Source: Desulfatirhabdium butyrativorans DSM 18734
GTDB lineage: Bacteria; Desulfobacterota; Desulfobacteria; Desulfobacterales; Desulfatirhabdiaceae
Direction of reading: 5' to 3'
DNA: 50,340 nt
Assembly: GCF_000429925.1 (NCBI RefSeq)
Contig: NZ_AUCU01000035.1
Span: forward strand, 1 to 50,340
The translations under genes were made by a program, and so were the position numbers. Of this stretch, positions 1-50,340 are shown one piece after another. The notes below the pieces were generated by a model. It had not been told where the DNA came from and ran no database searches. It was given only the letters and a program-made list of their open reading frames with translations. Positions within the stretch are counted from its first letter, which is position 1; every line of letters begins with the position of its first letter.

Positions 1-238
1 GCGAGAGCATCCTTGGAGCTGGCAGATGGATGAGCGCTCTTTCGCCAAGCTTTCGCAGCAGACTTCGACAGGCAATGTCTTTGAGCTGCCCCTTGCCATT
101 TCGCCAATTCCAACGTTCGGCAAGTTCCCGGCTCAACCGATACCGACTCCAGGAAGGATTTTGTTCGATCAGTTCACGGACAAAATCAATATCCCCGTCG
201 GTAATCAGACGGCTTTGAATGAGAGTTGGCACTTTCAT
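1..238 (-). CDS. DruA-like (DUF4338) protein, N-terminal part, runs off window
   Basis: Reading leftward from an ATG at 238-236 gives 79 uninterrupted codons that continue past the window edge. The protein starts MKVPTLIQSRLITDGDID and contains WSRYRLSRELAERWNW followed by GQLKDIACRSLLRKL. This pattern matches my recollection of the N-terminus of DUF4338 proteins, which databases often label DruA of the Druantia anti-phage system. Many family members are stand-alone, multi-copy and behave like mobile genes rather than parts of Druantia operons. No other Druantia gene is visible here. Its start lies about 50-80 bp from the broken end of an exoprotein gene, so it may belong to an element inserted there. 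The family call is moderately sure; the function is unknown. Confidence 0.65.
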   Translation of the reverse strand, partial: MKVPTLIQSRLITDGDIDFVRELIEQNPSWSRYRLSRELAERWNWRNGKGQLKDIACRSLLRKLGERALIHLPAPRMLS

Positions 239-287
239 GGCCAACCCTTTTACCACATTCTATGAGCAGAGTCCAGAAAAAAGATAG

Positions 288-959
288 GTCAGAAAATTAT
301 CCCTTCGCACCTGCGGAGGGGTGTGGAATGTAGGGGGTAACATTGATATCGATGTAAATAATGTGAACCTCAGCTCGAATGCCGTCATTACATCGGCCAG
401 TAATGCATCAGCCAATGCAGGCAGCATCAATTTGAAGATAGCCGACAAGCTGGAAAGCCGGGACAGTACGATCAGCACAGAATCGACCCAGGCAGACAGC
501 GGAAATATCAGTATTGCAACCGGCTTTTTAACCTGGCTAATAGACAGCTCCGTTACAGCTACAGTTGGCGGCGGTCCACAAACTACAGGTGGCAATATTC
601 AGATAAATTCGCCCTATTTCGTTTTGAAAGACAGCCAGGTAATCGCAAATGCATACGAGGGCAAGGGAGGAAGGATCGGCATTACGGCAGACACATACCT
701 GGCGGATTGGACAAGCACCGTCAGCGCATCCTCCACCAAGGGCATCAGTGGCGAGGTCAACATCAATGCCCCGCTGACCAACCTAAGCGGATTATTGATA
801 CCACTAAGCGACACCTTCATGGACAGGGCTGAACTTCTCAAAGATGATTGTGAAACCCGATATAGACAGGGGAAAGTCAGCAGCCTAATCGTTCGTGGTC
901 AGGAATTGATTCCGATGCAAACGGATGATGTCCTGCCAAGTCCATTTCCAAGCAATTAG
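288..959 (+). pseudogene. C-terminal fragment of a TpsA-like filamentous-haemagglutinin-type exoprotein
   Basis: The open frame begins after a TAG at 285-287 and has no convincing start; a GTG lies at 321. The protein shows the beta-helix style of secreted TpsA exoproteins: repeated GGNI/GSINL strands such as GGNIDID, AGSINL, SGNISI, GGNIQI and GGRIGI, spaced by short polar loops. The end, with a Cys in DDCETRYRQ, then SSLIVRGQELIP and DDVLPSP, resembles the conserved tail of large cyanobacterial and deltaproteobacterial haemagglutinin-like proteins. Intact members are usually over 700 residues, carry a signal peptide and N-terminal TPS domain, and are secreted by a TpsB pore. Only about 215 residues remain, so this is probably a remnant cut by the event that brought the DUF4338 gene alongside. 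Confidence 0.65.
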
Positions 960-1032
960 CCGGCTTGAGATTATACGGGCCGATCATTTATCGGCCAATT
1001 CCAAAGATTCCATTTTGAGAAAGGGGTACAAA

Positions 1033-1401
1033 GTGAAAAAATTGTCCAACATAGCGGTTGCCATCTTCATGATTTGTTTGTTTTCTATATCCCCTTGTTT
1101 AGCTTATGATTATATTTTTAAAGACCCGACAAATAATTCAGATCATGGTATTCGATCAGCATCGGATATGGAAGTAAGAGGTCCATATACGGTAGCATCT
1201 GTACTTTGGTCTGATAAAGAAAATGTTGCTGTAGCCCTCACAAACAGCTCTGATAAAGTGGTAGATACCATAACGTGTGAAGGGCCATGCCTTTCGGTAA
1301 TATCGATCGGCAATACTGTGTCATTCAACAAGTCTTTGGATTGTTATCTTTTTATAAGCCCCCCAAATACATTGGCAGGTTTTGCATTTCTTTATAAATG
1401 A
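1033..1401 (+). CDS. small secreted protein of unknown function
   Basis: I choose the GTG at 1033 because it is preceded by AAGGGGT and begins a clear signal peptide: KK, then a hydrophobic run IAVAIFMICLFSI, then the cleavage-like SPCLA. The open frame reaches further back, but that part overlaps the exoprotein tail. The mature part is about 98 residues, is polar, and contains two nearby cysteines (CEGPC) plus another near the end (DCYLF), so a disulfide is possible. I do not recognise the family. It is the last gene before a roughly 100-bp gap and the convergent purN. Confidence 0.55.
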   Translation: MKKLSNIAVAIFMICLFSISPCLAYDYIFKDPTNNSDHGIRSASDMEVRGPYTVASVLWSDKENVAVALTNSSDKVVDTITCEGPCLSVISIGNTVSFNKSLDCYLFISPPNTLAGFAFLYK

Positions 1402-1509
1402 TCGTGGCTACCACTGCGGTTTTTGGCGGGGGGTGACACAAAGGTTTGATTCACATATTTCCAGAAATGCTTCCCCCCCCCTTCTAATACCATCCCCCCG
1501 GATCCCGGC

Positions 1510-2295
1510 TTATTCCCTCACCACCACCGTCCGCTCCACCATCCGGCCATTGTCCAGGCTGTGGGTACGGCGCTCCAGGCGAAGACGGCCTTCGGCATAT
1601 GCCTGGATGCATTCGGGATAGAGGATCCATTCCTGCTCGAGTCCTTTTTTCTTGATGGTTTCGAGCGTATCCTCCGGGAGAATCGGAAAACACCGCTGTC
1701 CGATGATGGGCCCCGAGTCCTCCCCGTAATCGACAAAATGTACCGTGCATCCGCCGACCCTGCAGCCGTGACGGAACGTGTCCCCATAGCCATCCGTCCC
1801 GGGAAATGCGGGCAGGAGCGCGGGATGGATGTTCATGATGGCCGGGAGCAGCGGATCCGTATTCACCCGATCGATGAAATAGGGGGTCAGGTTTCTCATG
1901 AAACCGGCCAGCACCAGCAGATCGAAGGGGTATTTGGCCATTTCGTCAAGAAGCCTGGACTCGGCGATGGCTCGGGAAACGACGAATTGAACGACACGAT
2001 GCGTGGGGGCATCTTTGGGCAGGACATGTTGCTTTTTCAAACAGTCTTCGAGATCGAAATCGCCCGGCCATGCCAGGCGTTTTTCCCGGCTTTGCCGAAT
2101 GATCTCCCGATACGGGACGACAAAGGTCGGGATTCCGTGTTTTTGCGCCCGGTTCAATCCAAAGGCATCGGGGTTGTCGGATCCGACGAAAACGATCTTT
2201 CCGGAAATCCGTTCCGCCTCGCAGGCATCGATGATCGCCTGCAGATTGGTGCCGCCTCCGGAAACGAGGGCGCCGATGCGAAGAGCTGGTTTCAT
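1510..2295 (-). CDS. purN: phosphoribosylglycinamide formyltransferase
   Basis: Transfers the formyl group of 10-formyl-tetrahydrofolate to glycinamide ribonucleotide, the third step of cytosolic purine synthesis. The start MKPALRIGALVSGGGTNLQAII holds the phosphate-binding loop. The catalytic Asn and His lie in MNIHPALLPAFPG and the catalytic Asp in DYGEDSGPII. At 261 residues it is longer than the roughly 210 of E. coli PurN. The extra length is mainly a polar insert (REIIRQSREKRLAWPGDFDLED) after the Rossmann half; I recall such forms in deltaproteobacteria. The start overlaps the stop of the upstream chaN-like gene by 4 nt, so the two are probably translated together. Confidence 0.93.
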   Translation of the reverse strand: MKPALRIGALVSGGGTNLQAIIDACEAERISGKIVFVGSDNPDAFGLNRAQKHGIPTFVVPYREIIRQSREKRLAWPGDFDLEDCLKKQHVLPKDAPTHRVVQFVVSRAIAESRLLDEMAKYPFDLLVLAGFMRNLTPYFIDRVNTDPLLPAIMNIHPALLPAFPGTDGYGDTFRHGCRVGGCTVHFVDYGEDSGPIIGQRCFPILPEDTLETIKKKGLEQEWILYPECIQAYAEGRLRLERRTHSLDNGRMVERTVVVRE

Positions 2296-3314
2296 GGCTT
2301 CTCCTGATTCATGTCATGCATGGTTCCGGATGTTGGGGCATGCACGGCGTCTTTCGGAATTTTCCAGATATAATCCGCAATGCCCAATTCCGTCGGTTCC
2401 TCTTCCGTTGACAGGTAAATCGTGACAAAAGGCAAACCCGTTCTGGCGAATGCCCGATCCGGAATGCCGAATTTGTAGACGATGTGGCCGTTTCCGACCA
2501 GAACGACCATCGGAGCGCCTCCGACATGCCGGGCGATGCTCTCGGCCATCGTATCTTCCCAGGCGCACTGGGCCTCATAAAAATATTCGAAATGGTCCTT
2601 GAGAGAAGCGCTCTTCCGGTGCTTTTCGTAAATCTCCTGGATGTAACGCCGATGCGCAGCAGAGCTCAAATCGATGTGTTTCGCCAGAAAGAAGGCATCT
2701 GCGCTCATGAGGCTGTCAAGACCACCGATGGCGATTTTTGGCGGGATATGAAAAGGCAGGTTCAACCCGAAAAGGGGAATGTGCCGATCTCTGGCAAGAT
2801 AAAATATTTCGGCATACAGATCGAACGGGAAACGCCAGTTGGCATACCAGTGGGTTTTTTCGAGGAACCATTCCCGATCCAGATTTCCGTCCCTGACCCA
2901 TTCATCGAGAACGGGCTGATAGCTCTTGTCGATCATCTCTACACCGAGACGCAGATCAGGCATCCGATCGGCAAGATCCTGAAGGATTCGCAGCTGAATC
3001 CGATGGTGCTCGGGCTGCGTGTGGGATTCACCGATGTAGACAATTTTGGCTTCGACAAGACGTTCGATGAGCTCATGGTAGGCCAAGTGCTCCCCTGTGC
3101 TGCCCGACAAAATGGTTTCGCCTGGAGCACGATCAGGTTCAGCTCGCAGGCCGATCGTTTTCCCCATGCTGGAACACCCTCCCATAAACAGTACAGCAAG
3201 CATCAGCACCACCAGACACAAGCCCGGCACGCCGTAACGACATCCCAAAGAATATCTCTCTTGAAAACTGGCGTTGTTACGCATAGAGTTCAGCATGGTG
3301 GCACTTGAATTCAT
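2292..3314 (-). CDS. ChaN family lipoprotein
   Basis: Residues 31-47 form a hydrophobic segment ending in a lipobox (LFMGGC, Cys47), so the product should be a lipoprotein. The ChaN fold follows: GESHTQPEHH with the family's conserved Glu/His pair, GVEMIDKSYQPVLDEW, and the late VLVGNGHIVYKFGIP. Campylobacter ChaN binds haem and is linked to iron uptake, but the true role in most bacteria is unknown. The first about 20 residues before the hydrophobic segment may be untranslated, because internal ATG codons occur at residues 7 and 11. The gene overlaps purN by 4 nt downstream and a small open frame by 4 nt upstream. Confidence 0.85.
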   Translation of the reverse strand: MNSSATMLNSMRNNASFQERYSLGCRYGVPGLCLVVLMLAVLFMGGCSSMGKTIGLRAEPDRAPGETILSGSTGEHLAYHELIERLVEAKIVYIGESHTQPEHHRIQLRILQDLADRMPDLRLGVEMIDKSYQPVLDEWVRDGNLDREWFLEKTHWYANWRFPFDLYAEIFYLARDRHIPLFGLNLPFHIPPKIAIGGLDSLMSADAFFLAKHIDLSSAAHRRYIQEIYEKHRKSASLKDHFEYFYEAQCAWEDTMAESIARHVGGAPMVVLVGNGHIVYKFGIPDRAFARTGLPFVTIYLSTEEEPTELGIADYIWKIPKDAVHAPTSGTMHDMNQEKP

Positions 3315-3529
3315 GTCGATTCCCTTGCAGCCGCCGCTTCCGCCGGGCTGTTTTCATCCGATCGGGCAGGGGATTTTTCCCTCAAATCCTGAAGCCACCT
3401 CGCAATGAAATGGCACATTTCCTGTTTGAGGGGAAACATGACGACTTCGTAATTCCAGTTCGCATTCAAACTGATACCTTTGTCAGCTTCGCTGCGCCGC
3501 GATTCGACGTACTGAATGTACGGTCTCAT
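3311..3529 (-). CDS. possible small hypothetical protein, N-terminus from a dispersed repeat
   Basis: A 72-codon open frame whose TGA overlaps the ATG of the ChaN gene (ATGA), an arrangement typical of coupled genes. Its first about 22 codons (MRPYIQYVESRRSEADKG) lie wholly inside a roughly 90-bp dispersed repeat that also occurs near 39.7 kb. The rest (NYEVVMFPLKQEMCHFIARWL) reads like a normal amphipathic protein, which suggests an older gene whose start was replaced by the repeat. I do not recognise it, and it may not be expressed. Confidence 0.3.
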   Translation of the reverse strand: MRPYIQYVESRRSEADKGISLNANWNYEVVMFPLKQEMCHFIARWLQDLREKSPARSDENSPAEAAAAREST

Positions 3530-3553
3530 CGCTGCTCGCTTGCTTTCGCGGTC
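3464..3553. repeat. ~90-bp dispersed repeat, copy 1
   Basis: Matches 39674-39765 in the same orientation at roughly 85% identity by eye, with small indels. Shared blocks include ATTCAAAC-GATACCTTTG, GCTGCG-CGATTCGAC and CTCATCGCTGCTC-CTTGCTTTC. It ends close to the coding start of a small frame upstream of chaN. Confidence 0.75.
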
Positions 3554-3642
3554 TCAGCTCGAATGCTTGCTGGAATATCATTTTGAAAGCAAAATGGAAT
3601 AAAAAGTCGTCTGAATTTTGACTTTTGACGAGTTCATCAAAC

Positions 3643-3912
3643 ATGAAGCTTGAAGAGAATCCGGTATTCCGGAAAAAGATGATTCCCTGGTACGATTCAC
3701 CAATCGCTGCAACAATCCGCTTGCTCGTTGCGGCGGCGATTTTCGGGTTTTCCACGATCGGCATTCAACTGGTACGGGAAACCCCTTCATTTTCGGCATT
3801 TCTCTGGGTCCCGTCGATTCTCGCCGGCTTGAGCGCCATCCTGCTGATCGTTTCCGGATTTCGGCTTATCGATGCATTTCTGGAAAACCGGAAGCACAGG
3901 GAAGCGGATTGA
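3643..3912 (+). CDS. small two-helix membrane protein, unknown function
   Basis: Eighty-nine residues from the ATG at 3643; a TTG six codons earlier is possible, and the ribosome site is weak for both. Two hydrophobic segments are clear: IRLLVAAAIFGFSTIGIQLV and FLWVPSILAGLSAILLIVSG. Each is followed by charged residues, and a short basic/acidic tail (ENRKHREAD) ends the protein. It is convergent with the Nudix gene and stands alone on the plus strand. I do not recognise the family. Confidence 0.55.
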   Translation: MKLEENPVFRKKMIPWYDSPIAATIRLLVAAAIFGFSTIGIQLVRETPSFSAFLWVPSILAGLSAILLIVSGFRLIDAFLENRKHREAD

Positions 3913-3946
3913 ACATTTTCCGGCACATTTCGAAAAACGCTTTCGT

Positions 3947-4540
3947 TCAGGGTCCAAGACAGTTTCGCAAGGGATGGATCATTTCCAGAAAATGGTGCAC
4001 GATCCGGGCCGTAACACCCCACACCGTAACGTCCTCGACCGGATAAAGCAGCGTATGCACATCCGGAATCCACCCATGATACCCTTTTTCGATGTGTGTC
4101 TTCATCAGCTCCTGCACCGGCAGGTTGAGCACGCGGGAAATCTCCTTCTTCCGGTGCGAAACCGCCCGATCTCCCTTCCAGAAACCGGAAAACACTTCCA
4201 GATCCCGGTCGTTGATCGTCTGAAAATGCCCCATCGACCCGGTAAAGATCACTTCATGGGATTCGATCCCCAATTCTTCGTGCAGTTCGCGAAAACAGGC
4301 GGATAAGGCATCCGGATCTTCCGGATCGATATGACCGCCGGGCAGGGCTACCTGGTTCCGCCAGGGATATCCCTCTGTATCGGTTTTCTGGATCGCCAGC
4401 AGGTTCAGGCAACCTTTCCGCTCAAACAGAAGCAGAAAAACGCATGCCAGCCGATAGCACCCGGATTTCGGCGCACCGGGATGGACGGTCTCGGCAACCA
4501 GGCCCCGGAACAGTGTCGGATCGGCAAGCGGGCCACTCAT
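3947..4540 (-). CDS. Nudix hydrolase, CoA-pyrophosphatase (NudL) type
   Basis: Contains the Nudix box GGHIDPEDPDALSACFRELHEELGI in broken form: the GG at its start, the acidic ED/D cluster, and REL-HEELGI, which binds the metal. The preceding QVALPGGHID and the PEDPDALSA spacing follow the CoA-diphosphatase subfamily, which cleaves CoA to 4'-phosphopantetheine and 3',5'-ADP. At 197 residues it has the normal length. The upstream thioredoxin-like gene ends 4 nt before its start, so they are probably co-transcribed. Substrate is inferred from the subfamily only. Confidence 0.8.
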   Translation of the reverse strand: MSGPLADPTLFRGLVAETVHPGAPKSGCYRLACVFLLLFERKGCLNLLAIQKTDTEGYPWRNQVALPGGHIDPEDPDALSACFRELHEELGIESHEVIFTGSMGHFQTINDRDLEVFSGFWKGDRAVSHRKKEISRVLNLPVQELMKTHIEKGYHGWIPDVHTLLYPVEDVTVWGVTARIVHHFLEMIHPLRNCLGP

Positions 4541-4544
4541 GAGA

Positions 4545-5003
4545 TCATTTCTTTTTGAGAAAATCTTTGTAGGAAGTCGCTTTGTAGCTGTCCGTAGAAA
4601 TATACTGCATCATGTGCAGCAGATTATCCGCGGCAACGAATCCCGGCTGACTGGCAATCTGCTCTCCCTTATCGGTCAGGAACCAGGAAGTTGGCAGGCC
4701 CTGAACCCGGAAGCGCTGAGCCAGCGCAGATTCCCTGTCCGAGTCCACCTTGATGGGGATGAAATTCTGATTCATGTAGGCGATCAGGGCCGGATTCGTG
4801 AACGTTTCCTTGTTCATCTTTGTGCAGAACCCACACCACTCGGCATGAAAATTCACAAATATTTTCTTGTGCTCGCTTTTGGCGCGCAATAGTCCTTCAT
4901 CGAATTTCATCCAGTGGATCTCATCGGCAAGAACCGCATGCGTTCCAACGCCAAAAAACAATATCATCATCGTCAAAACAACCATCATGAATCGATTCTT
5001 CAT
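4545..5003 (-). CDS. exported thioredoxin-fold protein
   Basis: An N-terminal signal peptide (KNRFMMVVLTMMILFFGVG, cleavage near AVLADE) precedes a thioredoxin fold with the redox site WCGFC in NFHAEWCGFCTKM and the cis-proline loop VQGLPTSWFL. This layout (about 150 residues, WCxxC, DUF255/thioredoxin_7-like) is typical of periplasmic thiol reductases that keep cytochrome c apoproteins or other exported thiols reduced. A ccdA gene lies 118 bp upstream on the same strand, which supports electron supply through CcdA. The exact client is unknown. Confidence 0.8.
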   Translation of the reverse strand: MKNRFMMVVLTMMILFFGVGTHAVLADEIHWMKFDEGLLRAKSEHKKIFVNFHAEWCGFCTKMNKETFTNPALIAYMNQNFIPIKVDSDRESALAQRFRVQGLPTSWFLTDKGEQIASQPGFVAADNLLHMMQYISTDSYKATSYKDFLKKK

Positions 5004-5121
5004 ATCCTTGCTTTCCTTTCAAGCAAAAATCCCCCAAACAGCACTTGACCAGCCCCCCTGATTTTCATGAAACCCAGGCGGATGATCACTATCTTTTCGA
5101 TGAAGTGGAAAACTTCATCCG

Positions 5122-5814
5122 TCACCAGCCAAGCCTTCCGGCCATCAAGGCAATCCCAATCAGAACCAGCAGGATTCCGGCAACTTTATTGACGTATTGT
5201 AAGACTTTCTTTGCCCGATTCAAGAAAACCAGCAAAAAGTGAATAAAAACCGACATGATCAGAAAAGGAATGGCCAGCCCTGCCGAGTAGACGGCCAGAA
5301 GCCCCATGCCCTGAGCGATGGTCTCCTGATTTCCGGCAAGAACGAGGATTGATCCCAACAGAGGTCCGATGCACGGGCTCCATCCCGCTCCGAAAGCCAT
5401 GCCCACCAGAACGGTGCCGAGCGCATGCATGGGCTTTTTCCCCAGATGGACCCGTTTTTCCATATCCAGAAACGGGATCCGGACAATGCCGCTCAAGTGA
5501 ATGCCCAGAATCACGATCAAGCCCCCGCCGATGATCCGAATCGCCTGGCTGTGCGATGCAATGATACCGCCGACGGCCGAGGCGGACGCTCCGAGAAGCA
5601 CAAACACCAGCGAAAAGCCGAATACAAACGCGAAGGTGGAAATGAAGACCCTTGTCCGGATGCGGGATGAAGCCCCCGTCAGCTCATCGAGTGAAAATCC
5701 GGTAATGAAGGTAAAATAGGCCGGAATGAGCGGCAGGATGCAGGGCGAAAAAAAAGACAGCACACCCGCCACGAAAGCGGCCGGCCAGGTAACGGTTTCA
5801 AAAAACATCGGCAT
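5122..5814 (-). CDS. ccdA: CcdA-type membrane thiol-electron carrier
   Basis: Carries reducing power from cytoplasmic thioredoxin across the inner membrane for cytochrome c maturation or periplasmic thiol repair. Six membrane segments are visible. The two redox cysteines sit in FFSPCILPLIPAY (first helix) and GAGWSPCIGPLLGS (fourth helix), the characteristic paired P-C-x-x-P motifs. Length is 230 residues, normal for stand-alone CcdA, which lacks the outer domains of DsbD. The exported thioredoxin immediately downstream is its likely partner. Confidence 0.9.
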   Translation of the reverse strand: MPMFFETVTWPAAFVAGVLSFFSPCILPLIPAYFTFITGFSLDELTGASSRIRTRVFISTFAFVFGFSLVFVLLGASASAVGGIIASHSQAIRIIGGGLIVILGIHLSGIVRIPFLDMEKRVHLGKKPMHALGTVLVGMAFGAGWSPCIGPLLGSILVLAGNQETIAQGMGLLAVYSAGLAIPFLIMSVFIHFLLVFLNRAKKVLQYVNKVAGILLVLIGIALMAGRLGW

Positions 5815-6138
5815 AAATCCTTTTCAGAGGAAGGATTCCGCTCTTGCCATGAGAAGGAACGCTTCAAGCAGACGATTGAATCAAGGGTCCATGCGCATCG
5901 TGTTTTCATCCGCCAGCGGAGATGAAAATCCGTCCTTGATCATGATTCCGGCCATCTGTAGGGCAACCGGCCGGTCGCCCCTACAAGACTGGGTGACGGG
6001 TTACGGATTGGGCGAACATCCCGCCGAAGGCGGGATTCGCCCCTACTTCCAACTCCAATCGATTTTCACGAAAAATTTCAATGGGCTTTTTTCAAGAATG
6101 CCAATGGTCCATTCTATGATCATAACCCTTAAATCGGC
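5815..6138. other. gene-free spacer with two palindromic repeats
   Basis: No gene is apparent between the starts/ends of ccdA and proC. At 5958-5984 there is a GGCCGG-centred palindrome (GTAGGGCAACCGGCC then GGTCGCCCCTAC). At 6010-6042 there is a second one with nested arms (GGGCGAA-CCCGCC, then GGCGGG-TTCGCCC), followed by CTAC. Both belong to the class of GTAGGGGCGA/TCGCCCCTAC repeats seen elsewhere in the window. Confidence 0.75.
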
Positions 6139-6993
6139 CTACCGGTTTCCCAGCTCCCTGGATCTCGCGGCTGCCGCTTCGATTGCCGCCATCCAGCGCT
6201 GTTTGACACAGGCTTCATCCAGAATACGGATGGCAGCCTCGGTGGTTCCGCCAGGCGATGTGACCTTTTTCCGGAGCGCCTCCGGGTTCTCGCCGCTTTG
6301 CCGATAGAGTTCCACAGCTCCCCGAAGCGTCTCCCGGACCAGCACGGCGGCTGCCTCTGGCTCCAGCCCGATCCGCTGCGCTCCGGCAATCATCGCTTCC
6401 ATCAGATAAAAGACGTATGCAGGACCGGATCCGGAAACGGCTGTAACGGCATCCAATTGTTCTTCCGGAAATTCGAGCACTTCTCCCATGGCTTCGAGAA
6501 TACAGCGGGCATTCCGAATATCATCCTCCTGCGCAAAACGGTTCGGACTCAACCCCGAAATACCCGACAGCACCAGAGCGGGCGTATTGGGCATTACCCG
6601 GATGATCGGATGCGCCATCCGTGCATCCTGTCCAAGACCTTCATAAAAAAGCCGTTCCATTTTCTGAATTCGGATTCCGGCTGCAATGGAAACAATCAGC
6701 TTTCGGGCATTCACCGGGTAAAGAGGATGTTTTGTGATGGAAGTTACAGCAGCCTCGAAAAATTGGGGTTTGATCGCCAGTATCAGTATATCGCTTTCGC
6801 GATACACGGCAAAATTGTCTTCCAGACTCCGGATACGGTATCGCTCACGAAGCGATCCGAGTTTTGCGGTATCGATATCGCTTGCAAACAGGTTTTCGGC
6901 ATTCGCCGTATTGGATTGGAGCAAGGCGCCGATCATGGCCTCAGCCATGTTCCCTGCGCCGACAAAGCCGATGCGGCTTTCGAGATGACTCAT
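6139..6993 (-). CDS. proC: pyrroline-5-carboxylate reductase
   Basis: Catalyses the last step of proline synthesis, reducing 1-pyrroline-5-carboxylate with NAD(P)H. The dinucleotide loop is IGFVGAGNMAEAMIGA. The family signature is present as MPNTPALV, and the C-terminal SGSGPAYVFYLMEAM, VTSPGGTTEAAI and DEACV form the substrate site. Full length (284 residues). It is divergent from the RACo-like gene across a 180-bp spacer in which I see no clear regulatory element. Confidence 0.95.
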   Translation of the reverse strand: MSHLESRIGFVGAGNMAEAMIGALLQSNTANAENLFASDIDTAKLGSLRERYRIRSLEDNFAVYRESDILILAIKPQFFEAAVTSITKHPLYPVNARKLIVSIAAGIRIQKMERLFYEGLGQDARMAHPIIRVMPNTPALVLSGISGLSPNRFAQEDDIRNARCILEAMGEVLEFPEEQLDAVTAVSGSGPAYVFYLMEAMIAGAQRIGLEPEAAAVLVRETLRGAVELYRQSGENPEALRKKVTSPGGTTEAAIRILDEACVKQRWMAAIEAAAARSRELGNR

Positions 6994-7173
6994 GATTGGT
7001 TTCCTTTTCTGTTGATGGTTGCGTGATCGGAGCGCATGTTCAAGCGATCCGTTCAGGCTCCATGCACGATATGTCGGATAAGACTTGAGAGATTCCGTTG
7101 ATTGTGGGATAAATTCACCGACAATGCAATCCGATAAAAATCAACGCCACCTTTTTCCTGTGAAATTGATCCG

Positions 7174-8775
7174 ATGACCCCCCATCCATCTTCTCTGCCC
7201 CTGCAATCCTGGGTTCAGGAAATCCGTCTTTCGGAGCCATCCCTCAAGGACAACACGGCGGATGCCGATCGCCTCTGGCTTGCGCTCGCGGCACGCCTCG
7301 GCCCCTCCGAACAGCATCCTTCAACGGATTGGGACATCCTGTATTCCCTTCCCGACATGCTGCGAAAATCCGCCTATGCCGTTCAGGCCGTGCTCTTTCA
7401 CGACACGTTCCGCCCCGTGCTCGTCGACATACTGCCCCTTGCCGACCCATCCCCCGTTTACGGGATTGCGGTAGATTTGGGAACCACCCGGATCGTCATT
7501 CGGCTTGTCGATCTCAAGACCCGGTCCGTCTGCGGCGAGACGGCCTTCGACAATCCCCAGATTGCCATCGGACCGGACATTCTGAGCCGAGTCCATTACA
7601 GCAGCAACATCGATGGCGGACTCGAGCGTCTTCAGCAGGATGCAATCGATGGACTCAACCGGGAAATCGCCGGGCTCTGCTTGGCCGCCGGATCCAATCC
7701 GGAACGGGTGTTTCTGATGAGCGTTTCCGGAAACACCACGATGTCCCATTTCTTCCTGGGGCTTTCCCCCTACCATCTGATCCGGGAGCCCTATATTCCC
7801 GTCGTGAACCGGCCGCCGATCGTTTCAGCCAACCAACTGGGCCTGAAACTGCGTCCAACGGCCAAGGTTTTCGTATTCCCCAATATCGGCAGCTACTTCG
7901 GAGGCGATCTCATTTCCGGCATCCTGCATTCCGGGCTGCATCGCCGGGAGGAGACTGCTTTGCTGGTGGACGTCGGCACGAACGCCGAAGTCGTTCTGGG
8001 CAATGCTTCCTGGATGATGGCCTGCGCCGGGGCTGCAGGGCCGGCGCTCGAAGGCGGCGTCACCAGAATGGGCATGATGGCCGGAGCCGGCGCCATCGAC
8101 CGGGTGGATATCCATCCGGAAACCGGCCAACTGGTGATCCATACCATTGGCGATCAAAAACCCAAAGGCATCTGCGGCTCCGGCATCATCGATCTGGCCG
8201 CATGCCTATTTCGAAAAGGCTTCATCGATGTGCGGGGAAAACTCGTTCCTTCGGCTTGCGGTAATCGGCTCATGGATCGTGAGGGCATCCTGGCCTTCCG
8301 TATCGTGGATGCAAGCGATTCCGCCACAGGGGAGGCCCTTTTTCTGACCCAGGCGGATATCGACAGCCTGATCCGGTCGAAGGCCGCCATGTATACCATT
8401 CTGGAGACCCTGACGGCAACGGTCGGCATGACGCCGCAAGAGCTTCAAAGCGTCCTGATCGCAGGAACGTTCGGCATGTTCATCAACCCGGTTTCCGCCA
8501 TCACCATCGGCATGATCCCCGATCTACCCCTGGAGCGCTATCGGGCAATCGGCAATTCGAGCCTCGAAGGAGCGACTTTGGTACTGATCCAGCCCGAGGT
8601 AATGACCGAAATTCCCAATATTCAACGAAATATCACGTATATGGAACTCAATGTCAACGCCGATTTCATGAATCGATTCAGCGCGGCCAAGTTTCTGCCA
8701 CACACCGATCCGAAGTTGTTTCCTTCGGTGAATCGAAAACCCATCGACAATGCCGATGGTCCGGTTGCAAACTGA
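7174..8775 (+). CDS. RACo-like ASKHA ATPase (DUF4445) lacking the [2Fe-2S] domain
   Basis: From about residue 95 the protein has the ASKHA core of corrinoid-activation proteins: YGIAVDLGTTRIVIRL, VSGNTTMSHFFLG, LLVDVGTNAEVVLG, PKGICGSGIIDL, and a late VLIAGTFGMFINP. This matches the ATPase half of RACo/AcsV, which reductively reactivates the corrinoid iron-sulfur protein. A complete RACo is encoded at 26003-27964. Unlike that protein, this one has no ferredoxin domain: its first about 90 residues contain no cysteine cluster. It therefore cannot deliver electrons by itself in the known way. It may need a separate ferredoxin, serve a different corrinoid methyltransferase, or have another role. 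It stands alone, divergent from proC. Start ATG 7174 is the only good one. Confidence 0.8.
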   Translation: MTPHPSSLPLQSWVQEIRLSEPSLKDNTADADRLWLALAARLGPSEQHPSTDWDILYSLPDMLRKSAYAVQAVLFHDTFRPVLVDILPLADPSPVYGIAVDLGTTRIVIRLVDLKTRSVCGETAFDNPQIAIGPDILSRVHYSSNIDGGLERLQQDAIDGLNREIAGLCLAAGSNPERVFLMSVSGNTTMSHFFLGLSPYHLIREPYIPVVNRPPIVSANQLGLKLRPTAKVFVFPNIGSYFGGDLISGILHSGLHRREETALLVDVGTNAEVVLGNASWMMACAGAAGPALEGGVTRMGMMAGAGAIDRVDIHPETGQLVIHTIGDQKPKGICGSGIIDLAACLFRKGFIDVRGKLVPSACGNRLMDREGILAFRIVDASDSATGEALFLTQADIDSLIRSKAAMYTILETLTATVGMTPQELQSVLIAGTFGMFINPVSAITIGMIPDLPLERYRAIGNSSLEGATLVLIQPEVMTEIPNIQRNITYMELNVNADFMNRFSAAKFLPHTDPKLFPSVNRKPIDNADGPVAN

Positions 8776-8884
8776 CGATACAATCGAACCATCTCCGATA
8801 CGTCCACGAATCATCCCGGCCCTGCCTCCGGCGGAGGCCAGGCGAAAAACGGGATTTCCGTTCAAGCGCTTTATGCCAAGCGGC

Positions 8885-8940
8885 CCATAACCTATAGCCC
8901 ATAGCCCATAGCCTATAGCCCATAGCCTATAGCCCATTTC
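8885..8940. repeat. 7-bp tandem array (CYATAGC)
   Basis: Eight consecutive heptamers: CCATAAC, CTATAGC, CCATAGC, CCATAGC, CTATAGC, CCATAGC, CTATAGC, CCATTTC. The array ends just before the ftsH ribosome-binding site (GAGGAG near 8942). A three-unit array of the complementary family lies at 14565-14585. Confidence 0.9.
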
Positions 8941-8955
8941 AGAGGAGCACCATTC

Positions 8956-10752
8956 ATGGAAAAACACCACAAATTCTCGATCGGGTATATTCTGCTGGCA
9001 GTATGGGGGGTACTCATCCTGCAGAATATGCTCACCTCCGCCTTGTCCATCCAGACCATACCTTACAGCGAATTCATTCGATTGCTCAAACAGAACAAGA
9101 TCACCGAAATCGCCATCAGCGCCAACCAGATTCAGGGGAAAAAGCTGATGGACGACGGGAAAACAGAATTGTTTCGAACGGTTCGGGTCGACCCCGATCT
9201 TTCGAACATGCTCGAACAATACCACGTCACCTTCAAGGGAGAGGTCGAATCCACCCTGTTGCGGGACTTGCTATCCTGGTTCATGCCCATCCTCATTTTT
9301 TTCGGCATCTGGTACGTGATTTTCCGAAAAATGCAGGGGGCTCAGGCCGGTTTCATGATGCTGGGCAAGAACAAGGCCAAAATCTACATGGAAAACGAAC
9401 TGGATGTCCGCTTCGATGACGTGGCGGGCGTCGATGAGGCGAAAGCCGAACTGGTTGAAATCGTGGAATTTCTCAAACAACCGGAACGGTATACCCGAAT
9501 CGGCGGCAAAATGCCCAAGGGGATTCTGCTCGTCGGCCCGCCCGGATCCGGTAAAACGCTTCTGGCAAAGGCCGTGGCCGGTGAGAGCAAGGTTCCCTTC
9601 TTTTCGATGAGCGGCAGCGAATTCGTGGAAATGTTCGTGGGGCTTGGCGCCGCGAGGGTTCGTGATCTGTTCGTTCAGGCCAAGGAAAAGGCGCCCTGCA
9701 TCATTTTCATCGACGAGCTCGATGCGCTGGGCAAGGCCCGCGGCTTTGGCGCCATGGGCGGGCATGATGAGCGGGAGCAAACCCTGAACCAGTTGCTGGT
9801 CGAAATGGACGGTTTCGATTCTCGGGTCGGGGTCATTCTGATGGCGGCCACCAACCGCCCCGAAATCCTGGATCCGGCGCTTCTCAGACCCGGCAGATTC
9901 GACCGGCAGGTCCTGGTGGACCGGCCCGACAAGAAGGGGCGTGAGGATATTCTCCGGGTGCATCTCAAGAAAACCCCTGTGGAGCCGGATGTGGATGTGG
10001 AAAAGATAGCGGCCATGACATCGGGCATGGTGGGCGCGGATCTGGAGAACCTGATCAACGAGGCCACCCTGCTCGCGGCCAGAAAAGACAAGGAAACCGT
10101 CGGCATGGCGGAATTCACCGAAGCCGTCGAACGGATCATCGCCGGGCTCGAAAAGAAGAACCGCCTGATCAATCCGGACGAGAAAAAGATTGTCGCCTAT
10201 CATGAACTCGGGCATGCCCTGGTGGCCATGGCGCTTCCGGGAACCGATCCCGTCCAGAAAATCACCATCATTCCGAGAGGCATTGCGGCCCTCGGCTATA
10301 CCATGCAGGTGCCGACCGAGGATCGCTTTCTGATGAGGCAATCGGAGCTCCTGAACAAGATCGCCACCCTTCTTGGCGGCCGGGCGGCCGAATCCATCAT
10401 TTTCGAAGAAATTTCCACAGGCGCTCACAACGACTTGGCCAGGGCAACCGACATTGCACGCAGCATGGTTCGGGAATACGGCATGAGCCCGAAAATGGGG
10501 CAGGTCTATTTCGCCAAGGGTCAGCGCTCCCCGTTTCTGGGTGTGGCGCCTGAAGGCCCCAACGAATACAGCGAGGCAACGGCCCAGTTGATCGACGACG
10601 AAATACGCGCCATCATTGCGGCCCAGTATGAAAAGGCAACGGAGCTTCTGCGCCAACGGAAGCCGGTGCTCGACAAAGCCGCCCAGCTTCTGCTGGAAAA
10701 GGAAACCATCGAAGGAGAAGAGCTTGAGGCGTTGATTCAATCCGCATCCTGA
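8956..10752 (+). CDS. ftsH: ATP-dependent zinc metalloprotease FtsH
   Basis: Membrane-anchored AAA protease that degrades damaged membrane proteins and regulators. The order is: short N-terminus, membrane helix about 8-28, periplasmic part, membrane helix about 108-124, then AAA. The Walker A is GPPGSGKT (194-201) and the Walker [12 protein letters not shown] (249-259). The second region of homology ends in RPGRFDR. The zinc site is HELGH (416-420), a conservative variant of the usual HEAGH, and the downstream [11 protein letters not shown] supplies the third ligand. At 598 residues it lacks the long disordered C-terminal tail of E. coli FtsH. A GAGGAG site lies 8-10 nt before the ATG. The heptamer array directly upstream could influence expression. 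Confidence 0.95.
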
Positions 10753-10832
10753 CACTGGATGGATCGATTCCGGCAGGCTTTGCGGATTCGCCTGCTCCGC
10801 AGCGACCGAAACACAGAAAAAGGAAGGTTGTC

Positions 10833-11621
10833 ATGGGCCTGAAAGAGAATTGGCTCCAAAAAATGGCCATCGATCGGTTGAGCAACAAGGCGATCCTGTC
10901 CATCGGCGCTTCTGACGGAGGGAGCAAACTCGACAGGGATGCCGTGCGGGAACTTCTGTCCATCGCCGGCTACACGCACCGCAGGGAGCGTGATCTCGAC
11001 ATCTACCTTCCCCGGCCGGAGGCAGCCTCACAGGATATTCTGGTGCTCGACAATGCGCTGGGATTCTACCGGACGGACATCGCGGACATCGCCCTCCGTA
11101 AAAGCCCGACCGTCAAAGAAATGGTGAGCATCCGCAATGCCATCAAGATTTTGAACGACAAGGATGTCCTGATCAGCAGGAAAGCCGATTCGATCGGGCG
11201 CCTTCAACAAGAGGCCATTGGAACACTCGATCTGCAGATCACCGAAGCTGGGCTGGACGAAATGCTTGCGGATGCGCGGGAATCGCTACACAACAAATAC
11301 GGTGAGGGTGTGGAGGAAGTGCTGGTAATCCTGGCGGACATGCTCGGGTTCCAGGTCGATCCCAGGCCCTTCGGGCTCGATCACCACCGGGTGATCGGCA
11401 GGGTGTCGAGTACACGGGCAGGCGATGCCGCCCTTTTTCCGGCGGCTGTCTTCGGCAGAATCCACAACCGCCTGATCTGGTTGCTGAAGCCGATCTCCGC
11501 CGCCGATCCCGAAACCGTCAAGCGCTACAAAACCCTGACGGCATCCCCCGATCTCAGCATGGTCCTGGTTGATGAAGACGCCCTGCAGGCGCTGAAAGAC
11601 CAGGCCATGCGGAAAAGCTGA
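10833..11621 (+). CDS. conserved-looking hypothetical protein downstream of ftsH
   Basis: A 262-residue soluble protein with AAGGAAGG ribosome site before the ATG. It has no signal peptide, membrane helix or cysteine motif. Mixed alpha/beta composition with long helical stretches (about residues 85-160) and a basic C-terminus. It follows ftsH by 80 bp on the same strand, so a shared transcript is likely and a link to FtsH is conceivable. I do not recognise a family and assign no function. Confidence 0.6.
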   Translation: MGLKENWLQKMAIDRLSNKAILSIGASDGGSKLDRDAVRELLSIAGYTHRRERDLDIYLPRPEAASQDILVLDNALGFYRTDIADIALRKSPTVKEMVSIRNAIKILNDKDVLISRKADSIGRLQQEAIGTLDLQITEAGLDEMLADARESLHNKYGEGVEEVLVILADMLGFQVDPRPFGLDHHRVIGRVSSTRAGDAALFPAAVFGRIHNRLIWLLKPISAADPETVKRYKTLTASPDLSMVLVDEDALQALKDQAMRKS

Positions 11622-11785
11622 ACCCGCCGGGGATCGCTGGGTCAGGCGTTTTGAATGAGCCTGCCATATAGCTGCAAGCTTCCAATGGGATCGGGCTTTC
11701 TTGATAGATCGGAATCCGCCCAACCCTTGCGATATCGGGCGGCTGTCCTGTGTTCCGCAGGATTTCACGCTGTATCGCAAAATTG

Positions 11786-11833
11786 CCTGTCCGCAGGCGG
11801 CGCACTGCTCCAAATAGGCCTTTCCGTTCAGGC
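11786..11833. repeat. partial copy of the TCTGAACG inverted-repeat element
   Basis: CCTGTCCGCAGGCGGCGCACTGC and CCAAATAGG-CTTTCCGTTCAGGC match one side of the elements at 28241-28322 and 39848-39930. The left arm is missing or too degraded to see. Its right end overlaps the stop codon of the epimerase gene. Confidence 0.7.
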
Positions 11834-12862
11834 GGAATAATACTCCCGATACCACTCGACAAATCGGGCGATGCCGGTCTGAAGCGGTGTAGCCGGCCGG
11901 AACCCCGCATCCCGCATCAGATCATCCACATCGGCGTAGGTTGCAGGCACATCTCCCGGTTGCAGATCCATGTAGATTTTCCGGGCGGTCTTTCCCAGGC
12001 AAGCCTCGATCGTTTCAATGAAATGGCTCAAAGTCACCGGCTGATTGTTGCCGATATTGTAAATGCGGTAGGGCGCCTTCGATGTGCCCGGATCGGGATG
12101 ATCACTGTCCCACTCGGCGTTTGGCTCGGGAAGCCTGCCCATGATGCGCACAACGCCCTCGACGATATCGTCGATATAGGTGAAATCCCGCTGCATGTTG
12201 CCATGGTTGAACACCCGGATCGGCTCGTCGTTCAGGATGGCCCTGGTGAAGAGGAACAAGGCCATGTCGGGTCTCCCCCAGGGACCGTACACCGTGAAGA
12301 ATCGAAGCCCGGTGCACGGCAGACGATACAGGTGGCTGTAGGTATGGGCCATCAGTTCGTTGGCTTTTTTCGTCGCCGCATAGAGGGATACCGGATGATC
12401 CACGTTGTGATGGACGGAAAACGGCATGAAGGTATTGGCCCCGTATACCGAGCTCGAGGATGCGAAAACGAGATGCTTCACGCCGCGGTGTCGACAGCCT
12501 TCCAGGACATTCAGAAAACCGACGAGATTGGTATCGACATAAGCCCTCGGATTGGTGAGGGAATAGCGAACGCCCGCCTGGGCCGCCAGATTGACGACGA
12601 CATCGGGTTTTTCGGAGGCGAACACCCCGTCGATGGCTTTCTCATCGGTCAAATCCACCCGGTGAAAGGAGAAGCGCTGGTCTTTGGACAGGCGTTTCAG
12701 CCGATCTTCCTTGAGCTTTGGATCGTAGTAATCGTTCAGATTGTCGATGCCGATAACGGGCAATCCCGCCTGCAGCAGCCGGTTGGAAAGATGAAACCCG
12801 ATGAATCCCGCCGCTCCGGTAACCAGCACCCGGTGAAATACCCAGTTCGAACCTGTCGTCAT
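11828..12862 (-). CDS. NAD-dependent sugar epimerase, UDP-glucuronate 4-epimerase type
   Basis: Extended short-chain dehydrogenase: [19 protein letters not shown] binds NAD, and the catalytic set is SSSSVYG with YAATKKANE. Stretches such as [48 protein letters not shown] and [13 protein letters not shown] are those of CapI/LspL-type UDP-glucuronate 4-epimerases, which make UDP-galacturonate for envelope polysaccharide. Its start overlaps the oleC stop by 4 nt, where an oleD (also an SDR) might be expected. The sequence nevertheless looks like a sugar epimerase, not OleD. The last codons and the TGA come from a dispersed repeat, so the C-terminus may be slightly altered. At 344 residues the length is normal. 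Confidence 0.85.
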
Positions 12863-14547
12863 GATGCCTCCGCGTTGTCGATCTTGCCCCGAAGCTTTTT
12901 CTCGGCCCAGAGCGCCAGCGCTTCCCGGTTGATTTTTGCATTGTGCCGCACATCGACCGGAAATGCGCCGGGAAACAACACATGCCGGATGTCCTGGACC
13001 AAGGGATGACGGGATGCCGTTTCAAGCAGCTCCTGCTCGAGCTGTTTCAGATCGATCGGGGAATCCCCCATGACCGGCTCGATACAGATGGCAGGCGTCT
13101 GATCGGGCGGTTGCCCGACACCGACCAGGGCGCTTCGAAACACATTCGGGTGCTGATTGAAAATCGCTTCGCAAGGAATGGTGTATAATTCCCCTTTCCG
13201 CGTCTGAACCCGGTGCGATTTTCTGCCGCAGAACCAGAGCCTTCCCTGGCTGTCGAACCATCCGAGATCGCCCATGCGATGCCATAGCGTCTGACCGTCC
13301 TGAATCTTGTGCAGAGCGCTCATCTCCGGATCCTCGAAATACTGCCTGCTGACCAGATCGCCACTGACCACGATTTCTCCGACTTCAGCCCTGTCCATCA
13401 CAAGCTGCTCATGCCATTTGGCAATGGGCTGATCGGTGATTTTGATGACATTCATCCGAACGCCGGCCAGCGGTCTTCCGACACAGATACCATATCCGTT
13501 TCGGGTAAGCGAAACCGTCTCTCCCAAAATTTCCCGACTCCCGATCGAGGTGACCGGGACGGCTTCGGTCGCACCGTAAGGGGTGTGGATTTCAACGCCA
13601 TCGGCCAGCATCCGGGAGAATGTCTCGATGGTATCGGCCGGAACCGGCGCCCCGGCAGAAACGACGCGTTTGAGGGAGTGCAGGCCGATCTTGTTCTGCG
13701 CCCCATATTCGCCGATCCTGCGCAACAAGGCGGGGGAAGCGAACATGTTCGTCACACCCTGGCTCAGAATCACCTCGATGATCCCTTGCGGATCGGCCTC
13801 CGCCGGTTTCGTGAAATCCATCTCGGGAATGACCGCCGTCATGCCGAGAGCGGGATCGAAAAGTGCAAACAGCGGGAAGGTCGCCAGATCGATTTCGTCT
13901 GGCGCGATATGAAAATGGGATCGGATGGTTCGGATCTGGGCGTCGAAATTGCCGTGCGTGTAGACAGCCCCCTTCGCTGGACCTGTAGAGCCGGAGGTGA
14001 ACAGGATCGCCGCCTTGTCGCTTCGCTGGGTGGTCGCAACCGGATACGAGCTCCAGGGCAGGTAAAAAAGCTCCCGCAACGTATACCCCCCCCAAAACCA
14101 GCGCGGACCCGCCGTCACATTCACCCGAACGCTCCGGAACGCCGATCGGTTCAGAACTCTTGCGACATGGGCTTCCGGCACACCGATAAACGCTTCCGGG
14201 GCGCATTTGCGGATACACTGAAGCATCCCTTCCTTTCCCATGCCCGGATCGATGACGATGGGAATGGCCCCGGTCTTGAACAGGGCAAACACCAGTGTGA
14301 AGAAATCGATCCCGGGCCGGACCATGAGCAAGGTTTTCACGCCTTTGGAAAGACCGATGGAATCGAGCCCGTGCGCCAGGCAGTCCGATTCCATGTCGAG
14401 TTGACGGAACGTCAGATGGGTAAAGGTGAGTCTGCCCTGATCGTCCCGTCCCGAAGGACATACGACGGCCCGCTTGTAGGGCCTCTCCTTGGCCATGTTC
14501 ACGAGGAGCGATGCGACATTGAACAATTTGTCGGAAGAAGGATTCAT
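12859..14547 (-). CDS. oleC: OleC-type beta-lactone synthetase
   Basis: AMP-forming ligase family. OleC activates a 2-alkyl-3-hydroxy acid with ATP and closes it to a beta-lactone, the third step of head-to-head olefin synthesis. The ATP loop is [20 protein letters not shown], the adenine motif HTPYGATEA, and the hinge region [17 protein letters not shown]. The C-terminal lysine motif is in [13 protein letters not shown]. The opening [17 protein letters not shown], the HGNFDAQ after the loop, and 562 residues fit OleC rather than a general acyl-CoA ligase. It overlaps the epimerase by 4 nt. A 234-bp repeat-rich spacer separates it from oleB, so it may have its own promoter or depend on read-through. 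Confidence 0.87.
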
Positions 14548-14562
14548 GGGATTATCCTGGTT

Positions 14563-14648
14563 GGGCTATGGGCGATAGGCGATAGTTTGGTGGTTTTCGA
14601 CCTATTTTCATCTGGGTTCAGTTTTAAGGGTTAAGGGTTAAGGGTTAA
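14563..14648. repeat. two adjacent 7-bp tandem arrays
   Basis: At 14565-14585: GCTATGG, GCGATAG, GCGATAG, which is the complementary family of the array before ftsH. At 14621-14648: GTTTTAA then three GGGTTAA units, the same heptamers as the large array at 27978-28089. Both lie in the oleC-oleB spacer. Confidence 0.85.
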
Positions 14649-14651
14649 GAG

Positions 14652-14762
14652 GTGGATGGAAACGTTTTGCTTTTGCAGGGGCAGCCCTATGTGGCCGCCC
14701 TTCCGGAAGCAAGGATCGTATTTTCATCCTCCGGGGGCGACACCCCTCGTCATGACCATTGA
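14652..14762. repeat. composite intergenic element, copy 1
   Basis: GGATGG-AACGTTTTG and TTTTG-AGGGGC at 14652-14687 match 28094-28121. The stretch 14705-14762 (GGATCG-ATTTTCATC, CCGGGGG, CCCCTCG-CATGA-CATT) matches 23914-23969 at about 80% by eye. The element fills the end of the oleC-oleB spacer and stops just before the 3' end of oleB. Confidence 0.65.
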
Positions 14763-14781
14763 TGATGATCGATTCGATATA

Positions 14782-15690
14782 TCAGGTCGCCGTTCTTTTC
14801 AAGAATTTCCGAATCGTCTTTCCCGCTTGTTGCGGTTCGTCCTCCAGCAGATAATGCCCCGCATCCGGATAGACGGCGGTTTCGGAATGGGGGAGCCGCC
14901 GTTTCCATTCGAGCAGATAATCCCGGTCGAACACGGCGTCCCGCAGTCCCCAGGCCAACAGAACCGGAATGCGTGCCAATTCGCCGATCCGTCCATCCAG
15001 CCAGGCAAGCATCGGCCAGGATGGATCTTCGGGACATACCGGGATGTCCATGACGAAACGATAGACCGCTTCCCGGTTCCGCAGTTTGCGATAGGGAGCC
15101 GTATAGCCATTCATGGCCTGGATGGAAAGGGGTTGGACAGCACCGAGGAAGAGAGCCGATATCACGAATGCATTCAATTTCAGCACCAGGAGTCTGGCCA
15201 GCTTCGGGTGGCTGCGCACGATGCTCAGCCGAAACGGGAGCCCCTTGTTTTTGGGCGGAAAGAACGCCGCCGTATTCATCAGCACCATCCCGCGAACCCA
15301 ATCGGGATGACGAAGTGCAAGCGCCACACCGATCGCTCCCCCCCAGTCGTGGGCAATCACCGTCATCGGCCTTTTCAGACCAACGGATTCGACAAATCGC
15401 TCCATGTCCTCGATGCGGCGCTCCAGGGTAAACGGGTAGGTCCCAGTCGCCGGGCGCTCCGAGAGCCCGCATCCGATATGATCCGGAACCACCGTTCGAA
15501 ACGACGGGGACAGCTCCCGGACGAGGCTTCGATAAAAGAAGGACCAGGTCGGATTGCCGTGCAGCATCAGAACGGCTGGTCCATCGCCTTCATCGACATA
15601 ATGGCACCGAAGCCCGCTCACGTCGACTTCGTGCGGCGCAAACGGAAATGCTTCCGCAAACGGATATCTGCAAATCGAAAGATTTCCCAT
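14782..15690 (-). CDS. oleB: OleB-type alpha/beta-hydrolase, beta-lactone decarboxylase
   Basis: Haloalkane-dehalogenase-like fold. OleB breaks the cis-beta-lactone made by OleC into an olefin and CO2. The oxyanion motif is HGNPTWSFFYRSL, the nucleophile Asp is in AHDWGGAIG, the GCGLSERP loop follows the first motif, and the catalytic His is in DAGHYLLEDEP. The 302-residue length and the cap (NTAAFFPPKNKGLP) match OleB more closely than true dehalogenases, and the neighbours oleA and oleC settle the assignment. Its start is 19 nt from the oleA stop. In some bacteria oleB and oleC are fused; here they are separate. Confidence 0.87.
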   Translation of the reverse strand: MGNLSICRYPFAEAFPFAPHEVDVSGLRCHYVDEGDGPAVLMLHGNPTWSFFYRSLVRELSPSFRTVVPDHIGCGLSERPATGTYPFTLERRIEDMERFVESVGLKRPMTVIAHDWGGAIGVALALRHPDWVRGMVLMNTAAFFPPKNKGLPFRLSIVRSHPKLARLLVLKLNAFVISALFLGAVQPLSIQAMNGYTAPYRKLRNREAVYRFVMDIPVCPEDPSWPMLAWLDGRIGELARIPVLLAWGLRDAVFDRDYLLEWKRRLPHSETAVYPDAGHYLLEDEPQQAGKTIRKFLKRTAT

Positions 15691-15709
15691 CGTTTATTCC
15701 CTGTTGCAA

Positions 15710-16750
15710 TCACCACCGGATCGCGAGCATCAGACAATTGAGGCCGCTGCCGATTCCGAGAAACCCCACCCGGTCGCCCGCTTCCAGAAATCCCCGCTCG
15801 TCCGCAATGGCCGCTGTCATCGGCAGGGAGACGGTTCCGATGTTCCCGAGATGGGCAAACGTCGAAAACTCCCTCTCCTGCGAAATTCCCAGGGCATCGA
15901 GAATGGCCCGCTGATGGGCCGCACCCACCTGGTGGCAGACGACCTTGTCGGGACCACCAGGCCCCCAGCCCGAAGTTTCCAGAAATTCCCGATAGGTTTC
16001 GACGCCGAGCTTTACCCCGTTTTGCAGCACGCCGATCGAATCGGTTTCCATGAAATGGTCCTGATTCGCCGGGAAACCCGTATCCGGCCCCCAGCAGCAG
16101 AGACGGTGCCACTGGACGGCATTGCGGATCACCCCGCCAATGAGACGGTGCCCCTGTCGAAGCCGGTCTGCACGGGCCAGCGCAACGGCCACGGCCCCCG
16201 ATCCGCCCGTCAGGGTGGCTACGGTTTTCCGGAACAGGGCCATGTCGGGGGCAGCATTCAGGCCATCGATCACCCGATCGATGATGTCTTTCGATGTTTC
16301 GCAGGAAACGACCAGCCCGGCTTCGATCTGGTCAAGCTCGATGGCGTTTGCCACATGCACCATGCCGTTGAGCACCCCGAGGCAGGCATTCGAGATGTCA
16401 TGAACATGGGTTTGGGGCGTCAGCCCCAAATCATGGGCGACTGCGCAGGCTGTGGCTGGCTCCAGCTGGTCGCGGCATACCCCGGCATAGACGAGCATGC
16501 CGATGGTCTTCCGGTCGATTCCCGCATTTTCCAGGGCTTTTTCCGCGGCTCGGGCCGCTCCTTCATGCATCGTCATGCCCGGCCCCCAGAAGCGTCTTTC
16601 CTCGATACCGGTCAGCAGGGCAAGCTGCCCCTGCTGCAGATGCATGGCGGCATAGGCCCGGGAAAGCCGGTTTTCGATGTCCTCCGATGTCAGCACATGC
16701 GGGGCAAGCTCATAGCCGAGTCCAGCAAGTACAACATTTCGATATCTCAT
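15710..16750 (-). CDS. oleA: OleA-type thiolase, head-to-head acyl-CoA condensation
   Basis: Condenses two fatty acyl thioesters to a 2-alkyl-3-keto acid, the committing step of ole hydrocarbon synthesis. Thiolase-fold residues: nucleophile Cys123 in DISNACLGV, His273 in VCHQVG, Asn303 in HLGNIGT. Glu97 in LEPATAC corresponds to the glutamate special to OleA (Glu117 of Xanthomonas OleA) and is absent from FabH. The late GIGSGLNCLMLAI is also typical. Length is 346 residues. The start overlaps the stop of the giant synthase by 4 nt (ATGA), so the acyl-chain maker and the condensing enzyme are translationally coupled. Confidence 0.9.
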   Translation of the reverse strand: MRYRNVVLAGLGYELAPHVLTSEDIENRLSRAYAAMHLQQGQLALLTGIEERRFWGPGMTMHEGAARAAEKALENAGIDRKTIGMLVYAGVCRDQLEPATACAVAHDLGLTPQTHVHDISNACLGVLNGMVHVANAIELDQIEAGLVVSCETSKDIIDRVIDGLNAAPDMALFRKTVATLTGGSGAVAVALARADRLRQGHRLIGGVIRNAVQWHRLCCWGPDTGFPANQDHFMETDSIGVLQNGVKLGVETYREFLETSGWGPGGPDKVVCHQVGAAHQRAILDALGISQEREFSTFAHLGNIGTVSLPMTAAIADERGFLEAGDRVGFLGIGSGLNCLMLAIRW

Positions 16751-19700
16751 CTGTTTTCTTCAACGACCCCCACACCGAAATCCGTCATTTCATAAATCCG
16801 CACACCGTCCACTTCCAGAAAGCCGTCGGCGATCACCATCGGGATCGGTTCCGTTTCCATCGATTTGATGTGCGCCTCGATCCGCACCTGGCCATTGCCA
16901 GGCAGAATCTGCCCCCGATAGGTCCAGCCGTGCTCTTTTCCCGTCAAGAGGGTCCACCGGGCGCCCGTCTTCGGCTCACGCGGCACCGGGACCAGGCCCT
17001 TCAGCATCATCCCGCACCGGAGCACCTGCAGAAAGGCCTCGAGGCCGAGAGAACCCGGCCAAACCGGATCCCCGTGAAAATGGGCCTGGAAAAACCAGGC
17101 ATCCGGCCGTACGGCACACATGCCCGTCCATACCCCCTGGCCATAAGCCCCCGGATCTTCACTTTCGCAGCAAACGGCATCGATCATGCGGAACATCGGC
17201 TGGGGCAGCCCCGGTCCGGCAGGAAGACGGACCGGATCGATATCCGCGATTTTCACAAAGGGCAGGTTCTGCTTACCGGAAACCGGCTGCGGAGACATTC
17301 CGCGTATCGCAGGATTGCGGATGCCCGCCTGAGCCCGAAGCGCGGCTTCCGTGAAAAACCCGAATTCGGTCTCTCCTTCCAGCACCGTTTGGTTGTCCCG
17401 AAGGACCCGCGTTTCAAAACGCTCGATGATCATATCCCCGGCAACCGACACCCGGATCAGGCCCGCCTGCATGGCGAGTTTTCCGGGATGGGGCAACACA
17501 TCCCGCATCAGCCGGAAACGCCCGCCCAGGTTGCGGAAATGGAGCCCAACCTTGCTGGAAAGCGCCGATCCGCAATGGGCCGCCAAAAACCCGCAGGTCT
17601 GGAGCGCCGACTCCTGCAGCACGGCATACGGCATGATACCACATCCCCCGGCTTCGAAGTACCAGGCGCCGGGATCGATGTCGTGTTCGGCCGTGACAAC
17701 GCCGCCGGTTCGAGGCCCGAGACCCGGCGATTCACCGGTTTGAACCCGATCCAGAAACAGAAACGGCGGCGCGGGAAGTCTTGCCACGAACCGGCCGTCA
17801 TCCAAGGCCGCAAATCCATCCCCAAAAAGGGCCGAGATCGGTTTGCCCGTCGCAAAGGCCTCGATATCCGGTTTCAGGTACCGGGATTTGCCTTGCCCGG
17901 TTTCGATGGTCCCGCCGCCGTTCCGGACAACCGCTGCCGTTCGGCCGCCGGACATTCTGGATGCGGCATCGATTCGGCCCTGAACGGTTTCGATCGCTTC
18001 CCGGCTTGCCCCAGCAAGCCGCATCGAAACCCCCGTGAACCGCACGATGTGCCTGCCATCCGCAAACATGTCCGCCTCGGCCAACACATAGGGCTCCGGA
18101 GAAAACCCGATTTCGGATATCTGCACTTCATAGCGCACCTTCCGGGTCTTCGGCGTGACCGGGCCCCGGCACTTGAGAACGCTTTTGGCACCCGGAAACG
18201 GCTCATAGCGGGCATCCGGACGGTCGCAGATCCAACCCGCCCGCATCAGCAACACCCGCAGACTGTGGCTGCAGCATTCGTACATCAGGGTTCCCGGCAT
18301 GACCGGATCGTCCATGAAATGGCAGGTCAGAAACCAGTCTTCTGGATGAATATCCGCTTCTGCAACGATCCGGCCCAGCCCGAACCTTCCCCCTGCCGGA
18401 TCGAGGCGGAGCACCCGATCGATCAGCCGCATCCGGCCCGATGGCAGGCGCAGTTGCGGGGAGATGCGGATGCCGTCAAACGCCCTCCCGAAGCATCCCG
18501 CCAGATCCCCGACCCGCAGGGCATCGATCTGCCGTTCCGTATAGCGTTCAGGCCCATCCGATACAGGCGGCGGCCAGTTTTGCGGTTTTTTCCCTACGAC
18601 CGCGGCCTGTTCGGCATCGGAGAGCAGAATGCCTCCGGAATGTTCGATTTCCGCAGCGGTGAAAAATCCCGCGCAGCCGTTTCGCATCCGGATGAAGGGC
18701 TTTCCATCGATGGTACCATCGAATCCGAAAAAAAACATCCAGGTTTTCGCCTGCCGGATGAATTTTTCGATGCGGATATCGTAGCGAATGGTCTCCCCCG
18801 GCCTGGGCAAGTCCCGAAAAAACGTCACTTCGGCATCGAGCAACCGGTACATGCGCTCCCCCCGCACCTGAAAATCGATGCCGAGATAGGAACACAGGAA
18901 AAGATCCGCCTGACCGGCTTCCACCGAAATGCATACCGGCGCCCTGTCGCCGTCCAGATACCAGGCCCCCGGAAGCACATCGTGTTCCGTCACCACCCGG
19001 CCCTTGCCAAGCGAGCGGGGCTCTCCTTCGACGGCAAGGATCCGATCCACGAGCATGAGCGGCTCATCCGGGAGCCGGACCCGCACCGGGTAGGTGTCGA
19101 TGACGGCAAATTCCGGCCCCAGCACATCGGCTACCGATCCGACGGCAAACGCCATGCATTGCGATCGGTCAAAGGCCGGAGTGCCGGCTTTGGGCATCGG
19201 TTGAACGGTCATACGATGCGCTTCTTCTACCCTCACCCCGCCCCTCTCCCGCCGGGAGAGGGGGTTAACTGAAACCGTAGTGAATGACCGTTCAACGGTT
19301 CGATCAGCGACGGTTGCCGAGCCTTGGGGCTTTCCCCGCTCCTGCAGGAGATTGGCAGAATGGCGATTTCGGCCATCCGATGGACCGATCTTCCATACCC
19401 CCGGCACCCGTTCCCGGAAAATGGCCTGTTTCTGCCGGGTTTCCGCCGCTTCGGCCTGTAAAGTATGAATCCGGTTTCCGCAGAACGCCGCCGGATCGAT
19501 ATCGATGCCGCAGGCCGCCAGATTTCCGCAGAGCTTGAGCACCCCAAGCAGCTCATCCTCCCCTTTCCAGTTGGCAAATCCGCACCAGTGTTCCCGATCT
19601 TTCAGGATGGCATCGATCATGCGGGAGCAGGATGCATGGGGACCGACCTCGACAAAGAGGCGCACCCCCTCGTCCCAGGCATTCCGGATCAGCGCCGGAA

Positions 19701-22700
19701 AATCGAAGCCGGAAAGCGCCTGGGCCGTGATGGCATCGGCTGCTGAATCCGGAGTCGGCTGATAGACCTTCCCCGAGGCGGCGCTGAAATACCGAATGCC
19801 GGGCGCGGGGGTTGTCGGCAGTCGATGCATGTCCCGGTAGGCGTCCCGGACGGGAAGCACGGCATCGCAGTGGACGCTCGATACCCCCTCGATCTCGAAG
19901 GCATCACAGCCGATCCGGGCCACCAGGGCATCCACATCGGTGCGGTTTCCGCCGATCACGCATTCTTCGGGGGTATTGACGATGAGCAGCCGGACCCGCA
20001 TGTCTGGCGAGAGGTGTTGCCGAACGATGTCGGCGGAAGCGCGCAGCCCGACGGCCGCCCACACGAACGGTTCTTCGGCGCCAATGCCCCAGGCGGAGCG
20101 AACGGCGTTGCAGGGTCCGGCCAGATCGGTGGTGAAAAGGCTGCTTTCGGCCATGCGGGTCAGCATGCGGGAGCGGTCCCGCCATGCGCCGGTTGCGAAC
20201 AGCCCCGTGCTCTCCCCCAGGCTGTAGCCGATGACGGCATCGGGATGGAGGCCCAGCCCATCGAGAATCCGGGTCATGACACAACCGAACATCACCTGCC
20301 CGAAAATGGGATAAAGCGGTTGGTGGCAAAGCGCGGCCCGCGCATCCTGCTCCCATCCCTGCGGCCAGTCCAGGCGCCAGGGAACCAGCCGATCCGGCAC
20401 CAGCCGGTCGAAAAGCCCGCCGTCTTCGGCTTCGAGCCGGCGAAACACTTCCGGGAAATGCACCGCAAGCGTGTGCATCATCCCCGGATAATGGTTGCCG
20501 CTCCCGGGATAGACGAAGGCGATCCTGCCGGAGACGGGCTTTGGGGCATAGGCGATCCGGGTCGGACCGATCATGCGGCTTTCACGGCCGGAGCGGATCA
20601 GATCCCTTGCCTGACGGCACCGATCCGGAAGGGATTGGCGATCTTCGGCAAGGATTGCAATCCGGCGCTTGTGGCCGGAAGAGGCGGATGCACCGCGCAC
20701 CCGCCAGGCGCAGGCGGTTTTCGCAATCGGCCAGCCGCCTTCCACCGAAACCAGCCATTCCTGGAACTGGTCGATCTGTTGCAGCAGGTGACTCTCGTCA
20801 TCCCCGCGGATGACAAAGAGCCCCCAATGGGGGCAGATGACGCGCTCATCCGGCAAAACCGCACGCCCGCCGGATGATGCCGGCTCTTCTTCCAGCAGCA
20901 CATGCCCCGTCTGGCCGTCGATTCCGATGGCGCAGGCAAGCGCCCTTCTGGGTCGATCCGCAGCCATCCTGGCCCAGTATTGAACCCGGTTGGGAATGTG
21001 CAGCCTGCCACGTTTCATCGATGGCATCACGCGTTGCGGAAGCGCCCCCATCTTCGGCATCAGCCTGTGGTACAGGCACAGGCATGCCAGCACCAGCTCC
21101 GCCATCGCCGCGGCGCTTCCCGCATGACCGATCACCGCCTTTGCGGATACGATCCCGCACCCGGCAGGATGCCTGGAAAATGCACTTCCGAAAACGCTCG
21201 CCTCGGCCTGATCGGCCAAAGGGTCGGCGCTTCCATGGGCGCAAACCAGATCGACGGCATCCGGTTCCAGCGCCGCAGCCTGCAGGCTTTGCCTCAGCGA
21301 TCGGCTGCAGGTATCCGCCAGACGATCCGCCTGCCCGCAGCAGGGGCCGATCCCCCGGATCACGGCATATATCCGGTCGCCATCCGCCAGGGCGTCGTCC
21401 AACCGTTTGAGCACCAGGGCGCCTGCCCCTTCACCGGGAAGAGTCCCGCAGGCATCCGCCGAGAACGGAACCAATTCTGCGCCGAATCGCCTTCCCGCTT
21501 CGGCGATCGCAAGCGCCCGCACATCTCCGAAAATATCCACGGCGCCGATCAGCATGCAGTCGATTTCGCGCCGATTCAGCAGACCGGCGGCAACCGTAAG
21601 CGCCCGAAACCCCGACAGGGCGTCTTCCGAAACCGTGAAGCACGGCCCGCCGCAACCGAATTCACGCGCGATGCGGCTTGCGATGATCCCGCCCAGCGCG
21701 CCAATCGTGCGTGTGGCGGTCAGCGGGGGGATCGATGCGGCAACCGATCCATCCCGGCTGCGCCACCTCTTGTGAAAATCGCAGGCTTCCCGGTCGAAAT
21801 CCATGCCGATCACAACGCCCATGGCCGCCATCGCCTCCGGATCCCGCTTCAGCCCGGCATCCAGGATGGCCTCCCGGCCGACCTGCAGCATCAGCAAATG
21901 CTGCACCAGAATGTCGTCGATTTCGATCGGTGGAATCCGGAATGCCGAGGCTTCAAAACGCAACCGATCCAGAAATCCGCCGCGGATCGCCTCCAGCCGA
22001 TGGCTATGGCCCCGCCGCAGATCGGATCGTTCGGCAATCACCGGTTTTCCGCAGAACAGATGCTCCCGCAGATCCTCGAGGTTCGACAACCCGGAAAAAG
22101 AGGCCCCCATGCCGACCACGGCGATGGGGCTCATTCCGCTGGCGGGGGCCGAATCGGCCAACGGATTTCCCGCATACACCTGCCCTTCAGCCGCATCGGC
22201 CGGCGGCAGCCATTCCTCCAGAAGCACGTGGGCATTGATGCCGCCGAATCCGAAAGCGCTGACTGCCGCCCTTCGGGGGGTGGACGGATCGCGCCGCACC
22301 CAGGGTTCCGGTTCTCGCTGGATCCGAAACGGTGAGCCGGTAATGGCGGGATGCTCGTTTTCGCGGGGTGTGTTCAGGCTGGGCGGCAGGATGCCGCTTG
22401 CCATGGCAAGTACCGTCTTGATGAGGGCTGCTGCCCCTGCCGCTGTCAGCAGATGACCGATGGTGGATTTGACGGATCCGATGGGGCATCGGCCCGGATT
22501 TCCGGAATACCCCGACCAGAGCCGCCCGAGACTCTCGATTTCCACCGCATCGCCAACCGGCGTACCGGCTCCGTGGCATTCGATCAGATCGACATCCGCC
22601 GGCTGCCATCCGGCTGCCGCATAAGCCGCCCGCATGGCCCGGAGCTGGCCTTCGCTGTCAGGCGCAAGGAGATTGCCCCGGGTGTCGTTCGACAGACCAA

Positions 22701-23580
22701 TTCCCCGCAGGACCGAAAGAATGCGATCTCCGCTGCTCAGCGCATCCGAAAGCCGCTTCAGGCTAACGATGCCTGCCCCCTCACCGACGACAAGCCCGTC
22801 GGCGGATGCGCTGAATGGCGCGGGAACGCCGGAAGGCGACAAGGCGCGAAGCTGGCTGAATCCAACCTGGGTATAAAGGCAATCGGGTCTCGAGACCCCG
22901 CCTGCCAGTATGGCATCCGCCCGGTGGTCGATCAGTGCCTGGCAACCCAGATACACGGCATAGAGGGATGAGGCGCATGCCGCATCGAGGGTGAACGCCT
23001 CCCCGGAAAAGCCAAGAGCCCGGGCAAGCAGCACCGCCGGGTAGCCTGTCACGCGGCCTGCCCAGGGATGGGTATCCATGAACGGGAAGCGGTCCGAAAA
23101 CCGGGATGCCGTATCGGTGGGCAGGGCGATGGCCGCCAGAATCACCTGGATGCGGAATGGATCGAGAGTGTCCAGATGAGCCGGTGCGGCGGCCTGCCGC
23201 CCGGCATGCAGCACGAAATGGTACAGGGGATCGAGCGACTCCAGGTAGCTTCCGGGTAGATGAAACCCGGAAAAATCGATGTCTGCGCCTTCCACCAGGC
23301 AGGCCATCCGGGAAACGGCCCGATCCGGCTTCAGCGGGAAAGCCACCATCTCATCCGGAGAAAGGCCCCATCGGGATTCCGGAACGTCCCGGGATGCGCA
23401 CCGGCCATCCAGGATTTGCTGCCAGAATTCCTGCGGGCTCGGACTTCCGGGAAAGATGCACCCCATGCCGACCACGGCGATGGGGCAGTTGCGCCATCGC
23501 TCCAGGGAAATTTCGTTGGATGAAGTTGTTTCTACGTTTTTCAAAACGGTTTGGTTGTCAAAGCTTCTGGTTGAGGGCAT
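16747..23580 (-). CDS. PfaC-like multidomain synthase, KS-CLF-AT-(DH)4
   Basis: 2277 residues related to polyunsaturated-fatty-acid synthases. Domains in order: ketosynthase about 31-457 (Cys202 in DAACASS, His336 in CHGAGTPVGD, His376 in KSTIGH); chain-length factor about 484-898 (SEDALSG replaces the Cys motif); acyltransferase about 1018-1350 (Ser1120 in GYSLGES, His1237); linker about 1370-1465; four hot-dog dehydratase-like units about 1470-1655, 1690-1860, 1905-2090 and 2105-2277. Only the second (CHFMDDPVMPG, His1754) and fourth (AHFHGDPVWPG, His2167) have the catalytic His; the first and third read PGAWYLDG and PGAWYFEA. No acyl carrier protein, ketoreductase or enoyl reductase is visible, so partners such as PfaA and PfaD must lie elsewhere. 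The KS-CLF-AT-DH order recalls myxobacterial Pfa3 without its acyltransferase end. Part of the linker is encoded by a palindromic repeat. It overlaps oleA by 4 nt. Confidence 0.88.
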   Translation of the reverse strand: MPSTRSFDNQTVLKNVETTSSNEISLERWRNCPIAVVGMGCIFPGSPSPQEFWQQILDGRCASRDVPESRWGLSPDEMVAFPLKPDRAVSRMACLVEGADIDFSGFHLPGSYLESLDPLYHFVLHAGRQAAAPAHLDTLDPFRIQVILAAIALPTDTASRFSDRFPFMDTHPWAGRVTGYPAVLLARALGFSGEAFTLDAACASSLYAVYLGCQALIDHRADAILAGGVSRPDCLYTQVGFSQLRALSPSGVPAPFSASADGLVVGEGAGIVSLKRLSDALSSGDRILSVLRGIGLSNDTRGNLLAPDSEGQLRAMRAAYAAAGWQPADVDLIECHGAGTPVGDAVEIESLGRLWSGYSGNPGRCPIGSVKSTIGHLLTAAGAAALIKTVLAMASGILPPSLNTPRENEHPAITGSPFRIQREPEPWVRRDPSTPRRAAVSAFGFGGINAHVLLEEWLPPADAAEGQVYAGNPLADSAPASGMSPIAVVGMGASFSGLSNLEDLREHLFCGKPVIAERSDLRRGHSHRLEAIRGGFLDRLRFEASAFRIPPIEIDDILVQHLLMLQVGREAILDAGLKRDPEAMAAMGVVIGMDFDREACDFHKRWRSRDGSVAASIPPLTATRTIGALGGIIASRIAREFGCGGPCFTVSEDALSGFRALTVAAGLLNRREIDCMLIGAVDIFGDVRALAIAEAGRRFGAELVPFSADACGTLPGEGAGALVLKRLDDALADGDRIYAVIRGIGPCCGQADRLADTCSRSLRQSLQAAALEPDAVDLVCAHGSADPLADQAEASVFGSAFSRHPAGCGIVSAKAVIGHAGSAAAMAELVLACLCLYHRLMPKMGALPQRVMPSMKRGRLHIPNRVQYWARMAADRPRRALACAIGIDGQTGHVLLEEEPASSGGRAVLPDERVICPHWGLFVIRGDDESHLLQQIDQFQEWLVSVEGGWPIAKTACAWRVRGASASSGHKRRIAILAEDRQSLPDRCRQARDLIRSGRESRMIGPTRIAYAPKPVSGRIAFVYPGSGNHYPGMMHTLAVHFPEVFRRLEAEDGGLFDRLVPDRLVPWRLDWPQGWEQDARAALCHQPLYPIFGQVMFGCVMTRILDGLGLHPDAVIGYSLGESTGLFATGAWRDRSRMLTRMAESSLFTTDLAGPCNAVRSAWGIGAEEPFVWAAVGLRASADIVRQHLSPDMRVRLLIVNTPEECVIGGNRTDVDALVARIGCDAFEIEGVSSVHCDAVLPVRDAYRDMHRLPTTPAPGIRYFSAASGKVYQPTPDSAADAITAQALSGFDFPALIRNAWDEGVRLFVEVGPHASCSRMIDAILKDREHWCGFANWKGEDELLGVLKLCGNLAACGIDIDPAAFCGNRIHTLQAEAAETRQKQAIFRERVPGVWKIGPSDGRNRHSANLLQERGKPQGSATVADRTVERSFTTVSVNPLSRRERGGVRVEEAHRMTVQPMPKAGTPAFDRSQCMAFAVGSVADVLGPEFAVIDTYPVRVRLPDEPLMLVDRILAVEGEPRSLGKGRVVTEHDVLPGAWYLDGDRAPVCISVEAGQADLFLCSYLGIDFQVRGERMYRLLDAEVTFFRDLPRPGETIRYDIRIEKFIRQAKTWMFFFGFDGTIDGKPFIRMRNGCAGFFTAAEIEHSGGILLSDAEQAAVVGKKPQNWPPPVSDGPERYTERQIDALRVGDLAGCFGRAFDGIRISPQLRLPSGRMRLIDRVLRLDPAGGRFGLGRIVAEADIHPEDWFLTCHFMDDPVMPGTLMYECCSHSLRVLLMRAGWICDRPDARYEPFPGAKSVLKCRGPVTPKTRKVRYEVQISEIGFSPEPYVLAEADMFADGRHIVRFTGVSMRLAGASREAIETVQGRIDAASRMSGGRTAAVVRNGGGTIETGQGKSRYLKPDIEAFATGKPISALFGDGFAALDDGRFVARLPAPPFLFLDRVQTGESPGLGPRTGGVVTAEHDIDPGAWYFEAGGCGIMPYAVLQESALQTCGFLAAHCGSALSSKVGLHFRNLGGRFRLMRDVLPHPGKLAMQAGLIRVSVAGDMIIERFETRVLRDNQTVLEGETEFGFFTEAALRAQAGIRNPAIRGMSPQPVSGKQNLPFVKIADIDPVRLPAGPGLPQPMFRMIDAVCCESEDPGAYGQGVWTGMCAVRPDAWFFQAHFHGDPVWPGSLGLEAFLQVLRCGMMLKGLVPVPREPKTGARWTLLTGKEHGWTYRGQILPGNGQVRIEAHIKSMETEPIPMVIADGFLEVDGVRIYEMTDFGVGVVEENR
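19229..19265. repeat. palindromic repeat inserted in frame in the synthase gene
   Basis: CCCTCACCCCGCC followed by the palindrome CCCCTCTCCCG-CC-GGGAGAGGGG (19241-19264). It is read on the minus strand as NPLSRRERGGVRV, residues about 1439-1451, in the linker between AT and the first DH. The same peptide is the usual translation of a widespread bacterial intergenic repeat. Confidence 0.75.
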
Positions 23581-23592
23581 ATCCCTATTGGG

Positions 23593-23670
23593 TCAGGGCG
23601 CCAGGCTGAACACCTTGATCAGTACGCCCAATACGCCCAGAAAGGATATACCGATGGCAATGCCAAACAT
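23593..23670 (-). CDS. possible 25-residue hydrophobic peptide upstream of the synthase
   Basis: ATG at 23670-23668 opens a 25-codon frame that starts MFGIAIGISFLGVLGVLI, continues with one Lys, and stops at 23593. That is 12 nt before the ATG of the PfaC-like gene. It would form a single membrane helix. The ribosome site is poor (AGGA about 17 nt away). It could be a membrane micropeptide, a translated leader, or chance. Confidence 0.3.
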   Translation of the reverse strand: MFGIAIGISFLGVLGVLIKVFSLAP

Positions 23671-24114
23671 GCGCAAGGTAAAGGATTCCTACGAAAGTGG
23701 GCAGTCGGCAGTCGGCAGTGCCGAATGGCTGCCGTCATGCCGCCACACTCATAAGGAAGTTGCTCCATCGACCTCCATTCATCGGGATGAAACCCCGGTT
23801 GCATGGGTTATCGTGAAAATACATCAATGGTCATTGGGCAGCCTGTAGGGGCGACCGGCCGGTCGCCCCTGCGAGTCCCTGCGAATGCCTTGGTCTGTAT
23901 TACCGCATTTGCCGGAATGAGGATCGAATTTTCATCTCCGGGGGGTGCCGCCCCTCGCCATGAGCATTTCTTTTCTAATACGAGTGAACACCGATAAGCA
24001 AGATCGATGTTCCTTCTGTTAGCAACAAAGACCGATGTTCCTTCTTGATAATCATTTCTCGATCAGGTACACAGAATATTCACCCTTCACGTCTCTTCCT
24101 CGAAAGGAGGCATC
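23671..24114. repeat. repeat-rich spacer between synthase and CoA-transferase genes
   Basis: No gene is evident. Visible: three heptamers GGCAGTC, GGCAGTC, GGCAGTG at 23700-23720; a perfect-looking palindrome GTAGGGGCGACCGGCC/GGTCGCCCCTGC at 23844-23871; and copy 2 of the composite element at 23914-23969 (GGATCG-ATTTTCATC then CCGGGGGG, CCCCTCGCCATGAGCATT). Near 23998-24047 a short direct repeat of GATGTTCCTTCT occurs twice. Promoters for the two divergent genes should lie here, but I cannot place them with confidence. Confidence 0.75.
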
Positions 24115-25992
24115 ATGGCAAAGCCCCATTTCTGGCCGGACCATTACATCCAGAACACAAAGTCGGCAGAAGAGGCCATCGGTCTGATCAAACCGGGCCA
24201 GCGGGTGTTCATCGGCTCATCCTGCGGGGAACCCCAGCATCTGGTTCGGGTCCTGGCCAATGCCTCGAGCAGCTTCATGGACATCGAAATCGTCCGGGTC
24301 ATGTCTCTCGAAAGCACCCCCCTGACCCTGATCGCCAACAAGACCCAGGATCAGATCCTGAATATCCGATCGTTCTATCTGGGGTCCGCCAAACCCAAAA
24401 GCCTTTCGCGCAACCTGCGTTTCATCACGCCGCTCAACCTCTCCGCCATACCCAGACTCTTCAAGAGCCGGATGATGCCTGTGCATATCGCGCTCATTCA
24501 GACAACGCCTCCAGACGATTTCGGATGGCTCAGCCTCGGCATCTCCGTCGATATCACCCTTGCGGCGGCCCAATCCGCGGATCTGGTCATCGCCCAGATC
24601 AACCCGAAAATGCCGCGTGTGCTGGGCCAGAGCTTCATCCACGTCAACGATGTGGACATTTTCGTGGAATACGAAGAACCCCTGCTGGGCGTTCCCAAGA
24701 CACCGGAACTCGAAGCGGCCAACACCATCGGCAGACTGATTTCCCGGCATATCGAGGATGGCTCCACCATTCAGATCAGCCCCGGCACCACCCCCCAGGC
24801 GACGATGCTGGCGCTTCAGGACAAGAACGATCTCGGAATCCATACCCAATACATGACCAGCGACATCATGCATCTGTATTCCGCGGGCATCATCACCAAC
24901 CGATGCAAGGGGTTCAACGACGGCAAGATGGTGGCCAGCACCGCCATCGGAGACGACAACCTGTACGAATTCATTCACGACAATCCGGCCGTCGAGTTTC
25001 ATCCTTCCGATTACGTGAACAACCCCTCCATCATTGCGCGCCACAACCGGATGGTAGCCCTCAATGTCGTCACGGCCATCGACCTGACCGGGCAGGTCGC
25101 GGCCGATTCCCTGCCGTACACCCAGTTTTCCGGGGTTACCGGAATGATGGATTTCATCCGGGGCGCCACCCAGGCGGAAGGCGGAAAATCGATTCTGCTG
25201 ATGCCATCCACGGATGCCACCGGAAAAAAAAGCCGGATTCTGCCGCTTCTGAACGATCGGGCCATTGTCATCCCGCGAGGGGATGTCCACTATGTGGCAA
25301 CGGAATATGGCGTGGTCAATCTTTTTGGAAAGAGCTTCCAGGAGAGGGCGCTTGCCATGATCAGCATCGCCCATCCGGCTTTCCGGGACGAGCTGTTTTT
25401 CGAAGCGAAGAAAATGGGCCTCTTCAGCCAGGAGCGCACCCTGACCGAATCCATGCATGGGGTCTATCCCGTCGAACTCGAAGAGAATCTCAAAATCGAC
25501 GGGGAAACCGTTACGATCCGGCCGGCCAAACCCATCGACGAGCGCCGCATCCAGGAGCATTTCTACTCCCTCGACAAAAACGATGTCATTTCCCGCTTTT
25601 TCCATGAAAAAACGAGTTTTCTGAGAAAGGAAATGCAGGGCATTTCCCAGATCGATTATGTGAAAAACCTGACGATGCTCGCGGTCGTCGGCGAATTCGG
25701 TTTTGGCAAGGTGGTTGCCATCGGCGAATACCTGATCGAAGAATCCAAGAATCTGGCGGAAGTGGCCTTTTCGGTCAGCCATGAGTGGCAGGGCAAGAAG
25801 CTCGGTAAAATTCTGCTGCACAAACTGGCCATGGCCGCCAAGCAAAACGGCATTGCAGGGCTGATCGCATTCACGAATCACGATAACCAGGGAATGATCC
25901 GGCTGTTCGAAACGCTTCCTTACAAGATCAAAAAGACGTTCGAGGAAGATGTGCTCGTTTTGATATGCCGGTTCGATGAACCCAAAGCTTAA
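24115..25992 (+). CDS. acetyl-CoA hydrolase/transferase-family protein fused to a GNAT domain
   Basis: Residues about 10-460 have the CoA-transferase fold of acetyl-CoA hydrolase/4-hydroxybutyrate CoA-transferase proteins: ISPGTTPQATMLAL, GIHTQYMTSDIMHL, HPSDYVNNPSIIARHNRMVALN, DLTGQVAADS, TEYGVVNLFGKSFQERA. Residues about 465-620 are a GNAT acetyltransferase with the acetyl-CoA loop HEWQGKKLGKILLHKL. Such fusions occur in anaerobic deltaproteobacteria. In classical family members the segment reads HTE, whose Glu forms the glutamyl-CoA intermediate; here residue 245 is Gln, so transferase activity is doubtful. The GNAT part could acetylate protein lysines, perhaps using acetyl-CoA status as a signal. 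AAAGGAGG precedes the ATG. The gene ends 11 nt before the RACo start, implying an operon. Confidence 0.82.
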   Translation: MAKPHFWPDHYIQNTKSAEEAIGLIKPGQRVFIGSSCGEPQHLVRVLANASSSFMDIEIVRVMSLESTPLTLIANKTQDQILNIRSFYLGSAKPKSLSRNLRFITPLNLSAIPRLFKSRMMPVHIALIQTTPPDDFGWLSLGISVDITLAAAQSADLVIAQINPKMPRVLGQSFIHVNDVDIFVEYEEPLLGVPKTPELEAANTIGRLISRHIEDGSTIQISPGTTPQATMLALQDKNDLGIHTQYMTSDIMHLYSAGIITNRCKGFNDGKMVASTAIGDDNLYEFIHDNPAVEFHPSDYVNNPSIIARHNRMVALNVVTAIDLTGQVAADSLPYTQFSGVTGMMDFIRGATQAEGGKSILLMPSTDATGKKSRILPLLNDRAIVIPRGDVHYVATEYGVVNLFGKSFQERALAMISIAHPAFRDELFFEAKKMGLFSQERTLTESMHGVYPVELEENLKIDGETVTIRPAKPIDERRIQEHFYSLDKNDVISRFFHEKTSFLRKEMQGISQIDYVKNLTMLAVVGEFGFGKVVAIGEYLIEESKNLAEVAFSVSHEWQGKKLGKILLHKLAMAAKQNGIAGLIAFTNHDNQGMIRLFETLPYKIKKTFEEDVLVLICRFDEPKA

Positions 25993-26002
25993 GGAAGCAG
26001 TC

Positions 26003-27964
26003 ATGAAAGGATATACCGTTCGATTTTTACCGCACGACAAGACCATAACGGTCGACGAAGGAACAACGGTCCTCCGGGCGGCCATGGCGGCAGGTGTGCA
26101 CATCAACGCATCCTGCGGCGGAGAAGGCGTATGTGGAAAATGCCGGGTCCTGATCGAAACCGGCGCCGTGGAAGGCGGTATTACCGAAAAATTGAGCCGG
26201 CAAGACATCGAGCAGGGCTACCGTCAGGCATGCCTATCGACGATCCGGGGAGACCTCACGGTTCGCATTCCCGTTGAATCCGTCGTCGATGCCAGTATTC
26301 TGAACATGCAAAGCACCCCCCGCCGGATGGCCGGCATCCAGGAACCTGACTTCAATGAACTCAAGGAACAGGGTCTGTTCCTGCCACCGGTCGAAAAGAA
26401 ATATCTCGAATTGCCCGAGCCATCCCATCAGGACAACCTGCCGGATGTCAGCCGCCTGATCGGATTTCTGAAACTGGAGCACGATGAGCACCGGCTCGTC
26501 GTCTCGCTTCCGGTCATCCGAAAACTTCCGGGCATCCTGCGCCAGAGCGGATTCAAAATCACGGCCACCCTTGCAAGGCCCGTTCATCCCGGCCGAAAAA
26601 CCCACATCATCAACGTCCAGCCAGGCGATACGACAGACCGCAATTACGCCATCGCCATCGACATCGGCACGACAACCGTTTACGGCCAGCTCATCGATCT
26701 GATCACCGGCAATGTGCTCGCCCAGTTCGGCGATTTCAACGCCCAGATCAGCTACGGCGAGGATGTGATCAGCCGGATCATGTATGCCGAAAAACCCGGG
26801 GGGCTCGATAAACTCCATGAAGTCGTCATCGGCACCATCAACGGCATTATCGCAAAGATGCTGAAAAAATCCGGGATCGACCGGGATGATGTGAACGCCA
26901 TCACCCTGGCCGGAAACACCACCATGACCCAGCTCATGCTCAAGGTCGATCCGCGATACATCCGCAGATCACCTTATGTGCCGGCATCGACCATCTACCC
27001 GCCCATCATGGCCAAATCTCTGGACTTCGAGCTGGGCGATCATGTGACGGCTCTGGTCTACCCCCAGATTTCGAGCTACGTCGGCGGGGATATCGTCTCC
27101 GGGGTCATGGGATCGGGCATGTACCGCACCGAGGAGCTTACCCTGTACCTGGACATCGGCACCAACGCCGAAATCGTCATCGGCAACAAGGACTGGCTGG
27201 CCTGCGCCGCCTGCTCCGCCGGGCCCGCCTTCGAAGGCGGCGGCATCACCTTCGGGATGCGGGCCACCAAGGGTGCGATCGAGGATTTTTCCATCGACCC
27301 GATCACGCTCGAGCCCATGAACATCACGATCGGAAACGTCCGGCCCAAGGGAATCTGCGGATCGGGGCTCATCATCATGGTGGCCACCCTTTTCGAGATG
27401 GGCATCATCGACAACAAGGGAAAGTTCAACCGGGATTTGAAAACGCCCCGAATCCGCGAAACCGAAGGCATTGTGGAGTACGTCCTGGCCTTTGCCGAAA
27501 ACACCCAGATCGACAGGGACATCGTCCTGACAGAACCCGACATCGACAACCTGATCCGCGCCAAGGGAGCGATTTACAGCGGATGCATGACCCTGCTCGA
27601 AGAAGTCGGGCTGAACGTGAATGATTTGCAGCGGATCATTCTGGCAGGCGGTTTCGGCAGTTATGTGGACCTCGCCAAAGCCATGGTCATCGGCCTGCTT
27701 CCCGAAGTCAACCCGGACCAGGTCACCTATGTCGGCAACGGATCGCTGATGGGCGCCCGGATGAGTTCGCTCACCAACCGGATCCGCAGGGACGTGGTGG
27801 ATGTGACCAAACGCATGACCAATTTCGAGCTCTCCGAAACCCGATCCTACATGGACAACTACGTTGCGGCCCTTTTCCTGCCGCATACGGACATCAACAA
27901 ATTCCCGAAGCTCAAGGCAAGACTCGAATCAAGGGGAAAATCCCACCGAGAACATTTATCGTGA
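26003..27964 (+). CDS. acsV: RACo, reductive activator of corrinoid iron-sulfur protein
   Basis: Reduces inactive Co(II) corrinoid to Co(I) with ATP so that the CFeSP can take a methyl group in the Wood-Ljungdahl pathway. Start ATG 26003 follows AAGGAAG at 25991; an upstream ATG at 25976 lies inside the preceding gene. Residues about 1-85 are a plant-type [2Fe-2S] ferredoxin with CGGEGVCGKC and a later QAC. A linker follows to about 205. The ASKHA ATPase is marked by YAIAIDIGTTTVYGQL, LAGNTTMTQLML, LYLDIGTNAEIVIG, PKGICGSGLIIM and ILAGGFGSYVD. At 653 residues it is full length. The acs operon begins about 650 bp downstream on the same strand. Confidence 0.92.
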   Translation: MKGYTVRFLPHDKTITVDEGTTVLRAAMAAGVHINASCGGEGVCGKCRVLIETGAVEGGITEKLSRQDIEQGYRQACLSTIRGDLTVRIPVESVVDASILNMQSTPRRMAGIQEPDFNELKEQGLFLPPVEKKYLELPEPSHQDNLPDVSRLIGFLKLEHDEHRLVVSLPVIRKLPGILRQSGFKITATLARPVHPGRKTHIINVQPGDTTDRNYAIAIDIGTTTVYGQLIDLITGNVLAQFGDFNAQISYGEDVISRIMYAEKPGGLDKLHEVVIGTINGIIAKMLKKSGIDRDDVNAITLAGNTTMTQLMLKVDPRYIRRSPYVPASTIYPPIMAKSLDFELGDHVTALVYPQISSYVGGDIVSGVMGSGMYRTEELTLYLDIGTNAEIVIGNKDWLACAACSAGPAFEGGGITFGMRATKGAIEDFSIDPITLEPMNITIGNVRPKGICGSGLIIMVATLFEMGIIDNKGKFNRDLKTPRIRETEGIVEYVLAFAENTQIDRDIVLTEPDIDNLIRAKGAIYSGCMTLLEEVGLNVNDLQRIILAGGFGSYVDLAKAMVIGLLPEVNPDQVTYVGNGSLMGARMSSLTNRIRRDVVDVTKRMTNFELSETRSYMDNYVAALFLPHTDINKFPKLKARLESRGKSHREHLS

Positions 27965-27977
27965 ACATGCGGATTCA

Positions 27978-28089
27978 GGGTTAAGTTTTAAGTTTTAAGG
28001 GTTAAGTTTTAAGTTTTAAGGGTTAAGTTTTAAGTTTTAAGGGTTAAGTTTTAAGTTTTAAGGGTTAAGTTTTAAGTTTTAAGGGTTAA
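27978..28089. repeat. 21-bp array made of 7-bp units (GGGTTAA, GTTTTAA, GTTTTAA)
   Basis: Five exact 21-bp units, each GGGTTAA followed by two GTTTTAA, and then one more GGGTTAA: 16 heptamers in all. Every unit carries TAA, and the 7-bp step brings stops into all three frames on both strands. It starts 14 bp after the RACo stop codon. Confidence 0.95.
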
Positions 28090-28240
28090 GGGTGTATGGG
28101 AACGTTTTGGTTTTGTAGGGGCGACCGGCCGGTCGCCCCTGCAATGGGCGTCTTGGACCAAGGTTGTGGATTCCTGCATTGACCGGGAGTGGCAGGCCGG
28201 ATTTTCATGGGCGGGGGATTTTCACTCCCTGGGATAGATA
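28090..28240. repeat. composite element with GGCCGG palindrome, copy 3
   Basis: GG-ATGG-AACGTTTTGG at 28094-28110 matches the oleC-oleB spacer. A palindrome GTAGGGGCGACCGGCC/GGTCGCCCCTGC occupies 28115-28142, identical to that at 23844-23871. The part with GGATTTTCATGGGCGGGGG near 28198-28217 is a weaker match to the element's second half. Confidence 0.7.
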
Positions 28241-28322
28241 GTGTCTGAACGGAAAACCCGTTTTGGGTACAACCTGAGCCGGAGGGCGGGCTGCTCCGAA
28301 TAGGGGTTTTCCGTTCAGGCAC
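28241..28322. repeat. 82-bp inverted-repeat element, copy A
   Basis: Ends GTGTCTGAACGGAAAACC and GGTTTTCCGTTCAGGCAC are near-perfect inverted repeats. The interior (GTTTTGGGTACA, GCTGCTCCGAATAGGGG) matches 39848-39930 in the opposite orientation. No coding capacity; MITE-like. The rest of the spacer to 28613 holds no gene; a TTGACA at 28349-28354 is a weak -35 candidate for the acs operon without a good -10. Confidence 0.85.
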
Positions 28323-28613
28323 GAGATAACCCCTGCCATGAGATTTTATTGACAAATGTCTCGGCTTGGGTTAGGGCTTTCAAGTTAAAATTTTTCCTTT
28401 TGGGAGCAACCCGTCCCAAAGGGTGAATTGCGTCGATCAGACCGGACGGGACAGACCCAAATTCGATCATCATAGCCGCCCAGGTGCGGATTTGCGATAA
28501 CCAGTGAAATTCATGTCGAAAGGAGCGTGATCGAACACCACAAGGAAATGTTCGTTGGCAGAAAGAGGCATCACCATTGACCCCATAAACCACCAACAAT
28601 CAAGGAGGGAACT

Positions 28614-30179
28614 TTGGGCTTAGACATTGTCAAGGAATCATACACCGGCAACATCCGGGAAATTACGCTGGGCAAGGGGCCGAAAGCCGTCAAAGTCGGC
28701 GGCCAGAACTGTTACCCCTTCTACCTGTTCGAAGGCACCATGCCCAACAAGCCCAGAATCGCCATGGAAGTCTGGGACATGCAACCGGAAGAATGGCCGG
28801 AAGCCGCTTTGAGCCATTTCAAGGACGTGGCATCCGATGCGGCGGCATGGGCCAAAAAATGCGTCAACGAATTCGGCGCCGAAATGATCGTGCTGCAGCT
28901 CAAGAGCACCGACCCCAACGGCAACAACGCATCGCCCGAGCAGGCAGCCGAAACCGTCAAGAAAGTCCAGGCAGCCGTCGATGTCCCGGTAATTTTATGG
29001 GGATGCGCCAATGTCCAGAAGGATGAAGCCGTATTCAAGAAAATCGCGGAAGAATGCCAGGGAACCAACCTGGTGATGGGCCCGGTCGAGGACAAGAACC
29101 ACAAGGCTATCGGTGCGGCAGCCATGGGATATGGCCACACACTCATCTCCTCTTCCCCGATCGATGTCAACCTTGCCAAGCAAATCAACATCCTGCTCGA
29201 AAATCTCGGTGTTCCCACCGATAAAATCATCATCGACCCGACGACGGGCGGTCTCGGATATGGTCTCGAATATTCCTATTCCGTCATGGAGCGGCTGCGC
29301 ATGGCAGCTCTCAATCAGGGCGACGACAAACTCCAGTACCCGATCATCAACAACCTTGGCAACGAAGTCTGGAAGTGCAAGGAAGCCAAACTCGGAATCG
29401 ACGATGCCCCGACACTCGGTGATCCCGAAAAACGCGGGATCCTGATGGAAGCCGTCGGCGCCATTGCCTATCTTCTGGCAGGAAGCGACATTCTCATCAT
29501 GCGCCATCCCGAATCCATCCGCATGGTCAAGGCCTTCATCGAACTGCTGATGAACGGTGGATCGGCAAGCGCCATCGCTGGCATCCAGAAGCAACTTCCC
29601 GAAGCCGTCGTCGATTTGGCAGCCCTCGCTCCGGCGCCTGATCTCACCATTGCCGAAGAAAAGGCTAAACCCGCTCCGGCAGCAGCCGCACCCAAAGCCG
29701 AAGCACCAAAAGCGGCAGCGCCCGCAGCAGCAGCCCCCAAAGCTCAAGCACCCAAGGCTGCAGCGCCTGCACCCGCGGCTGAAGCCAAAGCGGCAGCACC
29801 GGTCGTAGACAAGGCTGCAGAGGAAGCCAAGGCAGCAGCACAAGCCAAGGCGGATGCGGAAGCCAAAGCCAAGGCCGAGGCAGATGCAAAAGCCAAAGCA
29901 GAAGCCGATGCGAAGGCCAAAGTGGAAGCGGAAGCCAAAGCCAAGGCGGATGCCGCAGCCAAAGCCAAAGCCGATGAAGAAGCCAAACTGAAGGCCGAAG
30001 CCGCCAAACGCGAGGCTGAAGAAGAAGCCATCCGTCAGCAGCGGGCCAAGGAACGGGAAGAGCGCGCGGCAGCCATGCAAAAGGCCCAAGCCACCACCGT
30101 TACCCTGACCGCAGCCGCCATCCAGAAATCGATGACGGAGAAAATTCTCGATAAACTGAATCGCATCCATAGAAGATGA
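28614..30179 (+). CDS. acsD: corrinoid iron-sulfur protein small subunit, with long C-terminal arm
   Basis: Small (delta) subunit of the CFeSP that carries the methyl group to acetyl-CoA synthase. A TTG start at 28614 is placed by the strong AAGGAGGGA just before it. Residues 1 to about 335 form the TIM-barrel subunit (KVGGQNCYPFYLFEG, VILWGCANVQKDE, IIIDPTTGGLGYGLEYSYSVMERLR). Residues about 350-397 are an Ala/Pro linker. Residues about 400-490 are a continuous Ala/Lys/Glu/Asp helix, TolA-like (repeats of AEAKAKAEADAKAK), and 491-521 form a basic amphipathic tail ending NRIHRR. Standard AcsD is about 310-320 residues, so the arm is an addition. It might tether the complex, but that is inference. 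First gene of acsD-A-B-C-E. Confidence 0.92.
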   Translation: MGLDIVKESYTGNIREITLGKGPKAVKVGGQNCYPFYLFEGTMPNKPRIAMEVWDMQPEEWPEAALSHFKDVASDAAAWAKKCVNEFGAEMIVLQLKSTDPNGNNASPEQAAETVKKVQAAVDVPVILWGCANVQKDEAVFKKIAEECQGTNLVMGPVEDKNHKAIGAAAMGYGHTLISSSPIDVNLAKQINILLENLGVPTDKIIIDPTTGGLGYGLEYSYSVMERLRMAALNQGDDKLQYPIINNLGNEVWKCKEAKLGIDDAPTLGDPEKRGILMEAVGAIAYLLAGSDILIMRHPESIRMVKAFIELLMNGGSASAIAGIQKQLPEAVVDLAALAPAPDLTIAEEKAKPAPAAAAPKAEAPKAAAPAAAAPKAQAPKAAAPAPAAEAKAAAPVVDKAAEEAKAAAQAKADAEAKAKAEADAKAKAEADAKAKVEAEAKAKADAAAKAKADEEAKLKAEAAKREAEEEAIRQQRAKEREERAAAMQKAQATTVTLTAAAIQKSMTEKILDKLNRIHRR

Positions 30180-30235
30180 TGCCACCGATATTCACGTTCG
30201 ATGTGCCAGCGATATAACAGGAGGAGGAACCTCTC

Positions 30236-32296
30236 ATGGCAGAAGAAACCAAGTTGAAAAAAGTCGTGGTTGCAGACAAGGAAGTGAAGGCCGAAAAAGC
30301 AGCGAAGGTGGCCGATCCTGTCGGCGCGTCCATCGACATCGCTACCCAGCAGATGATCCGAAGAGCCCAGGAATTGGGCATCGATACGGTTTTCGATCGT
30401 GCCGAAGCAATGAAACCCTGTAACATCGGCATCCAGGGAACCTGCTGCAAAAACTGTTCGATGGGCCCCTGCAGGCTGCCGCTCACCAAATCCGCAGGCG
30501 ATGGCCCCGACGAACGAAAAGGGCTTTGCGGTGCAAGCGCCAACACCATCGCCGCCCGAAACTTCATCCGCATGGTAGCAGGTGGAGCCGCAGCCCACTC
30601 CGATCATGGCCGCGGCGTTGCCGAAGTATTCATGGCCGTCGCCCGAGGGGAAAGCCACGATTACAAAATCAAGGATGTCAACAAGCTCCTGGCGATCGCG
30701 CCACATTACGGCGTCGAAACCACCGTCAAAACGGACGACGGGCAGGTGCTGGATCGGGATGTCAATGAAATTGCATTGGAAGTCGGCCAGAAGGCCCTCG
30801 ATGAATGGGGAAAAGCCGAAGGCGAATTGTGCTATCTGAAACGTGCACCCCAGCCGCTCTATGAAAAATGGAAAAAAGCCGGCGTATTGCCGAGAAATAT
30901 CGACCGGGAAATCGTCGAAATCATGCACCGGACCCACATGGGCGTGGATCAGGATTACAAGAACCTGATCAAGCAAGGCACCCGGGCGGCTCTTGCCGAT
31001 GGTTGGGGCGGATCGATGATTGCCACCGATCTTCAGGATGTTCTGTTCGGAACCCCATATCCCCTTCAGTCCGAAGCCAATCTCGGCATCATGAAGGAAG
31101 ACCATGTCAACCTCATCATCCATGGTCATGAGCCGATTCTCTCCGAAATGATCGTTGCCGCTGCCCAGTCCCAGGAAATGATCGATTACGCCAAAACCGT
31201 GGGCGCCAAGGGCATTCAGCTCGGCGGTATCTGCTGCACCGGAAACGAAATCCTGCAGCGCCATGGCGTTCCACCGGCAGGCACTTTCCTGCAGCAGGAA
31301 CTGGCCATCATTACCGGCGCCTGTGATGCCATGGTCGTGGATATCCAGTGCGTTATGCAGAATCTGGCCAATGTCGCCAAGTGCTTCCACACCAAGCTGA
31401 TCACCACCCACCGCATCGCCAGAATGGAGCAGGAAAACGTCATTCACATCGAATTTGACGAACACCATGCGATGGAAGATGCCAAACGGATCGTGAAAAT
31501 GGCCATCGACAATTTCCAGAATCGAAAAGCCGAAGTCATGATCCCCAGAGCCAAGGCCACCCAGATTGCAGGCTTCGGTGTCGAATCGATCCGCTATCAC
31601 CTGGGCGGGACCTTCCGCGGCGACTATTACACCTTGAACGACAATATCATCAACGGCCGCATCCGGGGCATCGCTGGCGTGGTCGGCTGCAACAACGCCA
31701 GAACCCGCCACAACGAAAACCACATCACCATCGTCAAGGAACTCATCAAAAACGACGTCATTGTTCTGACAACGGGATGCAACGGCATTGCCTGCGCCAT
31801 GGAAGGGCTGCTCACGCCGGAAACGGCGGCCGTCTTCTGCGGTCCCGGTCTTGCCGAAGTCTGCGAAACCGTCGGTATCCCGCCCGTGCTGCACATGGGC
31901 TCCTGTGTGGACAACAGCCGGATCCTCTTGGCTGCAACCGAAGTCGTCAAGGCAGGCGGCCTCGGCAACGACATCAGCGATCTGCCGGCTGCCGGAAGCG
32001 CGCCCGAGTGGATGAGCGAAAAAGCCATCAGCATCGGACAGTACTTTGTTGCCTCCGGTTTCTACACGGTCTTTGGCGTCACCTTCCCGACCACCGGTGC
32101 TCCTGTATTCCAGGATTATCTGTTCCACGAACTGGAGAAGATATATGGTGGCATGTGGGATTTCGAGATCGATCCGATCAAGCACGCGCACAAGATGATC
32201 GCCCATATCGACAAGAAGCGCAAAGCGCTCGGCATCGACAAGGCCAGAGAACGCGTCCTGATGGATATGGCCGACCGGATGAAACTCTCGGCATGA
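30236..32296 (+). CDS. acsA: carbon monoxide dehydrogenase catalytic subunit
   Basis: Ni-Fe-S enzyme (CooS family) that interconverts CO2 and CO and supplies CO to acetyl-CoA synthase. The N-terminal cysteines for the D and B clusters lie at 62, 70, 71, 74, 79 and 98 (GTCCKNCSMGPCR, KGLCGA). C-cluster ligands appear in LIIHGHEPILSE, GGICCTGNE, DIQCVMQ, VVGCNNAR, LTTGCNGIA and MGSCVDNSR. Length is 686 residues including a charged Lys/Ala N-terminus before the conserved part. A strong AGGAGGAGG precedes the ATG, 56 bp after acsD. No cooC nickel-insertion gene is in the window. Confidence 0.95.
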   Translation: MAEETKLKKVVVADKEVKAEKAAKVADPVGASIDIATQQMIRRAQELGIDTVFDRAEAMKPCNIGIQGTCCKNCSMGPCRLPLTKSAGDGPDERKGLCGASANTIAARNFIRMVAGGAAAHSDHGRGVAEVFMAVARGESHDYKIKDVNKLLAIAPHYGVETTVKTDDGQVLDRDVNEIALEVGQKALDEWGKAEGELCYLKRAPQPLYEKWKKAGVLPRNIDREIVEIMHRTHMGVDQDYKNLIKQGTRAALADGWGGSMIATDLQDVLFGTPYPLQSEANLGIMKEDHVNLIIHGHEPILSEMIVAAAQSQEMIDYAKTVGAKGIQLGGICCTGNEILQRHGVPPAGTFLQQELAIITGACDAMVVDIQCVMQNLANVAKCFHTKLITTHRIARMEQENVIHIEFDEHHAMEDAKRIVKMAIDNFQNRKAEVMIPRAKATQIAGFGVESIRYHLGGTFRGDYYTLNDNIINGRIRGIAGVVGCNNARTRHNENHITIVKELIKNDVIVLTTGCNGIACAMEGLLTPETAAVFCGPGLAEVCETVGIPPVLHMGSCVDNSRILLAATEVVKAGGLGNDISDLPAAGSAPEWMSEKAISIGQYFVASGFYTVFGVTFPTTGAPVFQDYLFHELEKIYGGMWDFEIDPIKHAHKMIAHIDKKRKALGIDKARERVLMDMADRMKLSA

Positions 32297-32378
32297 TCAA
32301 GTAACCCAGAAGCACCTGTCATGCGTACCCGATTCTGCAAACCATCGATCGTTATAAATCCTCAATGAAGGAGGAATC

Positions 32379-34595
32379 ATGTCAAGACTCGTAGCATTCG
32401 CCGCCATTCAGGGCGGATACAACATCGTCTCCAAGGTGGAAGGAAAGCTTCAAAAAGCACTGGCCACCTACAACGCCGACACCAAGGTCGGATTTCCCAA
32501 CACGGCTTATTACCTGCCTGTCATCTATTCACTTCTCGGCATCAAGGTCGAGACCCTCGAAGACATGAAAAAACCCCTTGCATTTGCCAGAGGCCTTCTG
32601 CCGCCGCACGTCAAGGGCTCACACCATCTGCCGTATCTCGGCCCCCTTCTGGATGCCGGCATGGCAGCCCTGTTTGCCTTCGAAATCGAAGAAGCCCTGC
32701 GCTATCTCGAACAGCCGGATTTCTATCTCCATTCGGAAGAAATCGATGAAGCCGCCGGAAAAATCTGGCTGGGTGCAGCCGACGATACCGTGTTCCGAAA
32801 ACGCGGCGTGGAATTCGTCGACGGCTCGGCTCCGGGTTTTGCCGCCATCGTCGGTGCGGCTCCAACTCCCGAAATCGCCAAGATGATCGTGGAAGAATAT
32901 CAGAAACGAAGCCTCTATATTTTCCTCGCAGCCAACCAGAACGGCACGACCGTTGCCCAGCAGTTGCTTGAGGCAGGAGTTCAGATCGGATGGAATACCC
33001 GTATCGTTCCTTTCGGCCCCGACATTTCCTCGGCCATCTTCGCCCTTGGTTTCGCCAACCGGGCGGCCATGGCTTTCGGCGGCATCAAACCCGGCGACTA
33101 CCGCAAGATGCTGCTTTACAACAAGAACCGGATCTTCGCCTTCGTCAATGCGCTGGGCGATGTCAATGCCGAATGGGCCGCAGCGGCCGCCGGATGCGTC
33201 AACTGGGGCTTCCCGACCCTTGCAGACACTGACATTCCCGAAATTCTTCCCACCGGTATCTGTACGTACGAGCACGTCGTCGCCAACGTCAAACACGAAG
33301 ACATGGTGCAGAAGTCCGTTGAAGTCCGCGGCCTCAAGGTCACCGTTTCCAAGATCGACATCCCCTGCGCCTTCGGTCCTGCATATGAAGGTGAGCGCGT
33401 CCGCGGGGCAGACCTGTACTGCCAGTGCGGCGGCGGCAAGACCCAGTGCACCGAGCTGGTGAAAATGGCCGAAATGAACGAGATCGAAGACGGCAAGGTC
33501 ACGGTCGTCGGCCCCGACATGAAGGATATCAAAGCCGGCGGAACATTCCCGCTCGGCATCTATGTCCAGGTTGCGGGCCGCGAATTTCAGACCGACTTCG
33601 AGCCCATTCTGGAACGCCAGATCCACCACCTGATCAATTACATCCAGGGCATCATGCACATCGGGCAGCGGGACATTTCCTGGATCCGCGTCAGCAAGGC
33701 GGCCATCGAGAAAGGCTTCTCCCTGAAGGATATCGGCGTGGTCCTCCATGCGAAATTCCATCAGGATTTCCAGAAAATCGTGGACAAGGTTCAGGTCACC
33801 CTGTTCACCAACAAGGAAGATGTGGACAAACTGACGGCAAGGGCCCGGGCCGAATACAAAATGCGGGATGAGCGCGTCGAGAAGATGACCGACGAGGATG
33901 TGGAAATCTACTATTCCTGCACCCTTTGCCAGTCCTTCGCTCCGACCCACGTCTGCACCGTCAGCCCCGAGCGGACGGGTCTGTGCGGCGCTTACAACTG
34001 GATGGACTGCAAGGCTTCCTTTGAAATCAACCCGACCGGGCCGAACCAGCCGATTCAGAAGGGCGAATGCATCGATCCCAAACTCGGGCAATGGAAGGGC
34101 GTCAATGAATTTGTGAAGAAAGCCTCCCGTGGGGCTATCGACCACTACAATTTCTACTCCCTCGTGGTCGATCCGATGACGACCTGCGGCTGCTGCGAAT
34201 GTATCGCAGCCACTCTGCCCACCTGCAACGGTGTCATGACCGTTCACCGGGATTATTCCGGAGAAACCCCCTGCGGCATGAAGTTCACCACCCTGGCCGG
34301 TGTCATGGGCGGTGGGGCGCAGTCGCCGGGTTTTGTCGGCCATTCCAAATACAACATCACCCAGAGAAAATTCATCGTCGGAGACGGCGGGTTGCTTCGA
34401 ATGGTATGGATGCCCAAAAGCCTGAAGGAAGAAATCCGCGACCGGCTCATCAAACGCGGCACGGAGATGGGTTACCCGAACCTGATCGACATGATCGCAG
34501 ACGAAACCGTCGGGACGACCGAAGAGGAAATTCTGCCCTTCCTGCAGAAGGTCGGCCATCCGGCGCTTTCGATGCCTCCGATCATCGGCGGATGA
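32379..34595 (+). CDS. acsB: acetyl-CoA synthase, bacterial type
   Basis: Joins CO, the methyl group from CFeSP and CoA into acetyl-CoA, or runs in reverse for acetate oxidation. The A-cluster ligands are visible: the Cys set in YYSCTLCQSFAPTHVC and GLCGAYNWMDC (about residues 511-545), and the Cys-Gly-Cys motif in TTCGCCECIA (about 602-604) that holds the distal nickel. At 738 residues it is the full bacterial form with the N-terminal CODH-docking domain, unlike the shorter archaeal CdhC. AAGGAGG lies just before the ATG. Confidence 0.95.
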   Translation: MSRLVAFAAIQGGYNIVSKVEGKLQKALATYNADTKVGFPNTAYYLPVIYSLLGIKVETLEDMKKPLAFARGLLPPHVKGSHHLPYLGPLLDAGMAALFAFEIEEALRYLEQPDFYLHSEEIDEAAGKIWLGAADDTVFRKRGVEFVDGSAPGFAAIVGAAPTPEIAKMIVEEYQKRSLYIFLAANQNGTTVAQQLLEAGVQIGWNTRIVPFGPDISSAIFALGFANRAAMAFGGIKPGDYRKMLLYNKNRIFAFVNALGDVNAEWAAAAAGCVNWGFPTLADTDIPEILPTGICTYEHVVANVKHEDMVQKSVEVRGLKVTVSKIDIPCAFGPAYEGERVRGADLYCQCGGGKTQCTELVKMAEMNEIEDGKVTVVGPDMKDIKAGGTFPLGIYVQVAGREFQTDFEPILERQIHHLINYIQGIMHIGQRDISWIRVSKAAIEKGFSLKDIGVVLHAKFHQDFQKIVDKVQVTLFTNKEDVDKLTARARAEYKMRDERVEKMTDEDVEIYYSCTLCQSFAPTHVCTVSPERTGLCGAYNWMDCKASFEINPTGPNQPIQKGECIDPKLGQWKGVNEFVKKASRGAIDHYNFYSLVVDPMTTCGCCECIAATLPTCNGVMTVHRDYSGETPCGMKFTTLAGVMGGGAQSPGFVGHSKYNITQRKFIVGDGGLLRMVWMPKSLKEEIRDRLIKRGTEMGYPNLIDMIADETVGTTEEEILPFLQKVGHPALSMPPIIGG

Positions 34596-34656
34596 TCTTT
34601 TCCGTCGGGATGGTTTGTGAACCGTCCCGACAAACCAACGTCAGATGATGGTACCC

Positions 34657-34684
34657 GTAGGGGCGATACATGAATCGCCCCTTC
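34657..34684. repeat. short palindrome between acsB and acsC
   Basis: GTAGGGGCGAT, an 8-nt loop, then ATCGCCCCTTC. It has the arms of the dispersed GGCCGG palindrome but a different centre, and sits inside the acs operon 33-60 bp before the acsC start. It could form an mRNA hairpin that affects the ratio of subunits. Confidence 0.7.
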
Positions 34685-34716
34685 CACCAACATTTTTCGG
34701 AAACAAGGAGAAAACG

Positions 34717-36063
34717 ATGGCATTAACCGGTATTCAGATCTTCAAACTCCTGCCCAAGACCAACTGCAAGGAGTGTGGAGTGCCCACCTGTCTGGCCTTC
34801 GCCATGAACCTGGCATCCGGCAAGGCGGAACTGGACAGTTGCCCTTACGTATCCCCGGAAGCAAGGGAGCAACTTGCCGAAGCCTCCGCCCCACCCATTC
34901 GCCCCGTCGCAATCGGCAAAGGGGTCCGGGCCGCCACCACCGGCGGCGAAACCGTACTGTACAGGCACGAAAAAACCTTCTACAACAAGACCATTTATGC
35001 CGCGCTGGTGAAGGCGGACATTGCCGAAGCCGATCTGAAGGCGAAACTTGCCGCATGGAACGCCTACCAGTTCGAGCGGGTAGGCCTCAATCTGCGACCC
35101 GAAATGATCGCCCTGAAGGATGCCGGGGATGCGGCCGCCTTCGCAGCCAAGGCCAAACTGATTGCGGAAACCTCCGAGTTCAACCTTGTGCTGATGTCCG
35201 AATCGATCGACGCCATGAAAGCGGCTGTCGATGCGACGAAATTCAAGCGCCCCCTGATCTATGGCGCCACCGCAGCCAATGTGGACGCCTTCGGCGCCCT
35301 GGCCAAAGAAACCGGGCTTCCGCTCGCCGTCAAGGCCGAATCGATTGATGCCCTCATTCCGCTCACCACCAAGCTCACCGAGATGGGCCTCAAGGACATC
35401 GTCATCGATTCCGGATCCCGCGAAGTCAAACAGGCGCTCCAGGATCAGATCGTCATCCGCAGGGCGGCACTCAAGGCCGGAAACCGGGCGCTGGGCTTCC
35501 CCACGATCACCTTCCCCTGTGAAATGGCATCCAACCTCGATGTCGAAACGATGATCGCAGCCGTTTTCACGGCCAAATACGCCGGCATCGTGGTGATGAG
35601 CGATTTCAAGGGGGAGAGCATTTTCCCGCTTCTGCTCGAACGGCTCAACATCTTCACCGACCCGCAGCGGCCGATGACCGAAACCCAGGGCATTTATGAA
35701 ATCAACAACCCGAACGAAAACTCGCCAATTCTTGTCACCACCAATTTTGCACTCACCTACTTCATCGTGAGCGGCGAAATCGAAGGCAGCCGCGTTCCCT
35801 CCTGGCTGCTCATCAAGGATTCGGAAGGGCTCTCGGTCATGACCGCATGGGCAGCCGGCAAATTCTCCGGCGACGATGTCGGCGCGTTCGTGAAAAAGAG
35901 CGGCATTTCGGACAAGTGCAAGACCCAGGAGCTGATCATCCCGGGTTATGCGGCCGCCATTGCAGGCGATGTGGAAGAAGAACTGCCCGGCTGGACGATA
36001 ACCGTCGGCCCGCGTGAAGCCGCACACATTCCGGCTTTCCTGAAAGGCCGCCAGGCAGCCTGA
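34717..36063 (+). CDS. acsC: corrinoid iron-sulfur protein large subunit
   Basis: Gamma subunit of the CFeSP. ATG 34717 is chosen over an earlier ATG because AAGGAG sits 7 nt before it and the family motif follows at once. The N-terminal [4Fe-4S] site is CKECGVPTCLAFA with the fourth Cys in LDSCPYVS. The middle is a TIM barrel, and the C-terminal domain (LLIKDSEGLSVMTAWAAGKFSGD, IIPGYAAAIAGDVEEELPGW) binds the B12 cofactor. Length is 448 residues, as usual. It is separated from acsB by 121 bp that include a palindrome, a larger gap than the others in the operon. Confidence 0.94.
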   Translation: MALTGIQIFKLLPKTNCKECGVPTCLAFAMNLASGKAELDSCPYVSPEAREQLAEASAPPIRPVAIGKGVRAATTGGETVLYRHEKTFYNKTIYAALVKADIAEADLKAKLAAWNAYQFERVGLNLRPEMIALKDAGDAAAFAAKAKLIAETSEFNLVLMSESIDAMKAAVDATKFKRPLIYGATAANVDAFGALAKETGLPLAVKAESIDALIPLTTKLTEMGLKDIVIDSGSREVKQALQDQIVIRRAALKAGNRALGFPTITFPCEMASNLDVETMIAAVFTAKYAGIVVMSDFKGESIFPLLLERLNIFTDPQRPMTETQGIYEINNPNENSPILVTTNFALTYFIVSGEIEGSRVPSWLLIKDSEGLSVMTAWAAGKFSGDDVGAFVKKSGISDKCKTQELIIPGYAAAIAGDVEEELPGWTITVGPREAAHIPAFLKGRQAA

Positions 36064-36142
36064 TTACCTGGGGAATTCCCGTTCGATCGAGGGGATTCCC
36101 CTTTACCTGTTCACCCCAAGACCCCCTGATGGAGGAATGGCT

Positions 36143-37033
36143 ATGTTATTGATTGGTGAAAGTCTCAATGTGATCAACAAGAAAATTGGTAGAGCCTTCA
36201 AGGAAAGGGATCCCAAACCCATCCAGGAAGAAGCGCTGCTGCAGAAATCCAAAGGCATGGATTACATCGATATCAACCTCGGGCCCGCCAAAAAGGATGG
36301 CCCCGAGCTGATGCCCTGGGTTGTCAGTGTCGTTCAGGAAGTCGTGTCGGACGTTCCGCTCGCACTCGATACATCCAACATCGATGCCATTGCAGCCGCA
36401 TTGAAGGTGTGCAAACTCCCCCCCCTGATCAACTCGATCATGTGCAGGCCGGAACGCTATCAGAAGATGATCCCCATGGCGGCCGAGTCCGGAGCCGACT
36501 TCATCGCGCTGATGTGGGGACCGGAAGGGCTTCCGAGAGACGAGAACGAACGGGCCGCCCTGTGCGTGGAACTGGTCTATGCGGCAAACGAAGCCGGTAT
36601 CCCGAATGAAAAAATCTGGGTGGATGGCATCGTCACCCCGGTCAATATCCAGCAGCCCCAGGCCCTGAGCCTCATGGCGTTTCAGAGCATGCTGCAGGAC
36701 ATCGCACCCGGATGCAAAAGCACCTGCGGACTTTCCAACATTTCCAACGGCCCGCCCACGCACCTGCGTCCCATCCTGAACCAGACTTACATGGTCATGC
36801 TTCAGAAATGCGGCATGTATTCGGTCATTTCCGATCCGCTCGACGATCAGTTGACCGCCATCGCCAAAGGAAAACGTCAGGACATCGTGGATCTGATCTA
36901 TTCGATGATGGACAACGACGGCGAGATTCCAGCCAACTATGCGTCTCTTTCCAAAGAAATGCAGGATTACGTGAAAACCGTCCGCGTCATTCTGGGAAAA
37001 GCGCTGTATTCGGATTCCTGGCTCGAAATTTAG
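36143..37033 (+). CDS. acsE: methyltetrahydrofolate:CFeSP methyltransferase
   Basis: Moves the methyl group between methyl-tetrahydrofolate and the corrinoid protein. The protein is a pterin-binding TIM barrel: GESLNVINKKIG, DYIDINLGPAKKDGPELM, PLALDTSNIDAIAAAL, LINSIMCRPERYQ, CGLSNISNGPP with the Asn/Ser of the folate site, and a C-terminal DYVKTVRVILGKALYSDSWL. ATG 36143 is preferred to ATG 36137, which lies directly on the GGAGGA. It gives 296 residues. A terminator follows, so this is probably the last gene of the main acs transcript. Confidence 0.93.
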   Translation: MLLIGESLNVINKKIGRAFKERDPKPIQEEALLQKSKGMDYIDINLGPAKKDGPELMPWVVSVVQEVVSDVPLALDTSNIDAIAAALKVCKLPPLINSIMCRPERYQKMIPMAAESGADFIALMWGPEGLPRDENERAALCVELVYAANEAGIPNEKIWVDGIVTPVNIQQPQALSLMAFQSMLQDIAPGCKSTCGLSNISNGPPTHLRPILNQTYMVMLQKCGMYSVISDPLDDQLTAIAKGKRQDIVDLIYSMMDNDGEIPANYASLSKEMQDYVKTVRVILGKALYSDSWLEI

Positions 37034-37060
37034 CACGAATCGCCAACTCACCCCGCATCC

Positions 37061-37095
37061 AAAGCCCCGATCCATTGCAAGCGGGGCTTTTTTAT
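37061..37095 (+). terminator. Rho-independent terminator after acsE
   Basis: Stem AAAGCCCCG (37061-37069) with CGGGGCTTT (37082-37090), 12-nt loop, then a T-run ending TTTTTTATT. The next gene starts only 15-20 bp later, so that gene must rely on read-through or a promoter inside this region. Confidence 0.85.
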
Positions 37096-37109
37096 TGGAA
37101 GATAACCCC

Positions 37110-37724
37110 ATGCCACGAATCGACGATTATATCGCAGCCAAAAACCTGGCCGTCCAGACGCTCCAGGACATGCCTCTCGAAAAGCTGGCCGAGAACTCAG
37201 GCTTTCAGCAGATAGCAAAAAATGACCTGCTGGCGCCATTCCTCACCCGAACTTACCGGATCGCCTATCCCGACTTTGCTTTTTCGGATGCGGCCAATCC
37301 GCAAGCGATCCCCATCCAGGAAGAGGTGCTGATTCTGCACTACCTGCTGGGCAATCCGCCGCCTTACCCATCCGGAAACTGGGTAGCCTACCGGGAGATT
37401 CCGGGCGCCCATTTCTATTTCAGCGCATTTCTCAAACGGGCCGTCGATCCGCTGAAAAAGACGTTCGGATCGAATCTCGATCTGCTGATCCGGGCATCGG
37501 AGCGATTGGGCGCCAATCGGATCGACGCCGGAGATGCCGGATTTTTCCTGGCGGTGTTCCCAAAAGTGCCGATGGAGTGGGTGGTATATGGGGGAGACGA
37601 GGAATTTCCGGCTGAAGCCAATATTCTGTTCGACCAGAGCATCGGCACGATCCTTTCTCCGGAAGACATCGCCTGGATGGCCGGAATGGTGGTGTATCGT
37701 CTGATGGCGCTTGCAAGAAATTGA
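37110..37724 (+). CDS. DUF3786 protein
   Basis: A 204-residue soluble protein whose landmarks (TYRIAYPDFAF, VLILHYLLGNPPPYPSGNWVAYREIPGAHFYFSAF in part, and MEWVVYGGDEEFPAEANILFDQSI) are those I associate with DUF3786. That family is common beside CODH/ACS and corrinoid genes in anaerobes. Its function is not known to me. ATG 37110 is preferred to TTG 37095, which lies in the T-run of the terminator. It follows acsE by 76 bp and precedes the NCS2-type permease gene by about 100 bp. Confidence 0.75.
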   Translation: MPRIDDYIAAKNLAVQTLQDMPLEKLAENSGFQQIAKNDLLAPFLTRTYRIAYPDFAFSDAANPQAIPIQEEVLILHYLLGNPPPYPSGNWVAYREIPGAHFYFSAFLKRAVDPLKKTFGSNLDLLIRASERLGANRIDAGDAGFFLAVFPKVPMEWVVYGGDEEFPAEANILFDQSIGTILSPEDIAWMAGMVVYRLMALARN

Positions 37725-37827
37725 CGGCTCCAACCCGCCAAGCGGTACATCGTTAGATACCTCCCCCACCATCAAGGCCCCTGCAACACATGCGGATTTC
37801 CTTCAGCAACGAAAGCGCGCAACCATC

Positions 37828-39552
37828 ATGTCCGGCAAGGCCAGCAACCTCCTCTATGATGTCAACGAAAATCCCCCGCTGTGGCTGACCCTGGTCATGG
37901 GGCTGCAGCACATCATGCTGATTTACAGCGAGATCGTTTTTCTGCCGGTGATCATCGGCAAGCGGGCGGGGGTTCCCATGGAGCATATCCTGTTTGCCTC
38001 ATTCGCTGCGGGAGTCGCCTCCGGTCTGGTCACACTGATTCAGGTGTTCCGCCTGGGGCGCTTCGGCTCGGGATACCCCCTGTTTATGGGTAGTTCCGCA
38101 GCCTATCTGGGCGCCAGCCTCGAAACCCTCAAAGCCGGCGGGTTCCCGCTGCTGTGCACCCTGAGTATTCTGGTGGCGCCGATCGAAATCCTGATGGGTT
38201 ATTTTTTACGTTTCCTTCGCCACATCATTACCCCGGCAGTCGGTGGCGTCATCCTGCTGCTGGTGGTCTTGAGCCTTGTCCCGCTGAGTGTTTCGGAATG
38301 GATGGGCGAATCGGGTCACGTGATTTTCGCATCCACCCAGAACTTCACCATTGGCCTGGCCACCCTGTGGATGCTTCTGGGAGTGTCGCTCTTTGGAAGC
38401 CGGAACCTGCGCATCTGGTCCCCGATTCTCGGTATGGGAACCGGTCTTTTCTTGTGCTGGTATCTGGATCAGCTTCACGTCCAAAGCCTGACCCAATATC
38501 CCTGGCTTGGCTGGTTTCAGGGGTCCTGGCCCGGTCTGAGCTCCGATCTGAAGCTGGACGTTCTTCCGCTTGCCGCAGCACTTGCCGTTCTGACGGTGAT
38601 CAACGGTGTCCAGGCCATCGGTAACAGCATGGCTGTGCAACAAGTCTGCAACCGGGAGCAGCGGCCTATCGATTACGGCATTGTCCAGGGGACGTTGTAC
38701 GGCGACGCCCTGGGCAATCTGATCAGTGGTCTGATGGGCACAGTTCCCAATGAAACCTATTCGGAAAACATCTCCGTCCAGAAAGTGACCGGCGTGGCGA
38801 GTCGATCCGTAGGCGTATGCGGGGGGCTGCTGCTCATTGCCCTACCGTTCTCACCCAAACTGAGCATGTTTCTGGTTCAGCTTCCGGCCCCGGTATTCGG
38901 TGGTTTTCTCATGGGACTGGCGGCCATGATGTTTCCGTCCGGCCTCGAACTGGTCTTTTCTCATGGGATCACCCACCGCTCCGGTCTGCTCGTGGGTATT
39001 TCGCTGTGTATCGGCCTTGTCGCCGAATCCGGCAAATTTTTTCCGGGACTTTTTCCCGATTATCTGGGTGTGTTTCTCAACAGTGGCGTGGCAGCCGGCG
39101 GGCTTGCGGCCATCAGCCTGAGCCTGGTTTTCCGTCTGCAGGAAAAACGGGGATATTCGGCTCAGGTTCCTGTCGGACTGGCCCACATGCCTATCCTGAT
39201 GGATCATATTCAGCAGGCCGCCGATCAGCTCGATCTTCCCCAGGAGCTGGTGATGCGCCTTCAACTGGCCTGCGAGGAAATATTCGTTCACATCTGCCAG
39301 GATGATCCGTCATGCGATAACGAGCATTCCATCGTCCTGCGAATCGGTTACCGGGATGACGAATTGTTCGTGGAAATCATTCACGGAAAGAACGTGGAAG
39401 ACCTGGGAAAAGTGACACTGCCCGCAAACCTGATGACCGCACAGGAGGCGGATATGGAAAAGCTGGGCCTGCTGCTGCTCCACAAGCTCGTCCACGATTT
39501 TCATCAGGTGCATATTTCCGGCATCACCTACGTCTGGTTCAAGATCGCTTGA
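37828..39552 (+). CDS. NCS2-type nucleobase permease fused to a C-terminal HATPase-like domain
   Basis: Residues 1 to about 440 form a many-helix permease of the xanthine/uracil (NCS2) family: ENPPLWLTLVMGLQHIMLIYSEIVFLPVII in part, the GSGYPLFMGSSAAYLGA helix, VTVINGVQAIGNSM-like NG-x-IGN, and a late LPAPVFGGFLMGL. Residues about 448-574 are soluble and resemble the ATP-binding fold of anti-sigma-factor or histidine kinases: LVMRLQLACEEIFVHIC (N-box-like Glu, though His replaces the usual Asn), a beta strand pair LRIGYRDDELFVEII, and a closing helix MEKLGLLLLHKLVHDF. The fusion suggests a transporter that is regulated by, or signals to, a partner protein. Substrate is unknown. The ATG at 37828 is chosen because the permease N-terminus begins there; the frame is open upstream. 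Confidence 0.8.
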   Translation: MSGKASNLLYDVNENPPLWLTLVMGLQHIMLIYSEIVFLPVIIGKRAGVPMEHILFASFAAGVASGLVTLIQVFRLGRFGSGYPLFMGSSAAYLGASLETLKAGGFPLLCTLSILVAPIEILMGYFLRFLRHIITPAVGGVILLLVVLSLVPLSVSEWMGESGHVIFASTQNFTIGLATLWMLLGVSLFGSRNLRIWSPILGMGTGLFLCWYLDQLHVQSLTQYPWLGWFQGSWPGLSSDLKLDVLPLAAALAVLTVINGVQAIGNSMAVQQVCNREQRPIDYGIVQGTLYGDALGNLISGLMGTVPNETYSENISVQKVTGVASRSVGVCGGLLLIALPFSPKLSMFLVQLPAPVFGGFLMGLAAMMFPSGLELVFSHGITHRSGLLVGISLCIGLVAESGKFFPGLFPDYLGVFLNSGVAAGGLAAISLSLVFRLQEKRGYSAQVPVGLAHMPILMDHIQQAADQLDLPQELVMRLQLACEEIFVHICQDDPSCDNEHSIVLRIGYRDDELFVEIIHGKNVEDLGKVTLPANLMTAQEADMEKLGLLLLHKLVHDFHQVHISGITYVWFKIA

Positions 39553-39847
39553 GAAACCGGAAGGGACAACCTGATGAAACCATTGATGGGATCAAGCTCT
39601 ACACGGATAAAGCAGAAGATCCCTTGAACAGCATCAGCAAGAAGGCACCTGACTGTGCTTCTTCCATTTTTATATTCAAACAGATACCTTTGCCAGCTTC
39701 TCAGCGCTGCGATTCGACATACGGAATATGTACCGTCTCATCGCTGCTCACTTGCTTTCACGGTCCCGGTTCGGCGGCTTCTAAAGGATGGATGAGGAAG
39801 AAGGATAACCATAATGCCAATGCCCCGCCCAACCCCAATCTACAATA
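39553..39847. other. gene-free spacer with dispersed repeat
   Basis: No gene is recognised. The only structure is copy 2 of the roughly 90-bp repeat at 39674-39765 (see 3464-3553). The spacer ends at the 83-bp inverted-repeat element that abuts the cas4 remnant. Confidence 0.7.
39674..39765. repeat. ~90-bp dispersed repeat, copy 2
   Basis: Same orientation as the copy at 3464-3553; both run from ATTCAAAC to CTTTC-CGGTC. The most variable part is the middle, with GTACTGAATGTAC in one copy and ATACGGAATATGTAC here. Confidence 0.75.
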
Positions 39848-39930
39848 GTGTCTGAACGAAAAACCCCTATTCGGAGCAGCGCGCCGCCTGCGGGCAGGCT
39901 GTACCCAAAACGAGTTTTTCGTTCAGGCAC
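39848..39930. repeat. 83-bp inverted-repeat element, copy B
   Basis: GTGTCTGAACGAAAAACC at the left end and GAGTTTTTCGTTCAGGCAC at the right. It is an inverted copy of 28241-28322, about 85% identical by eye. The right end touches the first recognisable base of the cas4 remnant, so this element probably marks the breakpoint. Confidence 0.85.
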
Positions 39931-40170
39931 AATTTATTATGGGCAGCCACGGCGGCGGTTTGACGTGGTTTTTGATGAAGCACTGCGTTCCAAAACAGAA
40001 GAGGCAGCCGGGCAACTGCACGAAATGGTGGCCTCCGGCAGAACGCCTCTTGCGCGATATGAAAAAAGTGTGAAAGCTGCTCCTTGATATCTTTATGCAT
40101 GCCAAAGATTACCGGGGGGCGACGGAGCGTGCAAGGTTACTTGGCCAGAGTATTGTCCCAGGGAGGATAA
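39931..40170 (+). pseudogene. cas4 remnant (C-terminal third, one frameshift)
   Basis: YYGQPRRRFDVVFDEALRSK and QLHEMVASGRTPL match the intact Cas4 encoded at 48132-48863 (FYGKTRRRVDVVFDAELRCE, RLHELFASGKTPP). After an A6 run at 40062-40067 the match jumps to another frame: CESCSLISLCMP against CESCSFIEVCLP, then SVQGYLARVLSQGG to a TAA at 40168. The three C-terminal iron-sulfur cysteines survive. Everything before the RRR region is gone and replaced by the repeat element. The GGGAGG near its end is the ribosome site of the following HEPN gene. Confidence 0.85.
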
Positions 40171-40171
40171 T

Positions 40172-40567
40172 ATGACGAAAGATGAACATATCGCCTACTG
40201 GTTGGCCGAGTCAGACAAGGACCTGGTGGTTATGCACAGCATGTTCGCAAATGGCCATTACACCTGGGCCCTTTTTGTCGGCCATCTTGCATTGGAAAAA
40301 TCATTGAAGGCCCTTTTTGCGGCGCGAATCGACATCCAGGTTCCCCGTGTGCATCATCTTCTGAAAATTGCCCGGGATTGCGGCATTATGTTGACCGGCG
40401 AGCAGGAGGATTTCCTGTTGGAGGTCACGGCCTATAACACCAAGGCCCGTTACCCCGACTACAAGCAAAGTTTTGCCCGAAAGGCGACCCGCGATTATAC
40501 TTCGTCCAAACTCGAACGGATCAAGGAGATGCAGCTATGGATCAAGTCTCATGTGTCGGAACAATGA
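40172..40567 (+). CDS. HEPN-domain protein (toxin-antitoxin type)
   Basis: 131 residues, all-helical, with AYWLAESDKDLVVMHSMF, then the typical HEPN signature GHYTWALFVGHLALEKSLKAL, a HHLLKIA segment and ARYPDYKQSF. Proteins of this type pair with small nucleotidyltransferases; in studied pairs the HEPN protein is an RNase toxin that the partner inactivates by adding nucleotides. The canonical RX4-6H catalytic motif is not obvious here, so activity is uncertain. It starts 2 nt after the stop of the cas4 remnant and overlaps the MNT gene by 4 nt. Confidence 0.82.
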   Translation: MTKDEHIAYWLAESDKDLVVMHSMFANGHYTWALFVGHLALEKSLKALFAARIDIQVPRVHHLLKIARDCGIMLTGEQEDFLLEVTAYNTKARYPDYKQSFARKATRDYTSSKLERIKEMQLWIKSHVSEQ

Positions 40568-40863
40568 TTGAAGGACTGATCAAACAATACATTCAAACTT
40601 TGCGGGAGAACAGGATAGCCATTTCGCAACTCTATCTTTTCGGCTCCCACGCCAGGGGTCGGGCGGAGGAGGAAAGCGACATCGATCTGGCCGTGTTCTG
40701 GGATCGGGATGAGATCGATGGCTTTGATGAGGATGTTCTTTTGCTGCGCCTGACTCGCGATGTGGATCTGCGTATCGAGCCCCACTCCTTTTCCCGCAAG
40801 GACTTGGAAAACCCGAACCCCTTTGTCCGGGAAATTCTTGCAACCGGAGAAAGAATACTTTAA
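40564..40863 (+). CDS. MNT-type minimal nucleotidyltransferase (antitoxin type)
   Basis: The polymerase-beta nucleotidyltransferase signature is complete: LYLFGSHARGRAEEESDIDLAVF, meaning GSHARG, then DID, with a third acidic residue in VDLRIEP. At about 99 residues it is a minimal domain. ATG 40564 is preferred because it overlaps the HEPN stop as ATGA; an ATG at 40537 would give nine more residues. It is the natural partner of the HEPN gene. It ends 54 bp before the cas1 remnant. Confidence 0.85.
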   Translation: MIEGLIKQYIQTLRENRIAISQLYLFGSHARGRAEEESDIDLAVFWDRDEIDGFDEDVLLLRLTRDVDLRIEPHSFSRKDLENPNPFVREILATGERIL

Positions 40864-40916
40864 CGCCCTGAATTTTGAACCCTCAGGATTACCGGATCAG
40901 ATTTAATGGAAGGACC

Positions 40917-41200
40917 ATGAAAAAACTACTCAACACGCTTTATGTCACCACCCAGGGAACCTATCTTGCCAAAGACGGTGAGACGGTGAGCGTGCGGGTA
41001 GAACATAAAACCAGGCTCCAGTTGCCGATCCATACCCTTGGCGGCATCGTCTGTTTCGGCAGGTGTCCATGAGTCCTTCCCTGATGGGCATGTGCGCCGA
41101 GCGCGGCGTCGGGGTAAGCTTTCTCACGGAGAATGGCCGATTTCTCGCGCGGGTGCAGGGGGCGGCGACCGGCAATGTCCTCCTGCGGAGGGAACAATAT
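40917..41200 (+). pseudogene. cas1 remnant (first ~95 codons, one frameshift)
   Basis: [23 protein letters not shown] and [14 protein letters not shown] match the N-terminus of intact Cas1 at 48860 ([35 protein letters not shown]). At about 41060 one base is lost, and the match goes on in the next frame: SPSLMGMCAERGVGVSFLTENGRFLARVQG, ending NVLLRREQY at 41200. The remaining about 245 codons, including the metal-binding residues, are missing. The next base starts a CRISPR-repeat-like sequence. A start ATG with an AAGGA-like site is still present. Confidence 0.9.
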
Positions 41201-41232
41201 GTCGCCCTCCGCACGGGGGCGTGGAGAGATTC
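41201..41232 (+). CRISPR. single degenerate type I-C CRISPR repeat
   Basis: GTCGCCCTCC-GCAC-GGGGGCGTGGA, then GAGATTC. The first 25 bases have the stem and GTGGA of type I-C repeats (consensus GTCGC-CCC---GGG-GCGTGGATTGAAAC), and the 32-nt length is right. Only the last 7 bases deviate, as is usual for the terminal repeat of an array. There is no second copy nearby. Orientation is as expected for an array downstream of cas1-cas2. Confidence 0.75.
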
Positions 41233-41247
41233 TTTACGACGTCACGA

Positions 41248-41430
41248 TCACGCCGGCCAGAAGATCGGCAGCAGCCACAGGCACAGCGCCATGGCCATCA
41301 GGGTCAGGGGGATGCCGACTTTCAGGTAGTCGATGAAGCGATACCCCCCGGGGCCCATGACGAGCAGGTTGGCCGGGTGCGAAAGCGGGCTCGCGTAACA
41401 GCTTGCGGCGGCCATCGCGACGGTCATCAT
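41248..41430 (-). pseudogene. C-terminal fragment of an SLC13-type anion permease
   Basis: About 60 residues ending in TGA: VAMAAASCYASPLSHPANLL, then VMGPGGYRFIDYLKVG and IPLTLMAMALCLWLLPIFWP. This is the last conserved part of SLC13/DASS-family permeases (the P-x-NLLV-GPGGY motif and final helix). No earlier part of the gene is present. It may be the original flank of the lost CRISPR array. Confidence 0.75.
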
Positions 41431-42487
41431 TAGCAGATGAAGACCAGCAAATGCTCGAGCATCTTTTCGTTCAAAAAGCTGTGCGCCAGGGTAAGGTGCT
41501 CAAGCTGCTCGAAACGGTTTACGATTATGAATTCAAGTAGCGGCGCACCGGTGTCTATGACGCCCTGCGGAGAATCCTGAAAAACAGTCCCTCGGCTGAA
41601 TAGGGGGCGCATGACCGTTGACATCAACGACCATTTCAAAGCGCTGAACCAATGGTTTAGGCAACACAGCCCTGTTTCCAAGAAGCCATCAGGCCTTTCC
41701 GCTCTTTACCCCCTTACCCCAATGCACACGGATCATCTGCGTTGGCATTGATGTCGGAAGCTTGCAGACACAGTGCATCTTGAAGATGAAAGTCGCATGA
41801 ATCAGTTGACAGGTGTTCCAGAAATTTATAATGGAATAATGTCATCAATTTTTCTGTTGTAGATTCACTTCTCATTTCCTCATTCAAAGGGGTAGTTGAT
41901 TTGCCAAAAGTCATATCCCGAAATCCGACGATGTTTCCCCATCAGTTTCTATTTTACAAATTGCAGAAACAAGCTGTATTTCAGGGTGCCCCCGGAGCTG
42001 GCTGTAACATTGTCGGCAGGATGGTGGATATATGCTTTAAACGCTCATGGCAAGGCTTGCCTCCCCCACGGATGAAAATTGATTACCAGCGTAGGGCGGG
42101 ATTTATACCCCGCCAGAACAGGCGGCATGTAAAATGCCGCCCTACGCGTGTTGCGAATCATGGTGTATTTTTACGGTAAAAGGATCGATGCGATTCTTTC
42201 CCATTACAACATCTCACAATTGCGCAGACATCTGATGTCGGCAGACTGCATCAGGAGCGGTAATGATGAACAGCCCTATGTGCCATTGGAGTACACATTA
42301 GCTTAGGATGGGCATGATTGAACTATCAACAAAACAAAACATCGGTTCCTCCACATTCAGCGAATCCGATATCAAGGGCTGTTGGATTATCAAAAAGTAA
42401 GGAATCAAGCTTTTGATTGGACATCGATTTAACCAAAAAATCGAGAACGTCTCATTTTCCCAACATGACAGTACCTGAATGTAAATC
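41431..42487. other. gene-poor region with palindromic element
   Basis: No frame here is convincing. A short stretch near 41441-41535 (ADEDQQMLEHLFVQKAVRQG, stop after EFK) reads like the end of a lost gene that I cannot name. A palindromic element lies at 42089-42147. Composition becomes visibly AT-richer toward cas3, and the cas3 promoter should lie in the last 200 bp. Confidence 0.6.
42089..42147. repeat. 59-bp palindromic element
   Basis: Outer arms GCGTAGGGCGG and CCGCCCTACGC are perfect inverted repeats. Inside are two smaller hairpins, GGCGGGATTTATACCCCGCC and GGCGGCATG-AAAA-TGCCGCC. MITE/REP-like; non-coding. Confidence 0.85.
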
Positions 42488-44686
42488 ATGAGCATAGATT
42501 CTATCGCACATGTCACTGATGACGGGAGAAGGCATAGTCTCGCCGCTCACCTTTTCGGTACAGCAAAACGGGCGGCCTTGTTTGCAACCGTATTCGGCTT
42601 TCGCAATTGGGGCTGGCTCGCCGGACTTTGGCACGATTTAGGGAAATTCGGAAATCCTTTCCAAAAGAAAATTGAGGCTGCTGCCGGAAGTGAGGCGCAC
42701 CTTGAAGCAAAGGCCAAGGTGGATCATTCAGCTGCCGGAGCCCTTCATGCCATATCACAAATGGGAATAGCCGGAAGAATTCTGGCATACATTATTGCTG
42801 GCCATCATGCTGGCCTCCCGGACTGGGAATCTGATCGAACTGGCCGGGCCGCTCTGTTTCAACGGTTGCTTCAGAAAGAGTTACTTGAAACAGCGATGTC
42901 CGCAAATATTCCAATTGAAATTTTAAAGCAACCATTTCCAGACGAAAAACCAATAGGTCGAAACCCTGCTTTTTGGATTCGGATGCTTTTCTCATGTTTG
43001 GTAGATGCGGACTTTCTGGATACGGAAGAATTCTTCAGTCCTGAAAAGTCGACATTACGTGGCAGGTATCCCTCTCTTCCCCAATTGCTCTCATGTTTCG
43101 CTGCATATATGGCAGACAAGAAATCCATGGTCCAGGATAGCATAGTCAACCGTTGCCGAGCAGAAATACTTATGCGCTGTGAGGAAGTTGCCAGGGAAAA
43201 ACCGGGAATTTTCAGTCTGACGGTGCCGACCGGTGGCGGCAAGACACTGTCCTCGATGGCCTTTTCTCTTCAACATGCCATAATTCATGACAAAAGAAGA
43301 ATCATTTATGTGATACCTTTTACGAGCATCATCGAACAGTCCGCCGACCAATTTCGGCAGATTTTTGGGGATTCGGTAGTGGAACACCACAGCAATCTGG
43401 ACGTTACCCAGATAGAGCATGAAACGTCGAGATCTCGTCTGGCCAGTGAAAACTGGGATGCACCAATTATTGTGACCACTAATGTTCAATTTTTCGAATC
43501 CATTTATTCCAGCCGAACAAGCCGCTGCCGAAAACTTCATAACATCGCCGGCAGTGTAGTGGTTCTGGATGAAGCCCAGTTGATACCTCCTGAATTTCTG
43601 TCACCAATCCTCCTTGCCTTGAACGAACTCGTCAAATTTTACGGCGTTACCATAATACTTTGCACAGCAACGCAACCTGCCCTGGCTTCTCAAGAATCTC
43701 CTAATTTTTCTTTCATTGGATTGGATGGAATAAGAGAGATTATGGAAAATCCCGAGAACTTGTTTGATAAGCTGAAACGGGTATCGCTGAGATTATCTCC
43801 TGACATTCATGAATCAAAAACTTGGGATAAAGTGGCTGAAGCGTTATTAGAACATCCTTCTGTGCTTTGCATCGTAAATCGCAGGGACGACTGCCGGCAC
43901 CTTTGGAATCTGATGCCAAAAGACACCTTTCATCTTTCTGCACTAATGTGCGGCGCCCATCGATCCAAGAAAATCGAAGAAATTAAAGCACATTTAAGAG
44001 GCGGATACCCCACCCGTGTGATCAGCACCCAGTTGGTGGAGGCGGGAGTCGATTTGGATTTTCCGGTGGTTTATCGGGCCATGGCCGGATTGGACTCCAT
44101 TGCCCAGGCTGCAGGTAGATGTAATCGTGAAGGTCTACTGCAAACGGGTGAGTTGCATATCTTTACACCGCCGACCCTCCCACCGGTGGGTCTATTGAGA
44201 CAGGCAGCAGGCATTGGCGCCCGACTGCTTAAAACTGAGGGTGATCCTTTGGCTCCAAAATGCTTCACGGCCTATTTTAAAGAGCTTTATTGGCTTCAAG
44301 GAGCAGATCGCCTCGATCAAAAAGGCATTCTGATGGATCTGACCGATTCGACGCAACAGTGTCGCTTCAGTTTTCGGACTGCTGCAAAGAAGTTTCGAAT
44401 GATTGATGATGCGCTGCAGGCCCCGGTCATTGTTTCCTATGGTGAGGGAGCATCCTGTATCGAACAACTGAAGCGAATGGGGCCGGAACGTTGGCTCCTG
44501 CGCAAACTCCAACGCTATGTAGTCAATTTACCCAAATATCTGCACCAGCGACTGTGCATCGAAGGCGCTATCTTCGAGATCCATCCCGGTATTTATGTTC
44601 AGGGACACGGTGCCCTTTACGATGAGGATATTGGATTTTGTGCGGACAAATCTTTGGTCTACGAACCGGATGAACTGATCACGTAA
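42488..44686 (+). CDS. cas3: Cas3 nuclease-helicase, type I-C
   Basis: Recruited by Cascade to unwind and shred the DNA target. Order: HD nuclease (about residues 1-210; GLWHDLGKFGNPFQ, KVDHSAAGA, IAGHHAGLPDW) then superfamily-2 helicase with Walker A PTGGGKTLSSM, DEAQ box VVLDEAQLIPPE, LCTATQPAL, and motif VI QAAGRCNREG after STQLVEAGVDLDFP. At 732 residues both domains are complete. First gene of the operon, 21 bp before cas5c. Confidence 0.95.
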   Translation: MSIDSIAHVTDDGRRHSLAAHLFGTAKRAALFATVFGFRNWGWLAGLWHDLGKFGNPFQKKIEAAAGSEAHLEAKAKVDHSAAGALHAISQMGIAGRILAYIIAGHHAGLPDWESDRTGRAALFQRLLQKELLETAMSANIPIEILKQPFPDEKPIGRNPAFWIRMLFSCLVDADFLDTEEFFSPEKSTLRGRYPSLPQLLSCFAAYMADKKSMVQDSIVNRCRAEILMRCEEVAREKPGIFSLTVPTGGGKTLSSMAFSLQHAIIHDKRRIIYVIPFTSIIEQSADQFRQIFGDSVVEHHSNLDVTQIEHETSRSRLASENWDAPIIVTTNVQFFESIYSSRTSRCRKLHNIAGSVVVLDEAQLIPPEFLSPILLALNELVKFYGVTIILCTATQPALASQESPNFSFIGLDGIREIMENPENLFDKLKRVSLRLSPDIHESKTWDKVAEALLEHPSVLCIVNRRDDCRHLWNLMPKDTFHLSALMCGAHRSKKIEEIKAHLRGGYPTRVISTQLVEAGVDLDFPVVYRAMAGLDSIAQAAGRCNREGLLQTGELHIFTPPTLPPVGLLRQAAGIGARLLKTEGDPLAPKCFTAYFKELYWLQGADRLDQKGILMDLTDSTQQCRFSFRTAAKKFRMIDDALQAPVIVSYGEGASCIEQLKRMGPERWLLRKLQRYVVNLPKYLHQRLCIEGAIFEIHPGIYVQGHGALYDEDIGFCADKSLVYEPDELIT

Positions 44687-44707
44687 TACACCGAGAAAGG
44701 AGGGGCG

Positions 44708-45358
44708 ATGTGTTCAGAAAGGATCAAAAGCCGAACTTTCCAACTCAGGGTATGGGGGGACAATGCCTGCTTTACCCGGCCCGAGATGAAAGTGGAGCGG
44801 GTTTCTTATGATGTAATGACGCCGTCGGCCGCAAGAGGCGTTCTGGAGTCAATATTGTGGAAGCCTGCCATCCGGTGGCAAATCACCGAAATTGATGTAC
44901 TCAAGCCCATCCGCTGGGAATCGGTAAGGCGAAACGAAGTTGGGACTGTCATGTCCCATCGCGCCAGCGGTATCTATGTGGAGGATCAGCGGCAGCAAAG
45001 AGCGGGTTTGTTTCTCAAAAAAGTGGCCTACATTATCCATGCCTATTTCGAACTCACTGAAAGGGCTGGCCAGAACGACAATATCATCAAATTTGAAGAA
45101 ATGTTTATACGCAGAGCCAAAAAGGGTCAATGCTTTCAACGGCCATTTTTAGGCTGCCGAGAATTTGCCGCTAACTTTGAACTGGTCGATTCAGATGCTG
45201 AACATCATAAGCCTATTTTGGAGACACGAGACCTTGGATTCATGCTCTATGACATGAATCACACTGGCCCGGAGCCTATGCCAATGTGGTTTCGGGCTTC
45301 CCTTGAAAATGGGCGAATCAGGGTGCCTCCCCTAAATAGCCAAGAGGTACGACAATGA
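44708..45358 (+). CDS. cas5c: Cas5c (Cas5d), crRNA-processing Cascade subunit
   Basis: In type I-C systems Cas5 replaces Cas6 as the pre-crRNA endonuclease and stays on the 5' handle. The RAMP N-terminus FQLRVWGDNACFTRPEMKVERVSYDVMTPSA in part, and the conserved ARGVLESILWKPAIRW, are diagnostic of this subtype. Ends LGFMLYDM with PMWFRASLENG. 216 residues, normal. AAGGAGGGG precedes the ATG; overlaps cas8c by 4 nt. Confidence 0.94.
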   Translation: MCSERIKSRTFQLRVWGDNACFTRPEMKVERVSYDVMTPSAARGVLESILWKPAIRWQITEIDVLKPIRWESVRRNEVGTVMSHRASGIYVEDQRQQRAGLFLKKVAYIIHAYFELTERAGQNDNIIKFEEMFIRRAKKGQCFQRPFLGCREFAANFELVDSDAEHHKPILETRDLGFMLYDMNHTGPEPMPMWFRASLENGRIRVPPLNSQEVRQ

Positions 45359-47127
45359 TACTTCACAAGCTAAACGACTACTATCATCGGTTACAAAATG
45401 AAGGTATAGCTGAAATTGCCGTTACAGGTTTTCAGAAACAGCCAATTCCTTTTATAATCGTTCTTGATCGCCAAGGCCGTTTCCTGGAGTTGACAGACAC
45501 CCGCATTGGAGAGGGAAAGAAAAAAGCAGCAAGGCTGTTTAATGTCCCAAAAGGAGTCAAGAAAACCAGCGGTATCGCAGCCAATCTTCTATGGGATTCT
45601 CCAGCATATATTTTTGCACGCCCGAAACCTGATCCCAAAAAGGACGACAAAACTCTTATTAAGAGAGCAGTACAGCAAAAGAAATGTTTTGTTGACACCA
45701 TCCTGAAGCAACTACCATCTGTCATAATGGATGCTGGGGTTGCCGCTGTTTTACATTTTTTAGAAAAGGGAGGCTCTGAACAAGTATTCAAACACCCTCT
45801 CTGGCCTGAGATCGAGGAAAGTGGTGCATACTTAAGTTTTAAACTGGAGGAGGACAACTGCCTTGTTTGTGAAAGACCTGCAGTATTAAGCGCATTGACG
45901 AATGATTCATCTTCTCATGATGATAACCCCTCCAGGCAGACTTGTCTAATCACTGGAGAACTTGACACTCCTGCAAGGCTCCATACGGCTATAAAAGGGG
46001 TCCTGAATTCCCAAACATCGGGGGCCAACATTGTCTCCTTCAATCTGCCAGCGTTTACATCCTATGGTAAAGACCAAAGCCTTAATGCGCCAGTGGGTAA
46101 AAAAGCGGAATTTTCCTACACAACTGCTTTGAATCATCTGCTCGCAAAGGGTTCCAGACAAAAGCTACAGGTAGGTGATGCAACAACGGTTTTTTGGGCA
46201 GAAAGACAGCATGGTTTTGAAAACATATTCGCGGATCTTTTCGGCGAACCTCCCAAAGGCGAACCGGAACAGGATTACAAAAAGCTAATTGCAACTTTTC
46301 AGGCCCCAAAATCTGGTGTCCTACCAGAATTTGAGCCAGAAACCGATTTTTTCATTTTAGGGTTATCACCAAATGCCGCGCGCATCGCAGTACGTTATTG
46401 GTACGCTGGCTCGGTGAGATCGGTTGCAGACAACATGTGGCGTCATTTCGATGACCTTGAAATGGTGAAGGGCAGCAAAGAATGGCGGACCATTACGCTG
46501 CGGAGCCTTTTACGTTCAACCGCTTTGCTGGAGCAAGATGCTAATGTTCCTCCAAATATAGCCGGCGACACCATGAGAGCCGTGTTAATAGGAACTCCCT
46601 ACCCCAAAAGTTTACTCTCAGCAGCAGTTCGCAGGTGCCGAGCGGAACGTCAACTTACCTATCCCCGCGCAGCACTGATAAAAGCGATCTTGGTGCGGGA
46701 AGCCAGATTTTACAATAAAAAAGGCAAGGAGGTCGGTATGTCTCTTGATGTGTCAAACGCCAACAACGGTTATCTGCTCGGTCGGCTTTTCGCGACGTTA
46801 GAAAAAATCCAGGAAGAGGCCAGTCCAGGCATCAATGCCACCATTCGAGATCGATTTTATGCTGCAGCATCGGCCACGCCTGTTGCGGCATTCCCTCATT
46901 TGTTGAAGCTGAAAAACCATCATCTTGGCAAAATCGAAAGTAAGGCCAGAATTGTCTTTTTCGAAAAAATCATTGGTGAAATCATGGCTGGCCTCAATAA
47001 TTTTTCAGCCCACCTGACTCTTGCGGATCAGGGACGTTTTGCTGTCGGTTATTACCATCAACGCCAAGCATTTTTCACATCTTCCAAAAACGACAAAACG
47101 GGTGAAGGAGAAACGAACAATGACTGA
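45355..47127 (+). CDS. cas8c: Cas8c (Csd1), large Cascade subunit
   Basis: PAM-recognising large subunit of type I-C Cascade. The start [13 protein letters not shown], the early [34 protein letters not shown], the middle [20 protein letters not shown] with ALNHLLA, and the later [22 protein letters not shown] are characteristic of Csd1. 590 residues. In related I-C loci an internal start yields the Cas11c small subunit from the 3' half of cas8c; an ATG at 46738 with GGAGG close before it is one candidate here. Start overlaps cas5c as ATGA; the end overlaps cas7c by 8 nt. Confidence 0.94.
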
Positions 47128-47995
47128 TGCTATCCAGAACCGATACGACTTTGTTGTCTTCTTTGATGTCAAGGATGGGAACCCTAATGGTGATCCTGAT
47201 GCTGGAAATTTACCTCGAATAGACCCGGAAACCGGACATGGATTGGTGACAGATGTCTGTCTGAAAAGAAAAATCAGGAACTACGTTCAGCTTGCCAAAG
47301 GGGGCAATAACAAAGGCTATGAAATTTTTATTAAAGAAAAAGCCGTTCTGAATAATCTTATAGATCAAGCCCACGATCGGGAAGAAGTCAAGGTTAAGGA
47401 TAAAGGAGAGAAAACTGAAGCTGCGCGACAATATATGTGTAAAACCTACTTCGATGTTCGGACATTTGGTGCAGTTATGTCCACGGGAAAGAATGCAGGC
47501 CAGGTTAGGGGTCCTGTCCAGCTCACATTCGCGCGTAGTATCGATCCTATTGTGCCTTTAGAACACAGCATCACCCGGATGGCTGTAGCTACCGAAGCTG
47601 AGGCGGAGAAACAACATGGGGATAACCGCACGATGGGCCGGAAATTTACTGTACCTTATGCTCTTTATTGCTGTCATGGCTTTGTTTCGGCGTCATTTGC
47701 CGAACAAACCGGTTTTTCAGAGGCAGATTTAAATCTGTTATGGGAAGCATTGAGAAATATGTTCGATCATGATCGATCCGCGGCCCGTGGCCAGATGGCT
47801 ACCCGCAAATTGATTGTTTTCAAACATGACTCAATAATGGGAAAGGCGCATGCCCATAAATTATTCGATTTGGTTAAGACGATAAGAATCAATGCTGAAA
47901 AAGGGCCAGCAAGATCGTTTTCTGACTATTGTGTATCTATTAATGAAGACAGTTTGTCCGACGGTGTTTCTTTGGAAAAACAACTTGATGTGTAA
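47120..47995 (+). CDS. cas7c: Cas7c (Csd2), Cascade backbone subunit
   Basis: Multiple copies coat the crRNA spacer. ATG 47120 is chosen because AAGGAG lies 9 nt before it and the family N-terminus [27 protein letters not shown] (given in part) follows. Other marks: [42 protein letters not shown] and [15 protein letters not shown]. 291 residues. A 136-bp spacer without visible structure separates it from cas4. Confidence 0.95.
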
Positions 47996-48131
47996 GTGAT
48001 ATGCACCATGAACAACGATCTAAACGAGTAGCACTTTTACGGTAAGATAGTCGGCGTGGCACGGGCAAGCGGAATCGATGCTGGACTATCAGGACTATCC
48101 TCGCCAGCTCCGCCTGCCTCTGTGAGCAAAG

Positions 48132-48863
48132 ATGCAGGAATACCTTAAGAAAGACTGTATTCCATGCGCGACAATAAATGCGGCACCGGAAATAAATCCA
48201 GTGATCTATCCTGAAGCTGATTTGCTGCCCTTATCGGCACTTCAACACCTGCTGTTCTGTGAACGACAATGCGCCTTGATTCACATCGAGCAGGCATGGG
48301 TGGAAAACCTATTCACGGCTGAAGGCCGCATAATGCATGAACGGGTGGATTCCGGTCGCAGTGAGTCCAGAAAGGATCTACGCATTTCGTTCAGCCTGCC
48401 TCTTCATTCGCTACGGCTGGGTCTGGTGGGGAAAGCTGATGTGGTGGAGTTTCATCGGGAAATTCGTCAAAATGGGAATAAAACATCTGATCTCGTAATC
48501 TGGCGACCGTTTCCGGTAGAACACAAACGAGGAAGGCCAAAGAAGGAAAGCTGGGACAAGGTTCAGTTGTGCGCCCAAGCCATGTGTCTGGAAGAAATGT
48601 TGTCCCTGGAAGTACCTGAAGGGGCTCTTTTTTATGGCAAAACCCGCCGCCGGGTGGATGTGGTGTTTGATGCGGAACTGCGGTGCGAAACAGCAGAAAC
48701 AGCCCGCAGACTGCATGAGCTGTTTGCAAGTGGAAAAACTCCGCCACCCGTACTGACCTCAGCCTGTGAAAGTTGCTCTTTTATCGAGGTATGTCTGCCA
48801 CATGCGCTTGAACGACCAAAATCCGTTCACAAATACCTGAAGTCCATGGTCGGTGACCCATGA
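48132..48863 (+). CDS. cas4: Cas4 adaptation nuclease
   Basis: RecB-like iron-sulfur nuclease that trims and orients prespacers by their PAM. The N-terminal Cys is in LLFCERQCALIH. The RecB residues include VIWRPFPVEHKRGRPK and the following QLCAQAMCLEE, and the C-terminal cluster cysteines are CESCSFIEVC. 243 residues. Overlaps cas1 by 4 nt, unlike the decayed copy at 39.9-41.2 kb, where two genes stand between them. The start lacks a strong ribosome site. Confidence 0.93.
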   Translation: MQEYLKKDCIPCATINAAPEINPVIYPEADLLPLSALQHLLFCERQCALIHIEQAWVENLFTAEGRIMHERVDSGRSESRKDLRISFSLPLHSLRLGLVGKADVVEFHREIRQNGNKTSDLVIWRPFPVEHKRGRPKKESWDKVQLCAQAMCLEEMLSLEVPEGALFYGKTRRRVDVVFDAELRCETAETARRLHELFASGKTPPPVLTSACESCSFIEVCLPHALERPKSVHKYLKSMVGDP

Positions 48864-49891
48864 AAAAGCACATGAACACGCTATATGTTACCACTCAGGG
48901 CGCTTACTTGTCCAAAGAAGGTGAAACGGTGCTGGTTTCTGTTGAGGGTGTGAAGAGGCTTCAGATTCCAGTGCACACCTTGGGCGGCATCGTGTGCTTT
49001 GGGCGGGTGATGTGCAGCCCTTATTTGATGGGATTTTGCGCTGAGAACCAGATCGGCATGAGTTTTTTGACCGAGTACGGACGATTTTTAGCCAGAGTTC
49101 AGGGGCCAGTGTCGGGTAATGTGCTACTGCGCCGCGAGCAGTATCGACGGGCCGATGCCTCCGAATTTTCCATTGCGATAACACGGTTCATTCTGACCGG
49201 AAAAATCTGTAATGCGCGATCAGTTCTTCAGCGAGCCTTGAGAGATCACAGTGATAAGATTTCTCATCAAGAAGTTGAGCAGGCGGTCACCACATTGGGC
49301 AATGCGCTGAAACGGATTGAATCGATCAACAACCTGGATGAGCTGCGGGGGGTTGAGGGTGAGACCGCGCGCAGTTATTTCAATGTTTTTGATCAATTGA
49401 TCACCCACCAAAAAGACGATTTTTATTTTAGAGGGCGGAACCGGCGACCACCGTTGGACAATGTCAATTGCATGCTATCCTTTCTTTACACCCTCCTGCT
49501 TCATGATGTCCGATCAGCTCTGGAGGTAGTCGGCCTCGATCCGGCAGTCGGCTTTCTGCATCGTGATCGTCCGGGGCGGCCTGGACTGGCGCTGGATATG
49601 ATGGAGGAATTCAGAGCATTTCTGGCTGATCGCCTGGTATTATCCTTGATCAATTTAGGCCAAGTGAAAGCAAAAGGTTTTACGAAAGCGGAGACCAGGG
49701 CTGTCATGATGTCGGATGACACTCGCAAGGAGGTAATCGTCGCATATCAAAAACGAAAACAGGACGAAATTTTGCATCCATTTATCGGTGAAAAAGTGGC
49801 GATCGGGATATTGTTTCATATCCAGGCGCTATTGCTGGCTCGATATTTGAGAGGGGATTTGGATGGTTATCCACCGTTTATCTGGAGGTAG
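48860..49891 (+). CDS. cas1: Cas1 integrase, type I-C
   Basis: Spacer integrase. N-terminal beta domain [17 protein letters not shown] to about residue 100, then the helical catalytic domain. The likely metal ligands are Glu in GVEGETARSYF, His in GFLHRDRPGRPGLALD, and the Asp/Glu in LDMMEEFR. Full length at 343 residues. Preceded by cas4 with ATGA overlap and followed after 6 nt by cas2. Confidence 0.95.
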   Translation: MKKHMNTLYVTTQGAYLSKEGETVLVSVEGVKRLQIPVHTLGGIVCFGRVMCSPYLMGFCAENQIGMSFLTEYGRFLARVQGPVSGNVLLRREQYRRADASEFSIAITRFILTGKICNARSVLQRALRDHSDKISHQEVEQAVTTLGNALKRIESINNLDELRGVEGETARSYFNVFDQLITHQKDDFYFRGRNRRPPLDNVNCMLSFLYTLLLHDVRSALEVVGLDPAVGFLHRDRPGRPGLALDMMEEFRAFLADRLVLSLINLGQVKAKGFTKAETRAVMMSDDTRKEVIVAYQKRKQDEILHPFIGEKVAIGILFHIQALLLARYLRGDLDGYPPFIWR

Positions 49892-49897
49892 AGATTC

Positions 49898-50188
49898 ATG
49901 ATGGTGCTGGTTAGTTATGACGTCGCCACAACTGATGAGGGAGGACAGAGGCGACTTCGGAGGGTGGCAAAAATGTGTAAGAATTACGGTCAACGGGTTC
50001 AATACTCGGTTTTTGAATGTCTTGTTGACCCTGCCCAATGGACGCTGCTGCGGAATAAACTCGAAAAGGAAATTGACCCAGAAAAAGACAGTTTACGATA
50101 TTACTTCCTGGGAGCCAACTGGCAAAAACGGGTCGAGCATGTAGGCGCCAAACCAACATTTGATCAGGAGGGACCATTGATCATTTAA
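49898..50188 (+). CDS. cas2: Cas2 adaptation subunit
   Basis: Ferredoxin-fold dimer that bridges two Cas1 dimers. Begins MVLVSYDVATTDEGGQRRL with the conserved Asp of strand 1, then YGQRVQYSVFECLVD, the signature of the family. 96 residues, normal. Last cas gene; its TAA lies 152 bp from the window end. Confidence 0.95.
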   Translation: MMVLVSYDVATTDEGGQRRLRRVAKMCKNYGQRVQYSVFECLVDPAQWTLLRNKLEKEIDPEKDSLRYYFLGANWQKRVEHVGAKPTFDQEGPLII

Positions 50189-50340
50189 CGATTTGCGAAC
50201 CCCAAGCGCTCATATTTTCCCTGGCAGGTTCACGACACCATAACCTCTTAGAAACATGTTTATTTCTGCTTATGTCAAAATATTGCGGGTCAATAAACAG
50301 ACGACATTTAATGGCTTCGCAAAACGATGCCATAATATCT
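50189..50340 (+). other. probable start of the CRISPR leader
   Basis: AT-rich, non-coding DNA downstream of cas2, where the leader and array of a type I-C locus normally begin. No repeat is present within these 152 bp. Confidence 0.45.

Follow-up and report, generated by a model that had tools for sequence, protein, structure and literature searches.

A fused pfaBC gene joined to oleABC in Desulfatirhabdium butyrativorans is predicted to form part of a scattered Pfa-Ole polyunsaturated hydrocarbon pathway

Described pfa and ole systems

In Shewanella, OleA acts in vivo on acyl-ACP and condenses a chain made by the Pfa synthase. The paper describes five genes, pfaABCDE, speaks of pfa and ole as two operons, and reports a polyunsaturated ketone for the Shewanella genes (PMC6463001). 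In Geobacter bemidjiensis, the genes pfaD, A, B, C, oleA, B, C, D and pfaE are arranged in tandem and the bacterium makes the hydrocarbon C31:9, and the source calls the link between the Pfa chain and C31:9 in Geobacter speculation (PMC4882568). A 2011 catalogue reports pfaBC fusions in Deltaproteobacteria and frequent linkage to ole genes. In it, G. bemidjiensis Bem belongs to Type I, which has a pfaBC fusion, Desulfococcus oleovorans Hxd3 to Type K, with a configuration like that of Type I, and the sulfate reducer Desulfatibacillum alkenivorans AK-01 to Type C, for which the order of the pfaBC fusion is given as KS-CLF-AT-DH2 (PMC3098273).

The locus examined here resembles these systems, as likened by their descriptions. 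It comes from a probable sulfate reducer and shares with D. alkenivorans a KS-CLF-AT-DH2 fusion, and with G. bemidjiensis an origin in anaerobic Deltaproteobacteria (in the older sense), tandem pfa and ole genes and the same kinds of enzymes. In contrast to G. bemidjiensis, only pfaBC-oleABC lie together in the window, whereas pfaD-pfaA and an OleD candidate are on contig C1 and the one ACPS-family transferase found is on contig C11. The coupling of such a synthase to oleA, for which the original prediction knew of no described pathway, had already been printed for G. bemidjiensis (PMC4882568) and catalogued in 2011 (PMC3098273). Judged from sequence, the locus very probably represents the PfaBC-OleABC portion of the Pfa-Ole pathway already known for polyunsaturated hydrocarbons, the genes of which would here be dispersed among several loci.

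Genes of the locus and synthase partners elsewhere in the genome

The window, that is, the whole stretch of DNA analysed, comprises 50340 bases and is the entire contig C21 of D. butyrativorans DSM 18734. Five minus-strand open reading frames of 2277, 346, 302, 562 and 344 aa were found where the original prediction had placed them (Table 1). The 4-nt overlap between pfaBC and oleA was read from the sequence as ATGA, and the coordinates also bear out the predicted gap of 19 nt between oleA and oleB, the spacer of 234 nt between oleB and oleC, and the overlap of 4 nt between oleC and the epimerase gene. A sister record from Desulfonema limicola isolate SulCav (L045) encodes an OleA that is 94% identical to that of the window; it shares the ATGA overlap and has an oleA-oleB gap of 3 nt versus 19 nt in the window. 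pfaBC and oleABC are presumed to be co-transcribed. Scans for promoters (0 sites versus 4.2 expected) and terminators (10 sites versus 11.7 expected) speak neither for nor against the operon reading.

Table 1. Features of the pfaBC-oleABC locus in the window
Feature	Coordinates	Strand	Basis
pfaBC fusion, KS-CLF-AT-DH2, 2277 aa	16747..23580	-	Pfam and NCBIfam matches, motifs
ATGA overlap, pfaBC stop and oleA start	16747..16750	-	Sequence; same in L045
oleA, head-to-head acyl-condensing thiolase, 346 aa	15710..16750	-	NF006720 and 3fk5 matches, catalytic residues
oleB, alpha/beta hydrolase, presumed beta-lactone decarboxylase, 302 aa	14782..15690	-	Abhydrolase_1; neighbour of OleA elsewhere
oleC, presumed beta-lactone synthetase, 562 aa	12859..14547	-	PRK09274
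Sugar epimerase, UDP-glucuronate 4-epimerase type (presumed type), 344 aa	11828..12862	-	5u4q

Pfam matches in PfaBC comprise two KS domains, an AT domain and four FabA-like stretches. The first KS retains the Cys and both His motifs and the second, which corresponds to the CLF, lacks the Cys. The AT domain scored 29.1 bits, under the Pfam cut-off of 32.7; it nonetheless contains a GYSLGE motif. The FabA-like domains alternate between degenerate and active, twice; the two active ones carry the HotDog motif H..P.PG, at residues 1754 and 2167, which their degenerate counterparts lack. Thus, KS, CLF and two FabA-type DH domains with active motifs, as predicted for the PfaC part of a Pfa-type synthase, are present. 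In Shewanella, pfaB and pfaC are separate genes. A Pfam search of the protein matched no ACP, ketoreductase or enoyl reductase, and PfaBC should therefore not build a chain alone.

The other parts of the synthase, which the original prediction had proposed to look for elsewhere in the genome, were found together on contig C1. PfaD is encoded at C1:82487-83794 and PfaA starts at approximately C1:83.9 kb. PfaA contains KS, MAT, two ACP motifs, KR and PS-DH (KS-MAT-ACP2-KR-DH) and scored 1334 bits against omega_3_PfaA (cut-off 1010), and the PfaD enoyl reductase scored 609 bits (cut-off 449). One match to an ACPS-family phosphopantetheinyl transferase was found, on contig C11. That both PfaA and PfaD pass the PUFA-family cut-offs, together with the KS-CLF-AT-DH2 order, agrees with the earlier view of the large protein as part of a PUFA synthase. 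The same results bear on the idea that this is a secondary-lipid synthase of a different kind, such as a heterocyst-glycolipid-like one, and that OleA condenses a saturated or hydroxylated chain. PfaBC scored 97 bits against the NCBIfam PfaB-family model, below its cut-off of 144, which fits that idea, but the scores of PfaA and PfaD and the match of the domain order to Type C of a sulfate reducer (PMC3098273) argue against it, and we consider it improbable.

OleA scored 461 bits against NF006720 (cut-off 285). Its best solved relative is 3fk5 (214 bits); the match to this structure and to 3row spans the full length, with the Glu, Cys, His and Asn residues aligned. We take 3fk5 and 3row to be structures of Xanthomonas OleA and these four residues to have the catalytic roles assigned there; we know of no link between the Xanthomonas enzyme and a Pfa synthase. 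The corresponding residues E97, C123, H273 and N303 are invariant across 11 aligned sequences. The best other 3-oxoacyl-ACP synthase scored 74 bits. The original prediction had allowed that oleA might group with thiolases other than OleA, or the synthase with other synthases; on the OleA side, comparison with OleA and FabH structures places the protein closer to OleA than to FabH.

OleB enzymes are alpha/beta hydrolases resembling haloalkane dehalogenases. The OleB of the window scored 115 bits against Abhydrolase_1 and is haloalkane-dehalogenase-like, with scores under the cut-offs of those models. OleC scored 732 bits against PRK09274 (cut-off 478), and 600 and 598 bits against two olefin beta-lactone synthetase models with cut-offs of 850 and 900. 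Compared with L045, dN/dS was 0.09 for oleA, 0.15 for oleB and 0.25 for pfaBC (last 1093 aligned codons). Thus, oleA, oleB and the tested part of pfaBC are under purifying selection.

Linkage of pfaBC and oleA across genomes

We examined the distribution of both proteins in 194 genomes of the order, most likely Desulfobacterales. OleA was found in 141 and PfaBC in 142 of these; 135 genomes contained both, 6 only OleA, 7 only PfaBC and 46 neither (Fisher p 2.5e-30, with kinship not taken into account). Linkage was scored in the 101 of the 135 genomes with usable positions for both. The two were neighbours, on one strand and within 6 kb, in 63 genomes, and in 60 of these they were within 900 nt. 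The remaining 38 were divided between 8 with both genes on one contig but apart and 30, mostly drafts, with the genes on different contigs.

A similar picture was obtained from named loci, where the counts cover the best 80 of 353 loci and overlap the 194 genomes, so that they are not independent of them. Of these 80, 71 had at least 600 nt upstream of OleA; a PfaBC end was present within 1.5 kb on that side in 60 of the 71, and the other 11 had no PfaBC there. Downstream of OleA, we found OleB in 66 of 74, OleC in 52 of 64 and OleD in 33 of 50 testable loci. Their names were Desulfo-type in 63 cases, Deltaproteobacteria only in 13 and others in 4, including one Calditrichota, which points to Desulfobacterales as the order. 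The arrangement ranges from a single stretch of about 22 kb with pfaD, pfaA, pfaBC and oleABCD in one genome of the order (G010) to a genome (G055) in which oleABCD are together approximately 470 kb from pfaBC.

In a sample of 198 genomes from the phylum, OleA occurred in 24, PfaBC in 17 and both in 16. Eight of the 24 genomes with OleA had no PfaBC match at E 1e-100, which indicates that OleA can occur without such a synthase. Nine of the 16 genomes with both are from outside the order. OleA adjoins PfaBC in six of these, and the two are on different contigs in three (G325, G360, G377). Five of the six linked cases have the order pfaD-pfaA-pfaBC-oleA-oleB-oleC, with G312 and G348 giving only a partial pfaA match. 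The sixth case, G272, has pfaD-pfaA-pfaBC-oleA together, and an OleB match starts approximately 10.5 kb beyond them. Of OleD, two of the six showed the whole protein and G330 its first 37 residues; the stretches examined from G249, G348 and G272 end too early to show it.

We also built an OleA tree from 59 of 87 loci, those in which both the OleA and the DH regions were whole. The window and L045 were paired (100/100) and joined by four more relatives (98/93), and six rows from outside the order stood apart (100/100). The window and L045 pair sits on a branch of 0.76, suggesting that the specificity of its OleA may have shifted.

Adjacency of pfaBC and oleA, sought in relatives, was found in 63 of 101 genomes of the order. 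Co-occurrence and frequent adjacency across the order, with the four catalytic positions kept, uphold the pairing of OleA with a PUFA-synthase part. The alternative is that the operon co-regulates two products, with Pfa making a PUFA or long fatty acid for membranes and Ole condensing FAS II chains. The 8 genomes in which the genes share a contig without being neighbours on the same strand, the 30 with them on different contigs and the 8 phylum genomes that have OleA and lack a PfaBC match at E 1e-100 speak for such an arrangement. However, the strong co-occurrence, the frequent linkage across short gaps, the compact pfa-ole clusters outside the order and the C31:9 of G. bemidjiensis (PMC4882568) weigh against two products, and we give this alternative about one chance in ten.

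OleD, the downstream epimerase and the predicted pathway

No OleD is encoded at the locus. The best candidate in the genome is at C1:296424-297389, with 382 and 400 bits against two OleD models whose cut-offs are 580 each; no match in 14 genomes searched passed this cut-off. C1 is 308223 bases long, so that even if C1 ran straight into the start of C21, the candidate would lie approximately 22 kb from oleC. The candidate is off the operon and not proven to be far from it. In the window's family, three genomes (G002, G003, G005) have an OleD match on a contig other than that of oleABC, and G001 gave no strong OleD, its best score being 82 bits. With PfaA, PfaD and the OleD candidate on another contig, the pathway seems to be complete at the level of the genome but not of the locus, and the description of the locus as self-contained does not hold.

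The epimerase encoded at 11828-12862 scored only 58-60 bits against the OleD models (cut-off 580), and 460 bits over 333 residues against the solved structure 5u4q, deposited as a dTDP-glucose 4,6-dehydratase; we take it to be of the UDP-glucuronate 4-epimerase type. All seven genomes searched, this genome included, contained one match each at E 1e-70 or better, and in the six others it was on a contig different from those on which oleA or oleC was seen. In three of these six (G001, G006, G391) a contig ends near or inside oleC, where linkage to the epimerase cannot show. Among G002, G003 and G005, the gene after oleC encodes a Bmp-family protein in two genomes and an amidohydrolase in the third, and no epimerase at more than 300 bits was found at the 80 named ole loci (best 80 of 353). 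The OleD-model scores, the 5u4q match and the location elsewhere in six genomes rule out the epimerase as OleD, and it is probably outside the pathway. That it replaces OleD, giving a glycosylated beta-hydroxy acid or beta-lactone and no alkene, is scarcely credible: its 4-nt overlap with oleC is outweighed by its separate location in six genomes, the different genes after oleC in three, its absence at more than 300 bits from the 80 named loci, the existence of an OleD candidate and the purifying selection on oleB.

In the predicted Pfa-Ole pathway, a phosphopantetheinyl transferase would activate the synthase, and PfaA, PfaBC and PfaD together would assemble a polyene acyl chain attached to the PfaA ACPs. 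OleA would condense two such chains head to head, the beta-keto acid would be reduced by OleD, OleC would close the beta-lactone and OleB would remove CO2 to yield the alkene. The genes, domains, motifs, co-occurrence, linkage and selection on three genes come from this work, and the order of reactions is that of the literature. We infer the substrate, the hand-over of the chain from PfaA and a polyene product like C31:9. The absence of OleD from the locus, the scores under cut-offs of the OleD candidate, OleC and the PfaB-family match, the 38 of 101 genomes in which the genes were not found to be neighbours, the 11 of 71 named loci with no PfaBC upstream, and the branch of 0.76 under the OleA of the window and L045 count against the Pfa-Ole reading. 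The proposal of a polyene-hydrocarbon pathway, in what is probably an anaerobe, is probably right as regards the pathway, and its product is presumed.

Among the open-licence papers listed we found none on a Pfa-Ole pathway across Desulfobacterales, which is weak evidence of novelty; any novelty may lie in how widespread the pathway is in the order and in whether its product differs. As a tentative idea, and one that is more likely wrong than right, a PUFA-synthase-fed olefin pathway could be standard in Desulfobacterales and the product of the window's lineage, whose OleA is far diverged, could be other than C31:9, in which case an undescribed polyene alkene would be widespread in sulfate reducers.

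Should the pathway function as predicted, polyunsaturated long-chain alkenes could be formed in the absence of oxygen by more than two thirds of the order members sampled (135 of 194 genomes), which would make sulfate reducers a possible source of such alkenes in sediments. The fused pfaBC-oleA operon also offers a way to test whether OleA is supplied directly by the ACPs of a PUFA synthase.

Neighbours of the operon in the window

The operon with pfaBC and oleABC is adjoined by an acetyl-CoA synthase gene set, whose members are listed in the table. A second RACo-like protein is encoded apart from these genes and has no Fer2 match. The window also contains CRISPR genes that we take to be a type I-C set. 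We found no CRISPR repeat array in the two flanks scanned (window positions 39500-42500 and 49800-50340).

Coordinates of genes around the operon and related loci (L021 and L039, stretches of the same genome; L032, a stretch of G010, a genome of the same order)
Feature	Sequence	Position	Strand
Acetyl-CoA synthase gene set	window	24115-37724	+
CoA-transferase-GNAT fusion	window	within 24115-37724	+
RACo-type protein	window	within 24115-37724	+
CdhD-like proteins (two)	window	within 24115-37724	+
CO dehydrogenase	window	within 24115-37724	+
Acetyl-CoA synthase	window	within 24115-37724	+
Pterin-binding protein	window	within 24115-37724	+
DUF3786	window	within 24115-37724	+
Second RACo-like protein	window	7174-8775	+
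Cas3, Cas5, Csd1, Cas7, Cas4, Cas1	window	42488-49891	+
Methyltransferase	L021	15367-16089	+
Phage_holin_4_2-family and TauE/SafE-family proteins	L032	5547-7956	+
OleD candidate and ATP sulfurylase	L039	6697-9522	-

Related pfa and ole loci

A 3.7-kb record titled Calditrichota (L081) carries the end of pfaBC followed by oleA, oleB and oleC, the gene order seen in the window; this occurrence may stem from transfer or from mis-binning. In G010, Phage_holin_4_2-family and TauE/SafE-family proteins separate pfaA from pfaBC. Elsewhere in the D. butyrativorans genome, an ATP sulfurylase gene adjoins the OleD candidate, and a methyltransferase gene abuts the end of pfaA. This methyltransferase could modify the chain or could simply be a neighbour.
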